From the IMG/VR virus record IMGVR_UViG_3300023087_000026, positions 1 to 48,725 of that record: a stretch of 48,725 nucleotides of DNA. One strand, 5' to 3'. The notes beneath the pieces are model-generated. The model saw only the letters and a list, made by a program, of their open reading frames with translations. It made no database searches and was not told where the DNA came from. This DNA is from a virus. The position numbers and the translations under genes are program-made. Positions 1-48,725 of this stretch are shown piece by piece. Position 1 is the first letter of the stretch; each line of letters starts with the position of its first letter.

Positions 1-62
1 TCATGCTCACCCTGCAGTAATTCCTGTTTAAAGCTGTTACACATTGCTGTAGTAATTGCCAT
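1..62 (-). CDS. N-terminal part of a repeat-rich virion protein, cut by the window edge
   Basis: An ATG at 62-60 follows a good ribosome binding site (GAGGATA, read on the minus strand) and opens a frame that runs off the left edge. The first residues, MAITTAMCNSFKQELLQG, resemble the start of small structural proteins found between capsid and tail genes of many marine phages. If the contig is circular, the two leftover bases plus base 48,725 complete a codon and the frame continues without a stop into the repeat protein at 48,725-47,885. This would give one gene of about 300 aa. It lies just after the capsid gene in the morphogenesis block. The junction is inferred, not seen. Confidence 0.6.
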   Translation of the reverse strand, partial: MAITTAMCNSFKQELLQGEH

Positions 63-88
63 GAGTATATCCTCTTTTTAAAGTACAA

Positions 89-113
89 TGGGGCCAGCAT
101 TGAGCCAGCCCCA
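89..113 (-). terminator. Weak intrinsic terminator or attenuator after the capsid gene
   Basis: TGGGGC (89-94) can pair with GCCCCA (108-113), leaving a 13-nt loop. The hairpin lies just beyond the stop of the capsid gene on the minus strand and is followed by a short run ending in ACTTT. The poor U-tract suggests partial termination, which would lower expression of genes after the capsid gene. It could also be an RNA-stability hairpin. Confidence 0.4.
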
Positions 114-126
114 AAGTTTACAGTTA

Positions 127-1206
127 TTAAGCTAGGTTGTAACGTGCTGTTACAAGAGCTTCTGGACGTAGAATCTTACGACCATATAGGTGCATACCAC
201 GAACGATGTCTGCGAATGAATCTGGGTCACGGTATGTTTCAGTTTTGTTGATCTGCTCTGCAGTTGCAACGGCTGAATCATGACCAGCTACGATTACACC
301 GTAGTTATCGTCTTGTGCAGTTGTACCTGTAGTTGCAGGACCAGTACCGACTGATGGTAGGTTGTTAGAAACGTGTACACGGAAACCGTGGAAGTTGTTA
401 AGAACCAAACCGTTTTGTAGGCCAGACCCACCGTAGTCTGAGTTTAGAAGACGTGAATCTTCGTCACGTAGGATTTCCATCATCTCAGGTGAAATGACAA
501 CCCAACGACCTGTTGTAGGAACATTCTGACCATCCATGATACGTGCCATACGTGACAAGACCATAGCAGGTGAAGCATAAGCTGTTGGCAATGCTGTAGC
601 ACCTGGTAGACGAGCAGCAAGTGGAATTGAGTCACCTGTTGTACTAGCAGATGGTGAAGTTGTGATGTTGCCAAAGTCTGACATATCCAACTTGTTAGCT
701 GCTAGAAGTTCGTCTGAACCTGCTGTTGAGTTTGCTTTAGTACCGTTTACTGTAGTGTTAACACCATCAGCATTAGTATGTAGAGCAGACTGTGCATAAC
801 CAGATAGGTAACCAAGAACTTCTTGGTCATACTGGTCAGCTAGACGATATGCCGCACGATCAGATGCAAGACTTTGGAAATTGACGTGGCTGTGTGCCTC
901 TTCAATATCGTCCACCTTAAAGGCAAAATAGTTTGCTTGGTCTACGACTAAAGAGAAATCGTTATCTGTTAAATCTTGTGGTGCGATTGTTGTACCACGT
1001 AGGTATGCAGATACTGAAATCTCAGGTTCTTTAATGATTTTAACAGTGTCGCCCATGTTAGCGATTTCACCGAAATAGTCATTATTAGTGATAGCGTCAG
1101 TGACAGATGCTTTGCGGAATGCAAGTTGCACCTGTTTGGAATAAATTACAGGCGAGAAATTACCGTTTGGTAAGTTTGTGTAGCCTGATGCGACTCCGAA
1201 TGCCAT
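127..1206 (-). CDS. Major capsid protein
   Basis: The 359-aa product should assemble the icosahedral head shell. It is called from its position after portal and scaffold genes, its length, and its sequence character: a soluble, mixed alpha/beta protein without signal or membrane segments, with an early segment typical of phage coat proteins (AFRKASVTDAITNNDYFG) and a central ISPEMMEILRDE stretch. The start has a strong ribosome binding site (AAAGGAG) and the gene has its own sigma70-like promoter 230 bp upstream, as expected for the most abundant virion protein. The fold is probably HK97-like, as for other tailed-phage coats, but that is not visible from sequence alone. Confidence 0.85.
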   Translation of the reverse strand: MAFGVASGYTNLPNGNFSPVIYSKQVQLAFRKASVTDAITNNDYFGEIANMGDTVKIIKEPEISVSAYLRGTTIAPQDLTDNDFSLVVDQANYFAFKVDDIEEAHSHVNFQSLASDRAAYRLADQYDQEVLGYLSGYAQSALHTNADGVNTTVNGTKANSTAGSDELLAANKLDMSDFGNITTSPSASTTGDSIPLAARLPGATALPTAYASPAMVLSRMARIMDGQNVPTTGRWVVISPEMMEILRDEDSRLLNSDYGGSGLQNGLVLNNFHGFRVHVSNNLPSVGTGPATTGTTAQDDNYGVIVAGHDSAVATAEQINKTETYRDPDSFADIVRGMHLYGRKILRPEALVTARYNLA

Positions 1207-1431
1207 GATAAAACTCCTTTAGCATTTAGATTACAGATGCAAAACTTTATTACTTAGTATAGAGGCTAATCGTTTATGGGTGCATATAGATCACAAAGTG
1301 TAATGATCAGTTACAAAATGTGTTACATGGGCCATACGTATTAGGTAATCCGTAAAGTCATATTGTTTGCTAATAATAAATAGTTATTGTAGTAGTCGTA
1401 TAGAGGTACAATAGCCTATTATACATATATA

Positions 1432-1459
1432 GTTATATCATAAATAACTAATATGTCAA
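1432..1459 (-). promoter_or_regulatory. Sigma70-like promoter for the capsid gene
   Basis: On the minus strand, TTGACA (1459-1454) and TATAAC (1437-1432) are separated by 16 bp, in the 259-bp gap between scaffold and capsid genes (1207-1465). The -10 and the bases after it form CATATATAGTTATA on the plus strand (1424-1437), which is repeated exactly at 11,946-11,959 over the -10 of the DUF1127 promoter. The rest of the gap is AT-rich and shows no gene. Confidence 0.7.
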
Positions 1460-1465
1460 TACTTT

Positions 1466-2344
1466 TTATCTAGCTGAACCAGACAAATCGTAAATAAATT
1501 TGCCAGTACGAATGGCTTCCATAATATCATCAGCATATTTTTCGTACTCAGCAGCCGACATCTTTTGAACATCGGATTCTCTGATTGCTCCGTTCATCGG
1601 ATCAGAGTTAGGTTTGCTACGTTCATTACGTGTGTCTACAGAACGTGCAGCATCTTTTGATGGATTAGTCTTTTTAGTAACAATGTTACGATCAGACTTA
1701 TACAAATCAATTGCTCGTGCAGCAGAACGTGCATCTGCATCGTTTTCATATAGAGCATCTTGAACCCATTTAGGTTGTTCTTCTGCCCACTCATGAAAGT
1801 CATCACTGTCACGAATCTCACCAAAGTCTGGGTGTAGCTTCATCAACTCTGCTTCTGCTTTTTCTCGTGCAGCATTAGCTTTCATTTCGTCGATTTCTTT
1901 TACACGATCTTCAAGACCTTGTGCTTGTTCTTTTGCTTTTTTAATTGCAATAGTTTCAACAATAGCTGCTACATCAGGATACTTAGTTGCCCAAGCTTCA
2001 ATGTCTTCATCAGATTTTGGTAGTTTAATTTCGCTTTTAGTAGATTGCTCTAACTGATTTTCTAATGCTTTAATACGATCTTCGTATTCTTTTTCTTTTT
2101 GTTGTTGATGTCTACGTAAATCACCATAACGTTTTTTAAAACTTTTTTCTTCAGCATTAGCAGGTTCAGCTTCTTGTGGTTCTTGTTCTACTTGTTCTAG
2201 CTCGCCTTTTTGTTCAGCAAGTAATTGTTCTAGTTCATCTTCTTCTTTTTTAATACGATCTGCATTTGAATACTTTTTATTTGCAAATGCTACTTTCTTT
2301 GGTGCTTCAACTTCTGAAGCCATTACTTCCATATTTTCTGACAT
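1466..2344 (-). CDS. Scaffolding protein
   Basis: The product of about 292 aa is very rich in Glu, Lys and Gln, with long predicted coiled-coil stretches in the first two thirds and a basic C-terminal third. This is the usual make-up of internal scaffolds that guide capsid assembly and then leave the head. It sits directly before the capsid gene, as in T7 and P22. I place the start at the ATG at 2344 (MSENMEV), 9 nt after AAAGGA. An in-frame GTG at 2368 is less likely. No protease domain is evident. The call rests on composition and position. Confidence 0.7.
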   Translation of the reverse strand: MSENMEVMASEVEAPKKVAFANKKYSNADRIKKEEDELEQLLAEQKGELEQVEQEPQEAEPANAEEKSFKKRYGDLRRHQQQKEKEYEDRIKALENQLEQSTKSEIKLPKSDEDIEAWATKYPDVAAIVETIAIKKAKEQAQGLEDRVKEIDEMKANAAREKAEAELMKLHPDFGEIRDSDDFHEWAEEQPKWVQDALYENDADARSAARAIDLYKSDRNIVTKKTNPSKDAARSVDTRNERSKPNSDPMNGAIRESDVQKMSAAEYEKYADDIMEAIRTGKFIYDLSGSAR

Positions 2345-2428
2345 TATATGTCCTTTCACTAGGGCCACCGTAGCCTGTTGGTAGGGGGATGGGTAGCTAG
2401 TCTTATGTAGCTAGTTAATGTGTTGCTA

Positions 2429-2677
2429 CTACACAGCCATCTCAAGCTGATCTGTTTCTTGAGCAGGTTCAGGCATGAGCATTCTTTCTGTTTCGTCTGG
2501 TTGTTGTTCTGGTTGATTAAAATTAAAAGCATCTCCAACTTCAGGGCCAAGAACTTTACGAAGTACTGTTGCTTGTGGTGTGCCCTCTATTTCACGAAGA
2601 ATATTTTTTTCTTCTTCTTCTAGCATTTGATAGTTGTCAATTACTATGTCGAAGTATGTTGCTAATTCGTTTTCCAT
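2429..2677 (-). CDS. Small acidic hypothetical protein
   Basis: This 82-aa protein is acidic, helical at its N-terminus (IDNYQMLEEEEKN) and rich in Pro, Gln and Glu towards its end. Its start overlaps the stop of the upstream gene and follows GAGGATG, so the two are translationally coupled. It lies between the 718-aa structural protein and the scaffold, and a role in head assembly is only a guess. The 84 bases between it and the scaffold gene hold two ACTAGCTA repeats and no gene. Confidence 0.6.
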   Translation of the reverse strand: MENELATYFDIVIDNYQMLEEEEKNILREIEGTPQATVLRKVLGPEVGDAFNFNQPEQQPDETERMLMPEPAQETDQLEMAV

Positions 2678-4833
2678 TATACATCCTCTCTAACAAATAG
2701 TCCAGTTAAAAAGAACTGTATAGTACGTTTATAATAATTTACAGCACTTTTCCAATCTTTTTTTAGTCCACGACCATAAGACACAAAGTCTTTAAACTCT
2801 TGGTAGTGTTCTGCCGCTTTGCCTTGTTCAATTGCTTTACGTCCCGCATAACGATAGCCACGTCTAAATGCTTCACCATACCATTTACCATGATATGTAC
2901 GTTCACACCATAGTTCAGCTTTAGCTTTTTCCATTAAACTAAAACCACCATTGGCTACACCATGCGTTGCAATTACGCAACTTGCATCTGTTTTATCGGA
3001 ATCATTTGATCCTGCAGGTTCGGATTCTGTTACCTTACGAGCAGGTTTAAAAGGATTCTTATTTGCAACAGCACGACCCTCATTAATTGCTGTAGTAAGA
3101 CTGCCACCAAATTTATTTGCTTCTGCTATGTCATATTTACTTAAACCTGAAACAGGTTCGCCCTTAGCATATGCATCTAGTTTTGCGTTACGATTTGCTA
3201 TAATTGCATAGTGTTGTGCAACCGAAGAGTCTCCACTATTTACAGCATTGTCAAAAGATTGTTGTTCCCTAACCGTTAAATGCCCTGTTGCTTTAGGCAT
3301 ACTAGTGCCTTCTTTTAAATCATTACTATCTGCAACTGTGTATTTTTGTGATGTAGCACCACTACTAAATAAATCACTAGGATTGTATGTGCCTTGATAG
3401 TCTTGATAAAATTCTTTACGGCCTTCTTTAGTAAAAGTTTGTTTAAGCCCCTCTGTTACATCTTCTTTAAATGCACCAAGTGTGTCTTTTACAGAATAGT
3501 CTTTATACCAATCTTCTTCTTTATAGTTTTTATTAGCCTTAAGTAATGCTTTCTCTACTTTCTTTTGTTCATTTCGTGCGGCTAAACCGCCTAATAAACC
3601 TATGCCACCAGACATTACCCCTAAACCAGCAGAAGCCATTTGTCCTTGTTTAGTGTCAACCCACATGTTTTTTAACTGTTCATATTCTGACGAAGTATAT
3701 GATTCTTTATTTAAAAAGTCTTTACGGGCTTTACTAGCAGCAGTATTTGTATCCCTGACTAAAGACTGCATTTTAGTTTTGCTTACTATTCCACTATCAT
3801 CATCTGTGGCTTGTCGAGTAACTTGTGTTGTTTCTACTGTAGGTTCGGTTACTTCTTCTTCTGGTTCTGTGGTATCTTTGGTTATGTCTTTATACGCATC
3901 AGGATCAACTTGAGCAAATTCTTTTGCGTCTGCTTCAAACTTAGGTGCTACTTGAGGAGTAGGTGTGGGTTGATACAAAGGCGAGTACCCTGCAGTCATA
4001 GGCGGTTGTACAGGAACTATAGAACTAGGAGGCTGATATACAGGGGGATTAAACGAAGGTGGTTGATACACAGGAGGCTGTGAATAAATAGAAGGTTGAT
4101 AACCTACAATACCACTGTTTATAGTTGGCTGTACATATGTACCTTGTGCCGCATGTAATACACCGCCATGTGCTTTTTCTTTAGGCTCTTTATTATCTTC
4201 TGCTTCCATAGGTTCTGCGACAATAATAAGATCATCCACAGTAAATGGAATATCATCAGGCAGTGTAGCTTCGTCAGCATTTCCCATCTGACCCATAGCT
4301 TCCATTTTCTTTATGCCCATTTTAGCTTCTTGTCGAAGTTCCATTAGTTTTTCTAAACCATGATAACGTACAACATCAGCAGGAAAAACAAACTCTCCTT
4401 CACTTAGCATAGCAGGAATATCATCTCGTACTTCTTCTTTAGTACTGCCTGTAGGAACATCGTTTCCTGATTCCTCATCTACCATGCCACCCTCTTCTTT
4501 AAGGCCACCTTCTTCAAAAAGTTCCATTTGTTCATCCATCATGGGAGTTCCACCTTTATTAAATTCAAGAGATTCACTACGTTCTTTTGCAGCATTAATA
4601 GCGTCTTCTAATTCGTCATGCACACTAGTAGGCTCTATCAAACCTTCGTCTAACATTTCTACTAATTGATCTTCAGAGTATTGTTTACCGCCATGTATAG
4701 TAGGAATATTAATCCATTTACCTTTATACTCAAAGGTTGTAGATTTTTCAGATACCATCTCACCTTCAGGTGTTTCGTATACATCACGACCTGCTTGTGT
4801 TTGTTTACCTGTTTTCTTTCCTACTTTAGCCAT
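2677..4833 (-). CDS. Large conserved marine-phage structural protein with a Cys-containing C-terminal domain
   Basis: The 718-aa protein has three parts. An acidic N-terminal third contains the conserved stretch MLSEGEFVFPADVVRYHGLE, familiar from many marine podoviruses. A Pro/Tyr/Gln-rich linker follows near residues 235-300 (repeats of PPVYQPPS). The C-terminal domain of about 95 residues begins CVIATHGVANGG and ends RTIQFFLTGLF, and it resembles CFI-box-like domains (C-[FV]-I-A-T). A Gly-rich hydrophobic patch sits near residue 425. Its place between portal and scaffold argues for a head or vertex protein. Function is unknown. The C-terminal domain may be carried separately in other phages. 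Confidence 0.65.
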   Translation of the reverse strand: MAKVGKKTGKQTQAGRDVYETPEGEMVSEKSTTFEYKGKWINIPTIHGGKQYSEDQLVEMLDEGLIEPTSVHDELEDAINAAKERSESLEFNKGGTPMMDEQMELFEEGGLKEEGGMVDEESGNDVPTGSTKEEVRDDIPAMLSEGEFVFPADVVRYHGLEKLMELRQEAKMGIKKMEAMGQMGNADEATLPDDIPFTVDDLIIVAEPMEAEDNKEPKEKAHGGVLHAAQGTYVQPTINSGIVGYQPSIYSQPPVYQPPSFNPPVYQPPSSIVPVQPPMTAGYSPLYQPTPTPQVAPKFEADAKEFAQVDPDAYKDITKDTTEPEEEVTEPTVETTQVTRQATDDDSGIVSKTKMQSLVRDTNTAASKARKDFLNKESYTSSEYEQLKNMWVDTKQGQMASAGLGVMSGGIGLLGGLAARNEQKKVEKALLKANKNYKEEDWYKDYSVKDTLGAFKEDVTEGLKQTFTKEGRKEFYQDYQGTYNPSDLFSSGATSQKYTVADSNDLKEGTSMPKATGHLTVREQQSFDNAVNSGDSSVAQHYAIIANRNAKLDAYAKGEPVSGLSKYDIAEANKFGGSLTTAINEGRAVANKNPFKPARKVTESEPAGSNDSDKTDASCVIATHGVANGGFSLMEKAKAELWCERTYHGKWYGEAFRRGYRYAGRKAIEQGKAAEHYQEFKDFVSYGRGLKKDWKSAVNYYKRTIQFFLTGLFVREDV

Positions 4834-5047
4834 TTTTTAATACTTCATCTCGTAATAGCTTTAGCCTACGTAACTGATAAATAGCACCTTGTGCTCTGTG
4901 TATAGCAGGAACTTCATTTGTTTGCTCCATAACACGATGCTGTTGATTAATAATTGTATCTAAGTATGCTTCAAACCTAGACCATTGGGCTTGGTTGCTG
5001 ACCAGCCCCTTGAGCTTGCTGAGGTGCTCCTTGTCCTGCATTACCAC
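4826..5047 (-). CDS. Small helical protein overlapping the portal gene end
   Basis: This 73-aa, mostly helical protein (LVSNQAQWSRFEAYLDTII, then a basic QLRRLKLLRDEV tail) starts with GTG at 5047 or ATG at 5041, inside the last 71 bases of the portal gene, after AAGGA. It ends 8 bases into the next gene. Similar short proteins accompany portal genes in marine podoviruses. A role next to the portal is plausible but unproven. Confidence 0.6.
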   Translation of the reverse strand: MVMQDKEHLSKLKGLVSNQAQWSRFEAYLDTIINQQHRVMEQTNEVPAIHRAQGAIYQLRRLKLLRDEVLKNG

Positions 5048-7115
5048 TAAATCCTTGTTCTTGTGGTGTCGGTGCTTGTCCTACACCTATAGTTCCACCA
5101 CCTGCTCCTGATGTGTCCATTGGGTTTGCACCTGCAGGACCACCTTGTTGTTGCTGTTGTTCTTGCTGGAACTGTTTCATTAGCTCTGCTTGAATAGCAG
5201 CTTCATTCATATTGTTGGTAACTTTGTCGGGATCAAGATCAAGAGACTTTGCAATCTCACGAATAATGTATTGAAACTTAGCAAACGGTGCAAGTGCTGG
5301 GTTAGATGATACTTGCAAGAATTGCATAAGTCGTTGGCTACGCACTTCATTAGCCATAAGTGATTCTGTTCCACGTGCTTTAACTTCTAAGTCACCTTTG
5401 ATCTCAGGATCATAGTCAAACTGCATATTAAATCGGAATAGTCCTTCACCTAGTGGGCGAAGCAAATAGTCATCTACGTTTTTAATAACATTCTTAATAG
5501 TACCACTAGCTGCACCCATCAACATACTAATGCCACTAGCTGTACGTCCTACGCCCATGACTCCTGTTTGACCATGAGCAAAAGAAGGAAAGCCCGTTGA
5601 TTCATCAGCAAGTACACGAGCCTTGTCAAATAGTTGTAAGTTTTCACCTGCAACATTTGGAAACTTGGTGCCAAAGATAGCTTGCCCTGGGGCACCACCT
5701 TGTCTACGGAATACTTTGCCTGGGTATACTGATAGGTCTTGGCCTGGGACTAAGTTAGTTTCATCTACTTCAATTAGTAGATTACCAGACAATACAGCAT
5801 TGTCTACAGCCATACGCATAAAGCCATTCATCAGTGTTTGTGTATCATCCATATTTTCAGCGATACCAACACCAAAGAAGGAGTATGGGTTTAACTCATA
5901 GGGTGCCGCCATGTAAGGAATACGAGCAGGTTTAAACGGATTCAATACCATACGCAATAGTTTGCCGTTACAAATCCAAACGTTTGCTTGTAATTCATCT
6001 GTGTCTTGCAGTTCACGAGGAATGTCTACGTCGTGTTCTAGTAGCATTTCAACGTCTACCATGCCCCAATACTCTAGGACTTCAAAACGTTCAATGCCAT
6101 GATCTGGTGCGTAATCAGATAGATCATCTTCCCAGTATTCTTTATCATAGTTTTCGCCAAGCGAAATAGCTTCATCAATAACTTTACTACGGAAGTATGG
6201 ACGCTTCTTTAGATTGCGTAGTTGAGAACGAGAAAGTTTGTGACGTTCAATTACGTACTGTGCCTCTTCCATATTGTTAGCATCTGGGTCTGGATAAAAA
6301 TTCCAAACAGATACATGAGATACTTGGGGAATAGTTTTAAAAGTAGGCTCATACTCGCCTGTTTCATCATTCCAATTTGGGTATTCTTTGTCTACCGCAA
6401 ATGGACCTTTCATTACACCAGTGCCAAACAATGCCATTTCAAATGCAGTACTACGCAAATGTTTAGATGCAGAAGATTCATCAAGTTGGTCTTGAATTTT
6501 CTTTTGCATCTTTTTAGCTGCAATCATTGCAGGGCTAAATGTAACAGCGGTAGGTGTAGCACCTGTACCTTCTTTAACACCCTCAATAGGTTCTAGTTTA
6601 TCACGTAGTTCTGGGTTGAGTAGTTCTGCTAACGTTTTAGCCGTAGCACCTTTAGGTATTTCTCGACCATCACCTTTATAACCATAAGGAGATAGTTGCT
6701 CTGATCTTTCATCTTCTTGTAACTCTTTAGGAAGAGCAGGGTCAAAACTGACATTTTCTACAACTCCTTCAGGAAGTTCTGTTGGATCAACAGTTAGAGG
6801 AAAACTATTTTTTGCAAAAAGAACATCAACTATCTGACCATAGGCAGCTAGTGTTTTTGTTTTAGTTACTTTAATAAATACACGAGACTTTTCTGCATCG
6901 GTAAATTGTACATCAGGTCCGTATATACCCCGATAATTACGATAAGCACGAAGCCAACGCTCTTCATCTTGTCTACGATAATCTTCGGCACGACTGTATC
7001 TTTCCATAATAAATGGAATAATATTAGAAGTATTTACATCTTCTTGCGTTGAATTATCTGTGTCTTCAAGAATAACTGCGTCATCCTCAATAAATACTTC
7101 GTTATCTTCTGCCAT
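4977..7115 (-). CDS. Portal protein (head-tail connector)
   Basis: The 712-aa product should form the dodecameric ring through which DNA is packaged and ejected. Evidence is its length, its position directly after the large terminase, and features of P22-type portals: an early YSRAEDYRRQDEERWLRAYR helix, repeated charged helices, a central EVDETNLVPGQ region, and a Gln/Gly-rich flexible C-terminus (QQEQQQQQGGPAG) like the barrel tail of P22 portals. The start has ATG after AAGGAAAAG. Ten bases separate it from the terminase stop. Confidence 0.85.
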   Translation of the reverse strand: MAEDNEVFIEDDAVILEDTDNSTQEDVNTSNIIPFIMERYSRAEDYRRQDEERWLRAYRNYRGIYGPDVQFTDAEKSRVFIKVTKTKTLAAYGQIVDVLFAKNSFPLTVDPTELPEGVVENVSFDPALPKELQEDERSEQLSPYGYKGDGREIPKGATAKTLAELLNPELRDKLEPIEGVKEGTGATPTAVTFSPAMIAAKKMQKKIQDQLDESSASKHLRSTAFEMALFGTGVMKGPFAVDKEYPNWNDETGEYEPTFKTIPQVSHVSVWNFYPDPDANNMEEAQYVIERHKLSRSQLRNLKKRPYFRSKVIDEAISLGENYDKEYWEDDLSDYAPDHGIERFEVLEYWGMVDVEMLLEHDVDIPRELQDTDELQANVWICNGKLLRMVLNPFKPARIPYMAAPYELNPYSFFGVGIAENMDDTQTLMNGFMRMAVDNAVLSGNLLIEVDETNLVPGQDLSVYPGKVFRRQGGAPGQAIFGTKFPNVAGENLQLFDKARVLADESTGFPSFAHGQTGVMGVGRTASGISMLMGAASGTIKNVIKNVDDYLLRPLGEGLFRFNMQFDYDPEIKGDLEVKARGTESLMANEVRSQRLMQFLQVSSNPALAPFAKFQYIIREIAKSLDLDPDKVTNNMNEAAIQAELMKQFQQEQQQQQGGPAGANPMDTSGAGGGTIGVGQAPTPQEQGFSGNAGQGAPQQAQGAGQQPSPMV

Positions 7116-7125
7116 TTACTTTTCC

Positions 7126-8703
7126 TTAATAACCAAAGGTTGAATCTGCTACTCTCATTCCCATTGAACTAGTAGAATTCGGATCATAATCAAAAATGCT
7201 AAACCGTGGTCTTGACATTATACCATAACGTAAAGCATCGTACAAGTGATCTTCTGAGTGTGTGTCAATATCTTCTGGGTTCTTTTTATCCAATGGAATT
7301 GCAGGTAACTGCGCTACGATATTTGTACAGGTGTTAAAAAATACTAGTCTAGGGTTTTCTGTAAATTCATCTACCTGTAATCTACGGTGTATTTCGTTTT
7401 TACCTGCAACACGAGAACCTTTAGAACGATCCGATGGACGCCATCTGCACCCACGACTAATCATCTGTTCAGCAAGACTAGGGCCAGTATCACCACGCTT
7501 ATGCCAAAGAGAAGAGTCAAGAACTCCATACTTAATGTTTCCGTCTTCTGCTTCTAAGTTTAATACCATATCGGCAAGGTCTGTTGCGAGTACCTTACTG
7601 ACGTACAATTCTCTATATACGATAAGTTGTTCATCAGGCGCAACGGCAAACCACACAACAGCACTATAAGAACCATATCCATAATCACAAGCCCTAAACT
7701 TTACCCAATTGCTAGGAATATTAAATGGTTCAATTACATGCGCATTACGATCAAACTCTGTAAAGGCTGCACCTTCTTTAATATCCCAATCACCTTCTAG
7801 CAACTGCCTACGTTGTTGTTCAGGCAATGATAATAGCATTGCTTCATAATCACCTGCTTTTGCTAGATAAGGATTGTCTGAAAGACGTGCAGGTATAAAC
7901 CTACGTTTGAACAGTGGCTTTCCAGCTTTGTCGTGTCCTGCAGGATACTTGAGTTCCTCACCTGTTTCAATATCAGTTGCATTAAAAGATTTTCCTGCTG
8001 GTGCTGGGTCAATAAACATTTTCTTAACCCAATGATGCCCTCTACCTCCTGGGTTGGTAGTGGCCCTCATAAATATAGGTAAGTCGGGTGCAGTGGACCG
8101 TAGACGAGATCGCATGTAGTTCCATGCAAAAGGGGTAGCCCATTGAGTCAACTCGTCAAAGCCTATCCAGCTAAATGCTAGACCTTGGTAACGCAGAACG
8201 TCATCTTCCTTGTCTAGGTAGGACATCCACAACCTCGCACCAGAGGGCGCAGTCCACTGCATCTTTCTTTCTGACCACTTAATTCCAGGCCATATCTTAG
8301 GGTACATTTCTTGAGACTTAAATATAAGTTCCCTAAGTTCTTCTGTAGTATGACGTAGCAGCAGTCCTGAAAAACTAGGATGCCCCATATACCGTAAGGG
8401 GTCTGCTAACATTGCATACGATTTACCGCCACCAGCACTACCGCCGTACAGTACCTCACGTTCACCTGCAGCAAGAAACTCTGTCTGTGGCCCTTCATTA
8501 GGTTTAAAGATTATGTTGTGTTGTTCCTCAATCGGAATTTCATCAACTATCTTTGCGGGTTCAGGCTTCGGCTTTCTGACTACTCTCTTGGGCTTTTGCT
8601 CCAAGTCTGTTGCGTTCGATTTCTTCCGCTTTGGCGATTGCCTTTTTCGCATAGTTTGCCCATCTGCGTAGGCTTCTAGCTTTGTCTTTTCGTTGTCGTT
8701 CAT
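7126..8703 (-). CDS. terL: Terminase large subunit (packaging ATPase and nuclease)
   Basis: The 525-aa protein carries both terminase activities. The ATPase has a Walker A motif GGSAGGGKS at residues 87-95 and a Walker B with FDEL (Asp183, Glu184). The RNase H-like nuclease has acidic residues in ACDYGYG (Asp340), VLDSS, and the late HSEDHLYDALRY segment. The first 60 residues are basic and read through the end of the upstream HTH gene (a 143-base overlap), so the true start could be later, but no better start with a ribosome binding site was found. It packages DNA into the prohead through the portal encoded next. Confidence 0.93.
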   Translation of the reverse strand: MNDNEKTKLEAYADGQTMRKRQSPKRKKSNATDLEQKPKRVVRKPKPEPAKIVDEIPIEEQHNIIFKPNEGPQTEFLAAGEREVLYGGSAGGGKSYAMLADPLRYMGHPSFSGLLLRHTTEELRELIFKSQEMYPKIWPGIKWSERKMQWTAPSGARLWMSYLDKEDDVLRYQGLAFSWIGFDELTQWATPFAWNYMRSRLRSTAPDLPIFMRATTNPGGRGHHWVKKMFIDPAPAGKSFNATDIETGEELKYPAGHDKAGKPLFKRRFIPARLSDNPYLAKAGDYEAMLLSLPEQQRRQLLEGDWDIKEGAAFTEFDRNAHVIEPFNIPSNWVKFRACDYGYGSYSAVVWFAVAPDEQLIVYRELYVSKVLATDLADMVLNLEAEDGNIKYGVLDSSLWHKRGDTGPSLAEQMISRGCRWRPSDRSKGSRVAGKNEIHRRLQVDEFTENPRLVFFNTCTNIVAQLPAIPLDKKNPEDIDTHSEDHLYDALRYGIMSRPRFSIFDYDPNSTSSMGMRVADSTFGY

Positions 8704-8983
8704 TGTCCAACCGTTTTCGTAAACCTACGTGGGATATATCCCTACCTGTATTTCGTGTAAGCCAATTGGCTACCTCACGATATGAATATTGTTTAAGGTA
8801 CTTTTGTGCTTGCTCAAGCATATCAAGTTCATGCTCAATAGGCAAAAGTACATCAGGATCATCAGGGTCTACTGTGTATCCAAATGGAATGGTCCTAGAT
8901 ATACGGGGAATAGGAATCCATTCATTGTCTTCTTTTATGTCAGTTGGTTGGGGTAACTTCCACTTCTGTAGAGGTTTAGTCAT
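8561..8983 (-). CDS. Helix-turn-helix protein overlapping the terminase gene
   Basis: The 140-aa protein has a Pro-rich start, an acidic VDPDDPDVLLP segment, and a clear HTH at about residues 68-90 (YSYREVANWLTRNTGRDISHVGLRKRL), followed by a long basic helix. This resembles recombinase or small-terminase DNA-binding heads. It sits immediately before terL and overlaps it by 143 bases. It could be a second packaging DNA-recognition protein beside the TerS-like gene at 9,306, or a regulator. Confidence 0.7.
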   Translation of the reverse strand: MTKPLQKWKLPQPTDIKEDNEWIPIPRISRTIPFGYTVDPDDPDVLLPIEHELDMLEQAQKYLKQYSYREVANWLTRNTGRDISHVGLRKRLDNERQRKDKARSLRRWANYAKKAIAKAEEIERNRLGAKAQESSQKAEA

Positions 8984-9301
8984 TTATTTTCCGTAGTGAC
9001 CGCCATAAACTCTAAGTCCAGTTTCATTTAAATCTTTTGCTTTAATATTTGGTTTTAAACGATACAGTGTTTTTACATTTGCATTATTAGGATTTTTTAG
9101 TCTATATTGTTTTACACTAAGTCCTGCTTTTTTTGCAGCAGTTCTAATTTTATCTTGGGCATTATACAATTTTTCAATATTTTCTTGGCTTGATTTTCCG
9201 AGATTACGAGCAAGATTAGAATGAGTTCTATTTTTTACTCCTGCTAAATTAGGTCTTGGTTTTTTATTTATTGCTTTTTTGATAGCCTTGCCTATTGTCA
9301 T
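8984..9301 (-). CDS. Small basic hypothetical protein
   Basis: This 105-aa protein is rich in Lys and Asn (AIKKAINKKPRPN, VKQYRLKNPNNANVK) with no membrane segment. It lies between the two putative DNA-recognition genes of the packaging module. I do not recognise the family. Charge suggests nucleic-acid contact. Confidence 0.6.
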   Translation of the reverse strand: MTIGKAIKKAINKKPRPNLAGVKNRTHSNLARNLGKSSQENIEKLYNAQDKIRTAAKKAGLSVKQYRLKNPNNANVKTLYRLKPNIKAKDLNETGLRVYGGHYGK

Positions 9302-9305
9302 AATA

Positions 9306-9674
9306 TCAATCCTCTTCTACTTGCTTTGGTGGCATTAACATTACACCACCTTTTGCTTCTACTTGCATCTTCTCTGTTTTAACTAGTCCAGTACGATCTA
9401 GTAATTCTTTTGCTGCCGACATTTTATCACGAATACCTAGTTCAGTAGGATCGTATAAAGCACCTACCATAGCCATAGCAGCTTTAGGAGCATTACGTGC
9501 CATGTAAGCAGATGTAGCATCTAGTATTTCGTCTTTTAAAGAGTTAATAATTTCTGTAGATGAAGTAGCGTCTGAATATCCTGCAATTTTCTTTGCAGCT
9601 ACAATGTCACCACCCGCTTCGTCAAATAAGACTGCAAGTAGTTTCTGTTGTTTTTCTGTTAGTGCTCTTGCCAT
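9306..9674 (-). CDS. terS: Putative terminase small subunit
   Basis: I start this 122-aa protein at the ATG at 9674 (MARALTEKQQ), preceded by AGAAAGAG. An upstream in-frame start would run into the lipoprotein gene. The sequence LTEKQQKLLAVLFDEAGGDIVAAKKIAGYSD is the usual N-terminal HTH of TerS-like proteins, and the following helices and MSAAKELLDRTGL segment also fit the family. It should recognise packaging sites and recruit the large subunit. Confidence 0.75.
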   Translation of the reverse strand: MARALTEKQQKLLAVLFDEAGGDIVAAKKIAGYSDATSSTEIINSLKDEILDATSAYMARNAPKAAMAMVGALYDPTELGIRDKMSAAKELLDRTGLVKTEKMQVEAKGGVMLMPPKQVEED

Positions 9675-9675
9675 T

Positions 9676-10017
9676 TTAACTCTTTCTTCTAAACAATGCA
9701 AGCACAAAGTTTGCAATTGATTGACCTATTTGTGTTGGCGTAGGAAGTAACCATCCCAGTATTAATAAAAGCATAACCCAAGGTGGAATGTTTTGATTAC
9801 TAATTAGTAGCTTTTCTACTGGACCTGCTTCTACTTCTTTTGTTTCTGTAACAATATCACGTCCTGCGTTGTTAGTTTCTTCTTCTTCATATGTAACTAC
9901 AGCTTGTTTGTTTTCTTTTCCTAGCTGAGTATTGGCTGCTACATTAGTGCCGCCTGTAGGTAATAAAGAAGTTAAACCACAACTAGATAATAATAAGATT
10001 AGGACTAGCCAACGCAT
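9676..10017 (-). CDS. Candidate unimolecular spanin (outer-membrane lipoprotein with C-terminal membrane anchor)
   Basis: The 113-aa protein has a short lipoprotein signal with lipobox LSSC (Cys13), a hydrophilic periplasmic stretch of about 60 residues, and one hydrophobic segment near the C-terminus (about residues 78-107, PPWVMLLLILGWLL onward) ending in RRKS. A lipid anchor at one end and an inner-membrane segment at the other is the architecture of u-spanins such as T1 gp11, which fuse the inner and outer membranes in the last step of lysis. It directly follows the endolysin and holin-like genes. No two-gene Rz/Rz1 pair is present. Confidence 0.7.
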   Translation of the reverse strand: MRWLVLILLLSSCGLTSLLPTGGTNVAANTQLGKENKQAVVTYEEEETNNAGRDIVTETKEVEAGPVEKLLISNQNIPPWVMLLLILGWLLPTPTQIGQSIANFVLALFRRKS

Positions 10018-10484
10018 TACATAAGTTCAAAATGTGGGCCATCAATAAAGGGTCTACGGGATTGTGATCGACGTAGGTCAATGTATTCGTTCATAGCATC
10101 TTCCATTGTACCGTCATAACGAGCAATATTTCCAACTGACCAAGCTGCTCCCCACTTAATAGCACACCCAACTTCCATAGCGGCTGCTGCCATAGCGTCA
10201 GCAATATTATCATAGACGTTAATTTCCCATATTACATCTGAGCCATCATAAGCTACAAGGTCTACGGCATGTGAGTATCCGTCTTCTTGAATCAGATGTT
10301 TTGATTTCATAGTTTGTGATCTACCCGAAGCATACAGTTTTTCTTGCTCTTGAAGGGTTCTGACTCCATACGTTACGCCAAAATCTACTGATGTCAATTC
10401 AATAGCACGTTTGACTGTATCTACCATATCGGGATGAACACCCTCAAGTTTACCTAATGATCTGTTGCTTAGTTTAAATCCCAT
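10017..10484 (-). CDS. Endolysin, M15-type L-alanyl-D-glutamate peptidase
   Basis: The 155-aa protein matches phage M15 (VanY-like) peptidases that cut peptidoglycan cross-bridges. The zinc site is visible as SKH (His63), SHAVDL (Asp75) and the C-terminal GPHFEL (His151). The usual SxHxxGxAxD motif carries a short insert (IQEDGY) between the first His and the Asp segment. There is no signal peptide, so release needs a holin, and a holin-like gene precedes it. The lysis order is holin candidate, endolysin, u-spanin candidate, with start/stop contacts throughout. Confidence 0.85.
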   Translation of the reverse strand: MGFKLSNRSLGKLEGVHPDMVDTVKRAIELTSVDFGVTYGVRTLQEQEKLYASGRSQTMKSKHLIQEDGYSHAVDLVAYDGSDVIWEINVYDNIADAMAAAAMEVGCAIKWGAAWSVGNIARYDGTMEDAMNEYIDLRRSQSRRPFIDGPHFELM

Positions 10485-10804
10485 TACCGCATATCCTTTG
10501 CTTTACCACCCATAGGCTTACCTGCCATGTATGCTGTAGCCCCCATGTAAGCAGCAACTACGCCAGTTTGTGCGATATAAAATAGCCCTAGCAAATCTGC
10601 TAGAGCATTTACTCTTGAGTCTGACATAAAAGGAGTAAACAGAAATACAGTAAAAATAATCATCATGCCCATAGCTACCCAAGCCATAAACTTTTGTGAT
10701 TCTGCTTTTTCTTCACGTAGCTCTATTTCAAGCATACGTTCTTTCATTGCTACTTCTTCTGGAGTGATTGTGCCATCACCATCTACATCAAAATCTACGA
10801 CCAT
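10484..10804 (-). CDS. EF-hand membrane protein, holin candidate
   Basis: The 106-aa protein opens with a canonical EF-hand loop (Asp6, Asp8, Asp10 to Glu17; DVDGDGTITPEE), then a charged helix, then two membrane segments (about residues 41-60, WVAMGMMIIFTVFLF; and 68-93, containing LLGLFYIAQTGVVAAYMG). Position directly before the endolysin and size suggest a holin. The calcium-binding loop on the holin-like body is unusual. Similar EF-hand membrane proteins occur in other marine phages, so an unrelated envelope role is possible. Confidence 0.65.
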   Translation of the reverse strand: MVVDFDVDGDGTITPEEVAMKERMLEIELREEKAESQKFMAWVAMGMMIIFTVFLFTPFMSDSRVNALADLLGLFYIAQTGVVAAYMGATAYMAGKPMGGKAKDMR

Positions 10805-10807
10805 GTA

Positions 10808-11065
10808 TCAAGTCCTTCTGAAACGTTTGGCAGTCTCAGCCGCCCCTTTAGGTTGTTTAGAAAACTGCTTACCTGCTGAGGTGTCTTTTCTTTTTTGTGC
10901 TGTACTAGCTGCATACTGCGAACTAGACATTGCTTTAATAGCTGCTTCAGGTAGATAACGTTCTCCTGTAGCTTTTGGTCCTTGCGTCGAAGGGTTACCA
11001 CTTTTGGTTCTCCAGTTTTGTCGAGTCCACTTATCTAAACTTTGTTGTGATTTAGCTTTAGCCAT
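10808..11065 (-). CDS. Small basic conserved marine-phage protein (resembles DUF5872)
   Basis: The 85-aa protein holds the stretch KSGNPSTQGPKATGERYLPE and ends KGKQFSKQPKGAAETAKRF. Both occur in short basic proteins scattered through marine phage and virus genomes, which I believe are named DUF5872. It is Lys/Thr-rich, with no signal or membrane segment. It begins the lysis-proximal end of a run of small basic genes. Function is unknown. Confidence 0.7.
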   Translation of the reverse strand: MAKAKSQQSLDKWTRQNWRTKSGNPSTQGPKATGERYLPEAAIKAMSSSQYAASTAQKRKDTSAGKQFSKQPKGAAETAKRFRRT

Positions 11066-11519
11066 TTGCGGTTAACCATGCAAAGAATATAATACCGCCG
11101 ATACCAGCAAGCAATAATAAACCTGTTAATGTCCAAGTTATAATTGCTTCTTGTAACTCTGCTTTGCGGTACTCGTGTTCTTTCTTTTGTTTACGAATAC
11201 GAGCTTCTGTAGCTACTAATTCGTCCCAAGCACTTGGCCCCATGACAAAACTAATGTAGCTACGTAACTCTTCTCTCATAGCTTCTGCTTTACGTTTAGC
11301 AGCAAATACTTCTATAGCTTCAGCTTCAACTGAACCGCCCATAGATTTCCACCACGGAGGATTATTTACTTGTTTCTCTGCTTGGCCTAAGTCTGCCATA
11401 TATCCAGCCCATTGAGTTAGTTGACCAGACATATCTTGCAAGTCCTTGCCTATAGCAAAACCTTTTTTAAGTGCGTTGAAGGCAACGGTAGCCCCACTGA
11501 TAATTGTCACTGGGTCCAT
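11058..11519 (-). CDS. Tail-anchored hypothetical protein
   Basis: The 153-aa protein has a helical cytoplasmic body with conserved-looking WAGYMADLGQAEKQV and a basic RIRKQKKEHEYRKAEL helix, followed by one C-terminal membrane segment (about residues 129-150, WTLTGLLLLAGIGGIIFFAW). It overlaps the next gene by 8 bases. Family unknown. Its place next to the lysis genes allows a lysis or envelope role. Confidence 0.65.
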   Translation of the reverse strand: MDPVTIISGATVAFNALKKGFAIGKDLQDMSGQLTQWAGYMADLGQAEKQVNNPPWWKSMGGSVEAEAIEVFAAKRKAEAMREELRSYISFVMGPSAWDELVATEARIRKQKKEHEYRKAELQEAIITWTLTGLLLLAGIGGIIFFAWLTANG

Positions 11520-11528
11520 ATTGCCCTC

Positions 11529-11738
11529 TTAGCTTTTATACCCGCCACCTGCAGCTTTATACTGCTTGGCTAACATCTGAGCTTTACGTGCAGACCATTG
11601 ACCTGCTGCACCGCCCTTATTACCTGCTTTAATTTTTTTAAACAACCGTTCACGCAATGCTGGCTTTGTGTAGTTTCCAGCCGAGTTTACGGTGCTTTTT
11701 TTCTTTTTTGGCTTGGGGGATTTCCGTGGTGCTCTCAT
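11529..11738 (-). CDS. Small basic conserved marine-phage protein
   Basis: The 69-aa protein has a Lys/Pro-rich head and the conserved tail GQWSARKAQMLAKQYKAAGG. This tail recurs in many marine phage genomes as a stand-alone small protein or a domain end. Its net charge is strongly positive. It overlaps the DUF1127 gene by 89 bases in another frame. Its role is unknown. DNA or RNA contact is likely from charge. Confidence 0.65.
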   Translation of the reverse strand: MRAPRKSPKPKKKKSTVNSAGNYTKPALRERLFKKIKAGNKGGAAGQWSARKAQMLAKQYKAAGGGYKS

Positions 11739-11895
11739 CGTATACTACTCGTTTAATATCTCCACGCCCAATACCAATATCATTTAATTCACGATCAGAC
11801 ATACGATACAAATGCATTGCCGCAATACGGCGATTTGCTTCTGCCTGACGTGCCTCAATAAAGGCGTTAAATGTTTTCTTAAACCATTCTTTCAT
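11650..11895 (-). CDS. DUF1127 protein, host-type small RNA-binding regulator
   Basis: The 81-aa protein contains a full DUF1127 core at about residues 29-52 (LYRMSDRELNDIGIGRGDIK). This family is abundant in alphaproteobacteria. A Rhodobacter member, CcaF1, binds RNA and affects RNA turnover. The phage copy adds a basic C-terminal tail (KKEKKHRKLGWKLHK). It has its own promoter and a leader hairpin that covers its ribosome binding site, so it seems individually regulated. It may adjust host RNA stability or stress responses. Likely acquired from the host. Confidence 0.8.
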   Translation of the reverse strand: MKEWFKKTFNAFIEARQAEANRRIAAMHLYRMSDRELNDIGIGRGDIKRVVYDESTTEIPQAKKEKKHRKLGWKLHKASIA

Positions 11896-11943
11896 AACTA
11901 TCTCCTTGTGTTATCGGTAACTTTTGCTACCAGAGATAGTTAT
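11894..11943 (-). promoter_or_regulatory. Leader hairpin masking the DUF1127 start
   Basis: ATAACTATCTC (11,894-11,904) is the exact reverse complement of GAGATAGTTAT (11,933-11,943), with a 28-nt loop holding a further GGTA/TACC pairing. In the minus transcript, one arm overlaps the ribosome binding site AAGGAG (11,907-11,902) and the start codon (11,895-11,893). The stem would block translation until opened. The predicted transcription start lies just before the first arm. Confidence 0.65.
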
Positions 11944-11953
11944 ATCATATATA

Positions 11954-11982
11954 GTTATAGCATACTACACACAATAATGCAA
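11954..11982 (-). promoter_or_regulatory. Sigma70-like promoter for the DUF1127 gene
   Basis: On the minus strand, TTGCAT (11,982-11,977) and TATAAC (11,959-11,954) are 17 bp apart. The -10 and next eight bases match exactly those of the capsid promoter (CATATATAGTTATA on the plus strand, 11,946-11,959). This shared core may mark phage late or structural promoters. Confidence 0.65.
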
Positions 11983-11994
11983 CCCCGTTATGCA

Positions 11995-12354
11995 TTAACC
12001 AACAGGGATAAACGTTTCTGTTATTGTAAGAATTGTATCAATGTGCCCAGCAGATGAAGGAGTAACACGTATTTCGTCACCTGCTTGTAAGACAAGATCA
12101 ATGTTAGAAAAATTTACATAGTCACTTGCGTTGATACTCTTACCTTTTAAAAAGTGAGAGGTGTAGTCATCTGCAGCTACGTACCATTCTACTTCTACAG
12201 AGTTAGTAGAACTTCCACCATTTACTACGTGAATAAAGGTAACTTCTGCCACTGCATTAGCAGGACAGGTGTATACAGTTTCGTATATTGTTCCCGTGTT
12301 GTGACCATACACAGATTTAATACGTGCTGATTTACCTTGGTTTACTAAGCTCAT
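11995..12354 (-). CDS. Putative small virion protein, beta-rich
   Basis: The 119-aa protein looks like a compact beta-sandwich: alternating hydrophobic strands, YTCPANAVAEVTFIHVVNG, VEVEWYVAADD, and a closing ITETFIPVG. Proteins with this look are common in marine phages and are often found in virions as head or tail accessories. It is the first gene upstream of the DUF1127 promoter. Family name not recalled. Confidence 0.6.
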   Translation of the reverse strand: MSLVNQGKSARIKSVYGHNTGTIYETVYTCPANAVAEVTFIHVVNGGSSTNSVEVEWYVAADDYTSHFLKGKSINASDYVNFSNIDLVLQAGDEIRVTPSSAGHIDTILTITETFIPVG

Positions 12355-12672
12355 TTATTTTTTGTTCTTAACTACCCACGCCTCATTGACTTCTGTATTA
12401 GGATCATCTGCAATAAAATGTCCATTTTTGTCACGAGCACGTTCCATTACAAGTTCAGCAGCTTTAGATGCTACTTTCTTTACTGCTTTCTTTACTTGTT
12501 TCTTGACATTGGGCTTTTTACTTACAATGTCTTGAATACGTGAGTCACTGATATAATACCCACCATAAGGGTCTTTACCTGCAAGCACATCACCACGTTG
12601 TGTAGTAACAGTGTCATCAGTAACTACGTATCCATGTTTCTCTAGTTCCGATTGCCAATCTGTAAAATTCAT
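12355..12672 (-). CDS. Small basic hypothetical protein
   Basis: This 105-aa protein has a globular N-terminal half (WQSELEKHGYVVTDDTV) and a Lys/Val-rich central helix (KKQVKKAVKKVASKAAELV). It is tightly packed between neighbours, overlapping the upstream gene by 4 bases. The amphipathic Lys helix may bind nucleic acid or membrane. No family recognised. Confidence 0.6.
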   Translation of the reverse strand: MNFTDWQSELEKHGYVVTDDTVTTQRGDVLAGKDPYGGYYISDSRIQDIVSKKPNVKKQVKKAVKKVASKAAELVMERARDKNGHFIADDPNTEVNEAWVVKNKK

Positions 12673-12887
12673 TTATCTTTACCACCTTTTAAACACTTAC
12701 CTGCTGCCAAGCAGTTACCCCGTGTTTGACATCCTTCACATGTCTCCATAATAAATCCACCTTCATTCATTTTCTTGTAACCACTGGCATACGCAGCGGC
12801 AGCTTGTTTTTCTGCACCTTTACGAGTAGGATACACTTTACCTGAGTCACCCCACTTGTAACCACCCTTAACTTTACGTATAGGCAT
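12669..12887 (-). CDS. Small protein with a C-terminal cysteine cluster
   Basis: The 72-aa protein starts with the familiar marine-phage segment KGGYKWGDSGKVYPTRKGAE and ends with four cysteines in CEGCQTRGNCLAAGKC, spaced like a small metal site. Zinc or iron-sulfur binding is possible. Its start abuts the upstream gene. Function is unknown. Confidence 0.65.
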   Translation of the reverse strand: MPIRKVKGGYKWGDSGKVYPTRKGAEKQAAAAYASGYKKMNEGGFIMETCEGCQTRGNCLAAGKCLKGGKDK

Positions 12888-13075
12888 TAGGCACTATTTC
12901 CTTCAACTTTGTGGCAGTGGGGAGTAGCATAAGCACCCCCTTGCCTTATAGTACTTGCTATCCGCTCTGCTTCCTTTAAACACGTTTCCTCAGTATAGAA
13001 AGGTTCTGGTTTTGCTATAATCTTACAGGACAATGCCATAGGATCAAAACACACAAGCATTATCCCTATCCACAT
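12887..13075 (-). CDS. Small secreted-like cysteine-containing protein
   Basis: The 62-aa product has a hydrophobic start (MWIGIMLVCFDPMAL) and paired cysteines later (EETCLKEAERI, ATPHCHKV). It may be an exported or periplasmic protein with a disulfide. Similar short proteins appear in other marine phages. Role unknown. Confidence 0.55.
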   Translation of the reverse strand: MWIGIMLVCFDPMALSCKIIAKPEPFYTEETCLKEAERIASTIRQGGAYATPHCHKVEGNSA

Positions 13076-13079
13076 AGTA

Positions 13080-13655
13080 CTACTTCTTTTTCTTAGAATA
13101 ACCGCCCTTAGCAGCTCTCATCATACTAGCTTTCTTACCTTTAGACTTTGGTTTTTGTGGTCCGTACTTATCACGGGTAGTTGGACCGCCTCTGCCGTTA
13201 TACTTAGTAAGAAGATCACGCAAAGGAACACCAAGTTTGTCTGCTTCTTTTTTCATAGCTTTTAACCAAGCTGGGTCAACAGAACCTCCTGCTTTCATTT
13301 TAGGACGAAGCTTAGGTTTAGGAGACTGAGATGTACGAGGAACAGTGCGTTTAGGTTTTGCTGCTTCTTCTGATGCAATTTTAAGAAGTGTTTCCCTAAT
13401 CGCTGCTTTTTGTGCTAAAGAAAGATTTTCCTTTTCCAACTTTTTTAGTTCAGACGCATTTGTCATTTCACGAATAGCCGCAACGGTAAGTCCTGCACCT
13501 AGACCTGCTGCTGCACCTTGTCTACGCCCTACTTGTTTGCCTACACGACGACCACCACCAAATGCACGTTGCGCTGGTGTGGAAGAATTTTTCTGTAGCC
13601 TCTTTTTAGCTTTAATTTCATTTCTTATTCTCGATATTGTAGTACTTCTAGCCAT
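13080..13655 (-). CDS. Basic hypothetical protein with a small hydrophobic patch
   Basis: The 191-aa protein is strongly basic at both ends, with a Gly/Ala-rich patch near residues 42-62 (GAAAGLGAGLTVAAI) and a Lys/Pro-rich linker. The C-terminal part GVPLRDLLTKYNGRGG is the most conserved-looking segment, followed by KKKGK tails. It is one of a series of Lys-rich genes. It could be an ejected or DNA-associated virion protein. No family recognised. Confidence 0.6.
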   Translation of the reverse strand: MARSTTISRIRNEIKAKKRLQKNSSTPAQRAFGGGRRVGKQVGRRQGAAAGLGAGLTVAAIREMTNASELKKLEKENLSLAQKAAIRETLLKIASEEAAKPKRTVPRTSQSPKPKLRPKMKAGGSVDPAWLKAMKKEADKLGVPLRDLLTKYNGRGGPTTRDKYGPQKPKSKGKKASMMRAAKGGYSKKKK

Positions 13656-14305
13656 TAGTTATTTCCTTGTGTTCCTGCTACAGATGCGCCACAGTTTGCG
13701 TAGCCGCCTTTGTTATAGTTAAGCCCTTTAACGCCTTTTGCTTTTGCAGGAATTTTAAATGGGGCACGTGGTATAGTGACAGACTTAGCTTTCATGTCTG
13801 CTGCATTTTGAGAAACACCCCGACCTTTTTTGTTTACTTCTTCAGCATTCGCACGGTTAATAGCAGTAATAATGCTTTTATATTTAGCCTCTGTAATACG
13901 TCCTGCCGCCAGATCAGCTTTAGCTTTACGTTTACCTTCAGCACGTGAAACACTGGTATACGCTATCATAGAACCTGGACCTTCTTTTTTATTCTGTTGT
14001 GTAGTTGTCTTTGCACTTACACGACCTGTTGCTGCACGTGCTCTTTCTTCGCCAGATTGTCTACGTTTAGCTGGAGGAATTGCTGAACGATCACCTTTTG
14101 GTTTAGGCTTTGCTGCTTCACCACGCTTTACAATAGAATCAATATTCTTTTTTTCTGCCTGATTAATCTTAGCAATAGCTGCCGCTTCTTTTTCACCCTT
14201 CATCTTAGGGTTGGCTCGAATAGCTTTACGAGCTGCATTCGCCTCTGATTTTGTAGCAGTTTTACTTACTGCCTTTCCTATTTTTGTCAATAATCCAGCC
14301 AACAT
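13655..14305 (-). CDS. Basic, Ala/Lys-rich hypothetical protein
   Basis: The 216-aa protein consists of Ala/Lys-rich helical segments (NAARKAIRANPKMKGEKEAA) and Pro/Lys linkers, ending in a Gly/Asn/Cys-containing tail. It is strongly basic and low in aromatic residues, typical of histone-like or virion-packed proteins. Its stop is shared with the next start. Function unknown. Confidence 0.6.
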   Translation of the reverse strand: MLAGLLTKIGKAVSKTATKSEANAARKAIRANPKMKGEKEAAAIAKINQAEKKNIDSIVKRGEAAKPKPKGDRSAIPPAKRRQSGEERARAATGRVSAKTTTQQNKKEGPGSMIAYTSVSRAEGKRKAKADLAAGRITEAKYKSIITAINRANAEEVNKKGRGVSQNAADMKAKSVTIPRAPFKIPAKAKGVKGLNYNKGGYANCGASVAGTQGNN

Positions 14306-14320
14306 TTTAATTACGTCCTT

Positions 14321-14614
14321 TTACCACTTGACCTTATGCGACCAGTACTTAGCACTTAGTTTACTAGTCGGCTTACCTTGAGCATTATGCCGTGCATAAT
14401 AACTCTTCTTACGTGCTTTGTCTTTTGCACTGGTGGGGCTTTTACCTGCACCCTTTACACCTTGTTGACCAAAACGGATAAACTTATAAGTGTCACCTTC
14501 CTTAGCCATTACGCAATGTGATTTAGTTGGGTGCTTAGGTGTACGCTTAGGTTTGTTAACACCAGTAAGCCCCTCTTCTTTCATTTTAGTTTTGACTCTT
14601 TCAGGTATACTCAT
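14321..14614 (-). CDS. Conserved small marine-phage protein
   Basis: The 97-aa protein contains SHCVMAKEGDTYKFIRFGQQ and ends SAKYWSHKVKW. Both are characteristic of a short basic family found across cyanophages and other marine phages, possibly DUF6321. The pattern of two beta strands followed by a basic helical part suggests a nucleic-acid-binding fold. Function is not established. Confidence 0.7.
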   Translation of the reverse strand: MSIPERVKTKMKEEGLTGVNKPKRTPKHPTKSHCVMAKEGDTYKFIRFGQQGVKGAGKSPTSAKDKARKKSYYARHNAQGKPTSKLSAKYWSHKVKW

Positions 14615-14832
14615 TAGTCAGTACCGTCCGTCCATCCTTCCATACGCATAGCCCATTCTACATGTTCCAACGTAAACTTCCTCCCATAGTGGTTCTGTAC
14701 GGCCTCTCGTACATAGAATACATCACTATGAGGGATATGCAATCTATCTATAGTTCCATTAAGTAAATGATTATAAAACTCAGAAAGAACATTGTCAGTA
14801 TATAGTTTTACTGATTTTTGCTTCATTGTCAA
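14614..14832 (-). CDS. Small hypothetical protein, first gene of the minus-strand block
   Basis: The 72-aa protein is soluble and aromatic-rich (FYVREAVQNHYGRKF, VEWAMRMEGW). It is the first gene after the divergent control region, so it should be expressed first from the minus promoter near 15,000. Its stop overlaps the next start. No family recognised. Confidence 0.6.
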   Translation of the reverse strand: MTMKQKSVKLYTDNVLSEFYNHLLNGTIDRLHIPHSDVFYVREAVQNHYGRKFTLEHVEWAMRMEGWTDGTD

Positions 14833-14983
14833 GAACTTTCTTTATACAATACAAACTCCTCGCCTAACGGCGTACACTTTAAGTGTTACATATACGTGAT
14901 AAATAAGTTAAGTATAATTATATCTAACTATAATTACAGTTAAGTGAATCACTTTAAGTGTCATCTTAGTTTTAACTATAATA

Positions 14984-15011
14984 GTTTTACACATTCTGTG
15001 AGGCATGTCAA
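14984..15011 (-). promoter_or_regulatory. Putative promoter of the minus-strand block
   Basis: A perfect TTGACA (15,011-15,006, minus strand) is followed after 16 bp by a weak -10, TAAAAC (14,989-14,984). It would give a leader of about 140 nt before the first gene. A second AT-rich stretch at 14,917-14,933 holds TATAAT-like hexamers without a -35. Confidence 0.45.
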
Positions 15012-15030
15012 CCCCTAGCAGATATAATAA

Positions 15031-15041
15031 GAACATTGTTC
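15031..15041. promoter_or_regulatory. Candidate operator half, GAAC-ATT-GTTC
   Basis: A perfect palindrome in half-sites GAAC and GTTC, 20 bp upstream of the minus-strand -35. A sister site lies 31 bp away, about three helical turns, which suits cooperative binding by a dimeric regulator. Confidence 0.45.
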
Positions 15042-15060
15042 CTGTAATCCCACGTTTTGA

Positions 15061-15073
15061 AGAACCATGTTCT
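15061..15073. promoter_or_regulatory. Candidate operator half, AGAAC-CAT-GTTCT
   Basis: Second GAAC-N3-GTTC palindrome, centred 31 bp from the one at 15,031-15,041. The shared half-site and spacing suggest a single regulator acting on the minus promoter. It does not match the usual alphaproteobacterial LexA box (GTTC-N7-GTTC). Confidence 0.45.
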
Positions 15074-15107
15074 GTGTAAACCACTATGTATGTAATGTGG
15101 TTAACAC
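15074..15107. repeat. Near-perfect inverted repeat
   Basis: GTGTAAACCAC (15,074-15,084) pairs with GTGGTTAACAC (15,097-15,107) with one mismatch and a 12-nt loop. It directly follows the second GAAC palindrome and may be part of the same control element. Confidence 0.5.
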
Positions 15108-15260
15108 TCCATTTTTCCTGATCTGTGTATTTATACATGCATATATACGTACACCCCCACCCTGTCCCCTGCCCGTGGCCTACTCACCGCACACAATTCT
15201 GCGCATAATGCAATGTCATGACGTGTGGTGAGAGCAGCAGAAGTGTCTCAGTTCACCAAC

Positions 15261-15273
15261 ACACCGAAGGTGT
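15261..15273. repeat. C-GAA-G mini-hairpin 1
   Basis: ACACC-GAA-GGTGT: five paired bases closed by C-G over a GAA loop. The same sequence recurs at 15,360 and, shortened, at 15,496. GNA triloops closed by C-G are known as unusually stable DNA mini-hairpins. Confidence 0.6.
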
Positions 15274-15359
15274 AAGCAATTTCAATGGGTTACTTGTCTA
15301 CGACAACTGTTATGGAATCAGTTGCCACTCTTTAGAGTGAGTAAAAAGGTTATAATGTA

Positions 15360-15372
15360 ACACCGAAGGTGT
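15360..15372. repeat. C-GAA-G mini-hairpin 2
   Basis: Exact second copy of ACACC-GAA-GGTGT. It lies four bases after a perfect TATAAT hexamer (15,351-15,356). Confidence 0.6.
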
Positions 15373-15401
15373 GTTGAAGATACAATGCACATTTTTACCC
15401 T

Positions 15402-15416
15402 ACCCCCAGAGGGGGT
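15402..15416. repeat. GC-rich hairpin
   Basis: ACCCCC-AGA-GGGGGT, six pairs. It has no T-run on either side, so it is not a standard terminator. Confidence 0.55.
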
Positions 15417-15477
15417 GGTGGTCATTGGCAGAGCTGCATACGGCTTGTAGGATCGTGAAGCTGACCCAGTTCAAAGT

Positions 15478-15491
15478 GTCCGATGTCGGAC
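15478..15491. repeat. 14-nt palindrome, copy 1
   Basis: GTCCGATGTCGGAC in the divergent region, upstream of the early promoter. Its flanks (AAAGT on the left, GGTT on the right) are the reverse of those around copies 3-5. Confidence 0.75.
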
Positions 15492-15495
15492 GGTT

Positions 15496-15506
15496 CACCG
15501 AAGGTG
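15496..15506. repeat. C-GAA-G mini-hairpin 3
   Basis: CACC-GAA-GGTG, five bases after palindrome copy 1. It is a shortened copy of the hairpins at 15,261 and 15,360. Confidence 0.55.
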
Positions 15507-15562
15507 GTATCTTACTGTGGCAATTAGGTCACACTTCTTCACGAGTTTAGCGCATGAACTTC

Positions 15563-15588
15563 AGAAAAAAATGGAACATTTTATTTCT
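15563..15588. repeat. Long hairpin in the control region
   Basis: AGAAA-AAAATG, loop GAA, CATTTT-(A)-TTTCT: eleven pairs with one bulged A. A separate hairpin, AATTTCT-TGAAG-AGAAATT, lies at 15,637-15,655, just before the early promoter. Confidence 0.5.
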
Positions 15589-15662
15589 TGCAGTAGCGCA
15601 GGAAACGGCAAGCGCAGGGGATCACATGACGTGTTGAATTTCTTGAAGAGAAATTATGGGGC

Positions 15663-15690
15663 TTGACTTCTATTACTTACTAACTATTCT
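15663..15690 (+). promoter_or_regulatory. Early promoter of the plus-strand block
   Basis: TTGACT (15,663-15,668) and TATTCT (15,685-15,690) are 16 bp apart, in good position to drive the whole replication block. The -10 lies inside one arm of a long inverted repeat, so promoter opening and repeat folding may compete. Expected transcript start is near 15,697. Confidence 0.65.
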
Positions 15691-15768
15691 AGTAACATAG
15701 ATAGTTTATATCTCTCCCTTTAGGGTGAGAGAGATAATAAACTCTCTTAATGTTACAATAGTTAGTAA
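15677..15768. promoter_or_regulatory. Long inverted repeat over the early promoter and leader
   Basis: TTACTAACTATT (15,677-15,688) and GTAACAT (15,692-15,698) match ATGTTAC (15,750-15,756) and AATAGTTAGTAA (15,757-15,768), giving 19 pairs with a 3-nt bulge. Inside sits TCTCTCCC-TTTA-GGGTGAGA (15,711-15,730). Because the left arm includes the -10, the outer pairing can form only in DNA, while the inner hairpin would be in the mRNA leader. The right arm ends near the ribosome binding site of the first gene. Confidence 0.65.
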
Positions 15769-15779
15769 AGGAAAGTATC

Positions 15780-16385
15780 ATGGCTAAATCAGCAAAATCA
15801 GTCTCAGTAGTTGAAGGAACTTCAATGGATGCTCTAGTAAAAGAGGGCAAAGCCCTAGCAAGAATTTGGAAACAGACTAACAGTCTGAAGGATAGCACAA
15901 AAGCCTCTGGCTTTGATACTCGCCTTGGTAAATTGCTTCAGCAATTGAAAGCGCAGTCTTCACTTGACTCTGGTCAAGTTAGCCGCCAAACACTGACAAC
16001 TTATGGTATTCATACCATTGATCGTCGTCGTCGTGCCGAAGCTCTTTGGTTCGTTGAAAACGAAGTTGCTTGCCGTGATTTCATGAAAGCCTCAAAGAAA
16101 GGCTTCACATCACTTTCTGCTTTACAGAAAGCTATGAATGCTGCTGCTAAAGCAGTTGATGAACCAAAGCAACCTGCTAAAGCAGAAGTGTCCGATGTCG
16201 GACAGTCTGATGACAAACCAACGAAGTTGGTGCAACACTCTGAGACTAAAGTCTCTGTCCCTGTCACTCGCTCAGTGATGGTTAATACCATCATCAAGCA
16301 GTGCGAAGCTAACGGCCTTAACCTTGAAGAGGTTATTGACGATCTAATTTCAAAGCTTGCTTTGCAAGAAAAGAAAGCGGCGTAA
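15780..16385 (+). CDS. First early protein, hypothetical, encoded by hairpin-saturated DNA
   Basis: The 201-aa protein starts with ATG after AAAGGAAAG. It is soluble and basic, with an N-terminal domain ending in a RRRRAEALWFVENEV helix, a variable Ala/Lys/Pro linker (residues about 115-160), and a C-terminal helical segment (VNTIIKQCEANGLNLEEVIDDLI). The length of linker and two helical ends suggest a DNA-binding or regulatory protein, but I recognise no family. The DNA is unusual: about 18 perfect mini-hairpins and one copy of the 14-nt palindrome (encoding VSDVGQ) lie within 606 bases, in all three frame phases. Confidence 0.75.
   Translation: MAKSAKSVSVVEGTSMDALVKEGKALARIWKQTNSLKDSTKASGFDTRLGKLLQQLKAQSSLDSGQVSRQTLTTYGIHTIDRRRRAEALWFVENEVACRDFMKASKKGFTSLSALQKAMNAAAKAVDEPKQPAKAEVSDVGQSDDKPTKLVQHSETKVSVPVTRSVMVNTIIKQCEANGLNLEEVIDDLISKLALQEKKAA
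15811..16368. repeat. Array of short perfect hairpins within a gene
   Basis: Inverted repeats of 5-7 bp with loops of 2-7 nt start at 15811, 15844, 15873, 15900, 15931, 15962, 16003, 16050, 16087, 16113, 16144, 16174, 16190, 16217, 16242, 16276, 16319 and 16356. Examples: AAAGCC-TCT-GGCTTT, ACTTGAC-TCTG-GTCAAGT, ACCAAC-GAA-GTTGGT, TGATGGT-TAAT-ACCATCA. Stem sequences differ, spacing averages about 32 nt, and starts fall in all codon phases. The pattern continues less densely to about 18.3 kb. Confidence 0.75.
16190..16203. repeat. 14-nt palindrome, copy 2 (in coding sequence)
   Basis: GTCCGATGTCGGAC inside the first early gene, read as part of VSDVGQ. Copy 6 encodes the same residues in another gene. 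Confidence 0.75.
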
Positions 16386-16427
16386 CCAAAGGTTACACTG
16401 TTTCTGCTCACTCTAAAGAGTGGGCAG
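16382..16427 (+). promoter_or_regulatory. Two hairpins after the first early gene
   Basis: GTAACC-AAA-GGTTAC (16,382-16,396) includes the stop codon. CTGCTCACTCT-AA-AGAGTGGGCAG (16,404-16,427) gives 11 pairs with one G-T. There is no U-run, so RNA processing or protection of the 3' end is more likely than termination. Confidence 0.5.
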
Positions 16428-16440
16428 TGATGGTGAAACT

Positions 16441-16457
16441 TTAAATCGGAGATTTAA
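16441..16457 (+). promoter_or_regulatory. Hairpin with the ribosome binding site in its loop, gene at 16,460
   Basis: TTAAATC-GGA-GATTTAA, seven pairs closed by C-G. The loop GGA is the Shine-Dalgarno core and the ATG follows two bases later. Confidence 0.65.
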
Positions 16458-16459
16458 TT

Positions 16460-16591
16460 ATGAACACAGTAAAAGTTATCGTAGATAAAAATGGTATCTG
16501 GCATGTTTATCGTACCGATAAAATCACAGGTCAACGTGCGATCTCATTCTTTCAGAATGTCGATGAGGCTAAAGCAGCCTTACTAAAGTAA
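16460..16591 (+). CDS. Small hypothetical protein (43 aa)
   Basis: A 43-aa product, MNTVKVIVDKNGIWHVYR followed by a FFQNVDEAKAALLK helix. The beta-beta-helix look is of a small complete domain. The ribosome binding site is displayed in a hairpin loop. The gene contains further mini-hairpins (TTTATCG-TAC-CGATAAA at 16,506-16,522; CATTCT-TTC-AGAATG at 16,545-16,559). Function unknown. Confidence 0.6.
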   Translation: MNTVKVIVDKNGIWHVYRTDKITGQRAISFFQNVDEAKAALLK

Positions 16592-16595
16592 AACC

Positions 16596-16609
16596 GTCCG
16601 ATGTCGGAC
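16596..16609. repeat. 14-nt palindrome, copy 3
   Basis: GTCCGATGTCGGAC five bases after a stop codon and five bases before a ribosome-binding-site hairpin. First of three identical modules. Confidence 0.8.
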
Positions 16610-16614
16610 ACTTT

Positions 16615-16629
16615 TTAAACGGAGTTTAA
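16615..16629 (+). promoter_or_regulatory. Hairpin with the ribosome binding site in its loop, gene at 16,631
   Basis: TTAAAC-GGA-GTTTAA, six pairs with loop GGA. The start codon follows one base later. Confidence 0.65.
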
Positions 16630-16630
16630 T

Positions 16631-16795
16631 ATGTATTTTGCAAAGTTTCTCACTGTTTTATGCTTGATTTTAACAAGCATTGTATTTGCAGCAACTGTGA
16701 TATTCGTAGCACAAGGCATCCTGACACCTGATTGGCTGCTCATTGGCATCCCTTACATCGGTGTCTGCTTGCTATCTATCTGGGCGGCAGACTAA
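16631..16795 (+). CDS. Small two-segment membrane protein
   Basis: A 54-aa product with two hydrophobic segments (MYFAKFLTVLCLILTSIVF and WLLIGIPYIGVCLLSIW) and hardly any soluble part. Early phage membrane peptides of this size often act on the host envelope or block superinfection, but nothing specific can be said. Its stop overlaps the next start (TAATG). Confidence 0.6.
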   Translation: MYFAKFLTVLCLILTSIVFAATVIFVAQGILTPDWLLIGIPYIGVCLLSIWAAD

Positions 16796-16950
16796 TGACG
16801 AAAGCGGAACTGCTAAAGCAGAAACTTGAACTTGCCAAAATGTTGGCTAATGTTAAAACACCTAACGAGAAATCACTGTCTTATGACAGTGGTTGGAAAG
16901 AACCAAATGATCCAACTTTATTGTCTTACAGTTATATAACACTTGAATGA
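16795..16950 (+). CDS. Small hypothetical protein (51 aa)
   Basis: The product begins MTKAELLKQKLELAKMLANV, an amphipathic helix, then a polar tail. The ATG overlaps the preceding stop, so translation is probably coupled. It contains CTGCT-AA-AGCAG (third exact copy, 16,810-16,821) and CACTGTC-TTAT-GACAGTG (16,874-16,891). Its stop codon lies in the loop of a 14-bp hairpin. Confidence 0.6.
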   Translation: MTKAELLKQKLELAKMLANVKTPNEKSLSYDSGWKEPNDPTLLSYSYITLE

Positions 16951-16971
16951 TTAGTGAAAGTGTTATATAAC
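16931..16971 (+). promoter_or_regulatory. 14-bp perfect inverted repeat spanning a stop codon
   Basis: GTTATATAACACTT (16,931-16,944) and AAGTGTTATATAAC (16,958-16,971) are exact reverse complements around a 13-nt loop holding the TGA. Each arm also contains the self-palindrome GTTATATAAC. No U-run follows. Confidence 0.6.
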
Positions 16972-17003
16972 ATGTATAGACATAAACACTTCAAACTGAA
17001 ACC

Positions 17004-17017
17004 GTCCGATGTCGGAC
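17004..17017. repeat. 14-nt palindrome, copy 4
   Basis: GTCCGATGTCGGAC, four bases before the ribosome-binding-site hairpin of the gene at 17,037. It shares the flanks ACC and ACTTT with copies 3 and 5. Confidence 0.8.
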
Positions 17018-17021
17018 ACTT

Positions 17022-17032
17022 TAACGGAGTTA
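17022..17032 (+). promoter_or_regulatory. Hairpin with the ribosome binding site in its loop, gene at 17,037
   Basis: TAAC-GGA-GTTA, four pairs closed by C-G, ATG four bases later. Confidence 0.55.
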
Positions 17033-17036
17033 TCCA

Positions 17037-17231
17037 ATGAAAATTATTCGTACTTCCCGTTTAACTGGCAACACAACTCACTGGGATATGCCAATCACTC
17101 AAGCACAAATGGATGCTTGGGTCGATGGTGAGTTGATCCAAAACGCCATGCCGCATCTTACAGCGGATCAACGTGAGTTCCTGATGACAGGTATCACACC
17201 TGCCGAATGGCAAGCCGCCTTTGGCGAATAA
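17037..17231 (+). CDS. Small conserved phage protein
   Basis: The 64-aa protein reads MKIIRTSRLTGNTTHW then a helical ADQREFLMTGITPAEWQAAF end. This type of short protein, with the TGITPEEW-like ending, is common in phages of proteobacteria, but its role is not known. It is expressed from the palindrome/hairpin module. Confidence 0.65.
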   Translation: MKIIRTSRLTGNTTHWDMPITQAQMDAWVDGELIQNAMPHLTADQREFLMTGITPAEWQAAFGE

Positions 17232-17239
17232 TTGAAACC

Positions 17240-17253
17240 GTCCGATGTCGGAC
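17240..17253. repeat. 14-nt palindrome, copy 5
   Basis: GTCCGATGTCGGAC, eight bases after the preceding stop and four bases before the next ribosome-binding-site hairpin. Confidence 0.8.
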
Positions 17254-17257
17254 ACTT

Positions 17258-17268
17258 TTACGGAGTAA
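17258..17268 (+). promoter_or_regulatory. Hairpin with the ribosome binding site in its loop, gene at 17,274
   Basis: TTAC-GGA-GTAA, four pairs closed by C-G, ATG five bases later. Confidence 0.55.
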
Positions 17269-17273
17269 CCGTT

Positions 17274-17972
17274 ATGACAGTAACAAACGCAGAGCTATCC
17301 GATCTTATACGTTTCGTCGATGATATCGGCATGTATGCAACAGATCGTCCGATCAATGACACTGAGAACCATGAAGGTTCTTGTATTCACCGCACTGATT
17401 TCTGCGATCAGACCTGCTACAACATGAAGCTGTACAAAATGTACAAGAACATGGCGAACCGTGATGATCGTTGTGAAACGATCTGGCAGAAACTTAGCAC
17501 TTTCAGTGCCATTGAAGTCAAGCAATGGATTGCCAAACGCCGCAAGCCTACACAACGTATTCGTCACATGACCCGTGGCGAGGCGTTCAAAAACATGGCA
17601 GACATTCACCGTGTCAAAGCTATGTGCCTAGACAATCCCGATGTGCTATGGTGGATACCTACCAGAGCATGGCGAGATGATGGCCTACGTCTGGCTATTC
17701 AGGAGTTCCTGATGCCATTGCCAAACTGCGCAATCAATGCATCGTTTGACCCGTCTAACACTGACGACGAATGGCGTATGATGCAAGATGCAGGTTGGAA
17801 CATCATGTTCTTTGGCGATGATGATCGTACCACTGCACCTAATGGTGATCGTATGTTCAAGTGTCCTAAAACCCATAAGGGTTTGAAAGGTCACTGCATG
17901 GACTGCAAGGCAGGTTGCTTTGCACAGAAAACAATTAACCGCACCGTAGTGGTGCATCTATCGGAGCATTAA
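17274..17972 (+). CDS. Cysteine-rich protein, possibly GP88-like
   Basis: The 232-aa protein has two cysteine groups: CIHRTDFCDQTCYN near residue 38 and CPKTHKGLKGHCMDCKAGC near 205. These could bind zinc or an iron-sulfur cluster. The layout recalls the phage GP88 family, whose role is unclear. The ATG at 17,274 is chosen because it follows the ribosome-binding-site hairpin. An upstream in-frame ATG at 17,232 would translate through the palindrome. Hairpins persist in the gene, for example GATCGTT-GTGA-AACGATC (17,466-17,483). Confidence 0.65.
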   Translation: MTVTNAELSDLIRFVDDIGMYATDRPINDTENHEGSCIHRTDFCDQTCYNMKLYKMYKNMANRDDRCETIWQKLSTFSAIEVKQWIAKRRKPTQRIRHMTRGEAFKNMADIHRVKAMCLDNPDVLWWIPTRAWRDDGLRLAIQEFLMPLPNCAINASFDPSNTDDEWRMMQDAGWNIMFFGDDDRTTAPNGDRMFKCPKTHKGLKGHCMDCKAGCFAQKTINRTVVVHLSEH

Positions 17973-17974
17973 CA

Positions 17975-18148
17975 ATGGAATTGTTAGTATCAATTGAAAC
18001 ATCTTATGGTACACGTCGAGTGTACCCTAAGTGTAGCACATCACGAACACTTGCTGAGATTGCAGGTACAACTACGTTGACAGATCGTGATGTAAGTTTA
18101 ATCAAACAACTAGGCTACACATTTCGTGTAGTGACAGAGGAATTGTGA
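17975..18148 (+). CDS. Small hypothetical protein (57 aa)
   Basis: MELLVSIETSYGTRRVYP then LAEIAGTTTLTDRDV and a closing LGYTFRVVTEEL. ATG follows GGAG. Two strands, a helix and two strands suggest a compact fold. The DNA contains GGTACAC-GTCGA-GTGTACC (18,008-18,026) and CTACAC-ATTTC-GTGTAG (18,115-18,131). Function unknown. Confidence 0.6.
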   Translation: MELLVSIETSYGTRRVYPKCSTSRTLAEIAGTTTLTDRDVSLIKQLGYTFRVVTEEL

Positions 18149-18149
18149 T

Positions 18150-18455
18150 ATGAAAGTATACAATGCTATGAATAACATTTATGTTAGATACATGGGCAGG
18201 GAGATTTCCATTGCCCAACATGTCCACAGTGGACACACCGAAGTGCAGGAGATAGGCATACTACCTTCAGGAGTTGATATGCATATTGTAAAATATGATG
18301 CCGTTCTGCCAAGTTTAATTGCAGCATTGCAGGAGATACAAGATGAAATCGAAAGGGACATCTGGGGTGATAAACCCAGTGGCAAAAGCTTTGCTTCAAC
18401 AGCGCAAAAGTCCACAGGTCGTACCGCCCAAGAAGGGCAACAAACGCAAACCTAG
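18150..18455 (+). CDS. Hypothetical protein (101 aa)
   Basis: The product has a globular first part (VRYMGREISIAQHV, IVKYDAVLPSLIAALQEI) and a polar Ser/Thr/Gln tail. The tail region overlaps a second gene at 18,343 by 113 bases, and the composition there looks less protein-like, so the end of this gene may have been extended over its neighbour. Contains TGTCCA-CAG-TGGACA (18,221-18,235). Confidence 0.5.
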   Translation: MKVYNAMNNIYVRYMGREISIAQHVHSGHTEVQEIGILPSGVDMHIVKYDAVLPSLIAALQEIQDEIERDIWGDKPSGKSFASTAQKSTGRTAQEGQQTQT

Positions 18456-18501
18456 TAAGAAGGAAAAGCAAAATGAAATGCGAAATGCAAAACTTTATTA
18501 A
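18343..18501 (+). CDS. Small basic protein in an overlapping frame
   Basis: A 52-aa product, MKSKGTSGVINPVAKALLQQ then Lys-rich PPKKGNKRKPSKKEKQNEMR. It has a better ribosome binding site (AGGAG, 6 nt before ATG) than expected by chance and resembles short basic NPVAKAL-type phage proteins. It overlaps the preceding gene by 113 bases in another frame. Function unknown. Confidence 0.55.
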   Translation: MKSKGTSGVINPVAKALLQQRKSPQVVPPKKGNKRKPSKKEKQNEMRNAKLY

Positions 18502-18616
18502 GTTTTCTAAATCAAAAGTGTCCGATGTCGGACAGAAACCTAAACGTGACGATTGGAAACGTGATCGTAAGATCGCACGTAAAAACAAATCACTAACCCG
18601 TAAACTAGCATCTTAA
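18473..18616 (+). CDS. Small basic protein containing palindrome copy 6
   Basis: A 47-aa product, MKCEMQNFIKFSKSKVSDVG then QKPKRDDWKRDRKIARKN. The segment VSDVGQ is encoded by the 14-nt palindrome in the same frame as in the first early gene. A hairpin AAAACTT-TATT-AAGTTTT lies at 18,489-18,506. Start overlaps the preceding gene. Function unknown. Confidence 0.5.
   Translation: MKCEMQNFIKFSKSKVSDVGQKPKRDDWKRDRKIARKNKSLTRKLAS
18530..18543. repeat. 14-nt palindrome, copy 6 (in coding sequence)
   Basis: GTCCGATGTCGGAC with left flank AAAGT and right flank AGA, as in copy 2. Confidence 0.75.
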
Positions 18617-18633
18617 TAGAAGGAGTATACCCT

Positions 18634-18978
18634 ATGTCTAACACTGCAATCTTTAAATCTGTTCGTTCAACACAACCTGCATTGTATGCTGAACACACAT
18701 TCCACATGAAAAAATGTGTGTCTTACACATACAACTATGCACCGATTGACGATTACATCGTGCAGAATTGGGACAATAAAACTATGCGTCAAATGGCAAA
18801 CGACTTGAACGAATACTTGAACCGCATTATATATCGGTGTGAAGTATTGAAACGTATTGGTATGATTGAACCACGTTATGTACAAGACGGGCGTACCGCA
18901 CTGCGTAATGAACGTCGTGAACTGCGTGTCAAGTTGAAAAAAGTTGAGGCCAAACTAAGTGAGATTAGTGCAGCATAA
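18634..18978 (+). CDS. Hypothetical protein (114 aa)
   Basis: The protein has an aromatic N-terminal part (CVSYTYNYAPIDDYI) and a helical basic C-terminal half (LRNERRELRVKLKKVEAKLS) that should form a coiled coil. ATG follows AAGGAG. No family recognised. Confidence 0.6.
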   Translation: MSNTAIFKSVRSTQPALYAEHTFHMKKCVSYTYNYAPIDDYIVQNWDNKTMRQMANDLNEYLNRIIYRCEVLKRIGMIEPRYVQDGRTALRNERRELRVKLKKVEAKLSEISAA

Positions 18979-19081
18979 AAACAAATGGGTTGTGTATGAT
19001 GATCATGATCGTGTGGTCATCATTACACACAACAAACGTATCGCAATGAAGTATGTGAAGGAGCAAAGCAATGCGAGTTGA
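18968..19081 (+). CDS. Small protein with a GTG start (37 aa)
   Basis: Read from GTG at 18,968: HKNKWVVYDDHDRVVIITHN then a KRIAMKYVKEQ helix. The strand-strand-helix order looks like a real short domain, and both ends overlap neighbouring genes by 11 bases as in a tight operon. No good ribosome binding site, so coupling to the preceding gene is likely. Confidence 0.45.
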   Translation: MQHKNKWVVYDDHDRVVIITHNKRIAMKYVKEQSNAS

Positions 19082-19478
19082 AGTTTATTTTAACCTACAC
19101 AAATACACATGGTCTGTTCGTCAGTGTTCCACTGGCAGAGTAATCTTACACACTGACAAGGTACACATTCGTGACCCTAAGTTTGTGGTACGTAAGGCAG
19201 GGCGTGAACGTGTCCTGCGTGAGGGCAAGAAGAATGTTCATGCATTTGTTCGTGGTGAGATCACACACTTTGATGACTTTGATCCAGAGTATCATCCAGA
19301 CTATCTGGACTACACACTTGTGTCATACAACCCATACAAGTTTGACACATTCGTTGATGTGTATGACACGACACCTGTACGTACAGCCAAACGTGCTATG
19401 CTACAGCTACAGCCAAGCATGGTCGTTGGCGATCACAGAAACAGACCATATCTATATGCGAAAGGAGCAAGTTCATGA
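19071..19478 (+). CDS. Conserved phage protein (135 aa)
   Basis: The segment EVYFNLHKYTWSVRQ, then VRKAGRERVLREGKKNVHAF and VRGEITHFDD, matches a short protein seen in many T7-like phages, without known role. ATG follows AAGGAG. Contains CAGTG-TTC-CACTG (19,122-19,134) and the self-palindrome CTGTACGTACAG (19,375-19,386). Confidence 0.65.
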   Translation: MRVEVYFNLHKYTWSVRQCSTGRVILHTDKVHIRDPKFVVRKAGRERVLREGKKNVHAFVRGEITHFDDFDPEYHPDYLDYTLVSYNPYKFDTFVDVYDTTPVRTAKRAMLQLQPSMVVGDHRNRPYLYAKGASS

Positions 19479-19714
19479 AAATAATGGGCTACGAAATCGT
19501 AGTTGAAATAGATGGGGTGGAAAGTTGCATCCAGTTGGATGACACTTACCCCGCAATCAATGATTGGCACAGTGCCACAGAGTTTGCCATGCGTTTGGCT
19601 CAACACGAGCATCCAGACGCAGACCAGATTGACTTTGTGGAGTGTGGCGAATTTGAAATGGAAGAATACAAACAATATGACTTCATACATGAAGCACCAT
19701 TTATGATACAGTAA
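19475..19714 (+). CDS. Small acidic hypothetical protein
   Basis: A 79-aa acidic protein (YEIVVEIDGVESCIQLDD, then HPDADQIDFVECGEFEMEEY). Starts 4 bases inside the previous gene, after AAAGGAG. Acidic early phage proteins can mimic DNA, but this is only a thought. No family recognised. Confidence 0.6.
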   Translation: MKIMGYEIVVEIDGVESCIQLDDTYPAINDWHSATEFAMRLAQHEHPDADQIDFVECGEFEMEEYKQYDFIHEAPFMIQ

Positions 19715-19723
19715 GGAGTAAAC

Positions 19724-19921
19724 ATGGCTTATGAAAGCAAAGACAGACAATGGTTTGCACTAAGTTGTTTAGGTAACTTACACCCACTAGGTGACTGTGG
19801 GGATGCAATCGAAGCAGAAGAAATAGCAAATGACTTAGGGTTAGATGCAATATGGATTGCTGACGCAGAAACAGTTAAGCAATGGGCAGACACAATCAGA
19901 ACAACTACTGAAAGGATATAA
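19724..19921 (+). CDS. Small hypothetical protein (65 aa)
   Basis: An acidic, Ala-rich product (GDAIEAEEIANDLGLDAIWI). ATG follows AAGGAG. Part of the string of small early genes. No family recognised. Confidence 0.6.
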   Translation: MAYESKDRQWFALSCLGNLHPLGDCGDAIEAEEIANDLGLDAIWIADAETVKQWADTIRTTTERI

Positions 19922-19922
19922 T

Positions 19923-20306
19923 ATGATGGAAGCTAAAATCAAACTAACGAAAACGATGCTAGACAAGAGCATCATTGATGCCAACAAATCTGTGCGAGAG
20001 TTTCTGGATCATGACTTTGGCATGAACTACGACGATAAGTTCTTTACAGAAGAATGGTGGGATGTAGAAAGCCAAAGGACAGAACGTGCGCATTTTATAG
20101 TGGTCGGTGAGTATGCTGATGGCACAGAGGTAGACGTAAAGTTTTACCGTAGTGTAAAACGTGGTGACAAACGTATCAGCATTCAGAAGCTGAAACAATA
20201 TGCAGAGGCAGGGGATCAAGTGGTTCTCACCTCAGATGCGGAGAGTTTACATGATGGATACCGAATACATATCAACATCGTCAAACAAGCCGATGCCACC
20301 GCATGA
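19923..20306 (+). CDS. Hypothetical protein (127 aa)
   Basis: The ATG at 19,923 after GAAAGGATATA is preferred to an upstream in-frame start inside the previous gene. The protein has a central HFIVVGEYADGTEVDVKFYR strand pair and basic segments, perhaps a small nucleic-acid-binding fold. It overlaps the next gene by 4 bases. No family recognised. Confidence 0.6.
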   Translation: MMEAKIKLTKTMLDKSIIDANKSVREFLDHDFGMNYDDKFFTEEWWDVESQRTERAHFIVVGEYADGTEVDVKFYRSVKRGDKRISIQKLKQYAEAGDQVVLTSDAESLHDGYRIHINIVKQADATA

Positions 20307-20539
20307 TGACCCGTGCGATGATTGGTCAGACAGGCCGATACCTAAGCCGAGTTCTGATAGCCCTAAGTGTATTGATTAACGTATTACTTGGTGGTAGTAA
20401 CAACCAAACATTCAGTGCCAGAAACTGGCAGTGGAGAAAAGATAACCTGCCCAATATCGTATGGCTAATTGATTTCTTGTTTGGCAAGGAGCATTGCTGC
20501 ACATGTTGGGTATACTGGAAAACCAGAAAGGATTGGTAA
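20303..20539 (+). CDS. Small membrane-associated conserved protein
   Basis: The 78-aa product has a hydrophobic segment (LSRVLIALSVLINVLLGG), then NQTFSARNWQWRKDNLPNIV and CCTCW near the end. The pattern LLGG-NQTFSARN followed by a late Cys/Trp segment recurs in marine and enterobacterial phages. Two ATGs occur in tandem at 20,303 and 20,306. Function unknown. Confidence 0.65.
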   Translation: MMTRAMIGQTGRYLSRVLIALSVLINVLLGGSNNQTFSARNWQWRKDNLPNIVWLIDFLFGKEHCCTCWVYWKTRKDW

Positions 20540-21054
20540 TGAACCGTTTCATAATTGCTAACACACCGCAAGAGATTGCACAGTCATTGTGTGACAAGCA
20601 TGTGGTCAAGATGCCACTGGAAGAAGCGCAGATGCTATGCACTGTGGTGCGTCAGGCTAACCCTGAGTTCGCTGACGATCACGATCTATACCGTGTGGCA
20701 CATGCCAAGCATCCATGCACACTGTGGGCAGGACAGACACGTACAAATTACATGTATGCTTTCCGACTGTGGAACCATATGTGTTTGGAGTACACCTACC
20801 GATACGGCAGGGAACATGCATCAACACGACACTTGGAAGCACTGCGTGAGGGTGCCAAGTATGTACCCGCAGGTGATCCTACTGCACACCCTGAGTGCTT
20901 CAGTGAGTACACACACTTGAAGACAGGTGACGATTGGCCTGTCGATAGCTATCGTAAATTTTATATGACCAAGCAGCATCGCTTTGATATGGTCTGGAGT
21001 AAACGTAACAAGCCTGTGTGGTTTGATTGGCAATGGGATGATGTCTATGCTTGA
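20539..21054 (+). CDS. Conserved marine-phage protein, possible DNA-repair glycosylase-like
   Basis: The 171-aa protein has CDKHVVKMPLEEAQMLCT near its start, HPCTLWAGQTRTNYMYAF in the middle, and a Trp-rich end (VWFDWQWDDVYA). This family is widespread in marine phages and is sometimes linked to pyrimidine-dimer glycosylases. I cannot confirm that. ATG overlaps the previous stop (TAATG). Confidence 0.6.
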   Translation: MNRFIIANTPQEIAQSLCDKHVVKMPLEEAQMLCTVVRQANPEFADDHDLYRVAHAKHPCTLWAGQTRTNYMYAFRLWNHMCLEYTYRYGREHASTRHLEALREGAKYVPAGDPTAHPECFSEYTHLKTGDDWPVDSYRKFYMTKQHRFDMVWSKRNKPVWFDWQWDDVYA

Positions 21055-21439
21055 AGCTATGCTTACATGTATTGCATTGAACGTGTATCACGAGGCACGT
21101 AGTGAACCTATGGCAGGAAAGTATGCAGTAGCACATGTGGTTCTCAATCGTGTAGCAAACGATGCTTTCCCTGATGATGCTTGCAAGGTAGTGTATCAGG
21201 GATTTCATCGTGGCAAACACAAATGTCAGTTTAGTTGGTACTGTGATGGTAAATCTGATGTACCGAAAAACGAAACACAATGGCTGTATGCCAAGGTGGT
21301 TGCGCACAATGTGATACATGGGCACCATAAAGACAACACCGATGGTGCCACACACTACCATGCTAACTATGTTAGACCGTGGTGGCGTAAACACTACACA
21401 CAAACTGTGACTCACGGGGCACACATCTTTTACAAATAG
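21038..21439 (+). CDS. Cell-wall hydrolase of the SleB family
   Basis: The 133-aa protein matches SleB (Hydrolase_2): ALNVYHEARSEPMAGKYAVA with the likely catalytic Glu in YHEAR, VLNRVAND, QFSWYCDG, and GATHYHANYVRPWW. Such enzymes cut the glycan strand of peptidoglycan. It lies among early genes, far from the lysis cassette, and lacks a signal peptide. It may soften the wall, block superinfection or act as a second endolysin. Start is placed at tandem ATGs (21,038/21,041), overlapping the previous gene by 17 bases. Confidence 0.8.
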   Translation: MMSMLEAMLTCIALNVYHEARSEPMAGKYAVAHVVLNRVANDAFPDDACKVVYQGFHRGKHKCQFSWYCDGKSDVPKNETQWLYAKVVAHNVIHGHHKDNTDGATHYHANYVRPWWRKHYTQTVTHGAHIFYK

Positions 21440-21460
21440 GTGTTGACATAACTATACAAC

Positions 21461-21478
21461 TATGGCACAGTTGCCATA
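21461..21478. promoter_or_regulatory. Inverted repeat before the DUF932 gene
   Basis: TATGGCA-CAGT-TGCCATA, seven pairs. It can compete with CAACT/AGTTG pairing in the same bases. A perfect TTGACA lies upstream at 21,443-21,448 but no -10 stands at the right distance, so a promoter is uncertain. Confidence 0.45.
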
Positions 21479-21501
21479 TAAACAACTGAAAGGAGAGCTA
21501 T

Positions 21502-22332
21502 ATGCCATTCGATATTCCAACCCACTTAGACTTTGACGTAGAGTTTGAACCAACTAAAGTTGACGATAAAAAATACGTCATCAATGCAGACACTGGCGAG
21601 TACCTTGGTATCGTCGGTAAGTCATTCAAGTGTGCATCACATGGTGACTTTTACCGTGGTGTCATGGACACTGTGACTGACGAACTGCTTTCATCTGAAC
21701 TGATGAATGCCAAGTTCAATTGGAAAACTGCACGTAATGGTGCGTGGTCAATGCTTGACATTGAACTGCCTGACATGCAGGTGGAGATCACAACTGACAA
21801 GCACCAAACACAGATTGGTAATCGTATCATATCATTACATGGTATTGACGGTTCGTGCAGCAACCAAGTGTACTTCGGTGCGATTGATTTCTTCTGTACT
21901 AATGGATGTATTCGTGGAGAGTATGACAAAATCCGTAAGAAGAACACTGCGAACTTCTCTATGGAGAGTTTCATCTACGAACTGGCTCGTGCTCGTACTG
22001 ACTTCTACACTGAGGCAGGTAAGATGCAAGTGTGGGCGCAGACATCCACAAAGTATGTGGACATTCGTTCTCTGTTGGAAGAAATGATTTCATCTGAACG
22101 TAAGGCAGAGAAAATGTACATGCTGTACCTACAAGAGGCTGCGACACGTGGTCACAATAAGTGGGCATTGTACTCTGCGTTCACAAACTATGCATCGTAT
22201 GCTGATGAACGTAACGGGTTCAACCTACGTAACACAGGCAATGACACACAGGCCATTAGCATGTGGTCACGTGAGCAAGAGGTATCCAAGTGGGTATCTG
22301 ATGATCGGTTCATTACATTGGAGGCCGCATAA
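21502..22332 (+). CDS. DUF932-like phage protein
   Basis: The 276-aa protein has the usual DUF932 order: an early GEYLGIVGKSFKCASH, a middle SCSNQVYFGAIDFFCTNGC and a helical WALYSAFTNYASYADE end. Members are common in phages and plasmids, with unclear function, possibly in replication or host take-over. Strong ribosome binding site (AAAGGAG). First gene after a 62-base gap containing an inverted repeat. Confidence 0.75.
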   Translation: MPFDIPTHLDFDVEFEPTKVDDKKYVINADTGEYLGIVGKSFKCASHGDFYRGVMDTVTDELLSSELMNAKFNWKTARNGAWSMLDIELPDMQVEITTDKHQTQIGNRIISLHGIDGSCSNQVYFGAIDFFCTNGCIRGEYDKIRKKNTANFSMESFIYELARARTDFYTEAGKMQVWAQTSTKYVDIRSLLEEMISSERKAEKMYMLYLQEAATRGHNKWALYSAFTNYASYADERNGFNLRNTGNDTQAISMWSREQEVSKWVSDDRFITLEAA

Positions 22333-22335
22333 CAC

Positions 22336-23457
22336 ATGAGAACCTTACCACGATATGTACAACAGCGAGTGTCACCTTCGGGTGACATATCGTATCGTTT
22401 CAATCCACCACAAACACTGGTGAATGAGGGAGTAGTAGAACGTGAAGAACTAGGTGACGATCCGAAAGTTGCAAGACAGATTGCACGTGAGTACAACAGA
22501 GACATTGACGCATACCGTGAAGAACAATCTAAAGTTGTGAAGCTGAATCCAAGCAGCAAGGTCACAGACCTTATCAACTTTTATTATTTATCTAATGATT
22601 TCAAGATGTTGCGTGACTCTACCAAGGTAGATTACAGATACTTCTTGACCATTATGCACCAGACAATTGGGTGTCGTAAGTACAGAGAGGTTACACCTAA
22701 AGTTGCAAAGCAAGCATATGAGAAATGGGTTGAACGTGGGATCAGCTTTGCTAATCATGCGGCAACGTGTGCGAGTAGAGTGTACAACTACGCCATACAA
22801 ATGGAACATGCAGAACAAAATCCGTTTGCCAAAATCAAACGTAAACAACAACGTCAGCGTAAAGTTATATGGACACATGGTGAGGTAAATAAATTTTTGG
22901 ATGTGGCATATTCGGACTTTCAATATCGTAATGTGGGACTAATTGTGCACATGGCATATGAATGGTGCCAGCGTTTGGGAGATATGCGTATGCTGCGTTG
23001 GGATAACCTTGACTTGAAGAAGCAACAACTAACGTTGGAGCAGAGCAAGCGTAGGTCAGAGGTGTTCCTGCCTATCAGTGACAACTTGAATGCTATGTTG
23101 CTAGAGCAGAAAGCTGACTTTGGTTTTCAGCAATGGGTTGTACCTCACCCTCAACCACGCAATGGTAGGTTCCAACCATATGCAATGGAGAGATTGTCCA
23201 AGGTTGGACGTAACATCATGCGACTAGCAAAGCTATCCGAAGAGCTACGGCTCATGGACATTCGTCGTACTGGAGTAACACAGATGGTTGATAAGGGTGT
23301 ACCTTTGCCCCAGATTATGGCAGTAACAGGGCATACACATGTTGCATCTGTGAAACCATACATGAAGCATACATTCGAGAGTGCAAATAATGCCTTGACA
23401 CAACGAGACATGTCTGTATGCTTGAGTGAAACGAACAACATAGAAAGTGATACATAA
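22336..23457 (+). CDS. int: Tyrosine recombinase / integrase
   Basis: The 373-aa protein has an N-terminal SAM-like DNA-binding domain (about residues 75-170) and a catalytic domain. Catalytic residues visible: Arg213 (WCQRLGDMR), Arg310 in DIRRTG, His333 in GHTH, Tyr342 in KPYM. The usual His three residues before the second Arg is Met307. It sits inside the replication operon, between DUF932 and primase, with no tRNA-like attP seen nearby. It may integrate the phage or resolve replication multimers. A hairpin GTCACC-TTCG-GGTGAC lies at 22,371-22,386. Confidence 0.85.
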   Translation: MRTLPRYVQQRVSPSGDISYRFNPPQTLVNEGVVEREELGDDPKVARQIAREYNRDIDAYREEQSKVVKLNPSSKVTDLINFYYLSNDFKMLRDSTKVDYRYFLTIMHQTIGCRKYREVTPKVAKQAYEKWVERGISFANHAATCASRVYNYAIQMEHAEQNPFAKIKRKQQRQRKVIWTHGEVNKFLDVAYSDFQYRNVGLIVHMAYEWCQRLGDMRMLRWDNLDLKKQQLTLEQSKRRSEVFLPISDNLNAMLLEQKADFGFQQWVVPHPQPRNGRFQPYAMERLSKVGRNIMRLAKLSEELRLMDIRRTGVTQMVDKGVPLPQIMAVTGHTHVASVKPYMKHTFESANNALTQRDMSVCLSETNNIESDT

Positions 23458-24248
23458 TGAATATAAAAGAATATATAAGTGATATGTCACTAGGTAATGG
23501 TGAGACTAAACGTACTAACTGTCCCGTATGTGGGGGAGTCAAAACGTTTACAGCAACCAATAACATGGGGCAGCTTATGTGGAACTGTTACAAGGCAGGG
23601 TGTAGTGTGTCTGGTGGCACACGTGTGCACCTTAGCAGTGACGATATTCGTAAATCACTTGGCACTGTAGCCGCTGAGACTGAGGCAGTCACGTTTGAAA
23701 AACCTGAATGGATTGTACGTGACATGGATGCAGTGTCTGAGTTCTGTGTTGAATGGGGCATTGATCCTATAACACTAGGATTATTGTATGATGTTCGTGA
23801 ACACCGTGTCGTATTTCCTGTGGTACATAACAATATCATGGTGGATGCCACTGGCAGAGCACTAGGAAAAAAGTTACCAAAGTGGAAAAGATATGGAAAA
23901 AACCCCTTGCCGTATGTTTATGGATATGGTACAACAGGGGTAGTCGTTGAGGACTGTGTGAGTGCAGCCATTGTGGGTGCGACAGGCAGTTCTGGATGCT
24001 CGGAGAGTGGGGTGTATGTCGGGGTAGCAGTGTTGGGCACCTCACTTTCCGAGGCACATAAGCAGTACTTATCACGGTTCACAACGGTTGTAATTGCACT
24101 TGACCCCGATGCCCTACCAAAAACATTGCAGTTTGCAAAAGAACTACGGGGTTATGTAGACAACGTAAAAGTATTACGTTTGATAGATGACCTGAAATAT
24201 CGTAACCCTACCGACTTAGAAAACTTACAACACTTAGGAGAAACATAA
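23457..24248 (+). CDS. DNA primase (zinc finger plus TOPRIM)
   Basis: The 263-aa protein corresponds to the N-terminal half of T7 gp4. The zinc finger has Cys22, Cys25, Cys44 and Cys49 (CPVCGG, WNCYKAGC), and the TOPRIM core has VVVEDCVSAA and ALDPDA. It makes RNA primers for the lagging strand. The helicase half is a separate gene that starts at its stop (TAATG), so the two are probably made together and act as a complex. Confidence 0.88.
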   Translation: MNIKEYISDMSLGNGETKRTNCPVCGGVKTFTATNNMGQLMWNCYKAGCSVSGGTRVHLSSDDIRKSLGTVAAETEAVTFEKPEWIVRDMDAVSEFCVEWGIDPITLGLLYDVREHRVVFPVVHNNIMVDATGRALGKKLPKWKRYGKNPLPYVYGYGTTGVVVEDCVSAAIVGATGSSGCSESGVYVGVAVLGTSLSEAHKQYLSRFTTVVIALDPDALPKTLQFAKELRGYVDNVKVLRLIDDLKYRNPTDLENLQHLGET

Positions 24249-25471
24249 TGGAATTATCATTGATACGCAGTCTGATGGACAAAGAGTTCTACGAGGATCA
24301 TCGTGGTGCTAAGTGTCCTGACCGACTGTTTAGTAAAGACGTGCGGAAGATCAAGCAGTCAATTGACAAAGCTATGGATCGTTATGAACGCACCGTAACG
24401 CCTGACGAGATTGAGGCATTGTTCATGTCGAACAACCCCACCCTCACAACGGCACAGAAATCAGCTTACAGTTCACTGTTTCATCAGATCAAGAAAGAGT
24501 CACCAATGGGTAGTGACGTAGCACAAGAGGTGCTGTCTAAGCTGTTTCAACAGGTCGTAGGTGAGGACATTGCTAACCTTGGCTTTGACTATGTGAATGG
24601 TAGCAAGGGTAGTTTGGAACCACTACGGGATATCCTTGAACGTTATTCAGATGACTTCACGCCTGACCTACGTATTGAGTGGGATGACATCGACATTGAT
24701 ACTTTGCTTGCAAAGAATGATTTGGAATCACAGTGGACATTCAACATCCCTACTCTGACACGTAAGGTAGAGGGTGTGAATGCAGGACACCTGATTGAGG
24801 TAGGTGCCCGTCCCAACACAGGTAAGACATCATTCCATGCGTCATTGATTGCAGCACCCAATGGGTTTGCACATCAAGGTGCTAAGTGTGTGATCCTGTG
24901 TAACGAGGAAGCATCACACCGTGTTGGTGCACGGTATCTTACAGCAGCCACAGGCATGACAATGCAAGAGGTAAAGGATAACCCTTCCCGTGCTCGTGAC
25001 CTGTACTCTGTGGTCAAGGACAACATCAAGATCAAGGATGCCAGTGACCGTGACATGTCGTGGGTTGAGTCAGTGTGCAAGTCATATAAACCTGACATCG
25101 TTATACTAGACATGGGGGACAAGTTTGCCCGTACTGGTGGGTATGCACGTCCAGACGAAGCACTGAAAGCGAATGCGATCTATGCCCGTCAGATAGCTAA
25201 GGCGCACAACTGTGCGATCTTCTACATGTCTCAGCTATCTGCTGATGCAGAGGGTAAGGTTCTGTTGAACCAGAGTATGATGGAAGGTTCACGTACAGGT
25301 AAGGCAGCAGAGGCTGACCTTATGATATTGATTGCCAAGAACCCTGTGGTTGATGGGCAAGAGGAAGAAGATACACAACGTCACTTGAATGTTGTGAAGA
25401 ACAAACTATCTGGATGGCACGGTGTCGTACACTGTGATCTGGAATATAAAACTGCGAGGTATCAAGTATGA
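24248..25471 (+). CDS. Replicative DNA helicase (DnaB/T7 gp4B-like)
   Basis: The 407-aa protein has a RecA-like motor with Walker A GARPNTGKTS (Lys193), a VILDMGDKF Walker B-like strand, and a C-terminal VKNKLSGWHGVVHCDLEY typical of T7-type helicases. The N-terminal 150 residues are helical and may bind primase. It unwinds DNA ahead of the polymerase. It overlaps ThyX by 4 bases. Confidence 0.88.
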   Translation: MELSLIRSLMDKEFYEDHRGAKCPDRLFSKDVRKIKQSIDKAMDRYERTVTPDEIEALFMSNNPTLTTAQKSAYSSLFHQIKKESPMGSDVAQEVLSKLFQQVVGEDIANLGFDYVNGSKGSLEPLRDILERYSDDFTPDLRIEWDDIDIDTLLAKNDLESQWTFNIPTLTRKVEGVNAGHLIEVGARPNTGKTSFHASLIAAPNGFAHQGAKCVILCNEEASHRVGARYLTAATGMTMQEVKDNPSRARDLYSVVKDNIKIKDASDRDMSWVESVCKSYKPDIVILDMGDKFARTGGYARPDEALKANAIYARQIAKAHNCAIFYMSQLSADAEGKVLLNQSMMEGSRTGKAAEADLMILIAKNPVVDGQEEEDTQRHLNVVKNKLSGWHGVVHCDLEYKTARYQV

Positions 25472-26196
25472 TTGAAGTAACGTACATTGATCACATGGGT
25501 AGTGATCTATCAGTAGTGAATGCTGCACGTGTCAGCTTCGGTAAGAAATCAGAATGGCATCAACGTATCTATACAGGTGAGCCAAACATTTTGAAAAGTA
25601 AGGATGCCAAGCTGATACGTTACCTTGCCAAGCATAATCATAAGTCACCATTCAACCACACGTTTGCCACGTTTCACGTTAAGGCACCGATCTTTGTGGC
25701 ACGTCAGCTTGTGAAGCATGAGTACATGCCGTGGAATGAGATCAGCCGTAGGTATGTAGACGATGAGCCTGAGTTCTATCAGCCTGATGTATGGCGTGGA
25801 CGCAGTGAAGACAAGAAGCAGGGCAGTGATGGTGTAATCAATGATATACGTCCATCAGTTGCACGTAACATGGTTGAGGATTGTCGGCAGAACTACAACT
25901 ACCTGTTAGCCAAGGGTGTATCACCAGAACAAGCACGTATGGTATTGCCTCAGTCTATGATGACAGAGTGGTACTGGTCAGGTACTGTTTATGCATTCGC
26001 CAAGATGTGTCAGCTACGTATGCAGCAGGACAGTCAGCAAGAGTCACGTGAGGTGGCAATGCAGATAGATGAGTACATGGAGAAGCTGTACCCAGAGAGT
26101 TGGAAAGCACTGATGAAGGACTCATGGAGAACATGTGTGTCATGTGGCAACCCATCTAAGGGTGACTTCTGTGGATTTTGTTTGGAGGAAGAATGA
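25468..26196 (+). CDS. thyX: Flavin-dependent thymidylate synthase
   Basis: The 242-aa protein converts dUMP to dTMP using FAD and methylene-tetrahydrofolate. ThyX traits are HKSPFNHTFATFHVKAPIFV, and a signature where the usual RHR-x7-S is KHE-x7-S (Lys83-His84-Glu85, Ser93), followed by RRYVDDEPEFY. The C-terminus carries an extra zinc-finger-like CVSCGNPSKGDFCGFC. The altered RHR motif may change substrate handling. The gene supplies thymidylate beside the RNR. Confidence 0.88.
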   Translation: MIEVTYIDHMGSDLSVVNAARVSFGKKSEWHQRIYTGEPNILKSKDAKLIRYLAKHNHKSPFNHTFATFHVKAPIFVARQLVKHEYMPWNEISRRYVDDEPEFYQPDVWRGRSEDKKQGSDGVINDIRPSVARNMVEDCRQNYNYLLAKGVSPEQARMVLPQSMMTEWYWSGTVYAFAKMCQLRMQQDSQQESREVAMQIDEYMEKLYPESWKALMKDSWRTCVSCGNPSKGDFCGFCLEEE

Positions 26197-26450
26197 TGGA
26201 TAAAGATGCAGGAATACTGGGCGTTGAAACAGTAAAAGAAAATGAGGATGGTAGTGCAACATACACTGTACAGATGGATGAACATGCCCGTGGATTACTG
26301 GCAGAGGAAGGACTGAAGCTAGTGCTATACTGTGCAGCAGCTAATATGGACATGCAATTAGTGTATGACTTTATTGAAGATCATATCAAGTATGAGAAAG
26401 ATGAACTAACAGAGTATGAGTTTGGAGTAAACGATGACGAAGCTACCTGA
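26193..26450 (+). CDS. Small acidic hypothetical protein
   Basis: An 85-aa acidic protein with an early GVETVKENEDGSATYTVQMD strand pair and a helical end. ATG at 26,193 overlaps the thyX stop (ATGA) after GGAGGAAG. No family recognised. Confidence 0.6.
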   Translation: MMDKDAGILGVETVKENEDGSATYTVQMDEHARGLLAEEGLKLVLYCAAANMDMQLVYDFIEDHIKYEKDELTEYEFGVNDDEAT

Positions 26451-26751
26451 AGGGCGTAAGCCGATTACAGATCAAGAGGTGTTCAATCTTTTGAATAAAA
26501 ACATACGTGAGTTGACAGATGATGAACGGCGCAGAGCAATCGAAAGGGAGATTAGTAATATGAATAGAAATGAATCAGATGCCATATCATTAGTGGCAGA
26601 GATGCAACGACAGAACCTGACACTGACTGAGGCACTAGAAGCAATAAAAAATTATGCCAATGATAAAGAGTTCAACAATAATCTTGACAAGCTATATGGC
26701 AATGAGGTATTTGATGATTGGGACTATTGGCATGAAGGAGATATTGACTAG
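26434..26751 (+). CDS. Hypothetical acidic helical protein
   Basis: The 105-aa protein is mainly helical and charged (ELTDDERRRAIEREISNMNR). It lies directly before the DNA polymerase and overlaps the gene before it by 17 bases. It may be a polymerase accessory by position only. No family recognised. Confidence 0.55.
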   Translation: MTKLPEGRKPITDQEVFNLLNKNIRELTDDERRRAIEREISNMNRNESDAISLVAEMQRQNLTLTEALEAIKNYANDKEFNNNLDKLYGNEVFDDWDYWHEGDID

Positions 26752-28803
26752 ATGAAACACCTTACCCTCGACGTAGAAAACACTGTGGTAAAACGTAACG
26801 GCAAGCTACACCTTGATCCGTTTGAACCAGAGAATACATTAGTTCAAGTGGGGATGCTAGATGATCTTGGAAACGAAACAATTGTAACATTCGATCACGC
26901 AGAGCATTCGCCCACACCAGAGGGGCGGTACATTGTCCAGAAGAACTTGGATGAAACCGCCCTTCTAATTATGCACAACGCAGCACACGACTTGATATGG
27001 TTATGGGAGTCAGGATTCACCTACGAAGGTGCAATCTTTGATACCATGTTGGGTGAGTACGTGTTGCAACGTGGGCAGAAGGAACCCCTGTCTCTTGAGG
27101 CTTGTGCTGAACGGTACAACCTTGACACCAAGAAGCAGGACACCTTGAAGGAGTACTTCAAGCAGGGCTACTCTGTACGTGACATTCCTCACGCAGAGTT
27201 GTCAGAGTACCTCTCCCACGATTTACATGCTACTCAGCAACTGTACCTTCGTTTGCAGACATCATTCGAGGAATGCAGTTCACTGGCAGCAACGGTCAAT
27301 CTGACTAATCAATTGGCTGTACACCTCGCTAAGATTTACCAACGTGGGTTTACTGTTGACATGGCTGCACTTGAAGATGTGCGTCAAGAGTTCCAACAGG
27401 AACGTGACCAGTTGGTTGCTGACCTTGAGGAACAGGTACGTGAACTGATGGGTGATCGTCCTATCAACTTGAACAGTCCAGAACAATTGTCATGGGTTAT
27501 CTACAGCAAGAAACCCAAGGACAAGAAAGTATGGGCAGGATTGTTTGAAGACTTTCGTATGACTGATACGGAGTATCGGAGTACAGTTCGCCGTAACACG
27601 GAGACATTGTACAAACAGAAAGCAAAGCAGTGCCGTACATGCAACGGTACTGGACAGATAAGAAAGGTAAAGAAAGATGGTACACTATACGCTAGAACTA
27701 ACCGATGCAGCAATTGCGATAGCACGGGTTTTATTTATGTTAATATTGTTTCGTCTGTTGCTGGGTTAAAGTTCAATGCTCCAACTTCAAAATGGGCTTC
27801 AGCCAACGGTTTCGCAACAAGTAAAGATAAGCTTGAATACCTTGAAGGTATCGCTAGAGAACGTGATATGCAAGACGCAGTGTTGTTCTTACAACGAGTT
27901 CGTCGTTTGTCTGCCGTTGACACATATCTCTCAAGCTTTGTGGAAGGTATCTCAACACATGTAAAACAAGATGGTAAGCTGCACGTCAGGTTACTACAAC
28001 ACCGCACTGCTACTGGACGTTTGTCTGGTGCCGATCCTAACATGCAGAACATGCCACGTGGTGGTACGTTCCCTGTGAAACGTGTGTTCAAATCACGTTG
28101 GGATGGTGGTGAGATTATGGAAGCTGACTTTGCGCAGTTAGAGTTCAGGGTCGCAGCGTTCTTGTCACAGGACAAAACTGCTATTGACGAGGTGACCACA
28201 GGCTTTGACGTACACTCGTACACGGCAAAGGTGATCACTGATGCAGGACAGAACATGTCACGACAGGAAGCCAAGGCACACACATTTGCACCGTTGTATG
28301 GTGCTAGTGGTTTTGGTCGTACACCTGCAGAGGCTGCGTACTACGAGCAGTTTACTAAGAAGTACTCAGGTATAGGCAAGTGGCACAAGGAGCTTGCACG
28401 TGAGGCACTAGCAACAGGTAAGATCAAAACACCATCTGGTCGTGAGTTCTCTTTCCCTGATGTCACTAGACGTGCTAATGGTACTGTGACATTTTTCACA
28501 CAGATTAAAAACTTTCCTGTACAATCGTTTGCAACTGCTGACATTGTACCTATATCTCTGATATACATCGACAAGTTATTAGGGGTAAACCAAATGCAAT
28601 CGTGCATAGTCAATACCGTACACGACTCCATCGTGATTGATGTGCACCCAAGTGAGAAGGACAAAGTATTACGGATAATAAATGCAGCCAACGACAGACT
28701 GCTTTCCATAGTCAATAAGAAGTGGAAACTGGATTTCAATGTACCGCTTTTATTAGAGGCAAAGATTGGTCCGAATTGGCTTGACACTAAAGACGTGTCG
28801 TGA
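26752..28803 (+). CDS. DNA polymerase I (family A, T7-like) with a DnaJ-type zinc insert
   Basis: The 683-aa protein has a 3'-5' exonuclease domain (Asp7 and Glu9 in LDVEN, then HNAAHDL and HDLHATQQLY) and a polymerase domain: motif A DFAQLEFR (Asp459), motif B RQEAKAHTFAPLYG (Lys508, Phe512), motif C VHDS (His624, Asp625). Between the domains is an insert with Cys294, Cys297, Cys319, Cys322 (CRTCNGTG, CSNCDSTG), like the DnaJ zinc centre. T7 carries its thioredoxin-binding loop in about this thumb region. A DnaJ-like insert is recalled from phage HMO-2011. It copies the phage genome. Confidence 0.93.
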   Translation: MKHLTLDVENTVVKRNGKLHLDPFEPENTLVQVGMLDDLGNETIVTFDHAEHSPTPEGRYIVQKNLDETALLIMHNAAHDLIWLWESGFTYEGAIFDTMLGEYVLQRGQKEPLSLEACAERYNLDTKKQDTLKEYFKQGYSVRDIPHAELSEYLSHDLHATQQLYLRLQTSFEECSSLAATVNLTNQLAVHLAKIYQRGFTVDMAALEDVRQEFQQERDQLVADLEEQVRELMGDRPINLNSPEQLSWVIYSKKPKDKKVWAGLFEDFRMTDTEYRSTVRRNTETLYKQKAKQCRTCNGTGQIRKVKKDGTLYARTNRCSNCDSTGFIYVNIVSSVAGLKFNAPTSKWASANGFATSKDKLEYLEGIARERDMQDAVLFLQRVRRLSAVDTYLSSFVEGISTHVKQDGKLHVRLLQHRTATGRLSGADPNMQNMPRGGTFPVKRVFKSRWDGGEIMEADFAQLEFRVAAFLSQDKTAIDEVTTGFDVHSYTAKVITDAGQNMSRQEAKAHTFAPLYGASGFGRTPAEAAYYEQFTKKYSGIGKWHKELAREALATGKIKTPSGREFSFPDVTRRANGTVTFFTQIKNFPVQSFATADIVPISLIYIDKLLGVNQMQSCIVNTVHDSIVIDVHPSEKDKVLRIINAANDRLLSIVNKKWKLDFNVPLLLEAKIGPNWLDTKDVS

Positions 28804-28841
28804 TATAACTAAGAACTCGCAAAACAGAAAAGGAGATTTAC

Positions 28842-29732
28842 ATGAATCAAGTAGCAACAATCAACACAGGAAACTTCAACGCAATGGCAGAAGCAATGGG
28901 CATGTCCGTTGACAATCAACAGAAGTCACAGGCAAGCACACTTGCACGTTTACGTATCAATCACTCAGCCATCATGGGTGAGGAAACTGTGAACGGCAAG
29001 AAGGTCAAGATGGAAGTTGTGTCAGGTGGTACATACAAGTTGGAAATCCCTGATGGGCCAACATACTATGCACCTACTGCGACTATTCGTCCTTACCTAC
29101 AACGCTTCATGTACAAGCGTTTCATCAAGGGTAGTGACACAACACCAAATCGTTATGTCAAAACGCTTATGGCTAACGATCTGAACAGTGACATGAAGGA
29201 TAACGATGGTGGTTTCAACTGCGGTAAACCTGCGGGTTACATTGAAGATTTCAAAGCGTTGCCTGAGAAAACACAAGATTTGATTCGTCAGATCAAACGT
29301 GTTCGTGTCATGTTCGGTACAGTAGAACTGCATGACGTTACAGATGCACAGGGTAACCCAGTTGACTTAGAGCCACAGGCATTCATCTGGGAGATTGAGA
29401 ACCGTGATGCATTTAAAACTGCGGGAACACTGTTCAACAAACTAGGCAAGATGCGCCGTTTGCCAGTGCAGCACAACATCAAAGCTGCGACTGAGGAACG
29501 TTCACTACCAAACGGCAACTCGTTTTACCTGCCAACCTTGGCACTTGATCTGAACGAGACACTTGACGTGGCAGACTCAGAGCAAGAGACATTCGCAAAC
29601 TTCCTTGCATGGGTTGAGAATTATAACGAGTACATCAAGGGTGCTTGGAATGACAATGCATATAAGAATGATGACACAGACACAGATACTGTTGAGTCAT
29701 TTGTAGACATTGACGAAGAGGACTTCGTGTAA
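28842..29732 (+). CDS. Putative single-stranded DNA-binding protein
   Basis: The 296-aa protein has a beta-rich body (KVKMEVVSGGTYKLEI, RVRVMFGTVELHDV) and a very acidic C-terminus ending DIDEEDFV. The acidic tail with a late aromatic residue is the hallmark of T7 gp2.5 and bacterial SSB, which use it to bind replication partners. Position between polymerase and nuclease fits gp2.5. Strong ribosome binding site (AAAGGAG). No sequence family firmly recognised. Confidence 0.65.
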   Translation: MNQVATINTGNFNAMAEAMGMSVDNQQKSQASTLARLRINHSAIMGEETVNGKKVKMEVVSGGTYKLEIPDGPTYYAPTATIRPYLQRFMYKRFIKGSDTTPNRYVKTLMANDLNSDMKDNDGGFNCGKPAGYIEDFKALPEKTQDLIRQIKRVRVMFGTVELHDVTDAQGNPVDLEPQAFIWEIENRDAFKTAGTLFNKLGKMRRLPVQHNIKAATEERSLPNGNSFYLPTLALDLNETLDVADSEQETFANFLAWVENYNEYIKGAWNDNAYKNDDTDTDTVESFVDIDEEDFV

Positions 29733-30583
29733 TGAACCACCCTGCTGAACTAAAGCTGCACCAGTTTATGACTGACGCTGCCAATGGCAAGAGCACGTTC
29801 ACGGAAGAACAGGCTAAAGATATTGGAGCAGAGGTTGCTGATGCAGTACTTCGTCAGTTCGGTAGTGGCAAGTCTCGTGATGCTTTCACATTAAGGATGT
29901 CCAACATTGGGCGTCCTACTTGCCAACTCTGGTTTCAAAAGAATAAACCTGAGAGTGCATTACCAAAGCCGACGACATTTGTAATGAACATGATGATAGG
30001 AGACATTGTTGAGGCTGTTTTTAAAGGGCTGCTTAAAGCTGCTAACGTGGAGTTTGAAGACACTGATAAAGTTAGCCTTACAGTGGGAGATAGTAATGAT
30101 ACTAGGGTTTCTGGCTCTTATGATCTTGTCATAGACGGTGCTGTTGATGATGTGAAGTCAGCATCGCCGTGGTCGTATCAGAACAAGTTTGATTCCTTTG
30201 CTACACTAGCCAAGGGTGACGGGTTCGGATACGTAGGGCAGCTTGCAGGTTATGCCAAAGCATCTGGCAAACGTGTAGGTGGATGGTGGGTCGTGAACAA
30301 AGGCAACGGTGAATTTAAATATGTACCAGCCGATGGTCTTGACCTAGATGAAGAACTTGATAAAATCAAGAACACGGTTGAAGCAGTAAACACTAATGAG
30401 TTTAAACGTTGCTTCAAACCAGTACCTGAGTTCTTTCGTGGTAAGCCCACAGGGAACAAGGTACTAAATGATAACTGTCGTTTCTGTGATTACAGGTACG
30501 AGTGTTGGCCCAACATGGTTGAAGAACCATCACGGGTATCAAAAGCAAAAGACCCCAAGACGGTGGCATACATAGAGGATTAA
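29732..30583 (+). CDS. Cas4/RecB-like exonuclease with likely Fe-S cluster
   Basis: The 283-aa protein has a PD-(D/E)XK nuclease core (GSYDLVIDG with Asp131; DDVKS with Asp140 and Lys142) and four cysteines placed as in Cas4/AddB nucleases: Cys64 (RPTCQLW), and Cys249, Cys252, Cys258 (CRFCDYRYECWP). It probably degrades DNA ends, serving host DNA breakdown or recombination, in the place of T7 gp6. Its start overlaps the stop of the SSB gene. Confidence 0.82.
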   Translation: MNHPAELKLHQFMTDAANGKSTFTEEQAKDIGAEVADAVLRQFGSGKSRDAFTLRMSNIGRPTCQLWFQKNKPESALPKPTTFVMNMMIGDIVEAVFKGLLKAANVEFEDTDKVSLTVGDSNDTRVSGSYDLVIDGAVDDVKSASPWSYQNKFDSFATLAKGDGFGYVGQLAGYAKASGKRVGGWWVVNKGNGEFKYVPADGLDLDEELDKIKNTVEAVNTNEFKRCFKPVPEFFRGKPTGNKVLNDNCRFCDYRYECWPNMVEEPSRVSKAKDPKTVAYIED

Positions 30584-30585
30584 TT

Positions 30586-30792
30586 ATGTTAGGTGATGAT
30601 GAAATAAAAGAACTTCAAGACGAAATCAAAATGCTTGAAGAACAACTACGTGAACGAAAACGTGAACTCAGTGAGAAACGATATGCAGGTTTACGTGCAG
30701 CAATGGAAGCACGTAAGGAAGCAGATCAGCTATTGAGTGAGGAACTCAAGGCACTGGGTGTACGCCGTGTGAACTGGCATCCGTTTATCTGA
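30586..30792 (+). CDS. Small coiled-coil protein
   Basis: A 68-aa protein, almost all one charged helix (ELQDEIKMLEEQLRERKREL), ending RRVNWHPF. It lies between two nucleases and may be a partner of one. Family unknown. Confidence 0.6.
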   Translation: MLGDDEIKELQDEIKMLEEQLRERKRELSEKRYAGLRAAMEARKEADQLLSEELKALGVRRVNWHPFI

Positions 30793-31244
30793 TGAACGGT
30801 AAACAGTTCAAGGCTGCACTAAAGCATGGGTATAGGAGTGGACTAGAAATCAAAGTAAAAGATTACTTGAAAGAACGTAAAGTAAAATTCAAGTATGAAG
30901 CCATCAAGATTGAATGGGAAGATTTAATGTACCGCACCTATACCCCTGACTTTATATTGCAGAACGGTATCATTGTAGAGGTGAAGGGACGATTTACTTC
31001 GGATGATAGACGTAAACACGTGGCGATAAAGAAACAACACCCAAACTTAGACATACGTTTTGTGTTTGAAAACAGTAGACGTAAGCTAAGTAAGGGTGCT
31101 AAGATGACATACGCCACATGGTGTGAAAGAAATAAATTCTTGTATGCAGATAGGGTTATTCCAGAAGAATGGTTGAAAGAGAAAGGTAGCGACACACATC
31201 CAGACTTAATTGAGTTTCCTTATGACAAAATAAAAAGGAGCTAA
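30792..31244 (+). CDS. T7 endonuclease I-like Holliday junction resolvase
   Basis: The 150-aa protein aligns along its length with T7 gp3. The catalytic set is Glu19 (RSGLE), Asp53 (YTPDF), Glu63 and Lys65 (VEVKG), with the same spacing as T7 Glu20, Asp55, Glu65, Lys67. It resolves branched DNA before packaging and helps to break host DNA. ATG overlaps the preceding stop. Confidence 0.9.
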   Translation: MNGKQFKAALKHGYRSGLEIKVKDYLKERKVKFKYEAIKIEWEDLMYRTYTPDFILQNGIIVEVKGRFTSDDRRKHVAIKKQHPNLDIRFVFENSRRKLSKGAKMTYATWCERNKFLYADRVIPEEWLKEKGSDTHPDLIEFPYDKIKRS

Positions 31245-31248
31245 ACAT

Positions 31249-31569
31249 ATGCTAAACTCATTAATAAACTTTAACCCTAACGATTTCGTTATCCGTATTG
31301 CACCAGATGTGGATGACAATGGAGATTGGACAGGTGATCTTACAGTAGGTATGCTGACAACAGATGACAACACTATGAAAGCAGATGACTTTGCCCATCT
31401 AAAGATGTTGACGGACATGTTGATAGCTGCTATACCTTTAATGGAGCAGGATCATGATGTAAGACGCAAGCTGTTCAAGTTGGTTGATAAGATTGATGCT
31501 GATGAAATGGCACAAGACAAACCACTAATAGAAGAACGTGACGGTAATGTAGTAAAAGTAAATTTTTAG
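31249..31569 (+). CDS. Hypothetical protein (106 aa)
   Basis: A soluble acidic protein with an N-terminal beta part (FVIRIAPDVDDNGDWTGDL) and a helical remainder (LTDMLIAAIPLMEQDHDV). ATG follows AAAGGAG. No family recognised. Confidence 0.6.
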   Translation: MLNSLINFNPNDFVIRIAPDVDDNGDWTGDLTVGMLTTDDNTMKADDFAHLKMLTDMLIAAIPLMEQDHDVRRKLFKLVDKIDADEMAQDKPLIEERDGNVVKVNF

Positions 31570-31582
31570 AAAGGAGAAACGA

Positions 31583-31798
31583 ATGGTAGACAATGTAAAC
31601 AACCCACCACACTATAATCAAGCAGGTATTGAATGCATTGATGCCATTCGTGCAGCCACTGGTGATGGGTATGAGTACTACCTACAAGGTAATATAATGA
31701 AGTATCTATGGAGATACCGATATAAGAATGGTACAGAGGACTTGAAGAAAGCACAGTGGTATTTGACCAAGCTTATTGAGGAAGTAGATGATAGTTAA
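31583..31798 (+). CDS. DUF3310 protein, T7 gp1.7-like nucleotide kinase
   Basis: The 71-aa protein is a whole DUF3310 domain: NPPHYNQAGIECIDAI, IMKYLWRYRYKNG and DLKKAQWYLTKLIEEV. T7 gp1.7, which contains this domain, is a nucleoside monophosphate kinase. Fits beside RNR and ThyX as a nucleotide-supply gene. Strong ribosome binding site. Confidence 0.82.
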   Translation: MVDNVNNPPHYNQAGIECIDAIRAATGDGYEYYLQGNIMKYLWRYRYKNGTEDLKKAQWYLTKLIEEVDDS

Positions 31799-31946
31799 AG
31801 TATTTTTAACACTACACATAGACGAAGATGAATACCCTGTTCCTGTAGATGGAGAAGTTAATGAAGAGATTGACCAAAGTCTACAGGAATATATTTATGA
31901 CATTGACGGTATGTCAATCAAAGCAATAAAGATACTTACGGAGTAA
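31788..31946 (+). CDS. Small acidic protein (52 aa)
   Basis: The frame MIVKVFLTLHIDEDEYPVPV through YDIDGMSIKAIKIL starts inside the end of the DUF3310 gene. Strand-helix-strand layout and similarity to short proteins of T7-like marine phages support it. Function unknown. Confidence 0.6.
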   Translation: MIVKVFLTLHIDEDEYPVPVDGEVNEEIDQSLQEYIYDIDGMSIKAIKILTE

Positions 31947-31976
31947 CGCAAATGTTAAACAGCAAAGGAGAAAACA

Positions 31977-32207
31977 GTGCCTAAACTATCGATCAACGAT
32001 AAAGATTATTATACTGATGACTTCAACGAAGATCAGATGAAGATGTATCAGGAGATTGGCCTAGCTCGTGAAGAAATGGGACGTATGGATTACCTGATGC
32101 GTGTACTTGATGCACGATGCAATCGGCTAGGCAGCATGATTGTTGAGATTGCGGAGCAAGCAGGTGATGATGAAGCAAAACAGCTACCAAAAGATAACGA
32201 GGAGTAA
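31977..32207 (+). CDS. Small helical protein with GTG start (resembles DUF6447)
   Basis: The 76-aa protein starts with GTG after AAAGGAG. SINDKDYYTDDFNEDQMK is followed by a long helix (MYQEIGLAREEMGRMDYLMR, then VLDARCNRLGSMI). The shape fits the DUF6447 family. Function unknown. Confidence 0.65.
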   Translation: MPKLSINDKDYYTDDFNEDQMKMYQEIGLAREEMGRMDYLMRVLDARCNRLGSMIVEIAEQAGDDEAKQLPKDNEE

Positions 32208-32209
32208 AA

Positions 32210-33949
32210 ATGGAAACCTATGGACCAACACTAGGAATCTCACAAGAGATTCACGCCATGAAATATCGCAGCCACGGGGAAACTTTTCGTGAAGCAATGA
32301 CACGTGTAGCAGAAGCATTGAAGGATGGAGAAGCACACTTCAATAACTTCCGAACTATCCTGTATGAACAACGGTTCCTACCTGCAGGACGTGTGCAGTC
32401 AGCAATGGGTGCACCTCGTCGTGTAACACCATACAACTGCTTTGTCTCAATGACTATAGAAGATTCAATGGACGGTATCATGGAAGCTGCTCGTCGTGCA
32501 GCAGAGACAATGCGCCTTGGCGGGGGTATCGGATACGACTTCAGTACACTACGTCCACGTGGCACACTAATCAAGTCGTTGGACAGTAAGTCATCTGGCC
32601 CAGTGTCATTCATGGGTATCTTTGACGCAGTATGTAAGACTATTGCATCTGCAGGGCATAGACGTGGAGCACAGATGGGGGTGCTACGTGTTGATCACCC
32701 AGACATTGAAGAGTTCATCACGGCTAAGAACAACAGTGATACACTGACACAGTTCAATATCTCTGTGGGTGTCACGGACGAGTTCATGACTGCAGTAAAA
32801 GAAGACAAAGATTTTGACCTACAGTTTGACGGACGTGTGTACAAAACTGTGAGTGCTCGTGCTCTATGGGATCAGATACTACGCAGTACATGGGACTGGG
32901 CAGAGCCTGGGATTCTATTCATTGATCGTATCAATAAGAAGAACAACCTTCATTACGTAGAAAAGATTGCAGCCACAAACCCATGTGGAGAGCAGCCACT
33001 TCCACCAAACGGTGCATGTTTGTTGGGGTCATTCAACTTAGCTAAGTACGTAATAGAACATGAAGGTAAGTACGTATTCAATATGAATCAACTACGTAAT
33101 GACATTCCTCATGTGGTACGTGCAATGGATAACGTTGTAGATCGTGCAACCTATCCACTGCTAGAACAAGAGACAGAGGCAAAGAGCAAACGCCGTATGG
33201 GTCTTGGTGTTACAGGTGTAGCCAATGCTATTGAGGCATTAGGATTTGAGTATGGTAGTGATAGGTTTCTGCAGACTCTTGAAGAAATCATGGGAGTAAT
33301 TAGGGATGTGGCATATACTACGTCAGTTGAGCTTGCACTTGAGAAAGGTCCGTTTCCTCTCTTTAGTCAGGCATACCTTGGTTCTGATTTTGCTAAGTCT
33401 TTGCCTGATAATATTCGTGATCTCATTAGCAAGCACGGTATCCGTAACAGTCATCTTCTTTCGGTTGCTCCAACAGGAACTATCAGCTTGTCAGCCGACA
33501 ACGTATCCTCTGGAATCGAGCCTGTCTTCTCACATTACTACGACAGAACTATCCAAACCTTCGATGGACCCAAGGTTGAACGAGTAGAGGACTACGGCTA
33601 TCGTGTGTTTGGTGTGAAGGGTAAGACTGCAGATGAACTGTCTGTGTTTGATCACGTTAAAGTATTGAACGTTGCCTCTCGTTACGTTGACTCAGCATGT
33701 TCAAAGACATGTAACACAGGTGACGATGTAACATGGGAAGAGTTTAAGAAAGTGTACATGGATGCATACGATGGTGGTGCATCAGGGTGTACAACCTTCC
33801 GTGCTGCAGGTAAACGTTATGGCATTCTAAATGCATCCAACTCTGAGGATGTTGCAGAAGAACCAGTAGTAGAGGAAACGCAAGACTACGTAGAAGAAGG
33901 GGGTGCTTGCTACTATGATCCTGCAACTGGCTTACGTCAGTGTGAGTAG
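32210..33949 (+). CDS. nrdJ: Class II (B12-dependent) ribonucleotide reductase
   Basis: The 579-aa protein reduces ribonucleotides to deoxyribonucleotides. The catalytic cysteines are Cys77 (TPYNCF), radical Cys259 (NPCGE, with Glu261) and Cys270 (GACLLGS). The C-terminal pair Cys567/Cys578 ([15 protein letters not shown]) would re-reduce the site. VAPTGTISL is typical. No small subunit gene is present, which fits the adenosylcobalamin-dependent class. It depends on host vitamin B12. Together with ThyX, MazG-like and DUF3310 it builds the DNA precursor pool. Confidence 0.9.
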
Positions 33950-34139
33950 GAACAGAGGAAAGAAACTGGGCACTGTCCCATCACCCTGCGTGAAAGTCTG
34001 TCGGATAGACACTGATGGCTTTTGCGTGGGGTGTAAAAGAACCATTGACGAGATACGTGAATGGTGTATAATGTCGGAGTACGAACAACAGAAACTTTTA
34101 TTTGAACTATTGTGGAGGAAAGATAATGGGAACACGTAA
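33942..34139 (+). CDS. DUF1289 protein
   Basis: SPCVKVCRIDTDGFCVGCKR then TIDEIREW is a complete DUF1289 domain with four cysteines, as in small bacterial proteins thought to bind metal or an iron-sulfur cluster. The start is uncertain: GTG at 33,942 gives 65 aa and overlaps the RNR gene by 8 bases, and ATG at 33,915 is possible. Function unknown. Confidence 0.75.
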   Translation: MSRNRGKKLGTVPSPCVKVCRIDTDGFCVGCKRTIDEIREWCIMSEYEQQKLLFELLWRKDNGNT

Positions 34140-34572
34140 ACAATTTAGCCGTGCTCTATATGAAGCATACGATGGACCAGCAAAAGAAAAGCTGGTTGAG
34201 TATCTCAAGAGTGCAGGGCATGAGATAGAAAATACAGAGGAGAATTACTATGTGGATATTGTATCAAAGAAAAAAGATTATACATACTTTAATGAAGCTG
34301 AAGTAAAACTGGCATGGAAAGAAGAATGGCCTACACACTGGACAGACATTCGTATTCCTGAACGTAAAGGTAGATTGCTTGAGAAATATGAGGGGGAGAA
34401 TGGAGTGCTAAACTTCTACATCTTCCGTAAAGATATGAAGCAAGCTTGGCGTATCAAGGATACAAGCCTGACACAGGATCGTCTACGTGAAGCACATGGA
34501 CGTAACATCCTGAAGGGTGAACTGTTCTATCACATACCATACACAGAAGCAGAACTAATCAACGTAGCATAA
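34126..34572 (+). CDS. Hypothetical protein, possible PD-(D/E)XK nuclease fold
   Basis: The 148-aa protein starts at ATG 34,126 after GGAGGAAAG, not at the earlier in-frame ATG. YYVDIVSKKKDY and FNEAEVKLAW place an Asp and an Glu-x-Lys as in restriction-like nucleases, with a basic IRIPERKGRLLE strand after. Activity is unproven. Confidence 0.55.
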   Translation: MGTRKQFSRALYEAYDGPAKEKLVEYLKSAGHEIENTEENYYVDIVSKKKDYTYFNEAEVKLAWKEEWPTHWTDIRIPERKGRLLEKYEGENGVLNFYIFRKDMKQAWRIKDTSLTQDRLREAHGRNILKGELFYHIPYTEAELINVA

Positions 34573-34583
34573 GGAGAATGCAT

Positions 34584-34808
34584 ATGAACAAACAACTAAC
34601 TCGCAAACAACGTGGCCTTGGCAAGTATGATGCACCGTTAAAATTTCAACACGAGAAAGGCTATAAAGATTTTCGACATGGACGTGTCGTTAATCCATTT
34701 CCTAGTGATACCATGCAGTACAGGGAGTGGGAACGTGGGTTTAATAAAGCCTACTATGAGCAGTTGAAACGGGTGAAGGAGTATGAACAAGCTACAGGAC
34801 GAGGCTAG
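34584..34808 (+). CDS. Small basic hypothetical protein
   Basis: A 74-aa basic protein (QLTRKQRGLGKYDAPLKF, YREWERGFNKAYYEQLKR). The ATG at 34,584 is seven bases after AAGGAG, while the ATG at 34,578 is too close. The YREWERGFNKAY type occurs in other phage small proteins. Function unknown. Confidence 0.6.
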   Translation: MNKQLTRKQRGLGKYDAPLKFQHEKGYKDFRHGRVVNPFPSDTMQYREWERGFNKAYYEQLKRVKEYEQATGRG

Positions 34809-35148
34809 AGCATTCATGGAAAGCAAGTATGAGAATATAAACTTCAGGTCATATCAAGACATGGCATCAGAAACTGCGATCTATAAATCAGAGCATCAAG
34901 TAATCTACCCTGCACTAGGATTGGCAGCAGAAGCAGGTGAGGTTGCCAACAAAGTCAAAAAGATTTTACGTGATGGTAAGTTTGATCGTGAGGCAATTGC
35001 AGATGAAGTTGGTGACTGTCTCTGGTATATTGCTGCACTTTGTCGTGATCTAAATGTAGACATGGCAGAGTTAGCAAAAGGTAACTTGCGAAAGTTACAT
35101 GACCGAAAGGTAAGGGGTGTCATTTCAGGGAGTGGTGACAAGCGGTAA
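34783..35148 (+). CDS. MazG-like nucleotide pyrophosphohydrolase
   Basis: The 121-aa protein has the all-helical MazG core: GLAAEAGEVANKVKK (the EXXE-type metal helix) and ADEVGDCLWYIAALC (the EXXD helix). Such enzymes hydrolyse NTPs or alarmone-like nucleotides and are frequent in marine phages. It is the last plus-strand gene and ends at the bidirectional terminator. A start at ATG 34,816 is also possible. Confidence 0.82.
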   Translation: MNKLQDEARAFMESKYENINFRSYQDMASETAIYKSEHQVIYPALGLAAEAGEVANKVKKILRDGKFDREAIADEVGDCLWYIAALCRDLNVDMAELAKGNLRKLHDRKVRGVISGSGDKR

Positions 35149-35156
35149 AAAAAAGA

Positions 35157-35175
35157 GGGGGCTGTAATGGCCCCC
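35157..35175. terminator. Bidirectional intrinsic terminator between the converging blocks
   Basis: GGGGGC (35,157-35,162) pairs with GCCCCC (35,170-35,175) around a 7-nt loop. The plus strand continues TTATTTCTTT. The minus strand continues into a run of T (complement of the A-tract 35,147-35,154). It ends both operons, with stop codons directly beside it. Confidence 0.85.
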
Positions 35176-38100
35176 TTATTTCTTTGGTTTAATGTCTCTA
35201 CCTGCAAGCATGAGAAGTCTTTCTATGTCACGGTAATCGCTGTAATCAATATCGCCCTTTTTACCGTACCTTCTTATAAACTCTGCCTCTGCCGCCTTAC
35301 GTTTAGATTTAGGAAGCTTCATATATTCATTTGTACGAGTAACTAGCCTACTTTTTACAAGTGCTCTACCATCACCTATTTGATTTCTATAATCACGTAC
35401 ATTAGACATTAAAGAGTCACGTTCAAACAATCGCACGTACTGCTCACGTTCATATTTTTTCTGTAGAGATTCACTCTTATCCCACTGGCTTCCTCGTTTA
35501 ATACCTTCCCGTTTAGAACGACGAATAAAAGAAGGTAACATTTCTCCTACTTTACTGTCTTGCCAATCACGCACACTGTAAATTTTGTGTCTGCTACCTA
35601 AAGTAAACTTAGGATCATCCATACCTATCTCAGATAAATAATCTAAGGTTTCATTTCTTTCCCGTAAAGAAGTACCACCCAAAAGCTTTGCCCATATATA
35701 GCGTCTTTCTTCCCCTGTATTTGTTACAGTCTCTCTTCGGGGTAGTTGGTCTTCGTAATCTGGATCAACCAATCCACGGCTTATTGCTTGCCGTGTTGCA
35801 CCAATTTGAAACTGTGGATCATCAATAAGGAAGTCAGTACCAGATTGTTTTCTTTCGGTAGTACGGAAACCCATAGCACGTTCAGCTTCAACCACTTGGA
35901 ATAGTGGATTAGCAAAACGTGTTACATATTGACCAAAGATTTTACCAAACAATAGATCACGTTTAGCTTCATCAGGTTCATTTTCAAGACCACTAATCAT
36001 GGATGAAAATTCTTCTACCAATACATTAGTAACACCTGTACGTCCTTGTGGTACTAAGAATAATTCCACCCAATCATTCTTTGCATCCCAATCATCAAAC
36101 GTTCCTTTATTTCTTTCTACTGCAGCACGAACAATCCAGTTCATTTGTCCTACAGGATAATCAGCAAGAACGTTAGTCTCTAAATCGGTAAATGGTATAC
36201 CAACCTCTTGATAGTTTTCTCCACGATCTCCTTGATCCCTTTGAAAACTATACAGCCCCATAAACAAACCTATACCAATCATGTTATTAGCTATACGTTC
36301 TGTTTCTCTAGGAGTCAGTGGTCCCGCAACACTACGATCAGCTAAACTATATAGCTTACGCCCAAGGGGAGAGGCTGAACCCGCCGCAAGTTCACCAAAG
36401 TACTCTATACCGTTTGCAATAAATCTAGGAAAAGGTATAACCAGAGTAGCAGGAGACTTACTAATCATCTCTGCTGTTTTTCTAAGTACGATGTTCTCAG
36501 GCTGGGCTGAATAGGTAACACGTAGTGCTTTTCTGGCTGAGTCATCTACTAGATTTGCAAATGCTCTTGCATTCTTAGGTCTAACAGTTTCTGCATCACG
36601 AAAGAAGTCCATAAGCTTTCCTTCGTTCAGTGCCCCTTCAAAATCCACACCGTACTCACGCTTTACTAATCTTTTTAACTCACCATAGAATGTAGCATTA
36701 CGAATAAGCAGTTCTTGTACACGGTTAGGTGTGTTCAAAGCACCAACTAAATCTTCCATGTCTGACATCATAGTATCAAACACCCTGTCTACAGCACCAA
36801 TTGGATTGTTCTTTCTACTTGCTCCACCTCTTCCAAGATTTAATTGTATCTCGTTTAAAGTAGTGTAAATTTGCCTTTGATGATCGGGGCTTTGTGCTAA
36901 TATATACTCAGAAAAAGCTTTGGCAGAACGAGGATCAGCAAACATATATTTAAGATTGTCTAATGTGCCTGTCCATACAGAGCTTTCTGTGTAAGGTACT
37001 AATGCTTTTGCTCCACCTTTAATGCCTTGACGTTGGAACTCTAGCATTGTGTTGGATAGCAATGCGTTTAGTGATTCCATAGGAGCACGAATTACACCAC
37101 TTTTAAAGTTACGTACTGCCACCGCAAACGGAGCAACTAGCGCACCCTTAGCTATAGCTTCTGACCGTAAGAAGTAACGAGTGTATAGATCACTAAAGAC
37201 ATTTTCTTTTTTAATTTTAATCTTTGAATCAAGATCGTCAGTCAAACCTTTTGGTTTTACTTTACTAATACGTCCCCATGTTCCAAGAATACTACCAGCT
37301 TCTGATACAGTACCGTATGAAGCAACAATAAACTCTTCAAACTTCAAACCGTTCTTAGCCAAGATGTTCATTAAATCATCAGGTTTTAACTTTTGCTCCA
37401 TAACAAGATGCAACATATCATCAATACGAGTTTTACGTTTACCAAACTCTTCTGGCATAATTTTCTTGATGTCTATCATTGCACCAATAAGACCTTCAAG
37501 AGTCTCTGGTTTCAGAATAGCCATAGTAGCTGCGTCTTCAGGAAGATTTATCTTTGCCCCTGCCTCCGAGGACATAAGGTCTTGAGTTTTTCTTTGGCCT
37601 AAAGCAAGCAAAGCTTCTTTGTCTATTACTTTTTTACCGTCTACTTCTTTAAAAATAGAAACGTCAAACTTACTTTCAAATGCCTCTGCAAACTCATCTG
37701 CTACAACCTTGTTGGCTTCCAGTTTTTTACGTACTTCTAAACGTAATGCAGCCTCACGTCTTCCACCAGCTTCTATTGCTTGTCTAGCTTTTACATACTG
37801 AGAATTGTCTATCCACTTCCTAAATCCCTTGCCTGTATTCTGCACCCACTTTACTGGTGGAGCAAGTGTAAGTATGTTTAAGGTTGTCATGGTAGCCGCA
37901 CCTAACATACCCATTACGTCACCCTGATCAAACATCCGAGAGAATCTTGAAGCTTCTACATTTACATCCCCTAGTATTACAGAAGGATCAACAAACTCTT
38001 TAGCAAACTGTAATGTATTTATTTCCCCTAAATTCATGTCGCTTTTTAAGAATATTTCCATTCCTTTTTTACGTGGAATATTTTCCCCGTTAAGGTATTG

Positions 38101-38805
38101 GTACACAGTCATTGCCTGTTTATCTATTCTTTCAAGTTCTCTATCTAGTCTACGATTAAAAAACTCTTGTTTTGTTTCAGGCACAAATCTAGGATCACCC
38201 TCTGGGGTTGTTAAATAGCTTTCATACTTAGGATCATTCTCAGCAATATCCCAAATCCATTGTAAAGTATCCTCATACCCCTGAGACTTTGCATAAGGCT
38301 CAAACTTTTTTAATAGCTCTTGTCGTTCTGCCCACTGTATTTCAGCATTAGCACGTAAATCTTTTAATCTTTCAGGAGAAAACAATCTGTCTACTGCAGC
38401 TTCTGTTTTAAGTTGTAATGCTTCTAAGTACTCACTGTTAGGATCATCTTCTCTTTCTAACTCACTTATCAAATAAGGGCTAGTGGGATCATCTTCTAGT
38501 TCAGCTTCTATGTTTGCACGATACTGTTCTTGTAACATAGACAATGTATTTTCTTTATACTTATCTACGTCGATACCAAGTACTTGCATATCTTCATAAT
38601 CTTGATTATTAAACCTATCTTGTTCAGACACAATCAAACTCATGTCTGTAACCGTAGGCTCTTCTGCAGTTAATAAACTTTCAGGAACATTAAAACTTGT
38701 AGAAGCTTTATCATCAGAAATAGGAGCAGTAACTGTAGGAGTTACTACTTGAGTATCATTTGTTTCTTCATCTAACATACTCTGTGGTATATTAAAGTTT
38801 GCCAT
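35176..38805 (-). CDS. Very large virion protein, probable injected internal protein
   Basis: The 1209-aa protein is the last gene of the minus block, as the largest internal virion proteins often are in T7-like phages. It opens with two similar short segments (FNIPQSMLDEE; FNVPESLLTAEE), has long charged helices and a few hydrophobic stretches in the middle (GDVMGMLGAATMTTLNIL; LVAPFAVAVRNF), and a basic C-terminus. This suits a protein ejected into the cell to form a channel. No lysozyme or polymerase motif was seen. Confidence 0.65.
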   Translation of the reverse strand: MANFNIPQSMLDEETNDTQVVTPTVTAPISDDKASTSFNVPESLLTAEEPTVTDMSLIVSEQDRFNNQDYEDMQVLGIDVDKYKENTLSMLQEQYRANIEAELEDDPTSPYLISELEREDDPNSEYLEALQLKTEAAVDRLFSPERLKDLRANAEIQWAERQELLKKFEPYAKSQGYEDTLQWIWDIAENDPKYESYLTTPEGDPRFVPETKQEFFNRRLDRELERIDKQAMTVYQYLNGENIPRKKGMEIFLKSDMNLGEINTLQFAKEFVDPSVILGDVNVEASRFSRMFDQGDVMGMLGAATMTTLNILTLAPPVKWVQNTGKGFRKWIDNSQYVKARQAIEAGGRREAALRLEVRKKLEANKVVADEFAEAFESKFDVSIFKEVDGKKVIDKEALLALGQRKTQDLMSSEAGAKINLPEDAATMAILKPETLEGLIGAMIDIKKIMPEEFGKRKTRIDDMLHLVMEQKLKPDDLMNILAKNGLKFEEFIVASYGTVSEAGSILGTWGRISKVKPKGLTDDLDSKIKIKKENVFSDLYTRYFLRSEAIAKGALVAPFAVAVRNFKSGVIRAPMESLNALLSNTMLEFQRQGIKGGAKALVPYTESSVWTGTLDNLKYMFADPRSAKAFSEYILAQSPDHQRQIYTTLNEIQLNLGRGGASRKNNPIGAVDRVFDTMMSDMEDLVGALNTPNRVQELLIRNATFYGELKRLVKREYGVDFEGALNEGKLMDFFRDAETVRPKNARAFANLVDDSARKALRVTYSAQPENIVLRKTAEMISKSPATLVIPFPRFIANGIEYFGELAAGSASPLGRKLYSLADRSVAGPLTPRETERIANNMIGIGLFMGLYSFQRDQGDRGENYQEVGIPFTDLETNVLADYPVGQMNWIVRAAVERNKGTFDDWDAKNDWVELFLVPQGRTGVTNVLVEEFSSMISGLENEPDEAKRDLLFGKIFGQYVTRFANPLFQVVEAERAMGFRTTERKQSGTDFLIDDPQFQIGATRQAISRGLVDPDYEDQLPRRETVTNTGEERRYIWAKLLGGTSLRERNETLDYLSEIGMDDPKFTLGSRHKIYSVRDWQDSKVGEMLPSFIRRSKREGIKRGSQWDKSESLQKKYEREQYVRLFERDSLMSNVRDYRNQIGDGRALVKSRLVTRTNEYMKLPKSKRKAAEAEFIRRYGKKGDIDYSDYRDIERLLMLAGRDIKPKK

Positions 38806-38807
38806 GC

Positions 38808-40052
38808 TTAACGTCCTGTTTTAGTAACCAGCCACATAGGATCATTATTTTTATTAGCAAATACATAAGGTAGAACAAGGGGGTCTTCTGTTGATCTAGC
38901 CGCATTGCCATAGGTGTGGGCCATCCCTGTATATATCGCTAACTTACCATTAATAACAATTACATCTCCGTAAGAAATTCCACTAGGTTTTAGGCCATCC
39001 ATTTGAAATAATTCACCCAAAGAATAGTTATCTTTACCTTCTGGCATTTTAAATTTTGTACCAAGGTCTGCATCTGCACCTAATTCACCTGCTTTGTCTG
39101 AGGAATATGCTTCCGCTGTTTGTGTAGCTATGCTTCTTAATGCACTTACAGCACTAGTTAACTCTGCATCAATAACGCCTTGACCATTCTTGGAACCACC
39201 TACATTATTAATGCGGTCTTGATAAGTCAACGCTGCATCAATACGGGCAACTTGAGCTTTACCTTGAGCACCTGCTGTTATATCCTGATATGTACCCTCA
39301 AGGGATGTAAGATTGTATGTGCTTGCAACTGTATCTTTATAAAATTTTATATCCCTGATTGCGTCAGCATTTGACATAACATCTTTAGATGTGTCAGGAT
39401 CACGTGCCGCATCTGCTTCTGTTTTAGCTACTTTACCAATCTCTTGAAGTAAAAATTCGTTTTGTTCAGCTAAAGTCATATAATCGCTATCGGGATCAGT
39501 TGACGGTTCCATAGTCATAAGTTTTTGAACAACACTAGCTCTCATCTTTTTAAGAGTATCAAATTCTTTTGGCTTAGGAGTTAGAATTGTAGTAACTACG
39601 TCCCTATCTTGCTCAAATGCTGTAGTATAATCCATGTCTTTTAATTGAGCTTGAGTAAAGTCTAACCTTCTTTCGCCTGGAGGACCAACAAACAGTTTAC
39701 TAGACTCTAATTCTGGAGTGTACTTTAATATAGTATTAGGATCGTAACCATTAGCCAATGCTGTTTGAGCATATGCAACCATTTGTTCTGCATATCCAGC
39801 ACCTCTTGACATAATAAATGATATTCTACCTTTGTCAAAGTTTAATGCCTCTAATGATCCTGCTAATTTTTTATCTGCTGCTCGTTGTGCTTTTCTATCT
39901 GCAGCAGCTTGAAGACGTTGCTTGGTCGCCTCTTCTTCAGCAAGCATTTCTAATCTAAAATCTTGTTGTCTTTGATCTTCTTTTGCTGTTTCAATATTTT
40001 CAGAAACTCTAGTTCCAAACCCACCAACAAATGCACCAAAATTAAACGCCAT
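38808..40052 (-). CDS. Putative internal virion protein
   Basis: The 414-aa protein has a Gly/Phe N-terminus (FNFGAFVGGFGTRV), a long Gln/Ala/Lys-rich helical stretch and a globular end with LYQ-like strands (GDVIVINGKLAIYTGM). It lies between other tail/internal genes and overlaps the next start. An ejection protein role is likely from position. No family recognised. Confidence 0.55.
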   Translation of the reverse strand: MAFNFGAFVGGFGTRVSENIETAKEDQRQQDFRLEMLAEEEATKQRLQAAADRKAQRAADKKLAGSLEALNFDKGRISFIMSRGAGYAEQMVAYAQTALANGYDPNTILKYTPELESSKLFVGPPGERRLDFTQAQLKDMDYTTAFEQDRDVVTTILTPKPKEFDTLKKMRASVVQKLMTMEPSTDPDSDYMTLAEQNEFLLQEIGKVAKTEADAARDPDTSKDVMSNADAIRDIKFYKDTVASTYNLTSLEGTYQDITAGAQGKAQVARIDAALTYQDRINNVGGSKNGQGVIDAELTSAVSALRSIATQTAEAYSSDKAGELGADADLGTKFKMPEGKDNYSLGELFQMDGLKPSGISYGDVIVINGKLAIYTGMAHTYGNAARSTEDPLVLPYVFANKNNDPMWLVTKTGR

Positions 40053-40551
40053 CTTTATTCCTCCGTGCCATCAATCCACCTAGAATATTTTCTTCTGGAC
40101 TTTGTTCTTCCATAGGTTCTTCTATTTCTTCTTCTGGTTCTATGTTTGATTTAGATAATGCTAAAGCAATACGAGATTCATCAATCAAGTCTGAGTCAAC
40201 TGTTTTGTTTGAACCAGTTTCATATTCTACGTCAGCTTCTTCTGCTAGGTATGCCATAGTTTCAATCAGTACTGGCATAATTAATATACCTACATCAATA
40301 CTATGCTTACCTTCCATGACCCCTGCAACCTGCATTGCATTTGCTATAGTTGTAAGCGGTATTCCTGTTTCCATTACATCTAGTAACTGAGGCAAAAGTT
40401 CTGGATTTACAAGACGAGGGACGTAATATTCTAATGCTTCTTCAACAGTAGTGTACTGAGGCGGTTGTTGCCACGGCCTACTACCTAACTCTGCAGTTAG
40501 AGATTGTCCAGGGATAGGTCTATCAAATGAGGGCGAAGGCATATCAACCAT
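40042..40551 (-). CDS. Hypothetical virion-region protein
   Basis: The 169-aa acidic protein has a central hydrophobic helix region (VMEGKHSIDVGILIMPVLIE) and an acidic Glu-rich end (EPEEEIEEPMEEQSPEEN). It overlaps both neighbours. A chaperone or internal virion role is possible from position. No family recognised. Confidence 0.55.
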   Translation of the reverse strand: MVDMPSPSFDRPIPGQSLTAELGSRPWQQPPQYTTVEEALEYYVPRLVNPELLPQLLDVMETGIPLTTIANAMQVAGVMEGKHSIDVGILIMPVLIETMAYLAEEADVEYETGSNKTVDSDLIDESRIALALSKSNIEPEEEIEEPMEEQSPEENILGGLMARRNKDGV

Positions 40552-40741
40552 TTTTTAATTCCATTCTTCCTTTACGTATCTCAGACACGTATTGTGCAAT
40601 ACGATCACGAGGTTCTAGTTTCTTAGGCTTTTGTGGTTTAGTATCCCGTGCCAAAAGACCACCGCTTTGCTGTGACATTTCTTTAGGTGTATCTTCTTTA
40701 GGCAATTGAAGATTATTCATTGTCATATAACCTATATTCAT
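40544..40741 (-). CDS. Small basic hypothetical protein
   Basis: A 65-aa Lys/Pro-rich protein (ARDTKPQKPKKLEPRDRI) with a helical end. It is packed between neighbours with overlaps at both ends. No family recognised. Confidence 0.5.
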   Translation of the reverse strand: MNIGYMTMNNLQLPKEDTPKEMSQQSGGLLARDTKPQKPKKLEPRDRIAQYVSEIRKGRMELKNG

Positions 40742-42699
40742 TATGCTCCTCCGATTCCAAATACGTTACCAAGAATGCTACCGCCAATAGTTTTTGTAAG
40801 ATCAGAAGTAAACAGTGAACCAATTAGTGAACCAAATCCTGCGGATGCCTCTGCATCTGATTTGTATTTCTGTGCATCGAACTGTGCGTCAGCTTGTAGC
40901 TGCACCATAGCTAAATCATTTATACGTTTACGTTCATTCTCAGCAGATGTCCAAGCCCACTCCATGTTATCTGAATAATTCTGCCACAAGTTATTATATG
41001 CAGATTGGGATATACCTAGAAGTGAACTAGCATTAATTTCATTGGCACGATTGACTGCTGCCGTATCTGCAGTAGCAATCTCTCTACGCCACTGTGCATT
41101 TGACTGATCAATAACTAAACGGTTCTGTGCGTTAAACTGATCACGTTGGTTGTTTATCTCGGCATTAAAACGTTCAACTACATTGACCTGACCTGCATTA
41201 AATTGTGCCTGTGCATTTGTTTGTGCAGCATTAAACTGTGATGTGTTACTTGCTAGACTTGCAAAGAACTGATCAACTTGGTTTTGTGATGTAGCATTAA
41301 ATTGTTGTGCCGCATTTGCTGCAGCTTGATCTGTAAACAAAGCCTGTGCACGTTGTTGTGCATTAAACAATTCCGTTTGTTGTTGATTGCTTAGGTTAGC
41401 CATGTCCATCTGCAAGAAAGACTGAGCATTCTGTACAGCAGCTTGTTGTCTATTGTTTAAGTTTGCCATGTCTAACTGAGACAGTGCTGCAGCTTCTGCC
41501 ATTACCATAGCCTGTTTATTAGACAGGTTGTTTAGGTTCATTGTGTTAGTAGCACGAGCATTCTCTAAAGCTATCTGTTGGTCTGCAGTAAAATTCATAT
41601 TGGCAATGTCACCAATACGAGCAGAGTTAGCTACACGGGCTTGAAATGCTTGGTCAAACTCTTGTCCCATAAATGTTGCACGTTGTTGTGCCGCAAGCAT
41701 AGCACGTTGTTGACGGTTTGACAAGTTCTGCGATTCAAACTGTGCTTGTGTTGCAGCGTCAGCCTGTGCAATTGGTAGTGCGGATTCCATAGCTGCTTGA
41801 ATAACCGCTTGTCCCGCCATAGAGGAAGCACCTAGACCACGTGAAGACATAGCAGACATTGCTGCTCTCATTGCACCTGATGCCCAAGGAGGTGTTGCTC
41901 CACCCTCAAACTGTTGCATCAAACCTTCTAGTTGACCTTGTACAGTAGCCTGACTAGTTGGTGTAGCTTCTGCTGCTTGAATTTGTTCTGTAAACTTAGC
42001 TGCTTTTTCTGCATCTGCGGCACCTGAAATAAGCTCACCATCACGTATCTCTCTAGCAGTAGGTGAGTTTACCATAGAAGCTGTACCTTGCTCTGCATTT
42101 AAGAAAGATACAGATGTCTCCCCCTCCTGCATTGCACGTACTCGTGCAGGGTCACTCACTTGTCCTGTCTGTGCTTGTGCGCCTGTTACTTCATCTGCTA
42201 CTTGAACAGGAGACATTTGAGCAGCTTGTGAAGCAGTTATACTATCTGCTTGTTGTGTACCTGCAATTGCGGTAGGTACAGCAGTCTGCCCATACACCTG
42301 ACCTGACATAGGAGATACTAACTGTCCTTGTTGAACTGTAGTGCCTACAGGAACAACAGCAGAGCCTACTGGTAATCCTGGGGATGTAGCCTGTTGGACC
42401 ATCGCCTGTTGCAAGTTAGAACCAGCATCAATGTTTTGTTGAGGAATTGTTTGCTGCATAAGAGCACGAGGGTTTGCTTGTGGTTCTGCTTCATCATTGG
42501 GCATACCCCCTGGGGCTAGTTTAACTGCACCACCTTTTGCCATTTGCATAGCTTTGTTTTGATACATGTCCATCATTTGTTTTTTGTCTGGGTTTTGCAT
42601 AAGATACTGATCAAACCCTGACATGTCAGTGCCCTGATACCCTAAAGAGTTTGCAATACGTTGCATTGCTTCAGGTTTAAATCCTCCGAACTGCATCAT
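40741..42699 (-). CDS. Large Gln/Ala/Asn-rich internal virion or tail protein with helical repeats
   Basis: The 652-aa protein has a Gln/Pro-rich disordered N-terminal third, then GLGASSMAGQAVIQAAMESA, then about ten helical repeats of the form DMANLNNRQQAAVQNAQ, and a Gly-rich hydrophobic end (GSLIGSLFTSD, GGSILGNVFGIGG). Such repeats should form a long coiled coil. Proteins of this sort in marine podoviruses are thought to be injected or to form the tail needle. Function inferred from position. Confidence 0.6.
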   Translation of the reverse strand: MMQFGGFKPEAMQRIANSLGYQGTDMSGFDQYLMQNPDKKQMMDMYQNKAMQMAKGGAVKLAPGGMPNDEAEPQANPRALMQQTIPQQNIDAGSNLQQAMVQQATSPGLPVGSAVVPVGTTVQQGQLVSPMSGQVYGQTAVPTAIAGTQQADSITASQAAQMSPVQVADEVTGAQAQTGQVSDPARVRAMQEGETSVSFLNAEQGTASMVNSPTAREIRDGELISGAADAEKAAKFTEQIQAAEATPTSQATVQGQLEGLMQQFEGGATPPWASGAMRAAMSAMSSRGLGASSMAGQAVIQAAMESALPIAQADAATQAQFESQNLSNRQQRAMLAAQQRATFMGQEFDQAFQARVANSARIGDIANMNFTADQQIALENARATNTMNLNNLSNKQAMVMAEAAALSQLDMANLNNRQQAAVQNAQSFLQMDMANLSNQQQTELFNAQQRAQALFTDQAAANAAQQFNATSQNQVDQFFASLASNTSQFNAAQTNAQAQFNAGQVNVVERFNAEINNQRDQFNAQNRLVIDQSNAQWRREIATADTAAVNRANEINASSLLGISQSAYNNLWQNYSDNMEWAWTSAENERKRINDLAMVQLQADAQFDAQKYKSDAEASAGFGSLIGSLFTSDLTKTIGGSILGNVFGIGGA

Positions 42700-42715
42700 T
42701 ATATTTCCTTATAAA

Positions 42716-42970
42716 CTATTTGCTTCCAATTTGCATCCATACAGATGCCGCTATAAAAGTAAGCAATCCTACTGTGGTTATTTTTACTATAGTAGACCAT
42801 ATACTTTTCTTTGTATCACGATATGCTTCTAACAAGGTACGCATTTCTGATATATCTCTTCGGGCATCTTCATCCTGTAAGCCCATAGACTTTAATGCTT
42901 CACAAGCACCACGTCTTGCTGCACGATCAAGCATAGCCTCTAGTTCTTCTGGTGTCAAGTTTATACTCAT
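42716..42970 (-). CDS. DUF6127-like protein with one membrane segment
   Basis: The 84-aa protein has a helical N-terminal domain (EELEAMLDRAARRGACEALK, then GLQDEDARRDISEMR) and a C-terminal membrane segment (TIVKITTVGLLTFIAASVWM). This matches the DUF6127 family as I recall it, found mainly in alphaproteobacteria and their phages. Size and topology would also allow a holin-like role. Located among tail genes. Confidence 0.65.
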   Translation of the reverse strand: MSINLTPEELEAMLDRAARRGACEALKSMGLQDEDARRDISEMRTLLEAYRDTKKSIWSTIVKITTVGLLTFIAASVWMQIGSK

Positions 42971-43689
42971 GATGGCACCGTATATGTTCCAGAGGATGTG
43001 AACTCTGTGTCAGTTCCGTTTACAGTAAGTTTAGCATAACCTCCTGCACCATTACCACCACCAGAAATAGCATTACCACCTGTGCCAATAGTTACAGTTA
43101 TTACTGATCCTGGGGCTAGTAGTAGTGTACCCGTCTGTCTTGTAGCAGCTTTACCACCACCACCACCGTTGTTGGCACTAAATGGTGCGGCACCGCCCCC
43201 GCCTCCACCAGCACCATAAGATGTGGCAGGAGCACTATAACCTGCAGTTTGGTTGCCGCTGTCAGAGTTTAAGCCACCAGCACCGCCTGATCCGTAATAA
43301 GATGCTTCACCTGCTTCACCTACTCTAAAGGAGCCACTAAACGGAGCAGGTTGTGTACCACCAGCACCGCCTGTAGATGTTACTGTTGTAAAGGATGTAC
43401 CACTAGATGAAGCCAAAGAGCTATCTGTACCAGCACTACCATTGCCTTGCCCTGTATAGCCACCAGCACCTTCACCACCACCACCGATTATTTCATAGGT
43501 AATACTATTAGCTAGTACAGAACCGTGAAAGTCTGCTAAATCTATAGTGCCTGATGTGGGTACATTACTATTATTATCAGACATAAAAGACCCACCACGA
43601 TAGTACTCAGAAATACTAATAGGATTAGTACCGCCAAACTCTGTTTGAATATCGTTTAAAGATATAGTACCTGAAGACGGTAGAGCCAT
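42967..43689 (-). CDS. Glycine-rich putative receptor-binding tip
   Basis: The 240-aa protein starts with SGTISLNDIQTEFGGTNPIS, usual for phage tail-tip proteins, and has a Gly-rich body with runs such as GGGGEGAGG, GAGGGGGG and NNGGGGG. Gly-rich sandwiches of this kind form the tip of T4-like and other adhesins, which contact the cell. Its start overlaps the fibre gene stop. Confidence 0.7.
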   Translation of the reverse strand: MALPSSGTISLNDIQTEFGGTNPISISEYYRGGSFMSDNNSNVPTSGTIDLADFHGSVLANSITYEIIGGGGEGAGGYTGQGNGSAGTDSSLASSSGTSFTTVTSTGGAGGTQPAPFSGSFRVGEAGEASYYGSGGAGGLNSDSGNQTAGYSAPATSYGAGGGGGGAAPFSANNGGGGGKAATRQTGTLLLAPGSVITVTIGTGGNAISGGGNGAGGYAKLTVNGTDTEFTSSGTYTVPS

Positions 43690-45293
43690 TATACTGTTCC
43701 GTAAGCTGTGACGTTACCTGTTACTGTTAGGTTGCCAGAAGAGTCTAGCTTCATCTTATTAGTACCGCCATAAGATATAACAAGTTCGTTAGACGCATTA
43801 ACTTCTACTTTCCAATCAGACGCACCTTCAGTAAATGTAATGTTGTCTGGTACAGAAACGTTACCTGTATATGCTGCATCTGTACCATTCGTTCCACTAT
43901 CTAATATGACGGTGCCGTTGTTAGCTTTTACATCACCAAGCACGTCGCCTGTAACATTACCTGTAACAACACCTGTTACTGTTACGTTAGTAGCATTAAC
44001 TGCACCTGTGTGTGTACCTGTAGTATCACCTGTTAGATTGCCTGTTACGTTACCTGTCAGGTTTCCTGTCACATTACCTGTAACATCACCAGTTATGTCT
44101 CCTGTAATATCGCCTGAAATATTACCTGTTACGTTGCCAGTAAGATTACCTTCAAATGTAGCAGCTACAAATGTCTCGCTTCCTATTGTCCATTTATCTG
44201 CAGTCTCATCCCAAACTAAAGTTTTATTTGCTTGAGTACCACGTTCAATCTCAATACCGCCATTTTCTGTAGGAGAAGAACCAGTATAGTTTGAGTTAAG
44301 TACGATCTGGTTGTCTGCTAGGTTGATTGTCTCTGTATTAACTGTAGTGGTTGTGCCCGATACAGTAAGATCGCCTGAAACTGTGAGATCATTAAATGTA
44401 ACATCTGATGTAGTTGATAGTGATTGATTAGTGTCAGACAAATCTGTTGCAGCAATAGTAATGTCTGCAGTACCATCAAAACTTTTACCTGCAATAGTAC
44501 GGGATGTTGCTAGAGCAGTTGCCGTATCTGCGTTACCTGTAATATTTCCTGTGAAGTTACCAGTAACATCTCCAGTAACGTTGCCTGTAACGTTACCCGT
44601 AAGGTTTGCGGTCACAGTATTAAATGTAACATTGTCTGTAGTACCTACGGATTGTCCAATAGCTATCGTAGCAGTAGAACCTTCAGCAGGAGTATGTGTA
44701 ATGGTAACACCTGTTCCACCAGAAACATTAGTCATGTAATTACCTGTAGTATGAGTACCTAAGTCTACAGAATTACTAGCCATTGCAGTATTTAATGTGA
44801 CATTTCCTGAACCGTCAAACGTTACACCTGTTGCTGTTACATCACCTGTAATAGTAAAGGTTCTTGCTGTTGCTAGTGTAGTAGCAGTGTCTGCGTTACC
44901 TGTAAGATCACCAGTAACATCGCCAGTAAGGTTACCTGTTACACCACCATTAGCAGTAATACCCCCCGTAAATATTGAAGTCTCGTCCACAAGTAATAAG
45001 TCTGTTTGGACTGTTCCATCAAAAAATGCATCCTTATACTGTGCACCTGCTGTACCTAAACTAAGGGTGTTAGTTGTCTTTGGATTAACATTTGTTCCTG
45101 ATACAATTAAATCTTGGCTTGGTCCTACTTTTGTAATAGCTGCACCACCACCTGCTGTACCATCGTGAGTGTGTCCTGATGAAGCATTAAATGCAGCTTC
45201 AATAGCATTGTACTCTGCATCGAAATCATCTGCATCAATAACGTTACCATTAGCAATGTTGTTTGCTGTATCCTGACGTGTATAACCTGCCAT
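43689..45293 (-). CDS. Tail fibre with GNVTGD repeats
   Basis: The 534-aa protein has an N-terminal part common to phage fibres (DADDFDAEYNAIEAAFNA, SGHTHDGTAGGG) and a body with many five- to ten-residue repeats GNVTGDVTGN / GNLTGNVTGN at about residues 125-150, 235-255 and 385-440. These should form a trimeric beta shaft. The C-terminal end has SDWKVEVNASNELVISY, as in other marine fibre proteins. DNA repeats matching TTACCTGT-type units result, and copy number can drift by slippage. Confidence 0.75.
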   Translation of the reverse strand: MAGYTRQDTANNIANGNVIDADDFDAEYNAIEAAFNASSGHTHDGTAGGGAAITKVGPSQDLIVSGTNVNPKTTNTLSLGTAGAQYKDAFFDGTVQTDLLLVDETSIFTGGITANGGVTGNLTGDVTGDLTGNADTATTLATARTFTITGDVTATGVTFDGSGNVTLNTAMASNSVDLGTHTTGNYMTNVSGGTGVTITHTPAEGSTATIAIGQSVGTTDNVTFNTVTANLTGNVTGNVTGDVTGNFTGNITGNADTATALATSRTIAGKSFDGTADITIAATDLSDTNQSLSTTSDVTFNDLTVSGDLTVSGTTTTVNTETINLADNQIVLNSNYTGSSPTENGGIEIERGTQANKTLVWDETADKWTIGSETFVAATFEGNLTGNVTGNISGDITGDITGDVTGNVTGNLTGNVTGNLTGDTTGTHTGAVNATNVTVTGVVTGNVTGDVLGDVKANNGTVILDSGTNGTDAAYTGNVSVPDNITFTEGASDWKVEVNASNELVISYGGTNKMKLDSSGNLTVTGNVTAYGTV

Positions 45294-45294
45294 A

Positions 45295-46866
45295 TTACTG
45301 CCTATCGTTTTGTCTAAATTCTAATAACGCTGTGTCAAGCGTAAAAGTTGGGTTTGTCGAATTGTCTTCAATTCGTAATGCTACTGTTTTACCTGATCCT
45401 ATTACATTAGAATCATACACTGTGTCTAATTCACCACCATACGTAGCTGTACCAAATACTGCATTAGAAGAGCCGAATTGAAATACTGCGTTTCCTGTGC
45501 TAGTAATATTAAATGTAGATGGTTGTACTTTTTTTGTGTTAGTAGCAGATGCAAAATCATATTTTAAGTTTACATCTATATTCATGTCTCCTGTAGGTTC
45601 AGCATACAGGGTCATTTTGTAAAACGTTTTTCGTATTTGTGGGTCTGTTATTGGCATAAAAGGAGACTCATAAACTGCTTCAATTTCTGAAGTATCAAAT
45701 GAATTGCCTGTATTTAATACATAAATATATCCATCGGAGTTAGCAAAAGCAATTGTTTCTTGATCTCCAGAGTATCTACTGTCTGCTACATGAGCTTTAA
45801 TGCCCTTTGTTGTAGCCCAAGATATACCAGATGCACCCTGTGATATAAACTTAGTAGCTATTAAACCTTTAGCAACATCACTTTGTTCTGATTCTACATA
45901 AGCAAAAATACGATACTGTGCTTTTTCACGAAACAAAACAGAACTAAATGTTGAGGAAGTATTTAAAAAAGTATTTGCATCTTTAGAAATAATATCAGAA
46001 GCAATGTCCAAACCAAAGTCACCGATACGATCAGTAGCACTTAATAGTCGGATACCATCAGGGGCGAGATACATAATATCACCCCCGACTTCTTGAATAG
46101 TATCCCCGTTAATACAACCAATACGATCTGTAATAGGAGACACTTGAAAGTCTGCTGAAGTATTGCCTGTCAAACGTTTAATACTACTGTTAGTAAATAT
46201 AATAAGTTGATCACGAAATACTACTAAGCCTGTAATATTACTGCCTACGTTTATACTACCTGCCCCGTTTGCTGAAGTAAAATCCTTTACGTTAAAGGGT
46301 GCTGTAAAATATAAAATATTTTCTTTACTATAAAAAGCAGTATTCTTAAATATAGCTACCCTTTCTGCTCCAGAAGGATCATTGGTGCCAATATCAAAAG
46401 GGTCACCGCTACTATCATTTTTAAAAAAGTCTAAAGAATTACCAGAGGTGCTGTAGATTGCAGGAAAGTTTACGCCATCTACAAATATAACTTTGTCTAC
46501 ACCCGCTTCTGTAAACTCAGCATGATTTACTTTTAATCCATTTGTACTAGCACTTGCCCCCATACTAGTCCATGTAGTACCTGTACCATAATAATATTCT
46601 GTATAATTTGAAGCATTTTTACGAGCTACAACAATGCGACCAGAAGATATTACTTTAAGTGCTAATATAGGTCCACTACCCGAAACTGCAGTAGTACTAA
46701 ACTTTTCATATCCTTTAACTTTAGAATACCCACCTTCTTTATTAGGCTCAAAGTTTTGTAATATAGTTGCGGAACCTACGGCATTAGAACCGTGCTGTAA
46801 CGGTGACATATTAGAGATTAGACCACCTCTAAACTCAATAGGAAATGTCTGCCATTGGGTAGCCAT
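45295..46866 (-). CDS. Tail tube / stabilisation protein (T7 gp12- or P22 gp10-like)
   Basis: The 523-aa protein begins FRGGLISNMSPLQHGSNAVG followed by LQNFEPNKEGGYSKVKGYEK, the usual start of proteins that seal the connector and form the tail hub. The rest is beta-rich, consistent with a propeller. It directly follows the connector gene. Assignment is from start motif, length and order. Confidence 0.75.
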   Translation of the reverse strand: MATQWQTFPIEFRGGLISNMSPLQHGSNAVGSATILQNFEPNKEGGYSKVKGYEKFSTTAVSGSGPILALKVISSGRIVVARKNASNYTEYYYGTGTTWTSMGASASTNGLKVNHAEFTEAGVDKVIFVDGVNFPAIYSTSGNSLDFFKNDSSGDPFDIGTNDPSGAERVAIFKNTAFYSKENILYFTAPFNVKDFTSANGAGSINVGSNITGLVVFRDQLIIFTNSSIKRLTGNTSADFQVSPITDRIGCINGDTIQEVGGDIMYLAPDGIRLLSATDRIGDFGLDIASDIISKDANTFLNTSSTFSSVLFREKAQYRIFAYVESEQSDVAKGLIATKFISQGASGISWATTKGIKAHVADSRYSGDQETIAFANSDGYIYVLNTGNSFDTSEIEAVYESPFMPITDPQIRKTFYKMTLYAEPTGDMNIDVNLKYDFASATNTKKVQPSTFNITSTGNAVFQFGSSNAVFGTATYGGELDTVYDSNVIGSGKTVALRIEDNSTNPTFTLDTALLEFRQNDRQ

Positions 46867-47555
46867 TAGAATCCAACTCTTGTATCACTCACATAATCTG
46901 CACGATTAATATGTAAACTACGCAAGTATTTAATGCCTTGCTCAAATTTTTGCATAGCAAGTTGTGCCGCTTGCATGTCACCACGGAATTGATAAACATA
47001 ATACATAGCACCATCTACAATAACATACTTATATTGTTCAGGTAAATTAGGTACATCTGTACTATTTTCTAAATCAAATCCTGTTCTATAGTATTCATAT
47101 ACAAGTTCATATGCTTTATCTGGACTTGGATACAACATAAATTCTCTACTAGGAGTACGTGCTACATGTGTAGGTACTGCTCGTATACTCGTATTACTAT
47201 TGTACTCTTGGTCTGCATACTTAGTCAAGTACTCTTCGTAAGAAATAACTTTAAGTTTTCTAGTTGTTACATTTAAGGCACTGTCACGTTTAATACGAAA
47301 CGTGTTCATGTCTATAATTTTAGAGTCATATGGAAAACCGTACCGTACTGTACCCGCAACTAGTACTTCAGTTTCTTCTACGTGATTCCAAGGCCAACCA
47401 TATTCTTCTTGTTGTATATGGCGAATGGCTGCATTAACTGCATCTTTAGCAAAACTATAATAACCAGTAGTAGATGCAAAGTTTGCCGTAGTTAATTCCA
47501 CTTCGTTTAATCTACGGTTTACATCGTTGACTAATCCTAGATAATCATATGCCAT
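46866..47555 (-). CDS. Head-tail connector / tail tubular protein A-like
   Basis: The 229-aa protein has VNDVNRRLNEVELTTANF, AVNAAIRHIQQEEYGWPW, FMLYPSPDK and a C-terminal helix MQKFEQGIKYLRSLHI. These are typical of adaptors like T7 gp11 or P22 gp4 that bind under the portal. Its stop overlaps the next start. Confidence 0.8.
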   Translation of the reverse strand: MAYDYLGLVNDVNRRLNEVELTTANFASTTGYYSFAKDAVNAAIRHIQQEEYGWPWNHVEETEVLVAGTVRYGFPYDSKIIDMNTFRIKRDSALNVTTRKLKVISYEEYLTKYADQEYNSNTSIRAVPTHVARTPSREFMLYPSPDKAYELVYEYYRTGFDLENSTDVPNLPEQYKYVIVDGAMYYVYQFRGDMQAAQLAMQKFEQGIKYLRSLHINRADYVSDTRVGF

Positions 47556-47557
47556 AC

Positions 47558-47875
47558 TTATTTCTCCTTAACACGTAGAAAAATAGAACGTTCATACTGT
47601 AAATTTTCCCCTGTGTTTATTCGGCACACAACGTTGTAACGTATGTTGTTAGTTCCTAGTGAAAATCTTGCAGTGGCTACACGACCCGATACTGTTCCTT
47701 GAACAAACTGCAAACCGTTAACTACGGAAGAATCAGACACTTGTTGTTTAACTCCATCAGCATCGTGTATAAACCACGTAACAGACGATATAGTATCATC
47801 ACCTAAAAAACGTGACCAATCTACGCTGTAGTCCAGCATTTCATCAGGGTCTTTATCGGGCCATTTGTAAGACAT
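47558..47875 (-). CDS. Small virion protein, possible fibre-tail adaptor
   Basis: The 105-aa protein opens YKWPDKDPDEMLDYSVDW, followed by DDTISSVTWFIHDADG, and is beta-rich after that. The start is seen in many phage tail accessory proteins described as fibre-tail adaptors. Lies between connector and repeat protein. Confidence 0.65.
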   Translation of the reverse strand: MSYKWPDKDPDEMLDYSVDWSRFLGDDTISSVTWFIHDADGVKQQVSDSSVVNGLQFVQGTVSGRVATARFSLGTNNIRYNVVCRINTGENLQYERSIFLRVKEK

Positions 47876-47884
47876 AGTGTGTCC

Positions 47885-48725
47885 TTATCCTGTAATATAC
47901 ACAGTATAGTTCTGCATATCTTTATCTATATAAACTGTTCTGTTTTCTTCAGTAACATGTACAGTATCACTACCACCGTATGAAACTATATAAAGTACTC
48001 TTGATCTATCATAACTGTCAGCAAACTGACCGAAGTCAAATCTTACAGCAATAGGGTCATCTAAGTCTATAGCTGGGGTTAATACGACAGAAGGTGGTAC
48101 TACTGTTGCCTGTGCGTCTACATCGTCAAACGCTGCGTTAGCTATCGTAGCTGTTACTGCGCTGGGTGTTGTATTGGCTTTAGCATCTACATCATCGAAT
48201 GCTGATACTGCTAGTGCTGCTGTTACAGAGCCACCAATGTCTGTATTAGCTTTAGCATCTACGTCACCAAATGCACTTGCTGTAATACTAGACGCTGCCA
48301 CTGGCATGAATGCTCTAGCTTGTGCATCCTCATCTGCAAAGTCTGTGATGTAGATAGAGAGGAATGCTGCAGTAGTACTTAAGAAGCCACTTGCTTGAGC
48401 ATCTACATCTGCAAAATCTTCAGCAGTAAGTGTAGCTGTGACAGAGCCACCTATGCTTGTGTTTGCTTTAGCGTCAAAGTCTATGTCTAATGCAAAGGTA
48501 GCTGTAGCACCACTTGGTGTAATATTAGCTTTACCTGTTACAGAAGTAAAGTCACTAATGCTAGAAGAAGCAATTACATTAGAAGTAGTTATACTTGCCT
48601 GTGCATCAAAGTCAAGTGCTGATGCAGCAAAAGTAGATGTTGCACCAGATAAAGTTGTACTAGCCTGTGCATCTACATCATCAAATGCTGCTGCAGTAAA
48701 ACTAGCTGTAGCTGCTGGTATAGTT
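47885..48725 (-). CDS. Repeat-rich virion protein, C-terminal part (open at the window edge)
   Basis: The frame is open from base 48,725 to a stop at 47,885 (280 aa). It contains about nine repeats of 22-25 residues, each ending in a form of FDDVDAQAS or FGDVDAKANT, for example TAAAFDDVDAQAS, ITDFADEDAQA, TASAFGDVDAKAN. An internal ATG at 48,307 is not the real start, since the repeats continue upstream of it. Joined to 62-1 across the ends it makes about 300 aa. Likely a beta-repeat fibre or decoration next to connector genes. Confidence 0.65.
   Translation of the reverse strand, partial: TIPAATASFTAAAFDDVDAQASTTLSGATSTFAASALDFDAQASITTSNVIASSSISDFTSVTGKANITPSGATATFALDIDFDAKANTSIGGSVTATLTAEDFADVDAQASGFLSTTAAFLSIYITDFADEDAQARAFMPVAASSITASAFGDVDAKANTDIGGSVTAALAVSAFDDVDAKANTTPSAVTATIANAAFDDVDAQATVVPPSVVLTPAIDLDDPIAVRFDFGQFADSYDRSRVLYIVSYGGSDTVHVTEENRTVYIDKDMQNYTVYITG

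Follow-up and report, generated by a model that had tools for sequence, protein, structure and literature searches.

The early promoters of bacteriophage N4 are extruded DNA hairpins that are read by the virion RNA polymerase, three in number, each with a 3-nt loop closed by a C-G pair. The genome-scale ordered RNA structure (GORS) of RNA viruses spreads diffusely across coding regions and involves no conserved sequence, and put of phage HK022 consists of two stem-loops. We describe here a field of short perfect inverted repeats in a marine podovirus that resembles each of these systems in part. As in N4, the early region opens with small DNA hairpins whose 3-nt loops are closed by C-G pairs, but here there are dozens instead of three, with unrelated stems and within coding sequence. 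As in GORS, the structure is diffuse, lies on coding sequence and shows no sequence conservation, but it occurs in double-stranded DNA phages, in one localized region, and is made of uniform, spaced mini-hairpins with almost no G.U pairs. As in HK022 put and antitermination leader RNAs, a structured leader stands directly behind an early phage promoter, but here it is a single nested stem-loop of about 90 nt accompanied by a kilobase-scale hairpin field. Perfect stems, loop inversions and multi-base compensatory changes also place the hairpins with those arising from quasipalindromes by template switching, a mechanism that is established and has been described for RNA genes (PMC8794818), but which does not predict their limited stem length, their spacing or their confinement to one region. 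In the literature searched, which covered few subscription journals, we found no published description of such a field, and it appears to be a selected layer of structure in phage genomes that had not been described before.

The window, by which we mean the whole stretch of 48,725 nucleotides that was analysed, comes from an HMO-2011-type podovirus whose closest named relatives are the Roseobacter phages CRP-1 and CRP-345. Among its gene products are a DnaB-like helicase, a primase, a tyrosine recombinase and a family A DNA polymerase that carries a zinc motif of the DnaJ type. The early genes point to the right, starting at about 15.8 kb, and the late genes to the left, starting at about 14.8 kb. 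Its ends (1 and 48,725) show no overlap or joining and its length falls about 5 kb below that of related complete genomes, and the genome may be incomplete.

Counting as a hairpin any perfect inverted repeat with a stem of at least 6 bp and a loop of 2-9 nt, we found 47 hairpins between 15,240 and 18,300 against 5.8 ± 2.3 in dinucleotide-preserving shuffles (z = 18; none of 300 shuffles reached 47), in agreement with the initial annotation, which had put the figure at more than 35 against about 6 by chance. The first rightward early gene (gene 1) alone contains 15, compared with 1.3 after dinucleotide shuffling and 1.6 ± 1.2 after codon-preserving shuffling (maximum 7 in 2000), and the GP88-domain gene contains 7 where 1.2 are expected. 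Base composition is ruled out as the cause by the dinucleotide shuffles and protein coding by the codon shuffles, so that the claim that protein sequence does not explain the hairpins is strongly supported: they form a structural layer independent of it. A single repeated element is likewise ruled out, since only one 14-mer repeats; REP/REPIN-type elements are copies of one palindrome, and the stems here are unrelated apart from that 14-mer with its 6 copies. Rfam covariance models gave nothing close to a gathering score between 14,700 and 20,000. The excess is carried by loops of 2-5 nt.

Most of the window lies at shuffle level, with 28 hairpins against 29.6 in 1-15,239 and 25 against 28.0 in 35,176-48,725. 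The segment 21,501-26,200, in which the helicase gene lies, holds 15 against 9.1 (z 1.9); 26,201-35,175 holds 22 against 15.5. The field had been drawn as ending at 18,300, and it is real up to there, but this end was set too early: 17,973-20,000 still has 15 hairpins against 4.1 (z 5.7), at declining density. The elements of the region are collected in Table 1.

Table 1. Features of the hairpin field and its control region (window coordinates)
Feature	Position	Strand	Basis or remark
Hairpin field	15240..20000	+	Perfect inverted repeats of short length, most crowded at 15.25-16.65 kb and thinning out by ~20 kb
Control-region hairpins	15261..15582	+	Place kept, stems differ in relatives
ACCCCC-AGA-GGGGGT hairpin	15402..15416	+	Similar ACCCCC-NNN(N)-GGGGGT in P-SSP2, P-SSP7
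Repeated hairpin GTCCGATGTCGGAC, 6 copies	15478, 16189, 16596, 17004, 17240, 18519 (15478..18534)	+	
Promoter-like TTGACT-16-TATTCT; -10 within 5' arm of leader palindrome	15663..15690	+	Consensus scan; matches not above shuffle count
Long nested stem-loop leader before gene 1	15677..15768	+	One ~90-nt hairpin, -35.6 kcal/mol
Leader core ATCTCTCCCTTTAGGGTGAGAGAGAT	15710..15735	+	Exact match with P-SSP2-type cyanophages
Gene 1, 201 aa, first rightward early gene, hairpins over most of its length	15780..16385	+	Hairpin counts, homologues
GP88-domain early gene, 246 aa, inside field	17232..17972	+	Pfam PF17338, E 2.5e-7

The field is conserved. Homologues of gene 1 were found at 83 loci, 43 of them distinct (less than 90% identical), and the field is present in these 43 HMO-2011-type relatives, which are phylogenetically non-independent and, like the other loci compared, mostly metagenomic contigs. 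Averaged over the 43 loci (stem at least 6, loop 2-5), hairpin density is about 1.2 per kb at first, reaches 16 per kb at 400 nt before gene 1, holds at about 15 per kb through the gene and is back at background by about 4.4 kb. In 42 gene 1 homologues we counted 365 hairpins against 46 after codon shuffling, with 39 of the 42 above all their shuffles. They occur in all codon phases, as had been noted for gene 1 of the window; starts are distributed 129/111/128 by phase across relatives. Codon alignments contain sets of variants that keep their pairing despite changes of both base and amino acid (GTCCGATGTCGGAC / GTCCAATGTTGGAC / GTCCAACGTTGGAC, TTGAAGGAACTTCAA / TAGTTGGAACAACTA and ATTGCTACAGCAAT / ACTCTTACAAGAGT), and the amino-acid changes among them include coordinated ones. 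Positions are retained across about 50% protein divergence, and the compensatory base changes fall at these fixed positions, as in an RNA structural element. Two outcomes named in the initial annotation as refuting the field, a hairpin density at the level of codon-preserving shuffles and a loss of pairing in relatives, were both checked, and neither is observed.

HMO-2011 itself has the field, CRP-2, CRP-207, HTVC033P and CRP-3 have neither field nor gene 1, and CRP-212, CRP-235 and CRP-738 have no comparable field; among the HMO-type phages examined, the gene 1 family is confined to those that bear the field. Its product is predicted to be all-helical, and fold and PDB sequence searches gave no significant match. 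Gene 1 and its homologues look mosaic, with blocks such as ISRQTLTTYGIHTID and IPTHVLRTHGIANID combined differently among relatives, and comparisons among relatives are to be read with this recombinant appearance in mind.

The same arrangement recurs in a second, unrelated family. The exact leader core occurs in 59 viral contigs, about half of which are not HMO-type and resemble Prochlorococcus podoviruses, and P-SSP2, P-SSP3, P-SSP7 and P-GSP1 carry it or close variants. In this cyanophage group, a host-type promoter is followed by a long stem-loop leader with the ATCTCTCCCTTTAGGGTGAGAGAGAT core and then by a hairpin field in the first kilobase or so. A -10 motif (TATACT, TATAAT or TAGAAT) immediately precedes the leader, which begins at the predicted +1, so that the field lies wholly downstream of the predicted transcription start; these promoters, like those of the HMO-type phages, are sequence predictions. 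From +200 to +1000, density is about 14 per kb, compared with roughly 1-3 elsewhere and no field upstream, in a profile that includes two truncated HMO-type contigs (L138 and L152), which were excluded from the stem-length, spacing and close-pair counts. The first genes are unrelated to gene 1. In P-SSP7 the leader is situated within the 206-bp terminal repeat, about 150 bp in, and the field is therefore the genome end region in that phage. Field polarity follows early transcription in both groups. A leader core common to alphaproteobacterial and cyanobacterial phages may have been spread by horizontal transfer or be kept by a conserved binding partner that they have in common, both of which we regard as candidate readings.

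Stem lengths are narrowly bounded in both groups. Ratios of observed to expected stems of 3 to 8 bp are 1.0, 1.2, 2.7, 10, 17 and 7 in the HMO-type phages, where 11 hairpins have 9-bp stems and no stem reaches 10 bp. In the cyanophages they are 1.4, 6.8, 30 and 38 for 5 to 8 bp; 2 stems measure 9 bp and again none reaches 10 bp. These enrichments place a threshold at about 6 bp and an upper limit at about 8 bp. Neighbours prefer a centre-to-centre distance of 24-36 nt, about 31 nt; in gene 1 of the HMO-type phages 265 of 568 gaps fall in this range against about 151 under random placement. For the window's own gene 1, an interval of 16-47 nt had been given, and the gaps we measured, mostly 24-47 nt, agree with it. 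A rigid long-range lattice is ruled out: power after shuffling the gaps is close to that observed (1.94 against 1.61), which leaves a mere preference between neighbours.

Pairs closing the loop are much more often C-G or T-A than G-C or A-T (53% C-G and 8% G-C in triloops). GNA triloops, which are unusually stable in DNA, number 56 against 15 expected (3.6-fold); few of the 119 four-base loops are GNRA (9) or UNCG (1). Loops are A-rich and diverse in sequence. A ViennaRNA comparison of loops was uninformative for triloops, and its contrast at 4-5 nt is confounded because random loops can gain an inner pair.

Pairing within the stems bears on whether they are selected as DNA or as RNA. By our nearest-neighbour estimate, a single interior G.U pair leaves a 7-bp stem in RNA about as stable as a perfect 6-bp stem, and selection for RNA stability should enrich the two about equally, but the enrichment of such G.U stems is 2.2-fold in the HMO-type phages against 17-fold for perfect stems, and 0.9-fold against 30-fold in the cyanophages, so that neither group accepts G.U within its stems as an RNA-selected element would. 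Stems that are almost strictly Watson-Crick disfavour a plain protective structure in RNA and fit the folding of a DNA strand or renewal by template switching. G.U mismatches number 17 and A.C mismatches 25 between close cyanophage pairs, which like the loci are phylogenetically non-independent; downstream of the start codon in HMO-type phages the counts are 108 and 45 (41 and 12 at interior pairs), and G.T is the milder mismatch in DNA as well. The excess of GNA triloops, the low G.U content of the leaders and the HMO-type hairpins that stand upstream of the leader promoter point towards DNA as well. On balance the evidence favours DNA folding, although not decisively.

The field is real, conserved and common to two phage groups, and its location and polarity tie it to early transcription or first DNA entry. 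We tentatively read it as a layer of nucleic-acid structure that is itself the object of selection, and we infer that this selection acts mainly on the DNA strand. The most likely class of explanation is a folding of one strand of the early transcribed region, which in P-SSP7 is also terminal, selected as DNA, with protection of RNA as the main rival. An array of hairpins with stems of 6-8 bp and loops of 2-5 nt, about 31 nt apart, would cover the first-transcribed genome end directly behind the early promoter and the long stem-loop leader. The non-template strand, possibly exposed during intense early transcription or DNA entry (in R-loops, through negative supercoiling, or at an end that is entering or has been resected), would then fold into hairpins, limiting unfolded stretches to about 15 nt. 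This might leave single-strand-binding proteins, recombination proteins and nucleases too little space to bind, or might hold the region open for replication start, and any choice among these benefits is a guess; template switching may help to make and repair the stems. Against selection as DNA stand the excess of G.U over A.C in HMO-type coding parts, as RNA would allow, the position of the cyanophage field behind the predicted transcription start, which suits RNA at least equally, and the fact that we came upon no reader of such DNA hairpins, whether a protein or a process.

We consider it unlikely, though still a serious competitor, that the field acts as a shield in RNA, in which the 5'-terminal stem-loop and hairpins every 31 nt or so in the early mRNA deny single-stranded room to RNase E, Rho and RNA polymerase backtracking, so that the first transcripts survive. 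A role of this kind had been offered in the initial annotation, and what speaks for it is the cyanophage leader at the predicted +1 with the field downstream only, the fall of hairpin density along the transcript, the A-rich loops and the G.U excess in HMO-type coding parts. Moreover, host RNase E increases during P-SSP7 infection and phage transcripts are reportedly protected by antisense RNA (PMC9692554). The scant enrichment of G.U-containing stems counts against a shield, as do the lack of a clear preference for GNRA or UNCG loops, the RNase E-like motif RNWUU, which is undepleted in the HMO-type field (0.96 of shuffle), and the HMO-type hairpins that reach upstream of the leader promoter.

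It is less probable still that the field is a mutational footprint of no benefit to the phage, left where single strands lie exposed close to an origin or genome end and frequent template switching keeps perfecting inverted repeats. Such a process would account for Watson-Crick-only stems, and loop inversions account for 6 of the 42 changes confined to loops between close pairs and for 18 of 81 such changes in the noncoding part, where 127 compensated changes compare with 54 broken stems. Loop inversions and multi-pair compensations show that template switching acts in the field, and to this extent the template-switch origin listed among the first suggestions is upheld. Alone, however, it predicts neither an upper stem limit, nor a preferred spacing, nor a promoter-proximal restriction, and it leaves unexplained the narrow stem window without a long tail, the neighbour spacing of about 31 nt, the same positions retained across diverged proteins and the presence of the field only together with the leader or gene 1.

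We regard as quite improbable an array of binding sites, one per hairpin, for a structure-specific phage or host protein, such as the gene 1 product, that coats the folded DNA or RNA. The loop-binding protein imagined at the outset would suit the uniform geometry with unrelated sequences, the regular spacing and the way gene 1 tracks the field among HMO-type phages, but the loops are diverse, the cyanophage group lacks gene 1 and has unrelated first genes, and the predicted fold of the gene 1 product offers no significant PDB match. N4-type promoters as such, also suggested initially, gain no support: stems and loops vary along the array and between relatives, with no conserved hairpin and flanking promoter sequence, and the large unassigned ORFs scanned in this possibly incomplete window gave no Pfam or PHROGs match to an RNA polymerase.

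Returning to strand folding selected as DNA, we think it possible, with some hesitation, that such a layer is general to short-tailed marine phages, shared by or convergent in two unrelated families with different hosts, in which Watson-Crick DNA mini-hairpins would fold the first-entering, first-transcribed strand and shape the encoded proteins. Evenly spaced mini-hairpins over a kilobase scale in two unrelated, widespread ocean phage groups imply that, during the first minutes of infection, an unknown process acts on the DNA or RNA of the phage, and by forcing coordinated amino-acid changes the field affects the evolution of early phage proteins. These ideas are directly testable, as two phage-host pairs are in culture, P-SSP7 on Prochlorococcus MED4 and CRP-1 on its Roseobacter host.

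Leaders equivalent to that of the window stand in relatives and cyanophages with different arm sequences, and a promoter-like sequence equivalent to that of the window is visible in relatives. HMO-2011 has a long stem-loop leader of another sequence in the same place, which indicates that architecture is conserved better than sequence. The leaders are G.U-poor on both strands (3.5-5.5% G.U against 12-13% shuffled). The reverse complement of the leader core resembles a T3-type promoter. Upstream of the leader, the control-region hairpin at 15,326 reads CACTCTTTAGAGTG / CATGCTTTAGCATG / CAGTGTTTACACTG across relatives, and the ACCCCC-NNN(N)-GGGGGT hairpins of P-SSP2 and P-SSP7 lie about 300-350 nt upstream of the leader core, the P-SSP7 copy within the 206-bp terminal repeat. 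Between -520 and -120 the 5' arms have a composition of C 0.33 and G 0.10; in all fields (for example L007 and L165) 5' arms are C-rich and G-poor, and 3' arms the reverse. Further upstream, a block at 15073-15200 that is strongly conserved among relatives is followed by a C-rich, G-poor stretch, possibly an origin, a genome end or a site of the rut type.

Three of the 6 copies of the repeated hairpin GTCCGATGTCGGAC stand just before small early genes, and GTCCAATGTTGGAC and GTCCAACGTTGGAC are its covarying forms in relatives. HMO-2011 has a multi-copy hairpin of its own, AGTCCG-ACAG-CGGACT, and the copies of such hairpins seem to change together between phages. Terminator-like sites number 15 between 14.7 and 18.7 kb against 2.7 expected, 11 of them on the minus strand. 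A Shine-Dalgarno-like GGA lies in the loop of a small hairpin before a start codon at 16441-16457 and 16615-16629, and likewise at 54828 and 452 of the HMO-2011 record.
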